Shown: positions 1-35,469 of the stretch, one piece after another
Position numbering within the stretch: the first letter of the stretch is position 1
Layout: every line of letters starts with the position of its first letter
Source of the DNA: Candidatus Sulfotelmatobacter sp.
GTDB lineage: Bacteria > Acidobacteriota > Terriglobia > Terriglobales > Acidobacteriaceae
Direction of reading: 5' to 3'
Assembly (NCBI GenBank): GCA_017883385.1
Contig: JADGNQ010000047.1
Location: 1-35,469 of the forward strand
Length of the DNA stretch: 35,469 nt
Program-made: the position numbers and the translations under genes
The notes under the pieces: model-generated
Databases searched by the model: none
Seen by the model: the letters and a program-made list of their open reading frames with translations, nothing else
Told to the model about the DNA's origin: nothing

Positions 1-2
1 TC

Positions 3-1103
3 CTGTTCGACGATGGCTGGGACGATCCCACGACTCTGTGGAAGTTCAATCCTGGTTTTCCGAATGGCCTGACGAAGGTCACGCAGACCGCCGCCAGCTT
101 CGGCGCCGCGCCCGGCATCTGGCTCTCTCCGTGGGGCGGCTACGACAAGCCGAAAGAGCAACGTCTGGCCTCTGCACGTGCGCAGGGATTCGAAATCAAC
201 GAAGGCGGGTTCGCGCTGTCGGGGCCAAAGTACTACCGCTACTTCCGCGATACTTGCCTCGATCTGATCGAGAAATACGACGTGAACCAGTTCAAGTTCG
301 ACGGAACTGGCAATGCGAACCAGGTCATTGCAGGAAGCGATTTCGACAGCGACTTTGACGCAGCCATCCATCTGATCGGCGAACTGCGCGCCAAGAAACC
401 GGATCTCTACGTCAACCTCACCACGGGAACCTATCCCTCGCCGTTCTGGCTCCTGTATGCGGACTCGATCTGGCGTGGAGGCGACGACCACAGCTTCGCC
501 GGCGTCGGTTCCAACCGCCAGCGCTGGATCACCTATCGCGACTCGCAGATCTATCGCCGGGTGGTCGAGGAAGGTCCGCTGTTTCCCATGAATTCGCTGA
601 TGCTGCACGGTCTCATCTTCGCGCGCTACGCGGAGCGCCTGGGCAGCGATCCCGGCCACGATTTCCCCGACGAAGTTCATTCGTACTTCGGCACAGGAAC
701 ACAATTGCAGGAAATGTACATCACGCCTTCGCTGCTCTCCGCGCAGGACTGGGATGTGCTGGCCGAGGCCGCGAAATGGTCGCGCGAGAATGCGCAGACG
801 CTCAAGGACTCACACTGGATTGGCGGCGATCCCGCCCGCCTGGAAGTCTATGGTTGGGCCTCGTGGTCCCGCGAGAAAGCGATTGTCACGCTGCGCAATC
901 CGGGCGACCAACCGCAGGACTTCACGGCAAGCCTCGCGGCGCTTCTGGAACTGCCCGCGGGTTCCGCTGCTGCGTATGGCGCGCGCAGCCCGTGGAAGAA
1001 CGACAGCGCCCAGCAGGCCTTGCGCGTTCCCGCGCAGGAACGGCACACGTTTCACCTGCAACCATTTCAAGTGCTGACGCTGGAACTGACTCCGTCGTCC
1101 TAG
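3..1103 (+). CDS. Glycoside hydrolase, clan GH-D / alpha-galactosidase-like, C-terminal part
   Basis: The open frame enters from the left edge and ends with TAG at 1101-1103, so the start lies outside the window. The visible 366 residues begin with LFDDGWDD and continue with GIWLSPWGGY, then QFKFDGTGN (the Asp codon is at 300-302), then YVNLTTGTYPSPFWLLYADS. This order of short beta-strand motifs resembles the TIM barrel of clan GH-D (GH27/GH36/GH31-like), where the Asp of a K-x-D motif is the nucleophile. The last ~90 residues (WSREKAIVTLRNPGD...QPFQVLTLEL) look like the C-terminal beta-sandwich of such enzymes. The substrate cannot be told; an alpha-galactoside is the family's usual one. 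Some relatives carry a misleading 'enterotoxin' label. The gene faces the minus-strand operon ending at 1305. Confidence 0.65.
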   Translation: MFDDGWDDPTTLWKFNPGFPNGLTKVTQTAASFGAAPGIWLSPWGGYDKPKEQRLASARAQGFEINEGGFALSGPKYYRYFRDTCLDLIEKYDVNQFKFDGTGNANQVIAGSDFDSDFDAAIHLIGELRAKKPDLYVNLTTGTYPSPFWLLYADSIWRGGDDHSFAGVGSNRQRWITYRDSQIYRRVVEEGPLFPMNSLMLHGLIFARYAERLGSDPGHDFPDEVHSYFGTGTQLQEMYITPSLLSAQDWDVLAEAAKWSRENAQTLKDSHWIGGDPARLEVYGWASWSREKAIVTLRNPGDQPQDFTASLAALLELPAGSAAAYGARSPWKNDSAQQALRVPAQERHTFHLQPFQVLTLELTPSS

Positions 1104-1143
1104 GTGCTGCCAAGGGATAGTCGCCTCGGCCGTCCGGTCGCTG

Positions 1144-1209
1144 GGAAACAAAAGTTTTCCACAGTGTTCCCGCGGGAACATTTGTCATACATACATGTAT
1201 GTACACAAA
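1144..1209. repeat. Cluster of three consecutive palindromes between convergent genes
   Basis: In the 201-base gap between the glycoside hydrolase and the YwiC-like gene there are three inverted repeats in a row. The first is GGAAAC-AAAA-GTTTTCC (1144-1160, one extra T). The second is the perfect 16-mer TGTTCCCGCGGGAACA (1165-1180). The third is the perfect 16-mer TACATACATGTATGTA (1188-1203), whose outer flanks TTTGT (1181-1185) and ACAAA (1205-1209) also pair with one bulge. Both genes read into this gap, so a bidirectional terminator is possible, but there is no clear T-tract. Operator sites are the alternative. Confidence 0.5.
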
Positions 1210-1304
1210 TGCATTAAGTCGAGCGCTGTCAATGGGTTGCAGGCGACCGGGCCGCTGGGGGTTCTGCTAAGGACGCTCTCGTGAGAGATGGCAAGGCGCC
1301 AGAG

Positions 1305-2363
1305 CTATTGCGCCCAGGCGAATGCGGCGATGAAGAGAACGCAGAAGGCCACCGCATGCTTCAGTTCGTTCCAGCCGAGTTTGCGCACGACCAATGGCGC
1401 GGGCTTCTGGATAAAGTAGAACCATCCTCGGAAAAGAAGCGGGGCAAAAGCTAGGGACGCGACCTGGGGCAGCAGACCGGCGAGGCAGGCGAGTGTAAGC
1501 GCCGCCGTCATGGCCAACTGTCCGGCTGCGAAGGCCCAACCGTGGGCGAGTTTGGCACGCAATCCTTCGATTCGCGCGGTGTGAATGCGAAGCTGCACGT
1601 AGTGAATCTGGTTGCCGGCGAAGATCAAATTCGCGAGCCACAGCATCCAAGCGGTCGCGCCGAACTTTCCGGTAACAACGTAGTACGCGGCCGGCCCAGA
1701 AGCCGTCAGGCCAATCGTCCCGACGATTTCAGAGAGCATGCGGGCCCGCCGTCCCAATTTCTTGAGCAGCGCCTGGCCCACAAAGGCCGCGGCGGCAGCG
1801 GCGCCAATCAGCCACAAGGCTGGATTCCGGCCCGCCCACAGCAACGTTCCCAGAGTCAGCACAGCTACGACGCCCAACCCTGCGATCACGATCGCTACTG
1901 CGCGACGCTCATCCTTCGACTGTGCGCGGATGGCAAATGTGCCCAGCAGACTCTCGACGGGCGTTCTGAGCCAAAACAGCGCGAGAGCCGCCGTCAGCAA
2001 CAGGAGGATCGGAAGAACGTGGTCGCTTTCCCGGAAGGCAACGCCCGCGCCTGTGACCATCGGCACGAGCAACAGTCCCCAAGCCCCGTGCTCACGGGGA
2101 AGAACCAGAGCATGCCGACGCTCCCGGCGAGCTTTTTCAGTCGCGATTTCTGTCGATCGAGACTCCGGGACGCTGGGGAAGGGCTTGATTCTGGGCCGAC
2201 GATTTCCCTCGACTCCCGAAGGCGCGACTGATCGAACGGCGCTCAGGGCAGGATTCGAAGCCGCGTCCTTCCCGGGACCACCGTTGGTCGTCCCGAGGCC
2301 GATGGTGCGGGGAGTTTCACTGCCGGCCTCGAAGTCCACGATGCTCAATTCCCTCGTCGTCAT
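1305..2363 (-). CDS. YwiC-like integral membrane protein
   Basis: About 352 residues if read from ATG at 2363, which overlaps the TGA of the upstream flavoprotein gene by one base (TGATG); an in-frame non-ATG start further upstream lies inside that gene. Around residues 89-96 it has the motif PREHGAWG, the hallmark at the start of the YwiC-like family, followed by about eight hydrophobic segments to the C-terminus. Function is unknown. In Bacillus subtilis ywiC lies beside fnr and the nar genes (established), which fits the anaerobic context here. The first ~85 residues are odd: low complexity and hydrophilic, partly encoded by a dispersed repeat (2206-2248). The membrane protein proper begins only at the PREHGAWG motif. 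Third gene of the nifJ operon. Confidence 0.8.
   Translation of the reverse strand: MTTRELSIVDFEAGSETPRTIGLGTTNGGPGKDAASNPALSAVRSVAPSGVEGNRRPRIKPFPSVPESRSTEIATEKARRERRHALVLPREHGAWGLLLVPMVTGAGVAFRESDHVLPILLLLTAALALFWLRTPVESLLGTFAIRAQSKDERRAVAIVIAGLGVVAVLTLGTLLWAGRNPALWLIGAAAAAAFVGQALLKKLGRRARMLSEIVGTIGLTASGPAAYYVVTGKFGATAWMLWLANLIFAGNQIHYVQLRIHTARIEGLRAKLAHGWAFAAGQLAMTAALTLACLAGLLPQVASLAFAPLLFRGWFYFIQKPAPLVVRKLGWNELKHAVAFCVLFIAAFAWAQ
2206..2248. repeat. Dispersed CCCTCGACT...GCTCAGGG repeat inside the YwiC-like coding region
   Basis: The plus strand reads CCCTCGACT at 2206-2214 and GCTCAGGG at 2241-2248. The same pair of ends recurs at 29954-29972 (CCCTTCGGCAAGCTCAGGG) and at 35301-35356 (ATCCTTCGACT...GCTCAGGAT). 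Here the repeat lies in the hydrophilic N-terminal extension and is translated as ALSAVRSVAPSGVEG, which suggests the element landed in a dispensable part of the gene. Confidence 0.55.
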
Positions 2364-3379
2364 CAGCGCCAGCCTGCCATGTGCAGGTGTTGCATGCCTT
2401 TCACGGCGCGCATGTATTGCGCGCGCTCGAAAGCGCCAGGATCCGGGCACTTGATCTGGCTCATGCTGCCCTGCATCTGCGCCACTGATTCGTACTCATG
2501 TTCTTCCATCCACTCGCGCACTTCGCGCTCCACATGACGCAGGTGATTGACGCCGTGACGCATGAGAGAGGAGCACAGCATCGTGACGTTAGCCCCCACC
2601 ATGAGCAACTTGATGACATCCTCGGCGCCATGCACTCCGCCGGTGGCCGCCAGACCAGCCTTGACCTTGCCGAACAGAATTCCAATCCAGGTGAGCGGCA
2701 GGCGCAGAGCCTGCGGCGTGCTCAACAGCACGTTTGGCTGAATTACCAACTCCTCCAGATCGATGTCGGGCTGGTAAAAGCGATTGAACAGTACAAGTGC
2801 ATCGGCTCCTGCCTCATCCAAACGGCCAGCCATATTCGCCATGTTGCTGAAGAAAGGACTCAACTTCACCGCGACTGGAATGGTGACTGTTGCTTTCACA
2901 GCTCGCAAAATATCGAGATAAGTCTTTTCAACGTCCGCCGCCGTGATATGGGGATCTGTGGGAATGTAGTAGATATTGCATTCGATGGCATCCGCGCCGG
3001 CGCGTTCTATCTCTCCGGCAAATTTCGTCCATCCTCCCAGCGTCGAGCCGTTGAGGCTGGCGATGATCGGGATGCTCACCGACGCTTTGGCTTTGCGGAT
3101 GTGATTCAGGTATCCCTCTGGACCGACGTGAAACTCGCTGGCCTGCGGGAAATAGGTGAGGGACTCGGCAAAGCTCTCGGTGCCCGCGGCGAGGTGATAA
3201 TCGAGGTCCGCTTCCTCCTGCCGTAACTGTTCTTCAAACAGCGAGTACAGCACCACGGCGGAAGCTCCGGCATCTTCCAACCGGCAAATTCCATCCACAT
3301 CGCGCGATAACGGCGAGGCTGAGACCACGAGCGGAGATCTGAGTTTCAAACCAAGGTAATTCGTGCTGAGATCGATCAT
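2363..3379 (-). CDS. Dihydroorotate dehydrogenase-like FMN protein
   Basis: 338 residues, ATG at 3379 with a good ribosome site (GAGGAGAAACTC), 18 bases after the nifJ stop. It is a TIM-barrel flavoprotein of the PyrD/PreA type: N-terminal YLGLKLRSPLVVSASPLS, the strand VSIPIIASLNGST (101-113), KLSPFFSN, and the phosphate-binding end LAATGGVHGAEDVIKLLMVGA. The position that reads N-x-S-C-P-N in true class 1 dihydroorotate dehydrogenases is ECNIYYIPTDP (133-143), so the catalytic Ser/Cys is absent. It is therefore unlikely to be the pyrimidine enzyme. This DHOD-like group is often encoded next to PFOR (established), which suggests a redox role with ferredoxin, but its substrate is unknown. It overlaps the next gene by one base. 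Confidence 0.87.
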   Translation of the reverse strand: MIDLSTNYLGLKLRSPLVVSASPLSRDVDGICRLEDAGASAVVLYSLFEEQLRQEEADLDYHLAAGTESFAESLTYFPQASEFHVGPEGYLNHIRKAKASVSIPIIASLNGSTLGGWTKFAGEIERAGADAIECNIYYIPTDPHITAADVEKTYLDILRAVKATVTIPVAVKLSPFFSNMANMAGRLDEAGADALVLFNRFYQPDIDLEELVIQPNVLLSTPQALRLPLTWIGILFGKVKAGLAATGGVHGAEDVIKLLMVGANVTMLCSSLMRHGVNHLRHVEREVREWMEEHEYESVAQMQGSMSQIKCPDPGAFERAQYMRAVKGMQHLHMAGWR

Positions 3380-3397
3380 GAGTTTCTCCTCGCGTTT

Positions 3398-6300
3398 CTA
3401 TCGCGCTCCCGTTGGTACCGGCTTCTCCACAGCAGGCGCGGTCTTCTCGGCTGAGTCTTTGGGTGCAGCCACCGGTTCTGATTTGCGGCTGGCCATGTAT
3501 TCATACATCCGGTAACGGCTTTCCACATCCTGTTGCGCCAGCTTCCACAAACGCTCGGCGGCTTCCGGTTTGCTCTTGGTGAGCATTTTGAAGCGCGTCT
3601 GCTGCAGCAGATACTCCTGCACTTTGCGCGTAGGAGCGCGCGAATCGAGCGCCAGCGGATTCTCCCCCGCTGCAGTCCGCTCGGGGTTGTAGCGATAGAG
3701 CAGCCACTGGCCCGATTCGACTGCAACTTTCTGATCGGTCATCGCCGTGGTCATGTCGATGCCGTGGGCGATGCAGTGCGAGTAGGCGATGATGATGCTC
3801 GGCCCGTCGTAGGCTTCGGCTTCAAGAAACGCTTTGAGTGTGTGCTCATCTTTCGCGCCCATGGCCACGCTTGCGACGTAGACGTTGCCGTAGGTCATGG
3901 CCATCAGTCCGAGATCTTTCTTGGGGCCCGGCTTGCCGCCCGCAGCGAATTTGGCGACCGCCCCGCGCGGCGTCGACTTTGAGGCCTGCCCGCCGGTGTT
4001 CGAGTAAACCTCGGTATCGAGCACCAGGATGTTCACGTTGCGCCCGCTGGCCAGCACGTGGTCGAGGCCGCCGTAGCCGATGTCATAGGCCCAGCCGTCG
4101 CCGCCCACGATCCACACGCTCTTCTTCACCAGCATGTCGACGACGGAAAGAAGTTGTCTGGCATCGGCCGAGTTGAGCTTCGCCAGTTTCTCTTTCAGTA
4201 TGTCGACGCGCTGACGCTGCTCGTAGATGTCAGCTTCGTCTTTCTGCTTCGCGTTGAGGATGGCCGTGACGAGTTCTTCACCGACGCTTCCCGCCAGACG
4301 CCGAAGCAGTTCGTGGGAAAACTCAGTCTGCTTGTCGATCGAGACCCGGAAGCCCAGCCCAAATTCAGCATTGTCTTCAAACAGGGAATTCGACCACGCT
4401 GGTCCGCGGCCAGCGGCGTTCTTGGACCATGGCGTCGTGGGCAGGTTGCCGCCATAGATCGACGAGCAACCAGTTGCATTCGCCACCACAGCCCGGTCGC
4501 CGAAAAGTTGTGAAACCAGCTTCAGATAAGGAGTCTCGCCGCAGCCGGAGCATGCGCCCGAGAACTCGAATAGCGGTTCCTGCACTTGTTGCTGGCGGAT
4601 CGTCCCGACTTTGATCTTTCTGCGGTCGAGTTCCGGGAGCTTCAGGAAGAATTCCCAGTTCTCGCTCTCCGGCGCACGCAGCGGAGGCTGCGGGACCATA
4701 TTGATGGCCTTCAGTCGCACCTCGCTCTTGTTCTTCACGGGGCAGACATCGACGCACACGCCGCATCCGGTGCAATCTTCCGGAGCCACCTGGATCGTGT
4801 ACTTCATCCCAGCCCACTCTTTGTCGCGCGTATCGCACGACTTGAAGGTTGCGGGTGCGCCTTGCAATTCTTTGCTGTCGTAGACCTTGATCCGGATCAC
4901 GGCGTGCGGGCAAACCATCGCGCACTTGCCGCACTGGATGCAGATCTTCGTATCCCACGCCGGAATTTCAAGTGCCAGGTTGCGCTTTTCCCACTTCGCG
5001 GTGCCAGTGGGAAAGGTGCCGTCGCAGGAGAACGCGCTCACGGGAAGTTCGTCCCCGCGGCCAGCGTAGATTGTGCCCAGAACATCGTGTTCAAACTTGG
5101 GCGCCCCGGGGAATGCGGCTGGGATTTCAGTCTTGCTGCTGACGCTGTCTGGAATCTTCACTTCAAACAGGTGAGCCAACGTCTTGTCGACGGCCTGCAT
5201 GTTCTTTTGCACTACGTCTTCGCCCTTGCGGCCATAGGTGTAGCGGATCGACTGGCGAATGGCTTCGATCGCTTCCTCTCCGGGCAGAACTTTCGAGATG
5301 GCGAAGAAGCATACCTGCATAATGGTGTTCGTACGGGAACCCATCCCGGCGTCCTGCGCCACCTGGTAGGCATCGATGGCGTAGAGTTTCGCTTTCTTGG
5401 CGATGAGTTGCGACTGCACTTCACGGGGCAGGTGGTCCCAGACTTCGTCTTTGCCAAAAGGACTGTTGACCAGGAATACGCCGCCCGGCACCAGAGCGCT
5501 CAGCATGTCGTAGCGCTCGAGGAATATCCACTGGTGGCAGGCGATGAAGTTCGCTTTGGAAATCAAATAGCTGGAGTGGATGGGCTGCGGCCCGAAGCGG
5601 AGATGCGAGACGGTCATCGCGCCGGACTTCTTTGAATCGTAAACGAAGTATCCTTGCCCGTAGTTGTCGGTGTTTTCGCCGATGATCTTGATGGAATTCT
5701 TGTTGGCGCCGACCGTGCCGTCCGCACCCAGACCATAAAACAACGCGCGCACTACGCTGTCGTGTTCGGTCGAGAACGCGGCATCGTACTCGAGGCTGGT
5801 GTGGCCGACGTCGTCGTGAATGCCAATCGTGAAGTGGTCCTTCGGTTGGCTCTGCCTCAGGTTGTCGTAAACGGCCTTGACCATCGCGGGGGTGAATTCC
5901 TTGGACGACAAGCCGTAACGCCCGCCGACCACTCCCGGCGCGATCTTCAGTTTTCCGTAGCCCAGCTTTAAGCCCTCATGCAGGGCGTTCACGACGTCGA
6001 GGAACAGGGGTTCGCCGATCGCTCCTGACTCCTTGGTGCGATCCAGAACTGAAATCTGGCGAACGCTGGCGGGCAAGGCCTCCATGAACGATTTCACGCA
6101 GAAGGGACGGTACAACCTGACCTTCAGCAGGCCTATTTTTTCTCCCTGCGCGTTCAGGTATTCAACGGTCTCGTGCGCGGCTTCTGCGCCGGAGCCCATC
6201 ATGACGATCACGCGCTCGGCATCGGGTGCGCCGACATAGTCGAACAGGTGATAGGAGCGGCCCACGATCTCGGCGAACTTATCCATGGTCGCCTGAACCT

Positions 6301-7024
6301 TGGCCGGAGCGGCGTCGTAGTAGGCATTAGCGCTTTCACGAATCTGGAAGAAGACGTCAGGATTCTGTGCCGTGCCGCGCAGCACCGGATGATCGGGCGA
6401 GAGCGCGCGCTGGCGGTGCTCGATGATGCGGTCCATGTTGAGCATCGCCCGCATGTCGTCTTCGTTGAGTAATTCGATCTTGTTGACTTCGTGGGAGGTG
6501 CGGAATCCGTCGAAGAAGTGCAGGAACGGAATGCGCGTCTCAAGCGTCGCGGCATGCGCGATCAGGGACAGGTCCATCGCCTCCTGCACTGAGTTCGAGC
6601 AGAGCATGGCCCATCCCGTGGCGCGGCAGAACATTACGTCGGAGTGGTCGCCAAAAATCGAGAGCGCATGCGTGGCCAGGGTGCGCGCCGTGACGTGAAA
6701 CGCACACGGGGTCAGTTCACCGGCGATCTTGTTCATGTTCGGGATCATGAGCAGCAATCCCTGCGACGCGGTAAACGTCGTGGAGAGCGATCCGGTCTGC
6801 AGGGCACCGTGCACGGCTCCGGCCGCGCCGCCTTCGCTCTGCATCTCGACTACGTGGGGTACGCTGCCCCAGGCATTGGGTACGTTCTCCGAGGACCACT
6901 GGTCCGCCCATTCGCCCATCGGCGACGAAGGAGTGATCGGGTAAATGGCGATCACTTCGCTCGCCCGGTAGGCGACATTCGCCACAGCTTCGTTGGCGTC
7001 CATGGTCTTGAATTTGCGCTTCAT
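3398..7024 (-). CDS. nifJ: Pyruvate:ferredoxin (flavodoxin) oxidoreductase
   Basis: 1208 residues, the usual length of the single-chain enzyme. It oxidises pyruvate with CoA to acetyl-CoA and CO2 and reduces ferredoxin or flavodoxin in the cytoplasm. The N-terminal pyruvate domain starts MDANEAVANVAYRASEVIAIYPITPSSPMGEW. The central gamma domain has TLAHLFEVK...GRGDELPVSAF. Two 4Fe-4S motifs follow, CIQCGKCAMVCP near residue 693 and CTGCGVCVDVCP near 753. The TPP domain starts at SGACSGCGETPYLKL and contains GGDGWAYDIGYGG and LDTEVYSNTGGQ. ATG at 7024 is preceded by a G-rich stretch. First gene of a three-gene operon; a perfect CRP-type palindrome lies ~110 bases upstream. The C-terminal ~40 residues are a loose Ala/Pro/Lys tail. 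Confidence 0.97.
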   Translation of the reverse strand: MKRKFKTMDANEAVANVAYRASEVIAIYPITPSSPMGEWADQWSSENVPNAWGSVPHVVEMQSEGGAAGAVHGALQTGSLSTTFTASQGLLLMIPNMNKIAGELTPCAFHVTARTLATHALSIFGDHSDVMFCRATGWAMLCSNSVQEAMDLSLIAHAATLETRIPFLHFFDGFRTSHEVNKIELLNEDDMRAMLNMDRIIEHRQRALSPDHPVLRGTAQNPDVFFQIRESANAYYDAAPAKVQATMDKFAEIVGRSYHLFDYVGAPDAERVIVMMGSGAEAAHETVEYLNAQGEKIGLLKVRLYRPFCVKSFMEALPASVRQISVLDRTKESGAIGEPLFLDVVNALHEGLKLGYGKLKIAPGVVGGRYGLSSKEFTPAMVKAVYDNLRQSQPKDHFTIGIHDDVGHTSLEYDAAFSTEHDSVVRALFYGLGADGTVGANKNSIKIIGENTDNYGQGYFVYDSKKSGAMTVSHLRFGPQPIHSSYLISKANFIACHQWIFLERYDMLSALVPGGVFLVNSPFGKDEVWDHLPREVQSQLIAKKAKLYAIDAYQVAQDAGMGSRTNTIMQVCFFAISKVLPGEEAIEAIRQSIRYTYGRKGEDVVQKNMQAVDKTLAHLFEVKIPDSVSSKTEIPAAFPGAPKFEHDVLGTIYAGRGDELPVSAFSCDGTFPTGTAKWEKRNLALEIPAWDTKICIQCGKCAMVCPHAVIRIKVYDSKELQGAPATFKSCDTRDKEWAGMKYTIQVAPEDCTGCGVCVDVCPVKNKSEVRLKAINMVPQPPLRAPESENWEFFLKLPELDRRKIKVGTIRQQQVQEPLFEFSGACSGCGETPYLKLVSQLFGDRAVVANATGCSSIYGGNLPTTPWSKNAAGRGPAWSNSLFEDNAEFGLGFRVSIDKQTEFSHELLRRLAGSVGEELVTAILNAKQKDEADIYEQRQRVDILKEKLAKLNSADARQLLSVVDMLVKKSVWIVGGDGWAYDIGYGGLDHVLASGRNVNILVLDTEVYSNTGGQASKSTPRGAVAKFAAGGKPGPKKDLGLMAMTYGNVYVASVAMGAKDEHTLKAFLEAEAYDGPSIIIAYSHCIAHGIDMTTAMTDQKVAVESGQWLLYRYNPERTAAGENPLALDSRAPTRKVQEYLLQQTRFKMLTKSKPEAAERLWKLAQQDVESRYRMYEYMASRKSEPVAAPKDSAEKTAPAVEKPVPTGAR

Positions 7025-7133
7025 GACATCCCCCGTTCAGAACTTTCGACAGGGCCACGGGAGTGGTCCACATCGATATATTCAGGATGCAGGAAGGGGG
7101 TTGTGGATGTCGGGACGCAGGTTCACAGAGGGG

Positions 7134-7149
7134 TGTGATTTGAATCACA
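7134..7149. promoter_or_regulatory. Crp/Fnr-type operator upstream of nifJ
   Basis: TGTGATTTGAATCACA, a perfect match to the CRP consensus TGTGA-N6-TCACA; the palindrome extends to 18 bases (GTGTGATT-TG-AATCACAC, 7133-7150). It sits ~110 bases before the nifJ ATG. On the minus strand a TATATC -10-like element (7075-7080) lies between site and gene, so an upstream-activator position is plausible. Confidence 0.75.
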
Positions 7150-7225
7150 CTTCGCGCAGGAGGAGATTGCTGAGGGCGCTGATTGGATCTTTCAACGGAC
7201 CTATAACTCTTTGTGAATCATGGGA

Positions 7226-8749
7226 CTAAGGGCCGCTCCCTCCGGAGTGGCAGTCGCTGCAGTTCACCTGCGTCAAGTCTCCCAAATCGACGGGATGCTG
7301 GAAACTGGGCACGGCAGTAGCAGCGAGGCTGGTCGTCCCCTCGGTCTCTGACATGAGGGTGTGGCACTGGGTGCAGTCCTTGCTTATGACCCTGCCGTCG
7401 GCGCTGACATGCTGGCCGTCGTGGCAGCGGAAGCAGCCGTTGTAATAGAAGTGCCCCAGGTTGTTGGAATGGGTCTGCCAGTTCAGCTTCATTTCGGGGA
7501 AGGTCGTGCGTTTGAAGATCTGCTGAACCTCGGTCACGGCGTTGCGAATCTCCAGTTGCTTGGTCTTCGCGACGTCCGGATACTTGCTCTCGTAGTAGCT
7601 TGGCACCCCGCTCGCGATGCCCTGCATGGCGGCATCGGTGGTGGCGTAAGTCGCGGTTAGCACCGTTACCGCTTCCTGCTTGATGAAGGGGAGGGTTACG
7701 TCCAAGCGGCGCGCCAGCAAGGACTGATCGACCGCCTGGTCTGGTGGAACGTAGATATGCGTCGGACGATTGTGGCAGTCCACGCAGTCCATGCGGTGCC
7801 GGGGGGCCTTGGCAATCTGATCCTTGGAGAGTGTCGAATCTTTGGCGTAGTAGTCGGTGACGCGGCCCTGCAGATCTTCCACGTGAATATAGGAAACGAT
7901 CTGGCGCTTCTCGTCGGCCGCCACGTACTCGATCTTGTTGCCGATGTTCATGTGCCAGTGGATGCCTTCGGGTGCGCCGGTGGCGGGATCTCCGCCGCCG
8001 GTTTTGATGATCATCCGGATCTGGCGCATCGTGTTCTTTTCATCGTTGGCGTAGTGCGTGAAGACTTTGAGCTGGCCTCCGTAGAATTTTTTCGGCCAGT
8101 GGCATTGCTCGCAAGTCTCTTGCGCCGGACGCAAATTGTGCACCGGCGTGGGAATGGGCCTCGGGAAAGTATTGAACAGGGCAGCAAAAACCTGCCGGCT
8201 GCCGGAGAGCTTGGACTTCACAAACCAGGTTGCGCCAGCGCCTACATGGCACTCCGCGCATGCCACCCGGGCATGCGGAGAAAGTTGATACGCGGTGTAT
8301 TCCGGACTCATCACCGTGTGGCACAACTGCCCGCAAAATGAAACCGACTCGGTGAATTCGTAGGCTTTGTAGCTGCCCGCGATACTTACCATGACGAACA
8401 CTACCAGGAACGTCACGAACGAGAATACCGCGCTACGCTGAGCCCGGTCGTTCAGGTCGATGCGGGGATAGAACTCCGTCGACACCACTTTCTTCCGCCG
8501 CTCCAGCAGCACACCGGCCAACATCAGCAGCAAGCCGAACGTCAGGAATGCGGGCGACACCATGTAGGCCAGGATGCCGATGTAAGGGCTGGCCTTGACG
8601 GCAATGGCGTCGATCAGGACAAAAAGGAAAATGTTGGCGAGACTGACGATCGCCAGCGCCACGCCGGCGAGGCTGACCGGGTTGCGCATGAGCATGCGCG
8701 AACGATGCCAGGGCTCGACCGGCGTCGTCGGGGACTTCTCATTGTCCAT
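7226..8749 (-). CDS. NapC/NirT-type membrane multihaem cytochrome c (seven haem motifs)
   Basis: 507 residues from ATG at 8749; the frame is open further upstream but that part lies inside the previous gene. Three membrane helices occupy about 25-47, 57-82 and 107-127. The remainder faces the periplasm and has seven haem motifs: CGQLCH (139-144, three residues between the cysteines), CAECH, CEQCH, CVDCH, CFRCH, CTQCH and CSDCH at the C-terminus. The sequence VMSPEYTAYQLSPHARVACAECH after haem 1 is typical of NapC/NirT/NrfH quinol dehydrogenases. Inferred role: quinol oxidation or electron relay between the membrane and a periplasmic partner. It overlaps the end of the b/c fusion gene by 11 bases, so it is translationally coupled to it. 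No catalytic reductase gene is in the window. Confidence 0.88.
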   Translation of the reverse strand: MDNEKSPTTPVEPWHRSRMLMRNPVSLAGVALAIVSLANIFLFVLIDAIAVKASPYIGILAYMVSPAFLTFGLLLMLAGVLLERRKKVVSTEFYPRIDLNDRAQRSAVFSFVTFLVVFVMVSIAGSYKAYEFTESVSFCGQLCHTVMSPEYTAYQLSPHARVACAECHVGAGATWFVKSKLSGSRQVFAALFNTFPRPIPTPVHNLRPAQETCEQCHWPKKFYGGQLKVFTHYANDEKNTMRQIRMIIKTGGGDPATGAPEGIHWHMNIGNKIEYVAADEKRQIVSYIHVEDLQGRVTDYYAKDSTLSKDQIAKAPRHRMDCVDCHNRPTHIYVPPDQAVDQSLLARRLDVTLPFIKQEAVTVLTATYATTDAAMQGIASGVPSYYESKYPDVAKTKQLEIRNAVTEVQQIFKRTTFPEMKLNWQTHSNNLGHFYYNGCFRCHDGQHVSADGRVISKDCTQCHTLMSETEGTTSLAATAVPSFQHPVDLGDLTQVNCSDCHSGGSGP

Positions 8750-10769
8750 GCTTGACCTCTGTGTCCTCGGGCTCTTTAGCCGACTCGGCTTCCGTTTCGG
8801 CTGTGGCATCGGAGCCAGGACGGGCCGTTCCTGCCATCGCAGCCGGGTCCAGGCCATGCTCCTCGCGGTAGTGGTGCAAGGTCATCTTTCCATCCCACCA
8901 CGCCCAGTTCATCGGGTAGACGTCCGGGTCGAAGAATACCTGGTAGAAGTGCCAGACGACGATCGCCAGGGTCGCCAGCACGGCTTCGTAGAAGTGAATG
9001 GCAGTCGCAACATCGAGCCACCAGCGCGGCATGTTATTGCCGACGAGAACCTTGGCCCACAGCATGACTCCAGTCACGGCCATCACGATCATGCCCCACA
9101 CCAGAGCCCAATACTCGGCCTTCTCGGCGTAGTTAAACCGCGCAAACTCGGGCTTCCGGGAAGTCAGGCCGAGATAATAACAGAGATTCTGCCATGCCCC
9201 CCGAACATCGTCGAGTGTGGGGAACAGATCGATCACCAGTTTGCGTCCCTCGCGGCTGAAGACAAGATCCAACATGTGATACAGGCTGACCCCAATCAGA
9301 AATACCGCGGCCACGCGATGGAGCAGATGCCGCATTCTTTCGCCCAGAGACAGGAATGACGCGAACCATGAGTCGGGGAACTTCAAGGCAAAGCCCGTCA
9401 GTACGAGCACCACAAAACTGATTAGCAAGGTGGCATGCTGCAGGCGGAAGCGCAGGGGCATGCGGATGACGAAATTGTGTTCGAGCTTGCGGCGGGCCAC
9501 AACCTTTGCGCGCCACAGAATGAAGTTGTGCGCGAGCATCCCGCCAATTACGACAAAGATCATCGTGAGATAGAACTTGCGAATCCAGCGAACTGCCTTG
9601 CTGCCTATGTCGGCCGAGAGCGGTGCATCCACGTGGACTCTTGACGCCGTGAAATTTTCCGTCACTCCCGGGTGGCACTGGCCGCACGTGCGGGCGAGAT
9701 TGGCATGGTTGATGGTCGACCGCGGATCGCTGGACGGAAGAATGTTATGCACTCCGTGGCAACTGGCGCAGTTAGCGACCACCTGCGAGCCTCCGCGCGC
9801 CGCGAGCCCGTGGTAGCTGGCCAAATATGTGGTCTCACGGCGGCCTTCGACGCCAAACTCCTGCGAGAGCCGCATGCCTTCATGGCAGCGCGCGCACGTC
9901 GCCTGCGCCAGATTCGCCGCTGCAACCGGAGAAGTTGGATCGAGATGCGATTTGATGGAGTGAATGCCGTGGCAGTCCGTGCATACCGGCGCCTGCCAGT
10001 TGCCCTTGGCTACGGCCTCACCGTGGATGCTCTGCTTATATTCCTTCGAAATCGCATCGTGGCACTTCCCGCAGGTCGAGGGCACATTGAACTTGAAGAT
10101 CGGCGACTTCGCATCCTTGGCGTCGAGAATTTCGTGCGTGCCGTGGCAGTCGGTGCAGACGGCGGCCTTCTCTGAGCCGGCAGCGACAGCGTGCCCGTGC
10201 ACGCTCTGCTCGTAAGAAGCGACCATCTGCGCGCTCTGCCCGCCGTCCTGCATCACAAATCTCTGACTATGGCAGGCGCCGCAGGTTGCGGGGATGTTGC
10301 CATGATGCACGCGCGACTTGGGGTCGCTGGCTGGCAACAGTACATGCGGACTCCCGTGACAATCGACGCATGTCGCTGCCTTGCTGTTGCCTCCCTGGAC
10401 TGCCTTGCCGTGGAAACTGCGATCATACGCAGCCTGCTCGTCCGCGTGGCAGGTCGCACAGGTGATTTTCAGGGGAGGAGTTTCGTGGCCGGCACTCTTG
10501 ACGTCAGTGTGGCAGTCCACGCAGGTGAACATGCTGCCATGGATCGAATCTTTGAAGCTCTGGGGATCGACATGCAAGCTGACGGGCTTGCCGTTGACGT
10601 CGTGGGTCAACGAGGCATCGCTATGGCAGGCGAGGCATTCGTCCGCGGTTGGTTTGGGAGGCTCTTTGCTGGCCGGGGCCTTGCCGGCGGCGTAGACGTT
10701 TCCAGCAGTTAAAAGCAGGGTGAGAGCGATTCCAAGCGCAAGAATACTCCGTATGGTTCGCGTGGACAT
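8739..10769 (-). CDS. Undecahaem cytochrome c fused to a cytochrome b (b561/FdnI-like) domain
   Basis: About 676 residues from ATG at 10769; an in-frame TTG five codons upstream is a poorer choice. The signal peptide is MSTRTIRSILALGIALTLLL..AGNVYAA. Eleven CXXCH motifs follow (CLACH, CVDCH, CATCH, CVDCH, CGACH, CTDCH, CGKCH, CTDCH, CARCH, CASCH, CGQCH) in the first ~385 residues, several inside the repeat unit S-x-HG-x-A followed ~15-20 residues later by C-x-x-CHG. The last ~290 residues are membrane-embedded with histidines placed as in formate dehydrogenase gamma/Ni-hydrogenase cytochrome b (RLQHATLL, RHLLHRVAAVFLIGVSLYHM, ATAIHFYEAVLA, VVWHFYQVFF). One polypeptide could thus move electrons between the membrane quinone pool and periplasmic haems. 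Second gene of the cytochrome operon. Confidence 0.9.
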   Translation of the reverse strand: MSTRTIRSILALGIALTLLLTAGNVYAAGKAPASKEPPKPTADECLACHSDASLTHDVNGKPVSLHVDPQSFKDSIHGSMFTCVDCHTDVKSAGHETPPLKITCATCHADEQAAYDRSFHGKAVQGGNSKAATCVDCHGSPHVLLPASDPKSRVHHGNIPATCGACHSQRFVMQDGGQSAQMVASYEQSVHGHAVAAGSEKAAVCTDCHGTHEILDAKDAKSPIFKFNVPSTCGKCHDAISKEYKQSIHGEAVAKGNWQAPVCTDCHGIHSIKSHLDPTSPVAAANLAQATCARCHEGMRLSQEFGVEGRRETTYLASYHGLAARGGSQVVANCASCHGVHNILPSSDPRSTINHANLARTCGQCHPGVTENFTASRVHVDAPLSADIGSKAVRWIRKFYLTMIFVVIGGMLAHNFILWRAKVVARRKLEHNFVIRMPLRFRLQHATLLISFVVLVLTGFALKFPDSWFASFLSLGERMRHLLHRVAAVFLIGVSLYHMLDLVFSREGRKLVIDLFPTLDDVRGAWQNLCYYLGLTSRKPEFARFNYAEKAEYWALVWGMIVMAVTGVMLWAKVLVGNNMPRWWLDVATAIHFYEAVLATLAIVVWHFYQVFFDPDVYPMNWAWWDGKMTLHHYREEHGLDPAAMAGTARPGSDATAETEAESAKEPEDTEVKHGQ

Positions 10770-10843
10770 GCTCTCACCCGCCAATCCTTACAGAATCGAA
10801 CGATTTCCGCGCGGCCGCATTGAGGCCGCCTTTCTGTGAACTG

Positions 10844-11176
10844 CTACTTCTTCGCCAAGCCGCGAATAAAGGCGACCAGGTCCGTGATCTCTGCGTCTTT
10901 CAGTTTGCCGTCATAGGCCGGCATCTTGCCTTTGCCTTTGCTGATGATTACGGTCAACTGCGCATCGGTTTGCTTCTGTACGTCGGCGGAGGTGAAGTCA
11001 TGGGCGCCCATTTTCACACCCATGGCTGAGCCTTTGCCGTCAGCGCCATGGCACATTGCGCATTTGGCCTTGAAGGTTGCGGCTGCGTCTTGTGCCACTG
11101 CCGAGGATGAGCAGACTGCGATCATTCCGCAAGCCAGCAGCGTTACCAGGCCCATTCGAAGAGAGAGACATTTCAT
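10844..11176 (-). CDS. Small periplasmic class I cytochrome c
   Basis: 110 residues, ATG at 11176 after a strong AAGGAGGAAG ribosome site. A signal peptide covers about residues 1-28 (LVTLLACGMIAVCSSSAVAQ). One haem site CAMCHGADGKG and the distal ligand motif GKMPAYDGKL give the layout of c6/c553-type monohaem cytochromes; the C-terminal helix is ITDLVAFIRGLAKK. It is a soluble electron shuttle, most likely serving the two multihaem membrane cytochromes encoded just downstream (74-base gap). First gene of this operon; two Crp/Fnr-type palindromes lie in the shared region between it and the divergent radical-SAM-like gene. Confidence 0.9.
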   Translation of the reverse strand: MKCLSLRMGLVTLLACGMIAVCSSSAVAQDAAATFKAKCAMCHGADGKGSAMGVKMGAHDFTSADVQKQTDAQLTVIISKGKGKMPAYDGKLKDAEITDLVAFIRGLAKK

Positions 11177-11362
11177 GTTGCTTCCTCCTTAAGGAAGATT
11201 GTTCGCAAGATATCACAGGGCAAGAACGGCCTGCCGTTTGACTTGCCGATCGCATGGAAATCAGAACGCAGTGCAAGTGCTCGTTTGCATCCTGAGAACT
11301 AGGTCGCAGCGGTAGGTTCGCATGCCGGTGAAGGTGGACCTATGGCAGAAGTCACTTTGGCC

Positions 11363-11378
11363 CGTGATGGAGATCACA
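11363..11378. promoter_or_regulatory. Crp/Fnr-type operator, cytochrome / radical-SAM divergent region
   Basis: CGTGATGGAGATCACA, form GTGAT-N4-ATCAC. It lies in the 292-base divergent intergenic region (11177-11468), 187 bases before the cytochrome c ATG and 91 bases before the radical-SAM-like ATG. The rest of that intergenic region holds only the second operator and the two ribosome sites. Confidence 0.65.
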
Positions 11379-11396
11379 GGCATTCCGGAAGCCAAT

Positions 11397-11412
11397 TGTG
11401 ACACGTATCACT
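11397..11412. promoter_or_regulatory. Second Crp/Fnr-type operator in the divergent region
   Basis: TGTGACACGTATCACT, centred 34 bases (about three helical turns) from the centre of the site at 11363-11378, so two dimers could bind on a similar face of the helix. It is 57 bases before the radical-SAM-like start codon. Confidence 0.6.
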
Positions 11413-11468
11413 ACCTTGCGTGCGATCCGGCATTGCGCCGGCGACTCTGGAAAAAATAGGATCACCCC

Positions 11469-12620
11469 ATGCCGACTCTGTCGAATCCACCCGTTCGCTC
11501 TTCTTCCGGCCCTCGCGCTCCGTCGGGATGGACTTCCGCACAGCCCGCGACAGGGCCGAGTCAGGTTTTGAATGCGGCGAGCTTTCAGCCGCGCCCGCTA
11601 CAGGTAACCTGGGAGATGACACAGGCCTGTGACTGGAAGGCCACGCATACCCGCGTCACGCGTGCACCGCGGGACAAGCGGGAATTCTCCACCGCCGAGG
11701 CCTTTCATCTGGTCGAGGAAGTCGCCGCCATGCACGTGCCTCTCCTCGTGCTGACGGGCGGCGATCCGCTGCTCCGCCCGGACTTGTTTCCGGTGATTGA
11801 ATTTGCTTCGCGTCGTTCGGTTCGTACGTCGCTCACGCTGCTTCCTACTCCTCTGCTGGATACGCAAGTGATTGCTGAACTGAAGGCGTGCGGATTGATG
11901 CGGGTTGCGTTCTGGCTGCACGGTTCTACAGCGGCGTTAGCCGACGCGTACTGGGGTGTCCCTGGATCCCATCGGCGCACCCTCGAGGTCGTCGGGACCT
12001 GCCACGAAGTCGGCTTGCCGGTGCAGATCAACACGATCATGGCGCGGCGGAACCTGAACGACGTGGATCCCATGATCGAACTTCTCACCCGTCTCGACGT
12101 GGTTTTGTGGAATGTGATCTTCTTCGTCCCCGGGGGGCGGGAGCAGGCCGGCGATTTGCTTACTGCGGAAGAGCACGAAGAGATATTTGCCAAGCTCTAT
12201 GCAGCATCGAAGCGGGTTCACTTCCAGATCAAGACCACCGAGGGCCAGCACTATCAACGCTATCTTCTGCAGCAACGGGCCCGGGAATCGCGCGGACGCA
12301 TGACCGAAGCGGACGTCATCACCTGCGCGCCCAAGGGTGTCAACGACGGCAAGGGTTTCGTGTTCATCAATCACCATGGCGACATGTACCCCAGCCGCTT
12401 CCTGCCTCTGTCCGCCGGCAACATTACTACCCAGCCGCTCTCTGAGGTGTACTGCGATTCGCCATTGTTTGTGTCTCTGCGCGACAGTTCCAAGTTGAAG
12501 GGCAAGTGTGGACGCTGCCTGGTCCGCAATGTCTGTGGAGGCTCGCGCGCTCGCGCCTATGCCATGACCGGCGACCTGTTCGCCCAGGAACCCTGCTGCG
12601 CCTACGAACCAGAGGCCTGA
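11469..12620 (+). CDS. Radical SAM/SPASM-like protein lacking two cluster cysteines
   Basis: 383 residues. The fold reads as a radical-SAM protein with a SPASM-type C-terminus, close to the group with the opening W-E-x-T-x-ACDLxCxHC. The first strand is VTWEMTQACDWKATHTR: Cys54 is kept, but the second and third cysteines of CX3CX2C are Ala58 and Thr61. The SAM-binding GGDPLL (97-102) and later strands are intact, and so are the C-terminal cysteines (C286, C347, C350, C356, C376, C377). The loss is thus local, not decay, and no frameshift restores the motif. It may not form the SAM-cleaving 4Fe-4S cluster. Relatives act in haem/haem d1 or peptide modification; a role near cytochromes is inference. 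AGGATCACCCC precedes ATG at 11469. The first ~40 residues are a Ser/Pro-rich extension. Confidence 0.8.
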   Translation: MPTLSNPPVRSSSGPRAPSGWTSAQPATGPSQVLNAASFQPRPLQVTWEMTQACDWKATHTRVTRAPRDKREFSTAEAFHLVEEVAAMHVPLLVLTGGDPLLRPDLFPVIEFASRRSVRTSLTLLPTPLLDTQVIAELKACGLMRVAFWLHGSTAALADAYWGVPGSHRRTLEVVGTCHEVGLPVQINTIMARRNLNDVDPMIELLTRLDVVLWNVIFFVPGGREQAGDLLTAEEHEEIFAKLYAASKRVHFQIKTTEGQHYQRYLLQQRARESRGRMTEADVITCAPKGVNDGKGFVFINHHGDMYPSRFLPLSAGNITTQPLSEVYCDSPLFVSLRDSSKLKGKCGRCLVRNVCGGSRARAYAMTGDLFAQEPCCAYEPEA

Positions 12621-12658
12621 GTTCTGCCGGTCCGGTTTTCTTAGCTGCTTCCGAGAAG

Positions 12659-12674
12659 TGTGACTGGTATCACG
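12659..12674. promoter_or_regulatory. Crp/Fnr-type operator 1 of 4 before the five-cysteine gene
   Basis: TGTGACTGGTATCACG, 39 bases after the radical-SAM-like stop. Together with the next three it makes the 372-base stretch 12621-12992 the densest operator region in the window; nothing coding was seen in that stretch. Confidence 0.6.
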
Positions 12675-12797
12675 TTCAAGGGTGATTCAACATCTGAGCC
12701 GAGTCATGACTGAACCCAGAGGCCACAGACTCCCGAACTCCAAGGAATCAGGAGTGATTTGCCGGCGCCACCTTGGATTCCAGACTCCTGCGCCCCA

Positions 12798-12813
12798 TGT
12801 GATTTGAATCACG
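12798..12813. promoter_or_regulatory. Crp/Fnr-type operator 2 of 4
   Basis: TGTGATTTGAATCACG; identical to the nifJ operator except for the last base. Its centre is 22 bases (two helical turns) from operator 3. Confidence 0.7.
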
Positions 12814-12819
12814 CACCTC

Positions 12820-12835
12820 CGTGATTGCGATCACG
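12820..12835. promoter_or_regulatory. Crp/Fnr-type operator 3 of 4
   Basis: CGTGATTGCGATCACG, both half-sites matching perfectly (CGTGAT/ATCACG). It is separated from operator 2 by six bases. Confidence 0.7.
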
Positions 12836-12905
12836 CGATCCAATCTGGGATTCCTCTGTAACCGCTGCAAATCGCCAAGGGGCACCGGAAGGTGCTCCAT
12901 TCCGG

Positions 12906-12921
12906 TGTGACCACGATCACG
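12906..12921. promoter_or_regulatory. Crp/Fnr-type operator 4 of 4
   Basis: TGTGACCACGATCACG, 71 bases before the ATG at 12993; the closest of the four and the one best placed for contact with RNA polymerase. No strong -10 box could be identified. Confidence 0.65.
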
Positions 12922-12992
12922 ACCTCCCGTGACCAAATACACGGAGCTTCCACGCTAGCTCTGGCATCCTGAACCCTAATCGAGGTTGCCCT

Positions 12993-13379
12993 ATGGCGCA
13001 AGATGGTCGTGACATTCTGGAAGTCCTCCAGTTCGAGCTGAGTTTCCTGGAAGACGGCGGCTACGGACGTTCGCCGCGCGCACCTTGGCGTGCTCCCGCC
13101 GTTTTTGAGGATTCGCCCATCTGTCCGAATTTCTGCGATCCCGCCCGGCCCCATCCCTGCGAGAGCTGCCTGCTGGAGCAGTTTGTTCCCAAGGACAGGC
13201 AGGCCGAAAGCGTGCCGTGCCGTTTCATCGAGCTCACGCAACAGGGGCAGACCGTGGACGATCTCTATCGCACCGGAAGTCAGGTCGAAATCGAAGAGGC
13301 CCTGGGCCGCTGGCTGCGCGCCCAGATCGAGAAGATCAAGCGGGAGCGAGGTCTTCCGCAAGAAGCAGGAGCGGCATAG
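12993..13379 (+). CDS. Uncharacterised five-cysteine protein
   Basis: 128 residues, ATG at 12993 after GAGGTTGCCCT. I do not recognise the family. It has no signal peptide or membrane segment, so it is probably cytoplasmic. The first 20 residues (DILEVLQFELSFLEDG) and the last 40 (EIEEALGRWLRAQIEKIKRE) look helical. Between them is a cysteine-rich core: C44-x3-C48-x7-C56-x2-C59 and C76, within SPICPNFCD and PCESCLLEQFVP. This could bind Zn or an Fe-S cluster, or be a redox thiol module. Four Crp/Fnr-type operators precede it, so it is probably the most tightly controlled gene of the group. OsmC and a reductase-like gene follow on the same strand, probably co-transcribed. Confidence 0.8.
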   Translation: MAQDGRDILEVLQFELSFLEDGGYGRSPRAPWRAPAVFEDSPICPNFCDPARPHPCESCLLEQFVPKDRQAESVPCRFIELTQQGQTVDDLYRTGSQVEIEEALGRWLRAQIEKIKRERGLPQEAGAA

Positions 13380-13482
13380 AGGTCTGCTCCCCAACCGCAA
13401 AGTTCGGCTGACTGTGCCACGCGAGCTTCAGTTTCTGCTGCAACGACGTGCCAAAGGTTTCTCCCAAGGAGACGTGATAGTC

Positions 13483-13935
13483 ATGAGTGAAGAGCACACA
13501 TATCGAGTAGCAGCCTGGTGGACTTCCGGCCGCACCGGTCTGGCCAAATCAGATTCCGCTCCGAATGCTATCCACTTCACGGCCCCGGCAGAATTTGGCG
13601 GGCTGGAAGGCAGATGGACGCCGGAGGAACTTCTGCTCGCCGCCGTTGCCGGTTGCTACACCACGACGTTGCGCGCGATTGCCGGCACGGCGCAATTCAA
13701 CTTTACCGATCTGCAGGTGGAAGCCAGCGGCACGGTGCGCAAGGCTGAATCCGGTTATGCGTTCGCCCAGATCGTCGTTCGTCCCAACCTCAAGATTGCG
13801 TCGGTTGAGGAACGGGAACGCGCGCTCGATCTGCTCAAACGGGCTGAGAAACTGTGCCTGGTTTCGCGCGCCCTGGGAACTACGCTGCGGTTCGAGCCTC
13901 AGCTGGAAATCGTCAAGCCTGCGGCGATCGTTTAA
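13483..13935 (+). CDS. OsmC family protein
   Basis: 150 residues from ATG at 13483 with AAGGAGA ~12 bases upstream; a GTG three codons earlier sits too close to that site. The longer open frame from 13090 overlaps the previous gene and has no OsmC homology there. The family layout is present: FGGLEGRWTPEELLLAAVAGCYTT with the peroxidatic-type Cys (58 by my count), then the beta sheet DLQVEASGTV, and a second Cys in AEKLCLVSRAL. OsmC/Ohr proteins reduce organic hydroperoxides with these two cysteines. Here it may protect against peroxide on re-exposure to oxygen. It is 104 bases after the five-cysteine gene and 18 bases before the next gene. Confidence 0.88.
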   Translation: MSEEHTYRVAAWWTSGRTGLAKSDSAPNAIHFTAPAEFGGLEGRWTPEELLLAAVAGCYTTTLRAIAGTAQFNFTDLQVEASGTVRKAESGYAFAQIVVRPNLKIASVEERERALDLLKRAEKLCLVSRALGTTLRFEPQLEIVKPAAIV

Positions 13936-13953
13936 GAACGGACCCAGGCTGAA

Positions 13954-14910
13954 ATGAGAGTCCTCATTGTCGGCAGAGGTGTGGTAGGAACAATTTATGG
14001 CTGGGCCTTGTCCACGGCGGGCATTGATGTTACCCATGTCGTGCGAAAAGAGGGCCTCCCTACCACCCACACCTTGGACCTGCTGGACCTGCGTGCCGGG
14101 CACCCTAAGCACGCCAAGGTGACTTATGTTCCCAAGACAGTCAGGCAGATCAAGGTGTCAGACGCTTTTGACCTCGTGATCGTCGCTACCAAGCACTACC
14201 AGGCGGCACAGGTCGTCCGCCAATACCTGCCCGATGCGCCTCACGCCACTTTTCTGTTATTCACCGCTAATTGGGACGGAACGGAGGAGATTGACCGCCT
14301 GCTGCTGCGATTCTCGATCCTTTGGGGTTACGCTGCTGCCAGTGGTGGTGCCGATGCTCAAGGCATCCTCGTCGCAACTATGAACCCAACCGTGCGCTTC
14401 GGAATGTTGGAAGGTTCTGATCCGGAGAAGTTCAAGGCCGTAACGGAGTTATTCCAAAGGGCTGGTTTCACTCTGGACATTAAACCCAACATCATCGAAT
14501 GGCTCTGGGTGCACCATGCCATCAATGCCGGAGGAATCGGGGTCGCTCTCTGGGCAGGAGGCATTGCCGAAGCGACCCAGAGTCTTGAGACTTCAAGATT
14601 GGGGGTATGGGCCATCCGTGAAGCGTTGGATGTGGTACAGGCCCGGGGTGTTGACCTGGAGCGTTACCCCGACACTAGAAGTGTCTTGAATACGCCTGCT
14701 TGGATTGCCGGCCTCGCCGGTATTTGTTTCATTCGGTTCACTGAAAAAGGTCGACGCCTTCTTAGAGGTAGTCACTTCGCCAGCAGCACGGACGAGATGA
14801 AACGCTATTACTTCGATGTGCTCAACACCGGTGAGAGCATGGGGCTGCCTATGCCACACTTGTCCGCGCTGCGTGAAAAGATCGAACGTTATTCTCGGCG
14901 GGCTGCTTGA
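13954..14910 (+). CDS. Ketopantoate reductase-like (ApbA/PanE family) protein
   Basis: 318 residues. The N-terminal Rossmann fold has MRVLIVGRGVVGTIYGWAL and DLVIVATKHYQ (73-83), the pattern of NADPH-binding ApbA/PanE proteins, and the helical C-terminal domain aligns in general. In E. coli PanE the catalytic Lys176 and Asn180 lie eight and four residues before Asn184. The matching stretch here, EWLWVHHAINAGG, has Trp183 and His187 in these places and keeps Asn191. It is thus probably not the pantothenate enzyme but a related oxidoreductase of unknown substrate. It follows OsmC by 18 bases, and its ATG overlaps no other gene. It converges with the synthetase gene, leaving only 25 bases between them. 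Confidence 0.85.
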   Translation: MRVLIVGRGVVGTIYGWALSTAGIDVTHVVRKEGLPTTHTLDLLDLRAGHPKHAKVTYVPKTVRQIKVSDAFDLVIVATKHYQAAQVVRQYLPDAPHATFLLFTANWDGTEEIDRLLLRFSILWGYAAASGGADAQGILVATMNPTVRFGMLEGSDPEKFKAVTELFQRAGFTLDIKPNIIEWLWVHHAINAGGIGVALWAGGIAEATQSLETSRLGVWAIREALDVVQARGVDLERYPDTRSVLNTPAWIAGLAGICFIRFTEKGRRLLRGSHFASSTDEMKRYYFDVLNTGESMGLPMPHLSALREKIERYSRRAA

Positions 14911-14935
14911 CGCGCTCCGCACCCAGGGATTTGGG

Positions 14936-17701
14936 CTAGAGTTCCAGCAGGGCTGAGATCGACGACGGGTCATCCATCGAGCGCAGCCGGAATCCCACCT
15001 TCTTGAAGATCGCTTGTGTTGCCAGATTGTCCCGCAAGATCTCGCCGGAGAGTCTCTGAAACTTTTCTTTGCGGGCTACTCGAGCCACGCCCGCGAGGAG
15101 TTCGGTCCCCAGCCCGCGCCCCTGCCATCGATCGGAAACCAGCACGGCCGCCTCGGCCTCCGCGCGATTGATAGCGCTGAACCGGCCCACGCCCAAGACT
15201 TCGTGTTGCCCCGTCTCGGGATTCTTGCGATCTGCCACCAGCGCAAATCCGCGATCGTAGCTGCCAAAACAGATCCGCACCAGTCTTTCGTGCTCCACTC
15301 TTGTGCTCAGACTCAGCGAGCAGAAGTACCGCAGGTACACGCTGCGCTCGGAGAGCGTCGTGTGGAACTGGACCATGAGTGGCTCGTCTTCGGGGCGGAT
15401 CGGCCGGATCGTCACCGGAGTCCCATCCTTTAATTGCCACTCCCAAGCGTACTGCGCCGGGTATGGGCGGAGGGACGGACGGGGCAATTGCTCTGCCTGC
15501 ATGGTGGAATCATGCACCAGTACGCGCGCATCGAGCGCCAGCAGGTGCTCGGGTGTCGCCAGCAGCGGATTGATGTCGATCTCCTTAATCCATGGCTGCT
15601 CCATCACTAGCTGGCTGAAACGCACCAGCAGTCCTTCCAGCGCGGTCAGGTTCACCGGCTTGCGCCCGCGCACGCCCCGCAGCGCGGAGAAGATTCGCGT
15701 CTGTTCCATCAAGCGCTGCGCCAGCGTTGTGTTCAGGGGAGGCAGGCCCAGGGCACGATCCCGATAGACTTCCACCATCACTCCGCCGGACCCAAACAGG
15801 ATCACTGGTCCGAACTGCGCATCCACGCTGCTGCCCAGAATCAGCTCGTATCCATCGCGCCGCACCATCGGCTGTACAGTGACTCCGCCAAAGTGCTCCG
15901 CTCCTGCTTTCTCCGCCACCGATGCCTGAATCGCACGGTATGCGCCCCGCACTTGTTCTGCATCCTGCAGCCTGAGGCGAACTCCATCCACATCCGTTTT
16001 GTGCGCGATGGTGTTGGACAACAGCTTCAGCACCACCGGATATCCAATCTCTGATGCGTGAGCAACGGCCTGTTCTTCGTCCTCCGCCACGCGCGTTTCC
16101 ACGACGGGAATTCCGTAGTACGCCAGAAGCTGTTTCGCTTCAAATTCATTGAGCATCGTCCGTCCGGCGCCGCGTACCCGTTGTACAAAATCGTCGACCT
16201 TGCTGCGTGCGTCGGCCGCCGGTTCCGCTCCTTCCACCAGGGCCGGAGTTTCATAAAGCCCGCGCAGGTTGTAGGTGTAGCGCCACATGTAAGTGAAGGC
16301 GCGCGCCGCGGTGTCCGGATAAGAGAACGTCGGAATACCCGACGTGTTTAGAATCGCAGTGCCCTCTGCGACTCCGTCACCGCCCATCCAACTCGCCAGC
16401 ACCGGCTTGCCCGAACTCCGCGCATACGGCTTCATGCGCTCCGCCACTTGCGTGGGATCTGCGAGTCCCTGAGGCGCGATGATGGCCAGCAATCCATCGC
16501 TCGCCGGATCTTTCGAGGCGATATCGACCGCTCTGACGAAGCGTTCGGCATCCGCATCGGCCAGCACATCCACGGGATTTGCGTGACTCCAGTGCGCGGA
16601 CAAGAAGCTGTCGAGCTCCTGCAAAGACTCCGTCGACAGCACGGTAAGCTCTCCGCCTGTGGCCATGAGCGAATCGGTCGCCAACACGCCTGGACCGCCG
16701 GCGTTGGTCACGATGGTCAGACGCGGGCCGCGTGGCCGCGGCTGCTTGCTCAGGACCTCGGCCATATAGAAAAGGTCCGCGATATTTTGCACTCGCAGCA
16801 CGCCGCAGCGCCGGAACGCCGCCTCCAGAACATCATCGCTTCCGGTCAAGGCTCCCGTGTGCGATGCGGCCGCGCGTGAAGCCGCGTCTGAGCGTCCGGC
16901 TTTGATGACGATAATGGGCTTGCTCAGCGCAATCTCGCGGGCGGCAGAAAGAAACGAACGCGCGTCTCCCACCGACTCCATGTAGAGCAGAATGCTCTTG
17001 GTGTGCGGATCATCCCCGAAGTAATAGATCAGATCGCCCCAGCCCACATCGAGCATGGACCCAGTCGAAACGATCGCACTGAATCCAACCTGTTCCTTCT
17101 GGCTCCAGTCGAGGATCGCCGTCTGCAGCGCGCCGCTCTGGCTCAGAAATGCGACGCTGCCCTTCTGCGGCATCGACTTCGCAAACGTCGCATTGAGCCC
17201 AATCGTTGGATTCATGAACCCCATACAGTTGGGTCCAATCAAACGCAGGCCTCCGCGCGCAGACCCGCGGAGTAGGTGCTTCTGAATCTCTTCTTCCAGT
17301 ACCGCGCCGTCGTGTCCCCGCTCGCGAAACCCCGCCGAGATCACGACCGCCGATCTCACTCCGGCATCGACACACTCTCCGATGATTTGAGGCACGGTCT
17401 GTGCCGGGGTCACTACCAGCGCCAGATCGACTCCTCCCGCGATCTCTCCGATGTGATTGTGTGTCTTGACGCCGAGGACTTCGCCGCGGCTGGGAGTCAC
17501 GGCATAGACTTTGAGGGGAAACTTGCTTTCCAGCAGATTCGAAAGCACGCTCCGGCCAACGGTTCCCGCCCGGTCTGTGGCCCCAATCACCGCGACCGAG
17601 CGAGGAAGAAAGAGCGACTCCAGTGCAGCGCGTGGCGGCGCCGCCGCCGTCTGTGGTGCGTCCGCCAGCGGTTTTACCGAGGGGTTCGATACCTCGCTCA
17701 C
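14936..17701 (-). CDS. ADP-forming acyl-CoA synthetase fused to GNAT acetyltransferase
   Basis: 921 residues, GTG start at 17701 with GGGAGGATTTCT ahead. Domain order: CoA-binding (about 28-165, [19 protein letters not shown]), CoA-ligase (to ~480, [13 protein letters not shown] and [13 protein letters not shown]), ATP-grasp (about 510-740, [16 protein letters not shown]), then GNAT (about 755-921, [12 protein letters not shown] at 858-869). Similar architecture occurs in Pat/YfiQ protein acetyltransferases. In those the synthetase part has lost its active His, while here the phospho-accepting His281 of SHTGAL is present, as in acetate-forming ACD enzymes. It may therefore both make ATP from acetyl-CoA and acetylate proteins. 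It shares a 209-base divergent region, with one Crp/Fnr-type operator, with the regulator gene. Confidence 0.9.
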
Positions 17702-17848
17702 AGAAATCCTCCCGCTAACGCGGCTGTTTCCATCTTTATCACAATCTTAGGGAGACCGGGAAATGCGGGCTTCGCACACACAAATTCCATGCTCGCACAG
17801 TTTTCTCTGCGCGTCTGTGATCCTGATATGCCGTCGATCACCATGGTC

Positions 17849-17864
17849 CGTGACGGTGATCACA
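17849..17864. promoter_or_regulatory. Crp/Fnr-type operator in the regulator/synthetase divergent region
   Basis: CGTGACGGTGATCACA. It lies 47 bases before the regulator ATG and 148 bases before the synthetase GTG. A good -10 box for the regulator, TACAAT, is at 17881-17886. The operator then covers the -35 position, which suggests autoregulation, either as a class II-like activator or a repressor. Confidence 0.7.
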
Positions 17865-17880
17865 ATGGAAAATCCGGTGC

Positions 17881-17886
17881 TACAAT
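17881..17886 (+). promoter_or_regulatory. Candidate -10 box of the Crp/Fnr regulator gene
   Basis: TACAAT, 25 bases before the ATG at 17911. No recognisable -35 hexamer precedes it; that position is taken by the operator, as expected of a regulated promoter. Single-motif evidence only. Confidence 0.4.
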
Positions 17887-17910
17887 TGATCGAAAGGTAG
17901 GTGCTGCGTC

Positions 17911-18627
17911 ATGCGCGCCCCTTATGGACTAAATATTCTTGATAACTGCCTCTCGTGTCCGGTGAGGGAAGAACATCTTTTCTGCAATCTTTCTGTACAC
18001 GCCGGACAACGCCTCAACGACATCAAATCCACCGCCGTCTATCCCAAGGGAGCCATGCTCTTCATTGAAGGGCAGCAACCGCGTGGCGTGTTTGTGCTCT
18101 GTGCCGGGAAGGCAAAACTTTCTACCTCTTCCCGCGAAGGTAAAACCATCATCACGAAAATCTCCGAGTCCGGAGATATCCTTGGCCTGAATGCGGTCGT
18201 TTCCAATCGCCCGTACGAGGTCACAGCCGAGATGATGGAGCCTGGCCAGGCTAACTTCATTCCCCGCGATTCGTTGCTGCAATTCTTGAAGGACCACGGA
18301 GAAGTAGCCTTGCGCGTCGCCGAACAGTTGAGCCGCAACTACTACACCGCATACGAGGAAATCCGCACCCTGGGTCTCAGTACCTCGCCATCGGAGAAGT
18401 TTGCCAAGCTTCTGCTGTCCTGGTCGACCAAGACGCAGCAGACCGACGGTTCCTCGCAGGTCAAGCTCACGCTAACCCACGAGGAGATTGCGGAAATCAT
18501 CGGGACCACCCGCGAAACGGTCAGCCGCCTGTTTTCCGAGTTCAAGAAGAAACAGCTGCTGCAGCTCAAAGGGTCTACCCTCGTGATCCGCAACCGGTTG
18601 GCACTGGAAAAGATCGTTCAGTCCTGA
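17911..18627 (+). CDS. Crp/Fnr family transcription regulator with N-terminal cysteine cluster
   Basis: 238 residues, ATG at 17911, with GAAAGGTAGGTG upstream. The N-terminus has C13-x2-C16-x8-C25 (NCLSCPVREEHLFC) and a further C64, four cysteines in an arrangement like that of FNR (three clustered plus one distant), so an oxygen- or redox-sensing Fe-S cluster is plausible. The cyclic-nucleotide-type beta barrel spans about 45-130 (PKGAMLFIEGQQPRGVFVL). The dimerisation helix follows, then a winged helix-turn-helix at about 185-225. The recognition helix TTRETVSRLFSEF has the Arg of CRP (RETVGR) and the Ser-Arg of FNR (VETISR). That fits the GTGAY-N4-ATCAC operators seen around it, including one in its own promoter. 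It is convergent with the uspA-like gene. Confidence 0.93.
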   Translation: MRAPYGLNILDNCLSCPVREEHLFCNLSVHAGQRLNDIKSTAVYPKGAMLFIEGQQPRGVFVLCAGKAKLSTSSREGKTIITKISESGDILGLNAVVSNRPYEVTAEMMEPGQANFIPRDSLLQFLKDHGEVALRVAEQLSRNYYTAYEEIRTLGLSTSPSEKFAKLLLSWSTKTQQTDGSSQVKLTLTHEEIAEIIGTTRETVSRLFSEFKKKQLLQLKGSTLVIRNRLALEKIVQS

Positions 18628-18649
18628 AATGCACTACGGGGGGCATGTG

Positions 18650-18692
18650 GGGACAGCCGCCTCGGCTGTCCCGCCGAACGCAGTGAGGCGGC
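18650..18692. repeat. REP-like double-hairpin element between convergent genes
   Basis: GGGACAGCCG-CCT-CGGCTGTCCC (18650-18672) is a perfect 10-bp stem. Overlapping it, GCCGCCTC (18656-18663) can pair instead with GAGGCGGC (18685-18692). It lies between the regulator stop and the UspA stop and may act as a bidirectional terminator. A similar two-hairpin element is at 35146-35184. Confidence 0.6.
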
Positions 18693-18745
18693 TACACCTG
18701 CCATGTCACCCACGCAGCCGCTCTCGGCGGCGCCCGCGCCGCTTT

Positions 18746-19705
18746 TTATCCTGCCACCGTCAATACCGGACAGGGCGCGTTTCGCACCACCTCGTGTACT
18801 GCGGCCCACGGAACATGCGCAGCCGCTCGCGCTAAGCCCGTCCGGTTCGCGCCCATCACGATCAAATCGACTTTGAACTTGCCGACAGCGGTCAGGATTC
18901 CCTCTGTCAGAAAGTCGGTTCCCACGACATACTCTGGCTCCTGGTCCAAACCAGTTTCCGCAGGCAGACATTCTCCCAATTGCCGCAGTGCCCGCTTGCG
19001 CGACGCTCCTTCCCATTCCAGCAACTCGTCGGCAGCAGCCACTGCAGGCGCGTATGCAGACAGGCTGCCAGTGGTCGCAGGCATGGGCGCAATCATGTGC
19101 AACAGGATCAGCTTCGCCTGCTGAGCCTTGGCCAGCGCCAACGCCAGTGGCAGGGCTTTTGCGGATGCCTTGCCAAAATCGGTGGCGAACAGAATCCGGT
19201 GAAACCCGGGCCCGTGCGCAATGGTCGCGATGTCTGCCTTGGGACCAATCGTCATCACTGGGCATGTCGCCACGCGCAGCAGTTCTTCCGCGACGGAGCC
19301 CAGCGCCAGCTTCTGCAGGCCTCCGCGTCCTCTTGTGCCGATGACCAGAAGGTCGACCGCTCCCTCTGCGATCACGGCCGTAACCGCTTCTGCGACCGGC
19401 CCGTGTTTTACCACGACCGACTCGACGTTCGGCACCGGTCCGAGCTCGTCCATCAGGGCCCGGATCCGCCGTTCTGCGTCGATGCGCGCCAGATCGAGTT
19501 CGGGTGGATTCTCCAGAGCCGCATACTTCCAGTCGGTTTGCAAAATGTGAATCACCGACAAACGCGCGTGGTTTTCCACTGCCAGCACCAGTGCGTCGCA
19601 CAGCGCTCGCCGCGAAGCTTCCGAGAAATCCGTAGCTACGAGGATGTGACGGAAAACCGTACTGGTCTTCGTTGTTATTGGGGTCTTCAATTCTGCGATT
19701 GTCAT
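18746..19705 (-). CDS. Tandem universal stress protein (two UspA domains)
   Basis: 319 residues from ATG at 19705, chosen because AAGGAGG lies 7 bases upstream; a GTG 13 codons earlier would run into the previous gene. Domain 1 (about 18-165) starts FRHILVATDFSEASRRAL and has the ATP-binding motif GTRGRGGLQKLALGS. Domain 2 (about 175-319) starts FHRILFATDFGKASAKAL, but its nucleotide motif is degenerate (GANRTGLARAAAHVPW), so only domain 1 probably binds ATP. It is a cytoplasmic stress protein whose relatives are often induced by oxygen limitation. It is 25 bases downstream of a Cys4 protein gene and probably co-transcribed with it. Confidence 0.92.
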   Translation of the reverse strand: MTIAELKTPITTKTSTVFRHILVATDFSEASRRALCDALVLAVENHARLSVIHILQTDWKYAALENPPELDLARIDAERRIRALMDELGPVPNVESVVVKHGPVAEAVTAVIAEGAVDLLVIGTRGRGGLQKLALGSVAEELLRVATCPVMTIGPKADIATIAHGPGFHRILFATDFGKASAKALPLALALAKAQQAKLILLHMIAPMPATTGSLSAYAPAVAAADELLEWEGASRKRALRQLGECLPAETGLDQEPEYVVGTDFLTEGILTAVGKFKVDLIVMGANRTGLARAAAHVPWAAVHEVVRNAPCPVLTVAG

Positions 19706-19730
19706 AGGTGCCTCCTTTACAACACCCACG

Positions 19731-20045
19731 TCATCTATCTTCACGGCCGACAGATGCGGCCCGTCCCCGCAGTCTTCTTCTTCTCGGCTCGTTCTGCGGT
19801 GCAGACGGCGGCGGGAGTGTCACTGCTTTGACGGGCAGGCGCACCAGTTGGGCCTGTTTTCCACCCCAGATCAGTGTCATTTCTTTCGAGCATTTGGCGC
19901 AAAGCCAGAATCGCTCATTCAGTTCCGGAATCAGCATTTGCCTCGCGATCCGGACTTCTGGGGTGGGAGCGAGGTAGAAGACCTTCCCCTCGTGGAGATA
20001 TCGAAAGATCTCGGAACACTCGGGATTGGCGCACTTCGACAGCAT
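19731..20045 (-). CDS. Small Cys4 (zinc-ribbon-like) protein
   Basis: 104 residues, ATG at 20045 with AGGAGCGCGCC ahead. Two cysteine pairs, C5-x4-C10 (SKCANPECSEIF) and C49-x2-C52 (WLCAKCSKEMTL), resemble a zinc ribbon; between them is HEGKVFYLAPTPE. The C-terminal 30 residues are basic and Pro/Arg-rich (PRRRRLRGRAA) and could touch nucleic acid. The function is unknown; similar small proteins seem common in Acidobacteria (my recollection, not checked). It is the leading gene of the uspA transcript, with a weak Crp/Fnr-type palindrome ~80 bases upstream. Confidence 0.75.
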   Translation of the reverse strand: MLSKCANPECSEIFRYLHEGKVFYLAPTPEVRIARQMLIPELNERFWLCAKCSKEMTLIWGGKQAQLVRLPVKAVTLPPPSAPQNEPRRRRLRGRAASVGREDR

Positions 20046-20123
20046 GGCGCGCTCCTGCCAGCCGTACGGTCAAAATGCTATGCCGGCTCGGCGGGGAATG
20101 AGGTGACGCCAGATACCAAACCG

Positions 20124-20139
20124 GGTGACCTTCATCACT
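20124..20139. promoter_or_regulatory. Weak Crp/Fnr-type palindrome upstream of the Cys4/UspA genes
   Basis: GGTGACCTTCATCACT: both GTGA and TCAC cores are present with the right 6-base spacer, and the A before TCAC is kept, but the outer bases do not match. It lies in the 160-base divergent region between 20045 and 20206. Confidence 0.4.
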
Positions 20140-20205
20140 ATCTCTTACCTGCAGCCATTGTCTAGCGGCCGTCGCCCGCTGATTTACAATCGGTTCGGAG
20201 TAGCG

Positions 20206-20427
20206 ATGAGGACAAGGATCCTGTCAAGAATCGCCGCGATTTTCCTGACCGGCGCATTGGGCCAGGTCGGCGCAGCGCAAGCAATCCAGACGAGTGCGAA
20301 GCCGGAGACGTCTGCCGGACCAGTACCGTCGCTTACATCCGGCACCCTGAGCCTGAGCGATGCCGAGATGGCCGAACGTGTGCGCCAGGAGTTCCGCCAC
20401 GCCCACCCCATCCGCAGGACATGGTAG
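20206..20427 (+). CDS. Small secreted protein, unknown
   Basis: 73 residues from ATG at 20206 (CGGAG six bases upstream). A signal peptide covers about 1-26 (LSRIAAIFLTGALGQVGAAQA). The mature part of ~47 residues is Ser/Thr/Pro-rich and ends in a short amphipathic helix (LSDAEMAERVRQEFRHAH) and a basic tail. No domain is recognised. The stop is 36 bases before the HAD gene start chosen here. The existence of the protein rests on the start signal and signal peptide only. Confidence 0.5.
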   Translation: MRTRILSRIAAIFLTGALGQVGAAQAIQTSAKPETSAGPVPSLTSGTLSLSDAEMAERVRQEFRHAHPIRRTW

Positions 20428-20462
20428 CCGCGAAGGATAATAGCAAGAAGGATCATGGCAAG

Positions 20463-21125
20463 ATGACCCAAATACACTGCGCCGCCCTCCTCTTCGACAT
20501 GGACGGAGTCCTCATCAACTCCACTCCCGCCGTCGCGCGCGTCTGGCGCCGCTGGGCCATCGAGCACGGATTCAACCCCGACGAAGTGGTCGCCCGAGCC
20601 CACGGCCGGCCCAGCCTCACGACCGTCACCGAATATCTCCCTAACTCCGATCACAAGGCCGAGAACCGCGAAGTCGAACGCCGCGAAATCGAAGACCTCG
20701 AAGGCGTCGTCACTCTTCCCGGAGCGCTTGATCTGCTCGCCAGCCTTCCTGAGGATCGCTGGACCATTGTTACGTCCTGCACGCGTCGGCTTGCCGAAGT
20801 CCGCATCCAGGCCGCCGGCCTTCCGCTGCCGAAGAAACTGATCACCTCCAGCGACATCACGTACGGCAAGCCGCATCCCGAGCCCTTCCTGAAGGGCGCT
20901 GCTGCTCTGGGATTCCCAGCAACCGAGTGTGTGGTCTTCGAAGATGTTCCCGCCGGAGTCCGTTCAGGAAAGGCGGCTGGTGCAAACGTCATCGCATTTA
21001 CAACGACGGTCCAGAAACCTGCGTTGCGCGAAGCCGGCGCCGACTGGATCGTGAACAACTGCGCCGATATTCGCCTGCTGGACGCCAGCAGCGGCTTGAA
21101 ATTAGCTCTCACGGACGTTCTATGA
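20463..21125 (+). CDS. HAD superfamily phosphatase (subfamily IA, sugar-phosphatase-like)
   Basis: 220 residues from ATG at 20463; an in-frame ATG at 20421 would add 14 residues of no family similarity. All four HAD motifs are present: FDMDGVLINST (I), VTSCT (II), the Lys of GKPHPEPFLKGA (III) and VFEDVPAGVRSGKAAG (IV). A cap domain lies between motifs I and II (about 20-85), and the catalytic Asp pair is D11/D13 in this numbering. Closest types are 2-deoxyglucose-6-phosphatase and glycerol-phosphatase (YfbT/GPP-like), which remove phosphate from small sugar phosphates in the cytoplasm. The GH3 gene follows after 62 bases. Confidence 0.9.
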   Translation: MTQIHCAALLFDMDGVLINSTPAVARVWRRWAIEHGFNPDEVVARAHGRPSLTTVTEYLPNSDHKAENREVERREIEDLEGVVTLPGALDLLASLPEDRWTIVTSCTRRLAEVRIQAAGLPLPKKLITSSDITYGKPHPEPFLKGAAALGFPATECVVFEDVPAGVRSGKAAGANVIAFTTTVQKPALREAGADWIVNNCADIRLLDASSGLKLALTDVL

Positions 21126-21127
21126 CT

Positions 21128-21155
21128 CCTCTGTGATCTCCGTGTCCTCTGTGGT
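21128..21155 (+). repeat. Three-unit CTCYGTG-type intergenic repeat
   Basis: CCTCTGTGATCTCCGTG followed by TCCTCTGTGGT: three CTCTGTG/CTCCGTG heptads about 9 bases apart, between the HAD and GH3 genes. It resembles the repeats at 24423-24451 and 27841-27911. Confidence 0.5.
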
Positions 21156-21187
21156 TGTTATTGTGTTGGTTTGCAAAGGTGAAACTA

Positions 21188-23683
21188 ATGAAGCGCAATA
21201 TTCTGTTTGTTACCCTCATCCTTACTCTCTGCTCCGCGCTCGAAGCACAATCCAAGCCCTCCGCCGCTGACATCGACAAGCGCGTCGACTCCCTCCTCAC
21301 TCAGATGACGCTCGAAGAGAAGATCGACTACATCGGCGGCATCCACGATTTCTATATCCGAGCCTTCCCGCGCCTCGGCATTCCGGCTCTGCGCATGTCC
21401 GACGGTCCCATGGGCGTCCATGACTATGGCCTCACGACGGCGTATCCTGCGGGAATCGCACTCGCCGCTTCCTGGGACGCCGACCTCGCCCTCCGCGTCG
21501 GCACCTCCATGGGCAAAGACGCTCGTGCGCGCGGCGTCCATTTCATCCTCGGCCCAGGCATGAATATTAACCGCGCCCCCATGTGCGGACGCAACTTCGA
21601 ATACCTCGGCGAAGATCCTTTCCTCGCATCGCGCATGGCGGTCGGCCTCGTGAACGGCATTCAGAGCCAGCAGGTTCTCGCTACTGTGAAGCATTACGCT
21701 GCCAACAATCAGGAGTTCGAACGCAACAAACTCAGTTCCGACATGGACGAGCGCACCCTGCGTGAAATCTATCTCCCCGCTTTCGAAGCCGCGGTCCGCG
21801 AAGCAAAAGCCGGCGCCGTCATGGATTCTTACAATCTCGTCAGCGGCGTGCACTCCACTCAGAACCACCACATCAACGTCGACATCCTCAAACACGACTG
21901 GAAATTCGATGGCATCGTCATGTCCGACTGGGACGCCACCTACGACGGCATCGCTGCCGCCAACGGCGGCCTCGACCTAGAAATGCCCGCCGGCCGGTTC
22001 ATGAACAGGGCGACGCTCATTCCCGCCATCAAAGACGGCAAAGTTTCCCAGGCCACCATCGACGACAAAGTCCGTCGCATTCTCCGCAAGGCGATTGAAT
22101 ACGGATTCCTCGACCGTCCGCAGACCGACACCAGCGTCCCACTCTACAGCCAGGAGGGCAGGGAAGCCGCTTTGCAGGAAGCGCGCGAAGGCATGGTCCT
22201 GCTGAAGAACGACCACAACATCCTTCCTATGGACAAAGCGAAGCTGAAGACCATCGCCGTGATCGGCTCCAACGCGTACCCGTCGGTCCCCGGTGGCGGT
22301 GGCAGCTCGCAGACCAAGCCCTTCAATTCGGTTAGCTTTCTCGAAGGCATCAGCAACTATCTCGGTAGCAGCGTCAAAGTGCTTTACGACGTCGACATCC
22401 CGCCGCTCGACGATGTCTTCGACCATTCTGAATTCGTGGTTTCACCCGGCGGCGAGCGCGGCCTAAAAGGCGAATACTTTGACAATGAAGAACTCAAGGG
22501 CACGCCCGCGATGGTCGTGATTTCGCAGCACATCAACTTCAACTGGGGAGACGACAGTTTCGCGACGGGTCATCCCACGGATCATTTCTCGATCCGCTGG
22601 ACCGGCTACTTCATTCCCACCAAGACGGACGACTACAAATTCCTGAGCTCCGCCGACGATGGCGTCCGTCTCTTCATCGACGATCAGCAGGTTATCAACG
22701 ATTGGCAACCTCACTCCGAAACCCTGGATACTTATTCCGCGCGCTTTGAAGCTGGCCACGCCTACAAGATTCGCTTCGAATACTTCGAAAGTGTCGGCGG
22801 CGCGCGAGCCGGTTTCGGTGTGGTCGGCGCTGGAGAAGCCGTTGGCCGCGAGACCAAAGCGCTCGCCGCCAAATCTGACGCCGTCATCATCTGCGTGGGC
22901 TTTGATCCCAACACGGAGAGCGAAGGCTCCGACCGCACGTTTGCCCTTCCGGGTGGTCAGGACGAACTCATTCGCCAGATTGCCAGCGTCAATAAGAACG
23001 TGATTGTGGTCGTCACTGCCGGCGGAAATGTCGACATGTCGAAGTGGATCGACACTGTCCCCGCCCTGCTCCACGCCTGGTATCCCGGCCAGGAGGGCGG
23101 TACCGCGCTCGCTCAGATTCTTTTCGGTGAATTCAGCCCTTCAGGAAAGTTACCCGCATCGTTCGAACGCCGCTGGGAAGACAATCCAACCTTTAAGAGC
23201 TACTATCCTGCGCCCGGCGAGATGGCCGTGAAATATTCCGAAGGCGTTTTCCTTGGCTATCGCGGCTACGACAAGTCGGGAGTAAAGCCGCTCTTCCCCT
23301 TCGGCTTCGGACTCTCCTACACGACGTTCGCCTACAAGAACCTTTCTGTCACGCGTCCACAAGGAACTCTGCGCCGTCCGGTGATCGTCTCCTTTGACGT
23401 CACCAACGCCGGCAAGCGCCGGGGAGCCGAAGTTGCCGAGCTCTACATTGGTGATTCCCACGCTAAGGTCGCGCGCCCCGTCAAAGAGTTGAAAGGTTTC
23501 GCGCGCGTTGATCTCAAACCCGGCGAAACCCGCCGGATCAGCCTGACGCTCGACGCCCGCGCTTTCTCCTATTACGACGTCGACAAGAAGGATTGGGTCG
23601 CTGACCCTGGCAAGTTTGAGATTCTGGTCGGCAGCTCGTCTGACAAGATTCAGTTGCGGGGCGCCTTCACGCTGGAGCGCTAG
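21188..23683 (+). CDS. Secreted GH3 beta-glucosidase-type hydrolase with PA14 insert
   Basis: 831 residues from ATG at 21188 (AAGGTG ahead), with a signal peptide at about 1-20 (ILFVTLILTLCSALEAQ). The GH3 N-terminal barrel has RMSDGPMGVHDYG, TVKHYAANNQEFERN and the nucleophile motif GIVMSDWDATYDG. The second alpha/beta domain carries AIQ-like substrate loops (GMVLLKNDHNILPM). A PA14 sugar-binding domain is inserted at about 430-570 (GLKGEYFDNEELKG, DDGVRLFIDDQQVINDW). The fibronectin III-like C-terminus is VSFDVTNAGKRRGAEVAELY. It removes terminal beta-linked glucose or xylose from oligosaccharides outside the cytoplasm. The PA14-insert type is known from plant- and fungus-glycan degraders. 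It probably works with the neighbouring sugar-utilisation genes. Confidence 0.95.
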   Translation: MKRNILFVTLILTLCSALEAQSKPSAADIDKRVDSLLTQMTLEEKIDYIGGIHDFYIRAFPRLGIPALRMSDGPMGVHDYGLTTAYPAGIALAASWDADLALRVGTSMGKDARARGVHFILGPGMNINRAPMCGRNFEYLGEDPFLASRMAVGLVNGIQSQQVLATVKHYAANNQEFERNKLSSDMDERTLREIYLPAFEAAVREAKAGAVMDSYNLVSGVHSTQNHHINVDILKHDWKFDGIVMSDWDATYDGIAAANGGLDLEMPAGRFMNRATLIPAIKDGKVSQATIDDKVRRILRKAIEYGFLDRPQTDTSVPLYSQEGREAALQEAREGMVLLKNDHNILPMDKAKLKTIAVIGSNAYPSVPGGGGSSQTKPFNSVSFLEGISNYLGSSVKVLYDVDIPPLDDVFDHSEFVVSPGGERGLKGEYFDNEELKGTPAMVVISQHINFNWGDDSFATGHPTDHFSIRWTGYFIPTKTDDYKFLSSADDGVRLFIDDQQVINDWQPHSETLDTYSARFEAGHAYKIRFEYFESVGGARAGFGVVGAGEAVGRETKALAAKSDAVIICVGFDPNTESEGSDRTFALPGGQDELIRQIASVNKNVIVVVTAGGNVDMSKWIDTVPALLHAWYPGQEGGTALAQILFGEFSPSGKLPASFERRWEDNPTFKSYYPAPGEMAVKYSEGVFLGYRGYDKSGVKPLFPFGFGLSYTTFAYKNLSVTRPQGTLRRPVIVSFDVTNAGKRRGAEVAELYIGDSHAKVARPVKELKGFARVDLKPGETRRISLTLDARAFSYYDVDKKDWVADPGKFEILVGSSSDKIQLRGAFTLER

Positions 23684-23684
23684 G

Positions 23685-23696
23685 AGCCTTAAGGCT
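23685..23696. terminator. Short palindrome after the GH3 gene
   Basis: AGCCTTAAGGCT, a perfect 12-base palindrome two bases after the GH3 stop. It has no loop or T-tract, so terminator function is only a guess from position. Confidence 0.3.
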
Positions 23697-23811
23697 GACG
23701 GAGCCACTTACTTGATTTCCCCTACTGTATCCGCCGGATCGCAGATTGATCGTCACCGGAGGTAGACTTAAGTCGAACTTCCGGAATTTCGTCCGCAAGG
23801 AGAGGTCGCAC

Positions 23812-24357
23812 ATGAGACACAAGCTCTCAATTCTGCTCGTCAGTTTGCTCGCACTCGTCACTTTGGGCGCTGCCCAGGACGCTCAACGGGACCAACCCTC
23901 GGCCAAGTCCCAGGAGCGCATCATCAAAGAAGTTCGCCACGAACTACTGATGCTCCCATACTTCGGCGTGTTTGATTACATCGCTTACAAAGTGGATGGC
24001 TACAACGTCACCTTGCTCGGTCAAGTCGTGCGGCCCACCCTCAAATCCGACGCAGAAAACGTCGTGAAACACATTGAAGGCGTCGAGAAGGTCGACAACC
24101 AGATCGAGGTTCTTCCTCTTTCCTCGCTGGATGACGGAATTCGCAGGCGGCTGTTCCGCGCCATCTATGGGTACCCGGCACTGGAGAAGTACGCACTCGG
24201 CGTGCAGAAGCCCATTCGCATCATCGTCAAGAATGGCCACGTAACCCTGGAAGGTGTCGTGGATAACGAAGCCGACAAGAATCTTGCCGGCATCCGCGCC
24301 AATGGCGTCTCCAATACTTTCTCTCTGACCAACAATCTGCAGGTCGTCAAACCGTAG
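23812..24357 (+). CDS. Secreted protein with two BON domains
   Basis: 181 residues from ATG at 23812, preceded by AAGGAGAGGTCGCAC; the open frame extends 22 codons upstream without a better start. The signal peptide is RHKLSILLVSLLALVTLGAA (about 2-21). Two BON domains follow: about 35-105 (RIIKEVRHELL...YNVTLLGQVVRP...GVEKVDNQIEVLP) and 108-178 (GIRRRLFRAIYGYP...GHVTLEGVVDNEADK...TNNLQV). BON domains are ~60-residue modules of periplasmic proteins such as OsmY and are thought to bind membranes. Relatives are stress-linked. It stands alone, with a terminator-like hairpin behind it. Confidence 0.9.
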   Translation: MRHKLSILLVSLLALVTLGAAQDAQRDQPSAKSQERIIKEVRHELLMLPYFGVFDYIAYKVDGYNVTLLGQVVRPTLKSDAENVVKHIEGVEKVDNQIEVLPLSSLDDGIRRRLFRAIYGYPALEKYALGVQKPIRIIVKNGHVTLEGVVDNEADKNLAGIRANGVSNTFSLTNNLQVVKP

Positions 24358-24365
24358 TGGGGAAT

Positions 24366-24413
24366 CTCAGGTTTTCCTGAGGGGACGCTGCGAACGGCGT
24401 CTCCTCAATTTTC
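24366..24413 (+). terminator. Tandem terminator hairpins after the BON gene
   Basis: CTCAGG-TTTT-CCTGAG (24366-24381) and then GGGGACGC...GCGTCTCC (24381-24405, including a G-T pair), followed by TCAATTTT. They start 9 bases after the stop at 24357. Confidence 0.55.
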
Positions 24414-24422
24414 AACGCCTTT

Positions 24423-24451
24423 CCTTCGTGCCCCTTCGTGTCCTTAGTGGT
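24423..24451 (+). repeat. Three-unit CCTTCGTG-type intergenic repeat
   Basis: CCTTCGTGCCCCTTCGTG followed by TCCTTAGTGGT: heptads CTTCGTG, CTTCGTG and CTTAGTG at 9-10 base spacing. It is closely similar to one arm of the hairpin at 27841-27911. Confidence 0.55.
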
Positions 24452-24490
24452 AAATCGATTTTCCTTCTCATTTCACACCTAACTAGCGCG

Positions 24491-24496
24491 TATAAT
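24491..24496 (+). promoter_or_regulatory. Candidate -10 box for the isomerase gene
   Basis: A perfect TATAAT, 50 bases before the ATG at 24547. The base stretch at the -35 position (TCATTT) is weak. Confidence 0.45.
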
Positions 24497-24546
24497 TCTC
24501 CCGAATTCGACTCCCATCCAATGGGGCGAACCGGAGGAACGCCATT

Positions 24547-25437
24547 ATGAGTCTTCACGCGATGAACCGCCGCAGATTTCTCGAAACCGCGGGCACCATC
24601 ACCGCGGCCACGCTACTCACCAGTCGTTTCGGCTGGGCGGCCACCGAGCACAAAATCGAAAAGGTCGGCGTGCAACTCTACACCGTACGCGACCTGATGA
24701 AAGACGACTTCGAAGGCACCATCGCCAAGGTTGCGAAAATCGGCTACAAGGAAGTGGAATTCGCCGGATACTTCGGCCGCACCGGCCAGCAAGTCCGCGC
24801 TGTGCTCGACAAGAACGGTCTCTCTGCGCCTGCCACTCACGTCCAGTACGACGAACTCGACGACAAGTTTCCCTCCGTCATCGAGACCTCCAAGGCCATT
24901 GGCTTGAAGTACATTATTTGCCCCTGGATCCCTGAGGATCTGCGCAAGTCGCCCGACATCTGGAAACAAGCCTCCGAGAAATTCAACCGCGCCGGAGAGC
25001 AGACGAAGAAAGCCGGCATGCAGTTCGGCTATCACAATCACTGGTTCGAATTTCTCCCCGTGGATGGCAAGCTACCCTACGACGAGCTGCTCAAACTGTG
25101 CGACGCCAACCTGGTGAAGATGGAAATGGACTTGTGCTGGATCACCGCGGCAGGAGCCGATCCATTGAAATATTTCAATGCCTATCCCGGACGGTTCCCG
25201 CTGGTTCACGTCAAAGATCTCAAGACGCTTCCCAAAATCACGGCCGGAGGCGCGCAGAACTATGGTGATACCGTCGACCTGACCGAGGTCGGCAGCGGCC
25301 TCATCGACTGGAAGAAAATCTTCGCGCAGTCCGACAAGGCGGGCATCAAGCACTACATCGTCGAGCACGATCACCCCAAGCAGCCATTGGACAGCATCCA
25401 GGGAAGCTACGAGTACTTGAGCAAATTGCGCTGGTAG
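24547..25437 (+). CDS. TAT-exported sugar isomerase/epimerase-like TIM barrel
   Basis: 296 residues, ATG at 24547 with GGAGG ten bases upstream. A twin-arginine signal NRRRFLETAGTITAATLLTS covers about 7-30, so it is folded before export. The rest is an AP-endonuclease-2-type sugar isomerase barrel: GVQLYTVRDLM, YKEVEFAGYFG (metal Glu), FGYHNHWFEF (His), EMDLCWITAAG (Asp), LVHVKDLK (His) and YIVEHDHPKQP (Glu). These are the usual ligands for a divalent metal such as Mn. It probably epimerises or isomerises a sugar or keto-sugar in the periplasm, as in sugar-oxidation gene clusters. A GMC oxidoreductase gene follows, but a strong terminator lies between them. Confidence 0.9.
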   Translation: MSLHAMNRRRFLETAGTITAATLLTSRFGWAATEHKIEKVGVQLYTVRDLMKDDFEGTIAKVAKIGYKEVEFAGYFGRTGQQVRAVLDKNGLSAPATHVQYDELDDKFPSVIETSKAIGLKYIICPWIPEDLRKSPDIWKQASEKFNRAGEQTKKAGMQFGYHNHWFEFLPVDGKLPYDELLKLCDANLVKMEMDLCWITAAGADPLKYFNAYPGRFPLVHVKDLKTLPKITAGGAQNYGDTVDLTEVGSGLIDWKKIFAQSDKAGIKHYIVEHDHPKQPLDSIQGSYEYLSKLRW

Positions 25438-25456
25438 GCTGTCTGTGATGAAATAT

Positions 25457-25480
25457 CTGCCGCTGCTTCGGCAGCGGCAG
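25457..25480 (+). terminator. Rho-independent terminator with UUCG tetraloop
   Basis: CTGCCGCTGC-TTCG-GCAGCGGCAG: a perfect 10-bp GC-rich stem, a UUCG tetraloop and a following TTTCGTTTCG tail. It starts 20 bases after the isomerase stop. It should cut or attenuate transcription into the GMC gene. Confidence 0.85.
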
Positions 25481-25527
25481 TTTCGTTTCGTCGAAAGTCA
25501 AAGAAGGCCAAACTCCAACGGAGATCC

Positions 25528-27231
25528 ATGCAGGTCAAGCGCACGCCTAAGACCTATGACGTTTGCATCATCGGTTCCGGCGCCTCGGGAGGCACAGCGG
25601 CCAAAGTGCTCACCGAAGGCGGCCTGAGTGTCGCGCTGCTCGAGGCTGGCCCTCCGCTGGTTCCCGAAAGAGACTACAAAGAGCACGTCTGGCCTTACGA
25701 CTTGCCCCATCGCGGCGCTGGCGTCGGTGGCCGGGCACGCCAGGGACTTGAAGACGAATTCCTCGCGCCGAACGGCGCGTGGGAAATCGAAGGCGAGCCT
25801 TACGTTTCCGCTCCCGGCTCGAACTTCCGCTGGTTTCGTTCGCGCATTGTCGGCGGACGCACCAACCACTGGGGACGCATTGCCCTGCGCATGGCGCCGG
25901 TGGACTTCAAGGTTCGCTCCCATGACGGCATGGGCGACGATTGGCCGCTCAGCTACGAAGACGTAGCACCGTATTACGACAAGGTCGAATCCTATATCGG
26001 AGTCTTTGGGTCGAAAGAAAACATTCCCAGTGCTCCGGACGGTATTTTCCTGCCTCCGCCCAAGCCGCGCTGCACCGAGACCATCATCAAGAAGGCATGC
26101 GACAAACTGAGCATTCTCTGCATTCCTTCGCGGCTGGCGATCCTGACGCAACCTCACAATGGCCGTGCCGCCTGCCACTACTGCGCGCAATGCGGCCGCG
26201 GATGCATCACCGCTTCAAACTTCAGTTCGAGCCAGGTGATGATCCCTCCCGCACAGAAGACTGGACGACTCGCCTTGATCACTGGCGCCATGGCGCGGGA
26301 ACTTGTCGTGAATAAAGACGGCAAGGTCGAAGCGGTTTCGTACATCGATAAGGCGACTCGCGAAGAGAAGCGCATTCATGCCCGCGCGTTCATTGTTGCC
26401 GCCAGCGCCTGCGAGTCGGCGAGGCTGCTGCTGAATTCCAAGTCCACACTTTTTCCCGACGGGCTGGCGAATTCCTCCGGCGTTGTCGGCCGCAATCTGA
26501 TGGATACCGTGGGCAGCGATGGCGGTGGATATTTTCCCGCGCTCGAAAAAATGCCCGCCCACAATCACGATGGCGTCGGCGGCATGCACATGTACTTGCC
26601 TTGGTGGAAGTTCGACCGCAAGAATGAATTCCTTCGCGGCTACCACACCGAGTTCGGCGGGGGACGCGGCATGCCCGGCGTCGGGGACTGGGACGATCTC
26701 TGCGACGATTTCGAAGGCTACGGCTCCGCCCTGAAGCAGGAGTGCAAAAACAAATACGGCACCTACATCGGCTTCGCCGGCCGCGGCGAAATGATCCCCA
26801 ACGAAAACTGCTATTGCGAAATCGATCCCTCGGCCGTGGATCAGTGGGGCATTCCCGTGCTTCGCTTTCACTGGAAGTGGAGCGACAACGAAATCAAGAT
26901 GGCCAAAGACATGCAGGAAACCTATCGGGAAATCGTAGAAGCCGCTGGCGGGATCTACCTGACTTCGACTAAGGCGGATGAGCGGCATCCCTACGGCATT
27001 GCCGACGGCGGCGTCATCATCCACGAAGTCGGCGCCGTGCGCATGGGAGAACGGCCCGCGACGTCAGCGTTGAACCAGTACTGCCAGGCGCACGACGTGA
27101 AGAACCTGTTCGTGACCGACGGAGCCTGCTTTGTTACCAACGCGGATAAGAATCCAACCCTCACCATCATGGCGCTGACCTGGCGAGCGTCCGACTATCT
27201 GCTGGACCAGGCGAAGAAGGGAAATCTGTAG
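25528..27231 (+). CDS. GMC-family FAD dehydrogenase (sugar/alcohol), catalytic subunit
   Basis: 567 residues, ATG at 25528 with GGAGAT close by. FAD-binding GMC motifs are DVCIIGSGASGGTAAKVLTE (11-30), GGRTNHWGRIALRM (109-122) and, at the C-terminus, HEVGAVRMG and FVTNADKNPTLTIMAL with the catalytic His/Asn. A notable cysteine cluster is C216-x2-C219-x2-C222-x3-C226 (CHYCAQCGRGC). Some bacterial FAD-glucose dehydrogenases carry a 3Fe-4S cluster in this region of the fold, so an Fe-S electron relay is plausible. It has no signal peptide. The small subunit encoded 12 bases downstream has one, which suggests hitchhiker export through the TAT system. The substrate is unknown; an aldose or polyol is most likely. 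Confidence 0.92.
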   Translation: MQVKRTPKTYDVCIIGSGASGGTAAKVLTEGGLSVALLEAGPPLVPERDYKEHVWPYDLPHRGAGVGGRARQGLEDEFLAPNGAWEIEGEPYVSAPGSNFRWFRSRIVGGRTNHWGRIALRMAPVDFKVRSHDGMGDDWPLSYEDVAPYYDKVESYIGVFGSKENIPSAPDGIFLPPPKPRCTETIIKKACDKLSILCIPSRLAILTQPHNGRAACHYCAQCGRGCITASNFSSSQVMIPPAQKTGRLALITGAMARELVVNKDGKVEAVSYIDKATREEKRIHARAFIVAASACESARLLLNSKSTLFPDGLANSSGVVGRNLMDTVGSDGGGYFPALEKMPAHNHDGVGGMHMYLPWWKFDRKNEFLRGYHTEFGGGRGMPGVGDWDDLCDDFEGYGSALKQECKNKYGTYIGFAGRGEMIPNENCYCEIDPSAVDQWGIPVLRFHWKWSDNEIKMAKDMQETYREIVEAAGGIYLTSTKADERHPYGIADGGVIIHEVGAVRMGERPATSALNQYCQAHDVKNLFVTDGACFVTNADKNPTLTIMALTWRASDYLLDQAKKGNL

Positions 27232-27242
27232 CGAGCGCGGCC

Positions 27243-27839
27243 ATGTCTATTTCACGACGAGACATTCTCAAATCGCTGACCATCACCGCAATCACCGGTT
27301 CGGTATTGCGCGTGATTCCGCTGGAGGCCGCCGAATACGCTCATCGCATGGTTCGTGCGGCAAAGGCCGCAGCGGCGGACCAGGTCTATGCTCCTAAGTT
27401 CTTCTCCGCTCATCTTTACAAGACGCTGCAGGCGCTATGCCAGACGATCATTCCGTCCGACGAACAGGCGAAGGGAGCGATTGAAGCGGGCGCTCCCGAA
27501 TTCATCGACCTGATCACCAGCGAGAATAAGGAATATCAGGTCGCCCTCGGCGGCGGACTCATGTGGCTCGACAACACCTGCATCGATCGCTACGGCAAGA
27601 CGTATCTCGCTTGTGCACCGGAGCAGCAGAAGGAAATTCTTGACCTCATCGCGTACCGCAAGAATGAAAAGAAAGATCCAAGTCTGGGGCAGGGAATCGA
27701 ATTCTTCGGATTCCTACGCAAGCTCACCGCCGACGGTTTTTTCACTAGCGAAATCGGCATCGAATACCTGGGCTACATCGGCAACACATTCATAAAAGAG
27801 TTTCCCGGCTGCCCGCCCGTGCCGGAGGCAAATTCCTAA
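27243..27839 (+). CDS. Gluconate 2-dehydrogenase subunit 3-like protein, TAT signal
   Basis: 198 residues, ATG at 27243, 12 bases after the GMC gene. The N-terminus SISRRDILKSLTITAITGSVLR is a twin-arginine signal. The rest is the subunit 3 / FAD-glucose dehydrogenase gamma type: LYKTLQALCQTIIPSDEQ, APEFIDLITSENKEY, GGLMWLDNTCIDRYGKTYL and GIEYLGYIGNTFIKEFPGC. In known complexes this subunit chaperones the FAD subunit and carries it through the TAT channel. The usual cytochrome c third subunit is not encoded beside it, so the electron acceptor is unresolved. The 3' side is bounded by a large hairpin. Confidence 0.9.
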   Translation: MSISRRDILKSLTITAITGSVLRVIPLEAAEYAHRMVRAAKAAAADQVYAPKFFSAHLYKTLQALCQTIIPSDEQAKGAIEAGAPEFIDLITSENKEYQVALGGGLMWLDNTCIDRYGKTYLACAPEQQKEILDLIAYRKNEKKDPSLGQGIEFFGFLRKLTADGFFTSEIGIEYLGYIGNTFIKEFPGCPPVPEANS

Positions 27840-27840
27840 A

Positions 27841-27911
27841 CCACGAAGGACACGAAGGTTCACGAAGGGGCCCCATGGTTTTCCTTCGTGAACCTTCGTG
27901 CCCTTCGTGGT
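27841..27911. terminator. Long hairpin of two inverted heptad-repeat copies
   Basis: The left arm (27841-27868) consists of CCACGAAGG, CACGAAGG and TTCACGAAGG units. The right arm (27883-27910) is its reverse complement with 27 of 28 positions matching (A27850 opposite C27901). The 14-base loop holds GGCCCCATGG. Each arm is a copy of the repeat at 24423-24451. It separates two convergent genes and is likely a bidirectional terminator made from two repeat copies. Confidence 0.7.
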
Positions 27912-27923
27912 GAAAACAGATCT

Positions 27924-29225
27924 CTAGCGGCCAGCACCGAACGGATTCTCCAGCGAAACGGTCTGCGGCGTAAACAGCTCCGCGCCGTTTTCCGTGATGT
28001 GCATGTCGTCTTCGATCCGCACGCCGAACTCGCCGCGAATGTAGATGCCCGGCTCGTTGCTGGTGGTTATGTTGGCTTGCAGCTTAGTTGCGTTGCCGCG
28101 GACCAGATAGGGCCACTCGTGCCCGTCCATGCCCATGCCGTGTCCAAGCCGGTGGGTGAAGTATTTGTAGTCCGGACCATAGCCCGCGTCGGTGACCACT
28201 TTGCGCGCCGCTGCATCCACGGACCCACACTCGGCGCCCGGATGCGCTGCCCCCAGCGCCGCCGATTGCGCACGGAGCACGATGTCGAACACGCTCTTCA
28301 TCTTGTCCGAGGCTTTGCCCAACACAAAGGTGCGCGTGATGTCGGACTGGTATCCTTCCACTGCGCATCCGCCATCCATCAAAACGATAGTGCCTTCATG
28401 CACCACCTGCGGCGTCACCGAACCGTGCGGGAACGCCGAGAACTCGCCGACCTGCACATCCGCGCCGCCCGAGAAGCCGAGCCGTTCGTGGGCCTGCCGC
28501 AGCAATTCTTCCAATTGCGGCTGCGTCATCCCGTCTTTCACCGCTAGATAGGCCGCCTCGTAGGCCGCGAGCGTCACGTGAGCGGCCAACCGCATCAGTG
28601 CGATCTCGTTGGCGCTCTTGATCATCCGGCAGCCGGCAGTCACCGGAGTGGCGCTCGCGATTGTGGCTTGCGATGCGGCCTTGGCAATACCATCGACAAA
28701 GACGAAGCGCGCCGTCTCTTCGATCCCGAGCTTTCCGCCAGCGATGCCGCGTTCCTTCAGTCCCTGCGCGATGCGCTGGTACGGACTCTCATCTTCCTGC
28801 CACACCCGCACGTCGGGCTGCTCGCCATCCGGTGCGTTTGCAATCTGCTCGCGTGCTCGTCCCTCTTCAAATGCCGGACACACATAAAATGCCGCGCCTC
28901 TCGCCGGCAGCACCAGCGCGAACGTGCGCTCGCCGCCCCACCAGCGGATGCCGGTGAAGTAGCGCAGCGACGTGCCTTCCATCAGCACCATAGCGTCGAG
29001 CGCGTTCTCGCTCATCAGTTTGCGGGCGCGCTCCTGACGTTCGTGGCGTTCTTCGCGCGTGATGGGAGTGGCTTCGCTCTTGCGCGACTTCAACCGCGCC
29101 AGCGACGTCGGCAGGGAAGTGTCGTTTGTGCCCTCGGGTACGGCAGCCGCCACCAGAGAATGCGATGCTACTGCCATCCCCGCCGTTACGCTGCCCACTT
29201 CAAGAAAGCGTCGCCGCGAGATCAT
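27924..29225 (-). CDS. TAT-exported M24 peptidase (Xaa-Pro aminopeptidase-like)
   Basis: 433 residues from ATG at 29225; the frame is open far upstream to 29864, but that part is repeat-rich DNA. The signal is ISRRRFLEVGSVTAGMAVAS (about 2-21, twin-arginine). The creatinase N-domain lies at about 55-190 (ALDAMVLMEGTSLRYFTGIRW). The pita-bread catalytic domain has all five metal ligands: LMDGG and SDITRTF (two Asp), HRLGHGMGMDGHEWP (His), SNEPGIYI (Glu) and VRIEDDMHIT (Glu). It removes N-terminal residues ahead of proline, or splits Xaa-Pro dipeptides, in the periplasm. It is a stand-alone gene, convergent with the dehydrogenase pair. Confidence 0.93.
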   Translation of the reverse strand: MISRRRFLEVGSVTAGMAVASHSLVAAAVPEGTNDTSLPTSLARLKSRKSEATPITREERHERQERARKLMSENALDAMVLMEGTSLRYFTGIRWWGGERTFALVLPARGAAFYVCPAFEEGRAREQIANAPDGEQPDVRVWQEDESPYQRIAQGLKERGIAGGKLGIEETARFVFVDGIAKAASQATIASATPVTAGCRMIKSANEIALMRLAAHVTLAAYEAAYLAVKDGMTQPQLEELLRQAHERLGFSGGADVQVGEFSAFPHGSVTPQVVHEGTIVLMDGGCAVEGYQSDITRTFVLGKASDKMKSVFDIVLRAQSAALGAAHPGAECGSVDAAARKVVTDAGYGPDYKYFTHRLGHGMGMDGHEWPYLVRGNATKLQANITTSNEPGIYIRGEFGVRIEDDMHITENGAELFTPQTVSLENPFGAGR

Positions 29226-30043
29226 GAATCCGAACCCCCAGGGTGAGAATGCAATCGGGTCATTATAGGGGGAGTTCAGATTCTGACCGCGGATTGAACT
29301 CGTCTGCAACAGGTCTAGAGGTCGACGGGCCATGGGGGCGTTCTTGTGAAAGGGGAGATATCTCGCTACATTTTTTTCTGAGGTCAATCGTAAATCTATG
29401 ATTCTTTTTAAGTTAGGCTCACCAGATATCGATTCTCGCCGCCAAAATATTGAGCGATAGAGACTTACACGCAAAATATTCCGGAATAAGGAGTTAGCTG
29501 AGCGTGCGAAACGGCGAGCCGCCGCCGAGGTCCGCCTGCTGCCTGGTTTCTGGGGAGAGTTTTCGCGCACAGATCCCAGTGTGCGCTTTCGGTATTGTCG
29601 GTAAAGGTTGTGCGTCACAGAAAGGAGGTTTCTTTCTGTGGAAGGCTGTGGAAAAGCGAAGGACGCTGGCCGGGTGGCTAAGGAGCGTGCGTGAGAGCCG
29701 GTGCCTCCTGCGGAGTTTGTGTCGCTGCCCTCCTTTCGCCCCTCCCGAGTGTGCGCGAGAACCGGTGTCGTCCCTACGGGACTCGCGTGCTTTTTCCAAA
29801 CTCTGACCCGGCACTTCCGTGCCGGGCTTTCACATGTCGCCGCTTCGCGGCTGGATTTCGGCAAGTTTCATACCACCGCTCATCTAGAAATCTGGTTCTC
29901 ACGCACACTCTCCGGGGCTCGCACATTTCCCCTTACCACCCCACGTCTTACGCCCCTTCGGCAAGCTCAGGGCGAGCTGTGGGCTGCATTCTATCGCCGC
30001 TTCGGGGCTGGATTTGAGGGCGATCAGGTATTCTCTCTGCACC
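29226..30043. other. 818-base stretch without a convincing gene
   Basis: An AT-richer part (29350-29470) lies behind the M24 start and probably contains its promoter. From 29500 on the DNA is GC-rich and full of inverted repeats: CACAGAAA...TTTCTGTG (29616-29640), CCCGGCAC-TTCC-GTGCCGGG (29807-29826), GCCGCTTCGCGGC near 29843, and CCCTTCGGCAAGCTCAGGG (29954-29972). A decayed second copy of the GCCGCTTCG..GCTGGATTT motif is at ~29997-30015. Open frames here are present on both strands in several phases, which is what repeats give, and none has a ribosome site together with a known domain. Confidence 0.6.
29807..29826. repeat. REP-like hairpin CCCGGCAC/GTGCCGGG
   Basis: A perfect 8-bp stem with loop TTCC, followed at 29843 by a second palindrome GCCGCTTCGCGGC. 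The pairing of these two hairpins is reminiscent of dispersed REP-type elements. Confidence 0.5.
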
Positions 30044-30223
30044 GTGGAATCCGGTTTCCAATGCGCTGCCTGCGGAGAATGGAACACAACTTCGGTCGAC
30101 GAATCCGCCGGGCGCCGCCAGAGTTACGTCGAAGACTGCCAGGTCTGCTGCAAGCCCAACGTCCTGCGCGTGGAATACGACACGTCATCGCAGGAATTCT
30201 TCATCACCGCCGAACTGGAATGA
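30044..30223 (+). CDS. CPXCG-type cysteine-rich small protein
   Basis: About 59 residues. The sequence FQCAACGEWNTTSVDES, GRRQSYVEDCQVCCKP and VLRVEYD matches the short 'Cys-rich CPXCG' family: a first CxxCGE, the Q-x-Y-x-EDC stretch and a second C-x2-CC-x-P. This probably forms a zinc-binding site. The function is not known. The start is uncertain: GTG at 30044 gives the usual family length and begins six residues before the first Cys, but no ribosome site is visible; an in-frame TTG at 30014 is the alternative. Confidence 0.75.
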   Translation: MESGFQCAACGEWNTTSVDESAGRRQSYVEDCQVCCKPNVLRVEYDTSSQEFFITAELE

Positions 30224-30228
30224 GAGAT

Positions 30229-30304
30229 GGACCTCAGACCTCGACCCCCTTCCCGGTAGATGTAGCTGTTGCACCACTTAGCCGATGTCCGACATCTGAG
30301 GTCC
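30229..30304. repeat. Inverted repeat between the CPXCG and YbjQ genes
   Basis: GGACCTCAGA (30229-30238) and TCTGAGGTCC (30295-30304) are perfect 10-base inverted copies. GATGTC-C-GACATC (30284-30296) nests next to the right arm. Confidence 0.45.
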
Positions 30305-30398
30305 GACGCCCGAAGTACTCGCCCTCATCCTCGGCTGGCGTTATAGTTAGCTGCTTGGCCGGAGGGCTGGCAACGAAATAACGGAGAGGACTGAACGA

Positions 30399-30761
30399 AT
30401 GGCAACAGGCTACAGTGCTGGAAGGATGGTGGCCCACAACATGGTGACCACACAGTTCGAAATCGACGGCTTTCGCGTGACGCGTACGCTGGGAGTGGTG
30501 CGGGGCATCGTGGTGCGCTCGCGGTCGATTTTTGGAACCATCGGCGCCGGGCTACAGACGCTGGTTGGCGGCAACATCACGCTGCTTACCAACTTGTGCG
30601 AGAAGACTCGCCAGGAAGCTTTCGACCTCATGCTGCAACACGCGGCTGAGTTGGGCGCGAACGCTGTGGTAGGCGCCCGCTATGACGCGACCGAAGTGAT
30701 GCAGGGCGTGACCGAAGTGCTGGCCTACGGCACCGCCGTGGTTGTGGAACCGGCGAAGTAG
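30399..30761 (+). CDS. YbjQ / UPF0145 family protein
   Basis: 120 residues, ATG at 30399 with GGAGAGGA 9 bases upstream. Family features are [26 protein letters not shown], the glycine-rich turn [22 protein letters not shown], and the helix-strand ending [17 protein letters not shown]...YGTAVVVEP. Proteins of this family form pentameric rings; their function is unknown. No membrane segment. It is a single gene, closed by a hairpin (30809-30827). Confidence 0.92.
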
Positions 30762-30808
30762 CGCAGAGTGAGACGAGACACGGCCGGAAGCGCCGCTGCT
30801 TGGACGGC

Positions 30809-30827
30809 TAAACCCCGCACGGGTTTA
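30809..30827. terminator. Hairpin between convergent YbjQ and SRPBCC genes
   Basis: TAAACCC-CGCAC-GGGTTTA, a 7-bp stem and 5-base loop in the 71-base gap between two gene ends. It is placed to stop transcription from both sides; the T-tract is weak. Confidence 0.55.
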
Positions 30828-30832
30828 CTCTG

Positions 30833-31342
30833 CTACGCAAGGAGTCTGGGCAGAGTCTGCTGGCGCTGGGCGAACGTTTTCTCCATCTGGCGGCGGATGA
30901 ACAGCGCATGCGCAATCGCGCCGATGAAACCGAAGCCAACTTCATAGTCGATCACGTCGCGGACCAGTGTGCCCGCAACTCCATCGCGGATCTGAGTCAC
31001 GAATTCGTGGCGGTGGTGCCAAATCTTGAACGGGCCTTGGTCCTGCACGTCAGCGAAGTAGTGGTTCCATTCGAATTCGGTGATGCGCGCAATCCACTGT
31101 GCGCGAACCGGAAGAAGAGGGAAGACGCGGAACGACGTGACGATGGTTGATCCCACCCCGGCCGCCTTATCGCTCGCGATGCCTGAGGGAGGTATTGGCG
31201 ATGGCATCCGGTTGAGCGCGATCAACTTCGTGGCGCTGGCCGCGGGCATAATGCGCGGCAGGTTCTCCGGATTCGAGAAAAACGCAAACACGTGCTCGAT
31301 CGGAAAGGGAACCCACTGCTCGAACTCGAGATGCGCGGGCAT
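30833..31342 (-). CDS. SRPBCC/START-like ligand-binding protein
   Basis: 169 residues, ATG at 31342 with GGAG nine bases ahead. The helix-grip fold pattern is visible: FEQWVPFPIEHVFAFFSNPENLPRIMP at the N-terminus, the strand WIARITEFEWNHYFADVQDQGPFKIWHHRHEF, then GTLVRDVIDYEVGFGFIGAIAHALFIRRQMEKTFAQR at the C-terminus. It belongs to the COG4276-like polyketide-cyclase/dehydrase group. These small cytoplasmic proteins bind lipids or hydrophobic molecules in a cavity, but no reaction can be assigned. An insert of ~20 residues (RMPSPIPPSGIASDKAAG) lengthens one loop. The stem GCTTA-TAT-TAAGC lies ~18 bases upstream. Confidence 0.85.
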   Translation of the reverse strand: MPAHLEFEQWVPFPIEHVFAFFSNPENLPRIMPAASATKLIALNRMPSPIPPSGIASDKAAGVGSTIVTSFRVFPLLPVRAQWIARITEFEWNHYFADVQDQGPFKIWHHRHEFVTQIRDGVAGTLVRDVIDYEVGFGFIGAIAHALFIRRQMEKTFAQRQQTLPRLLA

Positions 31343-31429
31343 GCAACCGACTCCAGCTTATATTAAGCAGGCGTCCGGCTTGCCTTCAGGCGAGGCTGGT
31401 CTGCATGGAAACGGTTCGTCCACGAGCCG

Positions 31430-32248
31430 TTATTTCTTCCCGGCCGCGGTGGTGCTGGCCTTGGGCGGACTCATCTTCGCTGTCTGAACCACTTTCTCCG
31501 AGAGTTGACGCAGAGTCTCTGCCTGCCCGGCGCCGAGCTGCAAGTGCTGCACGATCATCTTGTTGCTGATGGTCGGCTTGCCCATCTTGCTGCGCCGGAC
31601 GGTGACGTGGGTCAGACTCATGGTATGGAACTGGCGGCACTGCTCGCAGCTGTCGAGCACGACGATGAGATGATCGACGGCCTTGTTGCCGAGACCCAGG
31701 TTCTCGAGCGCCCGCAAGTCGTTGGCTTCAAGCTGCAGCTTGAGTTGCGCGACATCCGGTGGAGCCGCCAGCACCAGCTTCGCTCCGCGGCTACACCAGC
31801 GCTCGCACGCTTCGCAAAACGGACGATGATTCAGCACGGCAAATCCAGCGAACATCCCCATGCCGATCACCGTCACGGCTTCCAGAAACCAGATGCCCCA
31901 CAACTCCCATCCGTTGGTGGCCGAGCCGCTGCTGCTCGTGCTCCACGTGCCGTACTGATTGATCATGCAGACCAAATTCCAGAGTGCCGCGGGACGTTGC
32001 GCCAGCTTGACCCAGCTGATGTGCCGCACGTGCTGGCTGTCCAGAACAAACGGCACCCACATGGCCCAGGAAACATAGATCGCCAGGGTGGCGATGGCTC
32101 CGGTAAGAGCTAGGCCGACCGTCTCATTACGAACCTTCCCCCATACCAGGCCGTAGCCGGCGGAAACGCCGATTAACGCGGCGAATGCCAACGTCGCGAA
32201 GAAAGCTAGGTGAACTTCCGGAATGAGAATAATGCCCCACGCATACAT
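31430..32248 (-). CDS. Uncharacterised membrane protein, frameshifted 5' end
   Basis: The 272-residue main frame begins at MYAWGIILIPEVHL, but no ribosome site precedes that ATG. The gene probably starts at 32339 in another frame (see next entry). About four membrane helices fill residues 1-150. The C-terminal ~120 residues are hydrophilic and probably cytoplasmic, with FCEACERWCSRGAK (a four-helix turn followed by a Cys trio) and DSCEQCRQFHTMSLTHVTVRR. The Cys pairs suggest metal binding. The tail ends in a Lys/Ala-rich stretch. I do not recognise the family. The tail could report to a partner through the CxxC sites. Function unknown. Confidence 0.7.
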   Translation of the reverse strand: MYAWGIILIPEVHLAFFATLAFAALIGVSAGYGLVWGKVRNETVGLALTGAIATLAIYVSWAMWVPFVLDSQHVRHISWVKLAQRPAALWNLVCMINQYGTWSTSSSGSATNGWELWGIWFLEAVTVIGMGMFAGFAVLNHRPFCEACERWCSRGAKLVLAAPPDVAQLKLQLEANDLRALENLGLGNKAVDHLIVVLDSCEQCRQFHTMSLTHVTVRRSKMGKPTISNKMIVQHLQLGAGQAETLRQLSEKVVQTAKMSPPKASTTAAGKK

Positions 32249-32339
32249 ATAAGCTAACGACCAGCGATCCGGCGCCGCCCACGACCGCGGCGATCAGCAG
32301 ACCGCCCAGGCTAAACCGTCCAGAATGTTTGTAGTACAT
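32249..32339 (-). pseudogene. Likely true 5' end of the membrane-protein gene, out of frame by one base
   Basis: ATG at 32339 has a good ribosome site (GGAGG, nine bases upstream). It encodes MYYKHSGRFSLGGLLIAAVV and then GGAGSLVVSLYV, a cytoplasmic tip plus one membrane helix. This frame then runs into a hydrophilic stretch without similarity, while the next frame takes up a matching membrane protein at SLAYMYAWG. One base too many near 32255-32262 (CTGGTCGTTAGC on the minus strand) explains this. A real frameshift mutation and an assembly error are both possible. Confidence 0.65.
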
Positions 32340-32636
32340 GCGTGCACGCCTCCAATAGGGTGAACCCGAATTGTCGCCTGCCCGCGAGGAGGTTTGTAGG
32401 TGACGTAGGTGTGGTGGTTTCTTGCCCTGGAAATTGCTGGTCTGACCACTCTGTCCCGGCTTTTGCACAGGAAAATCCGCGCCAGTCGCGGAGATCAAGA
32501 GAAATCGTAGCGAAAAAATAGCGAAAGACCAAGACAGTAAACCACAATCCCTAGTGGTCCCCAGACTAGTTAACCACAAGGCATCGTATTTTCCAGAATC
32601 AGTGCGAGAGTGGGGTTCTCACCTTCAAGTTTCTGC
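32340..32636. other. Intergenic region between the membrane protein and mraZ promoter
   Basis: 297 bases without a credible gene. It is AT-richer around 32500-32560. CTAGT..ACTAG (about 32554-32572) forms a short stem. The promoter of the minus-strand membrane-protein gene must lie here; I see no clear hexamers. Confidence 0.5.
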
Positions 32637-32664
32637 TTGACAATAAACGACTTAGGGCTAGAAT
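32637..32664 (+). promoter_or_regulatory. Sigma-70-type promoter of the mraZ (division) cluster
   Basis: TTGACA (32637-32642), 16 bases, TAGAAT (32659-32664): a near-consensus promoter. The leader to the mraZ ATG at 32894 would be about 220 bases long. Confidence 0.75.
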
Positions 32665-32689
32665 GTGGTACAAAGTGGTAAGAAGTGGT
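32665..32689 (+). promoter_or_regulatory. Candidate MraZ box: three GTGGT direct repeats, 10-base period
   Basis: GTGGT at 32665-32669, 32675-32679 and 32685-32689, separated by ACAAA and AAGAA. The first begins directly after the -10 box, so a bound MraZ ring would cover the transcription start. MraZ is known to bind such 10-base-period direct repeats (TGGGN in E. coli, AAAGTG-type in Mollicutes). Confidence 0.75.
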
Positions 32690-32893
32690 TGAGACAGTAG
32701 TGGCCGTGGGAGTTAGGAGCTGATAACGAGGAGCCGGTGGGAAACCGACCCAAAAGCACGACAAACAGCCCGAACAGCCCGAACCGCCCGAGTTTGACCA
32801 TACGTTGTATTGCTTTTACCTCCCTTGTGGCTGTCGTAGTGAACAGAAAGAAAACATCGGTAGTGGGAATTGGCCTCCGTAGGGGCCTTACAC

Positions 32894-33334
32894 ATGTTTC
32901 GCGGCAATCATCCAACCCGAGTCGACGAAAAAGGACGCCTCAAGGTCCCGGCCGAGTTCAAGCGGGTGATCGACGAGAAATACGGAACACAATTCTACAT
33001 CACAAGTCTGGATGGGAAGGTTGCTCAAGTGTATCCCTTCGAGGAATGGGAGCGGATCGAGCAGAAGCTGGCTGGGCTCTCCAATTTCAATCCTACGAAA
33101 AAGAAGTTTCTGGACCGGACGAACTATTACGGGCAACAGGTCGAAATGGACGGGCAGGGACGGTTGTTGCTGCCGCAATTGCTCCGCGAAGCGGGACAGA
33201 TTAAGGGCGAGGTAGCGGTTCTGGGGCACTTGACCTTCTTGGTAGTCAGGAACCTGGAGCTGTTCAAGAGAGAGATTCAGGAAGAAAAGTTTACGCCTGA
33301 CGATGAGAAGACGCTCGACGAACTGGGCATCTAG
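32894..33334 (+). CDS. mraZ: Transcription regulator MraZ
   Basis: 146 residues, ATG at 32894; eight codons of upstream open frame have no good start. Two AbrB-like SpoVT halves are seen: MFRGNHPTRVDEKGRLKVPAEFK (1-23, split motif DEKGRLKVP) and VEMDGQGRLLLPQLLREAG (about 84-102), each with the D-x-x-GR-x-x-(V/L)P signature. MraZ is a ring-forming DNA-binding protein that represses the division and cell-wall cluster, including its own gene. The GTGGT repeats at the promoter are its probable operator. First gene of the cluster; its stop overlaps the rsmH start by one base. Confidence 0.95.
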   Translation: MFRGNHPTRVDEKGRLKVPAEFKRVIDEKYGTQFYITSLDGKVAQVYPFEEWERIEQKLAGLSNFNPTKKKFLDRTNYYGQQVEMDGQGRLLLPQLLREAGQIKGEVAVLGHLTFLVVRNLELFKREIQEEKFTPDDEKTLDELGI

Positions 33335-34329
33335 TGGGCGAGGGATCAACAGACACCCCTCAGGGGGTTGGGCATGGTGGTGGAAGAGCAGCGAGCCATG
33401 TTCCGGTTCTTTTAAAAGAAGCGATCGACTTTTTAGCCGTGCGGCGGGGTGGGACGTATATCGACGCCACGGTGGGTTTGGGCGGACACAGTTGCGAAAT
33501 CGCAAAACGCCTCGGCGCACCGGGACATTTGATTGGCCTCGATAAAGATCCTGCAGCGCTGGAAATCGCGCGCGAAAGGCTAACAGCAGATTCCTCGCTT
33601 GTGCTCTCGGCCCCTAGCGGGACCGAAATGCGCACTCGGAATGACAAGGAGCTGGGGGATTGGCCGACGGTGACTCTGCTGCATCGATCCTTTGCAGAGA
33701 TTGGCAAGGGCCAACGACCAGCGACCATCGACGGAATCCTGGCTGACATCGGAGTGAGCAGCCTGCAGTTGGACGATGCGGCGCGCGGATTCAGTTTTCA
33801 GGCGGATGGACCGCTGGACATGCGGATGGACCCGCGGTCCGAGCGTACCGCCGAACAAGTGGTAAACCACCTCGACGAGCGACAGCTTGCCGATGTGATT
33901 TACGAATTCGGAGAGGAAAGGAGGTCGCGGAGAATCGCCAGAGCCATTTGCCGGTCGCGGCCGATACGATCCACCGCACATCTTGCGGACGTCATATCAG
34001 CCGCGGCCCGGCCAATGAATCAGGCAGAACGTAGGATTCATCCCGCGACCAGAACTTTTCAGGCTCTTCGAATCTTCGTAAACCGCGAACTGGACGATCT
34101 GAAGGCGCTGCTGGAAGCGGCGCCCCGGATTCTGAAGCCAGGTGGGCGCGTGGTGGTGATCAGTTTTCACTCGCTGGAAGACCGCATCGTAAAGGATGCG
34201 TTTCGCGAGGGAGCAAGTAAGGGTTACTTCAGTGTGCTAACCAAAAAGCCGGTAACGGCAACTGAAGTAGAAAGCGATCGCAACCCGCGGGCACGCAGCG
34301 CGAAGTTGCGGGCGGCGGAAAAAGTTTAG
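33334..34329 (+). CDS. rsmH: 16S rRNA (cytosine1402-N4)-methyltransferase
   Basis: 331 residues from GTG at 33334, which overlaps the mraZ TAG by one base (TAGTG); no other start occurs before the conserved HVPVLLKEAIDFL. The SAM-binding motif is YIDATVGLGGHSCEIAKRL, followed by LIGLDKDPAAL. The RsmH/MraW signatures IDGILADIGVSSLQLDDAARGFSF and GPLDMRMDP are present, and KPGGRVVVISFHSLEDRIVK at about 270-290 closes the fold. It methylates N4 of C1402 in 16S rRNA, near the P site. An insert of about 20 residues (LSAPSGTEMRTRNDKELGD) follows the SAM-binding part. Part of the dcw cluster. Confidence 0.95.
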   Translation: MGEGSTDTPQGVGHGGGRAASHVPVLLKEAIDFLAVRRGGTYIDATVGLGGHSCEIAKRLGAPGHLIGLDKDPAALEIARERLTADSSLVLSAPSGTEMRTRNDKELGDWPTVTLLHRSFAEIGKGQRPATIDGILADIGVSSLQLDDAARGFSFQADGPLDMRMDPRSERTAEQVVNHLDERQLADVIYEFGEERRSRRIARAICRSRPIRSTAHLADVISAAARPMNQAERRIHPATRTFQALRIFVNRELDDLKALLEAAPRILKPGGRVVVISFHSLEDRIVKDAFREGASKGYFSVLTKKPVTATEVESDRNPRARSAKLRAAEKV

Positions 34330-34502
34330 CTCCGGAAAACCTGCCGGAGTTCCCGGCATTAGCTGTGATGGCAGTGCCGGGGCCTTAGAGATCAGGTGCA
34401 ACAAGGCGGACGAAGATCCGCTGGGAAGAAAGAGCTGAAGGCTGATAGCCAACAGCTGGTTTTACGGGTTCCGTGGTAGGAATCCATTTTGAGGTTGTGG
34501 GC
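34330..34502. repeat. Two hairpins between rsmH and the small ORF
   Basis: CTCCGG-N8-CCGGAG (34330-34349) begins right after the rsmH stop. CCCGGCA (34352-34358) pairs with TGCCGGG (34375-34381). The pair may attenuate transcription within the cluster; no T-tract follows. Confidence 0.45.
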
Positions 34503-34664
34503 ATGTACACAGGCACATTGATCAAAGAATTGATGGCAACGGTGGAGCGGGCGGAGCAGCAGGCGGAGCAGCAGCGAACCGCCGACGAGCGGGAACTGCA
34601 CGCGATTTTTGCGATGCAGATTCTGTCAGTTCAGGGTGACCAGCTTCTGATGGGGGCGGCATAA
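34503..34664 (+). CDS. Small conserved-looking protein upstream of ftsL
   Basis: 53 residues, ATG at 34503, with TTGAGG ~14 bases upstream. The sequence is MYTGTLIKELMATVERAEQQ, then a highly helical stretch rich in Glu/Gln/Arg (EQQRTADERELHAIFAMQ). It looks like a short amphipathic or coiled-coil helix without a membrane segment. Its stop TAA overlaps the ftsL ATG (TAATG), so the two are translationally coupled. I do not recognise a family. Alternatively it is only a leader peptide for ftsL. Confidence 0.65.
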   Translation: MYTGTLIKELMATVERAEQQAEQQRTADERELHAIFAMQILSVQGDQLLMGAA

Positions 34665-35131
34665 TGGCAGCAGCAGCGGCGACAATTTGCAGTACGGATC
34701 CGGTGACGGGGCGTCGTCCCTTTTGGACGGGAACACCCGAGATCTACTTCTCCAAGGCGATCGATAACTCCCGACTGGTCAAGGTGGAAGATCCGCGCCG
34801 CAACCGCGAGATGAAGCAATTTGGCACGGCGCTGGCTTGCCTGTTCCTGCTGGTCTTTACTTATGCGTGGCAGCACTTCAAGGCGATCGAGTACGGCTAT
34901 CAGATCGAATCGGCCAAGCGGGAACTTAGCGATCGAACTGAGATGAACCATGCCCTTCGCCTGGAAGATGCTTCCTTGCGCGATCCCGAGCGGATTGACC
35001 TGCTGGCGCGCCGCATGGGCCTGGTGCCGCCGGAGCCTGGACAAGTGATCCGCATGGATGCCGCATCGTCCGATGGTCAGGGTCCGGTGATGGCGAGTGC
35101 GATTCCAGTGACGGTGATCCCGGGGCAGTAG
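34664..35131 (+). CDS. ftsL: Cell division protein FtsL-like
   Basis: 155 residues, ATG at 34664 overlapping the upstream TAA. Layout: ~50-residue cytoplasmic tail, one membrane helix (about 52-70, KQFGTALACLFLLVFTYAWQ), then a periplasmic coiled coil (YQIESAKRELSDRTEMN..LRLEDASL) ending DLLARRMGLVPPEPGQVIRMD. The last part is the L-A-x-x-x-G-[LM] ending of FtsL/FtsB-like proteins. These bridge the early and late division machinery and regulate FtsWI. Assigned from topology and from its place between rsmH and ftsI. Confidence 0.85.
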   Translation: MAAAAATICSTDPVTGRRPFWTGTPEIYFSKAIDNSRLVKVEDPRRNREMKQFGTALACLFLLVFTYAWQHFKAIEYGYQIESAKRELSDRTEMNHALRLEDASLRDPERIDLLARRMGLVPPEPGQVIRMDAASSDGQGPVMASAIPVTVIPGQ

Positions 35132-35145
35132 ATTGATTGCGTAGC

Positions 35146-35184
35146 GGCGGACGCCTTTCGTCCGCCCGCCGAGCGAAGCTCGGC
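35146..35184. repeat. Double-hairpin REP-like element before ftsI
   Basis: GGCGGACG-CCTTT-CGTCCGCC (35146-35166) and GCCGAGC-GAA-GCTCGGC (35168-35184), separated by one base. It has the same two-hairpin design as the element at 18650-18692, including the CCGCCGA-type joint. It lies in the 279-base gap between ftsL and ftsI. Confidence 0.6.
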
Positions 35185-35300
35185 TGCATCTCGGCGGCGG
35201 CCTGTCTGTAATTGGGCCGCCATGTTTGTCTGAGGTCGAAGGTGCGGAAGTAGTGGTGGAAACGCCTTTCGAGGTCGCGGGTATTACCCGCATGCTAGGG

Positions 35301-35356
35301 ATCCTTCGACTGCGCATGCCGATTCGCTTTGCTCATCGACATGCTCCGCTCAGGAT
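35301..35356. repeat. Dispersed ATCCTTCGACT...GCTCAGGAT repeat
   Basis: Ends ATCCT (35301-35305) and AGGAT (35352-35356) are inverted. Inside are TTCGACTGCGCATG and its partial mirror CATGCTCCGCTC. It is related to 2206-2248 and 29954-29972. Confidence 0.55.
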
Positions 35357-35410
35357 GACACGGCGGAAGAAGACGAACGACTGACGACCAGCGACCACCG
35401 ACAAGGTCCC

Positions 35411-35469
35411 ATGGCGACTAACTCCCATCCCGGTAAGAACTCCCGCCTCTACCTGCTGGGCGCCATGCT
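35411..35469 (+). CDS. ftsI: Start of probable penicillin-binding protein (FtsI-like), cut by window end
   Basis: Only 19 complete codons are seen: MATNSHPGKNSRLYLLGAM and a partial codon. A short polar N-terminus followed by the start of a hydrophobic stretch fits the N-terminus of FtsI/PBP2-type transpeptidases. Identity is inferred mostly from the gene order mraZ-rsmH-ftsL-ftsI. No ribosome site is strong (AAGG nine bases upstream). Confidence 0.55.
   Translation, partial: MATNSHPGKNSRLYLLGAM

Follow-up and report, generated by a model that had tools for sequence, protein, structure and literature searches.

FNR operators have the form TTGAT-N4-ATCAA, and the CRP consensus is TGTGA-N6-TCACA. 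The cluster of FNR is held by the cysteines C20, C23, C29 and C122 (accessible part of PMC6659574), and Arg180 of the recognition helix has been tied to one half-site position, G or T, in the accessible part of PMC545781. The genus Sulfotelmatobacter was proposed from peat metagenomes (accessible part of PMC6018796). It is known from peat and soil metagenomes. In the open-access PMC literature we found no description of the regulon set out below or of Crp/Fnr sites paired at 22 bp, and nothing on switching between oxic and anoxic energy metabolism in Sulfotelmatobacter.

The window, by which we mean the whole stretch of 35,469 nucleotides analysed, is one complete contig of a genome (6.80 Mb, 446 contigs) of Candidatus Sulfotelmatobacter, an uncultivated peat-soil acidobacterium; its features are collected in Table 1. 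An earlier note on this DNA had listed eight intergenic palindromes around one regulator gene, together with a weak ninth, and had read them as a local Crp/Fnr regulon for low-oxygen energy metabolism. The palindromes, their placement and their half-site counts were all reproduced by a pattern search: YGTGAYNNNNATCAC fits all eight, the right half is ATCAC in 8/8, and the left half is GTGAT in 4/8 and GTGAC in 4/8. These sites give 12 oriented matches to YGTGAYN4ATCAC, far above the 0.05 expected from shuffles. The supposedly weak ninth, GTGACCTTCATCAC at 20125, was found to fit the two-sided pattern GTGAYN4RTCAC exactly, and 9/9 sites are intergenic relative to the called genes. A chance origin of the palindromes is ruled out by the shuffles and by genome-wide counts against a reversed control.

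Table 1. Genes and predicted control elements of the window.
Feature	Position	Strand	Remarks
YwiC-like gene	1305-2363		behind PFOR
DHOD-like gene	2363-3379		behind PFOR
Pyruvate:ferredoxin oxidoreductase (PFOR)	3398-7024	-	
Candidate -10 of PFOR	7084-7089	-	CATCCT, offset 52
Partner of 7135	7113-7126		22 bp away; half-site GTGA, 5/8
PFOR operator, strong	7135-7148		pattern match
Cytochrome operon	7226-11176	-	
Candidate -10 of cytochrome c	11314-11319	-	GAACCT, offset 51
Partner of 11364	11342-11355		6/8
Cytochrome operon operator, strong	11364-11377		pattern match
Radical-SAM-like gene operator, strong	11398-11411		pattern match
Partner of 11398	11420-11433		5/8
Candidate -10 of radical-SAM-like gene	11457-11462		TAGGAT
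Radical-SAM/SPASM homologue	11469-12620	+	TIGR04053-like, without CX3CX2C motif
Operator without partner site	12660-12673		pattern match, partner scan
Two perfect operators (12799, 12821)	12799-12834		22 bp apart
Operator of 12993 gene, strong	12907-12920		pattern match
Partner of 12907	12929-12942		7/8
Candidate -10 of 12993 gene	12965-12970		CATCCT
Uncharacterised four-Cys protein	12993-13379	+	
OsmC-like gene	13483-13935	+	
ApbA/PanE-like gene	13954-14910	+	
ADP-forming acyl-CoA synthetase-like protein (ACD)	14936-17701	-	with GNAT domain
Candidate -10 of ACD	17799-17804	-	AAAACT, offset 52
Partner of 17850	17828-17841		ACD side, 22 bp; 6/8
Strong operator between ACD (-) and regulator (+)	17850-17863		pattern match
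Extended -10 of regulator gene	17878-17886	+	TGCTACAAT
Crp/Fnr regulator	17911-18627	+	238 aa; Pfam cNMP_binding, HTH_Crp_2
Universal stress protein (USP)	18746-19744	-	two Usp stretches
Unannotated small ORF	19731-20045	-	104 aa, CX4C + CX2C; first gene before USP
Candidate -10 near ninth operator	20075-20080	-	TAGCAT
Partner of ninth operator	20103-20116		6/8
Ninth operator	20125-20138		two-sided pattern

The regulon is not local. The genome holds 119 sites of the form GTGAYN4RTCAC against 8 for the reversed control, including 52 TT sites (GTGATN4ATCAC; 0 for the control) and 45 CT sites (GTGAC/ATCAC; 4 for the control). We analysed the TT and CT sites as one set of 97, outside which stand ~22 CC sites (GTGACN4GTCAC; 119-52-45). 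The stretches around all 97 were fetched (620 kb, with 4 CC sites among them) and their genes called by a codon-usage script. The set is spread over 62 contigs; the window is the densest stretch, with 9 sites, other 35-kb stretches hold at most 3, and confinement of the regulon to the window is ruled out by the 88/97 sites found elsewhere. Equal frequency of the motif inside genes had been named in the earlier note as the outcome that would speak against a regulon: 11/97 sites lie wholly within called genes and 86/97 do not, compared to 84% coding sequence (binomial p 6e-56), and the regulon thus stands. The genic share is 11/88 with the window excluded and 13/97 when judged by site centre. 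A gene start lies within 450 bp of 81/86 non-genic sites, and of one more if a site cut off by the edge of its stretch is judged from another stretch that covers it. Across these 620 kb, a spacer of 3 gives 3 sites and a spacer of 5 gives 0, while the FNR-type TTGATN4ATCAA occurs 0 times in these loci, which were chosen by the GTGA motif.

The sites recur in related genomes. Regulators 95% identical to the one in the window are encoded by genomes that bear the names Candidatus Sulfotelmatobacter and Acidobacteriaceae SbA1, and an exact site lies at most 400 bp upstream of the regulator in 68/72 loci (72 of 74 were used, L113 and L119 being partial or remote). Among 37 genomes of the genus, PFOR genes that include the N terminus carry an exact site 108–137 bp upstream in 28/28 cases (2/30 loci were dropped as fragments), and citrate synthase does so in 21/30, or 25/30 with one mismatch allowed; RsmH has an upstream site in 0/22 loci, one of them without upstream sequence (8/30 dropped as fragments). 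The density of TT sites follows the identity of the best regulator homologue (Spearman 0.79 over 37 genomes, kinship ignored), and its median is 1.59 per Mb in nine genomes without a PFOR match versus 5.48 in the 28 with one (p 7e-6, kinship ignored and some genomes incomplete). Gene order is partly kept: many of the 93 related loci compared share portions of the order DHOD-PFOR-ACD-USP-OsmC-regulator-Cys protein.

Many of the sites are accompanied by a second palindrome at a fixed distance. At exactly 22 bp, a partner with at least 6/8 letters is found for 32/86 own intergenic sites (other offsets from 14 to 60 average 0.43 and never exceed 3), which leaves 54/86 without one; with at least 5/8 letters the count is 48/86 versus 3.6 at other offsets. 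Among genic sites, 1/11 has a 22-bp partner. In related loci the partner is present at 208/280 sites against 2.9 at other offsets, a sample in which the regulator, PFOR and citrate synthase promoters prevail. Where an own site has a single target, its partner is on the side of the gene in just 9/13 cases. In 61 genomes we counted 44 perfect doubles separated by 1–30 bp, many being orthologous copies and the independent cases fewer: 22 stand at offset 22, 11 at 34, 5 at 31, 2 at 35, and one each at 18, 24, 26 and 39. Among the doubles at 34–35 are copies of the window's divergent cytochrome/radical-SAM promoter. In E. coli K-12, where 400 kb gave a small sample, a 22-bp partner accompanies 0/22 exact and 0/26 near-consensus CRP-type sites (0/22 against 32/86, Fisher p 1.5e-4), and pairing as a general CRP-type trait finds no support there. 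Within the window, 8/9 sites have a second palindrome of at least 5/8 letters and 6/9 one of at least 6/8; both members of the pair 12799/12821 were already among the listed sites, and the other six pairs bring in a weaker second site.

The distance to the presumed -10 box follows the same arrangement. Around gene-oriented sites, TANNNT boxes occur 29–30 bp from the site centre in 13/66 cases versus 0.67 per position, and a smaller peak, of 6, stands at offset 52; related loci show peaks at 29 and at 50–51, and the second peak accompanies a palindrome exactly 22 bp on. In own pairs NANNNT stands at +50 to +52 in 23/47 (5.9 expected), and in non-redundant related pairs in 109/152 (19.9 expected). 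By a weighted -10 score, offset 51 stands well ahead of the others in related pairs (z 5.5); among own pairs its z of 3.0 is equalled by offsets 26 and 17. The latter two fall within the partner's own letters. Single sites have the -10-like box at +29/30. This agrees statistically with class II geometry, in which a site centred at -41.5 has the -10 box 29–30 bp off its centre, the start sites being predicted; a box at +50 to +52 of a pair would thus place the partner near -41.5 and the strong site near -63.5.

In the window, NANNNT is present at +51/52 for 6/8 paired sites. The genes to which these boxes point are PFOR, cytochrome c, the radical-SAM-like gene, the 12993 four-Cys protein, ACD and the small ORF before USP. 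The first T is missing from 4/6 of these candidates, and the double 12799/12821 shows no box where one is expected, whichever side is read. The box of the radical-SAM-like gene lies very near the first ATG, which makes a leaderless message or a later start codon likely. The small ORF, absent from the earlier reader's list and adjoining the ninth site, was noticed because the pairing and -10 rule placed a start there. It is matched by 25 tblastn rows (14 distinct sequences) at 35–74% identity in related loci, and a Pfam search assigned it to no family.

For the regulator's own gene, we compared 52 distinct promoters with a site 30–90 bp before the start, leaving out those with a farther site or none. 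The partner (at least 5/8) lies away from the regulator side in 50/52, and the regulator side carries the extended -10 TGnTACAAT in 46/52, at 18–24 bp from the operator centre in 42/46. In the window, operator 17850 covers about -30 to -43 of the regulator promoter, and this overlap with an extended -10 promoter predicts that the regulator represses its own gene. The operator had been assigned to both the synthetase and the regulator: its geometry is predicted to activate ACD, while the regulator promoter is overlapped in what would be a repressing position instead.

As targets we took the 109 proteins encoded by the first genes downstream of the sites, and they uphold the suggestion of an energy-metabolism regulon that includes its own regulator and the genes named for it. 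Site-bearing classes include PFOR, complex I, multihaem cytochromes, haem synthesis, hydrogenase and regulator genes. Above family cut-offs are the hydrogenase small subunit, succinyl-CoA:acetate CoA-transferase, citrate synthase, NADP-glutamate dehydrogenase, the sulfide/dihydroorotate dehydrogenase-like FAD subunit, NuoI, glutamyl-tRNA reductase and one DmsE-type decahaem cytochrome. Likenesses that stay under the cut-offs are those to a malic enzyme with a phosphate acetyltransferase part, a delta-type ferredoxin of 2-oxoglutarate:ferredoxin oxidoreductase, HoxE/NuoE, two more decahaem-like proteins, an HmcB-like Fe-S protein and a CcsB-like protein; acetate-CoA ligase is matched by two targets. 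Compared to 408 other genes of the same loci, which include later genes of target operons, the targets are richer in proteins with CxxCH (15/109 versus 11/408, p 3e-5), with three or more CxxCH (5/109 versus 4/408, p 0.02) and with CxxCxxCxxxC (6/109 versus 5/408, p 0.01; all p values uncorrected). Pooled Pfam tallies of targets and others are weakly informative because TPR models dominate both sets; Fer4 models occur in 6/109 and Cytochrome_C7 in 5/109 targets, and neither ranks within the 25 commonest families of the others. For many targets, a connection with energy metabolism is not apparent.

The cytochrome operon of the window encodes a class I cytochrome c, a multihaem protein with a b561 domain and a NapC/NirT-like multihaem protein. 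The 11469 product, described earlier as radical-SAM-like, is indeed a relative of radical-SAM/SPASM proteins, but two of its three cluster cysteines are gone; the CX3CX2C motif is lost in 8/8 clade rows having the N terminus. It scores 354 bits against TIGR04053, below the cut-off of 395, so that family membership does not follow. The 12993 protein, whose Cys 44, 56, 59 and 76 are conserved among relatives, is predicted to be helical (model pLDDT 82.2, pTM 0.78). No Pfam family was found for it, a Foldseek search of the PDB with its model gave no fold match (best E 4), and its profile gave a single weak sequence match (E 0.023).

The regulator itself belongs to the Crp/Fnr superfamily by Pfam matches above cut-off and by model and fold search (AlphaFold2 pLDDT 80.5, pTM 0.59; Foldseek TMq 0.75 for GlxR, followed by MtbCRP and, at 0.71, holo-FNR, 5e44). 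Its recognition helix, TRETVSR, is of the RETV-x-R kind and the half-sites read TGTGA, so that CRP-type specificity is predicted at the level of sequence. It contains exactly four cysteines, at 13, 16, 25 and 64 (CX2CX8C plus Cys64), kept in 76–77 of 77 rows (one row misread), invariant in 41 relatives, and present in 29–30 of the 30 rows that comprise the query and its best matches across the phylum, where matches at E 1e-35 occur in 38/247 sampled genomes. That the protein could be a cAMP-dependent CRP is suggested by the motif, which is the CRP consensus, and by GlxR and MtbCRP as its best matches in the PDB in sequence as well as in fold. We hold this to be very improbable: the GlxR cassette residues E, R, T and S, which we take to be the cAMP contacts, align with L93, Y102, E103 and V104; in the 41 relatives Y102 and E103 never vary, and L93 and V104 hardly do. 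CRP is not known to have an N-terminal cysteine motif.

An Fe-S cluster held by Cys13, 16, 25 and 64 may sense O2 or redox state, and low oxygen, the signal proposed by the earlier note, may be that of the regulon. The conserved cysteines and the enrichment of haem- and Fe-S-type motifs among the targets fit such a sensor, but the ligands do not occupy the FNR positions (C20, C23, C29, C122; accessible part of PMC6659574), and this spacing leaves some room for another signal read by the cysteines (NO, thiol redox, metal) or for none, a reading that we find possible yet rather doubtful. It is quite conceivable, if somewhat short of an even prospect, that the sites are served mainly by a paralogue, C399, or are common to all three regulators of the Cys type. 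The genome has 15 Crp/Fnr matches, 14 of them readable (one gave no alignment), and 3/14 combine RETV[ST]R with the cysteine motif: the regulator, C399 (90% identical) and C379 (49%); the other 11 do not. Both paralogues thus share the recognition-helix core, C399 is preceded by its own site, and in other genomes PFOR adjoins a ~53% paralogue. Against this reading, sites are few where the best homologue is less than 49.5% identical (median 1.44 TT per Mb in six genomes, compared to 6.88 in 15 with orthologues of at least 84%). A function mainly as a repressor would match the geometry at the regulator's own promoter, but other promoters have the -10-like box 29–30 bp from the nearest site, the position of a class II activator, and we consider this function unlikely.

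We suggest that in Ca. Sulfotelmatobacter the regulator, with its 90% paralogue, is probably a global activator that acts on dozens of energy-metabolism promoters. The suggestion builds on features that can be read directly from the genomes, namely the motif, its distribution and conservation, the pairing, the -10 spacing and the conserved cysteines. Each dimer would bind TGTGAY-N4-RTCACA through the CRP-type helix RETVSR. At many promoters two dimers may sit side by side, possibly with cooperativity, exactly two helical turns (22 bp) apart, with the centre of the strong site near -63.5 and that of the other, as a rule the weaker one, near -41.5, adjoining the -10 box. Activation would come from contact with RNA polymerase from the -41.5 site (class II), and single sites would be placed near -41.5. 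Where the extended -10 of the regulator overlaps the activating operator of the divergent gene, the regulator would be repressed while that gene is on. It is an evenly balanced question whether the protein represents a new subfamily of Crp/Fnr, with a four-cysteine sensor made up of CX2CX8C and a cysteine of the beta-roll, and with adjacent dimers that work in twos on operators phased at exactly 22 bp. The strong distal site would then anchor a weak site over the -35 region, the entire programme of fermentation and respiration in Sulfotelmatobacter would be controlled cooperatively, like a switch, and the regulator's own gene would be silenced by the same operator.

Motif, 22-bp pairing rule and -10 spacing jointly predict, from sequence, the genes of the programme and the direction of each operator, and have already led to one unannotated conserved gene. 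The paired operators would allow a clear test of whether Crp/Fnr dimers cooperate, and should the regulator with its four cysteines sense O2 or redox state, its ligand arrangement differs from that of FNR.

Among described systems, the 11469 product resembles the pseudo-SAM/SPASM family TIGR04347 (NCBIfam), a radical-SAM/SPASM relative whose name implies a missing SAM motif; at 121.5 bits against a cut-off of 525 it is closer to TIGR04053. The regulon as a whole resembles that of HcpR in delta-proteobacteria, likewise defined by comparative genomics, in having a Crp/Fnr regulator over anaerobic energy genes and in the tie between helix Arg180 and the motif; HcpR belongs to another lineage, its targets are hcp, frdX, sat and apsAB, and paired operators go unmentioned in the accessible part of that report (PMC545781). 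With FNR of E. coli and A. fischeri the regulator shares the Crp/Fnr fold, a CX2C near the N terminus with two more cysteines, an energy-metabolism regulon and, as predicted here, class II geometry; unlike FNR, it has its cysteines at 13, 16, 25 and 64 rather than 20, 23, 29 and 122, its regulon motif is TGTGA and not TTGAT, and its operators are often paired at 22 bp. The DNA motif, the RETV-type helix and the closest PDB fold and sequence are those of CRP, GlxR and MtbCRP, from which it departs in the replaced cAMP-contact residues and the N-terminal cysteine motif, and its operators depart from the CRP-type sites of E. coli, where no 22-bp partner was seen at the 22 sites in 400 kb of K-12. 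The second site at 22 bp, usually the weaker one, is new here, and this layout differs from the textbook one.

The radical-SAM/SPASM homologue has lost cysteines two and three of the three in the CX3CX2C motif in all eight rows of its clade that include the N terminus, while the four SPASM cysteines are retained in 13 of 13 rows. Values of w lie between 0.10 and 0.26 in 42 of 45 pairs, with three undefined and dS often saturated. These sequence comparisons indicate that constraint acts on the homologue despite the loss of two motif cysteines. Homologues with an intact motif occur at the related loci L081 and L112 and, as C114, in the same genome, the last being likewise placed under the operator motif (GTGAYN4RTCAC).

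Conserved and candidate features of the window
Feature	Position	Strand	Remarks
Radical-SAM/SPASM homologue	11469-12620	+	CX3CX2C degraded, SPASM Cys kept
Small Cys protein	12993-13379	+	Conserved Cys
Small ORF, unannotated, conserved	19731-20045	-	CX4C and CX2C; between ninth operator and universal stress protein gene

The small Cys protein, whose gene has four operators upstream and is found repeatedly next to the regulator in related genomes, keeps Cys 44, 56, 59 and 76 in 32-33 of 33 relatives and Cys 48 in 13 of them. No Pfam family was found for it; its predicted structure is a confident, helical model, for which a fold search of the PDB returned no match.

Elsewhere, three perfect operators stand in tandem, 22 bp from one to the next (genome G023, C44:2494-2551). 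A ~53% identical paralogous regulator adjoins PFOR (pyruvate:ferredoxin oxidoreductase) in G005, G008, G013, G014, G027, G029, G030 and other genomes, and there exact sites lie upstream of PFOR. In a second group, of close regulator paralogues (L060, L061, L063, L064, L066, L068-L072, L074-L076 and L116), the exact site is located 225-243 bp upstream, as against 49-80 bp otherwise.
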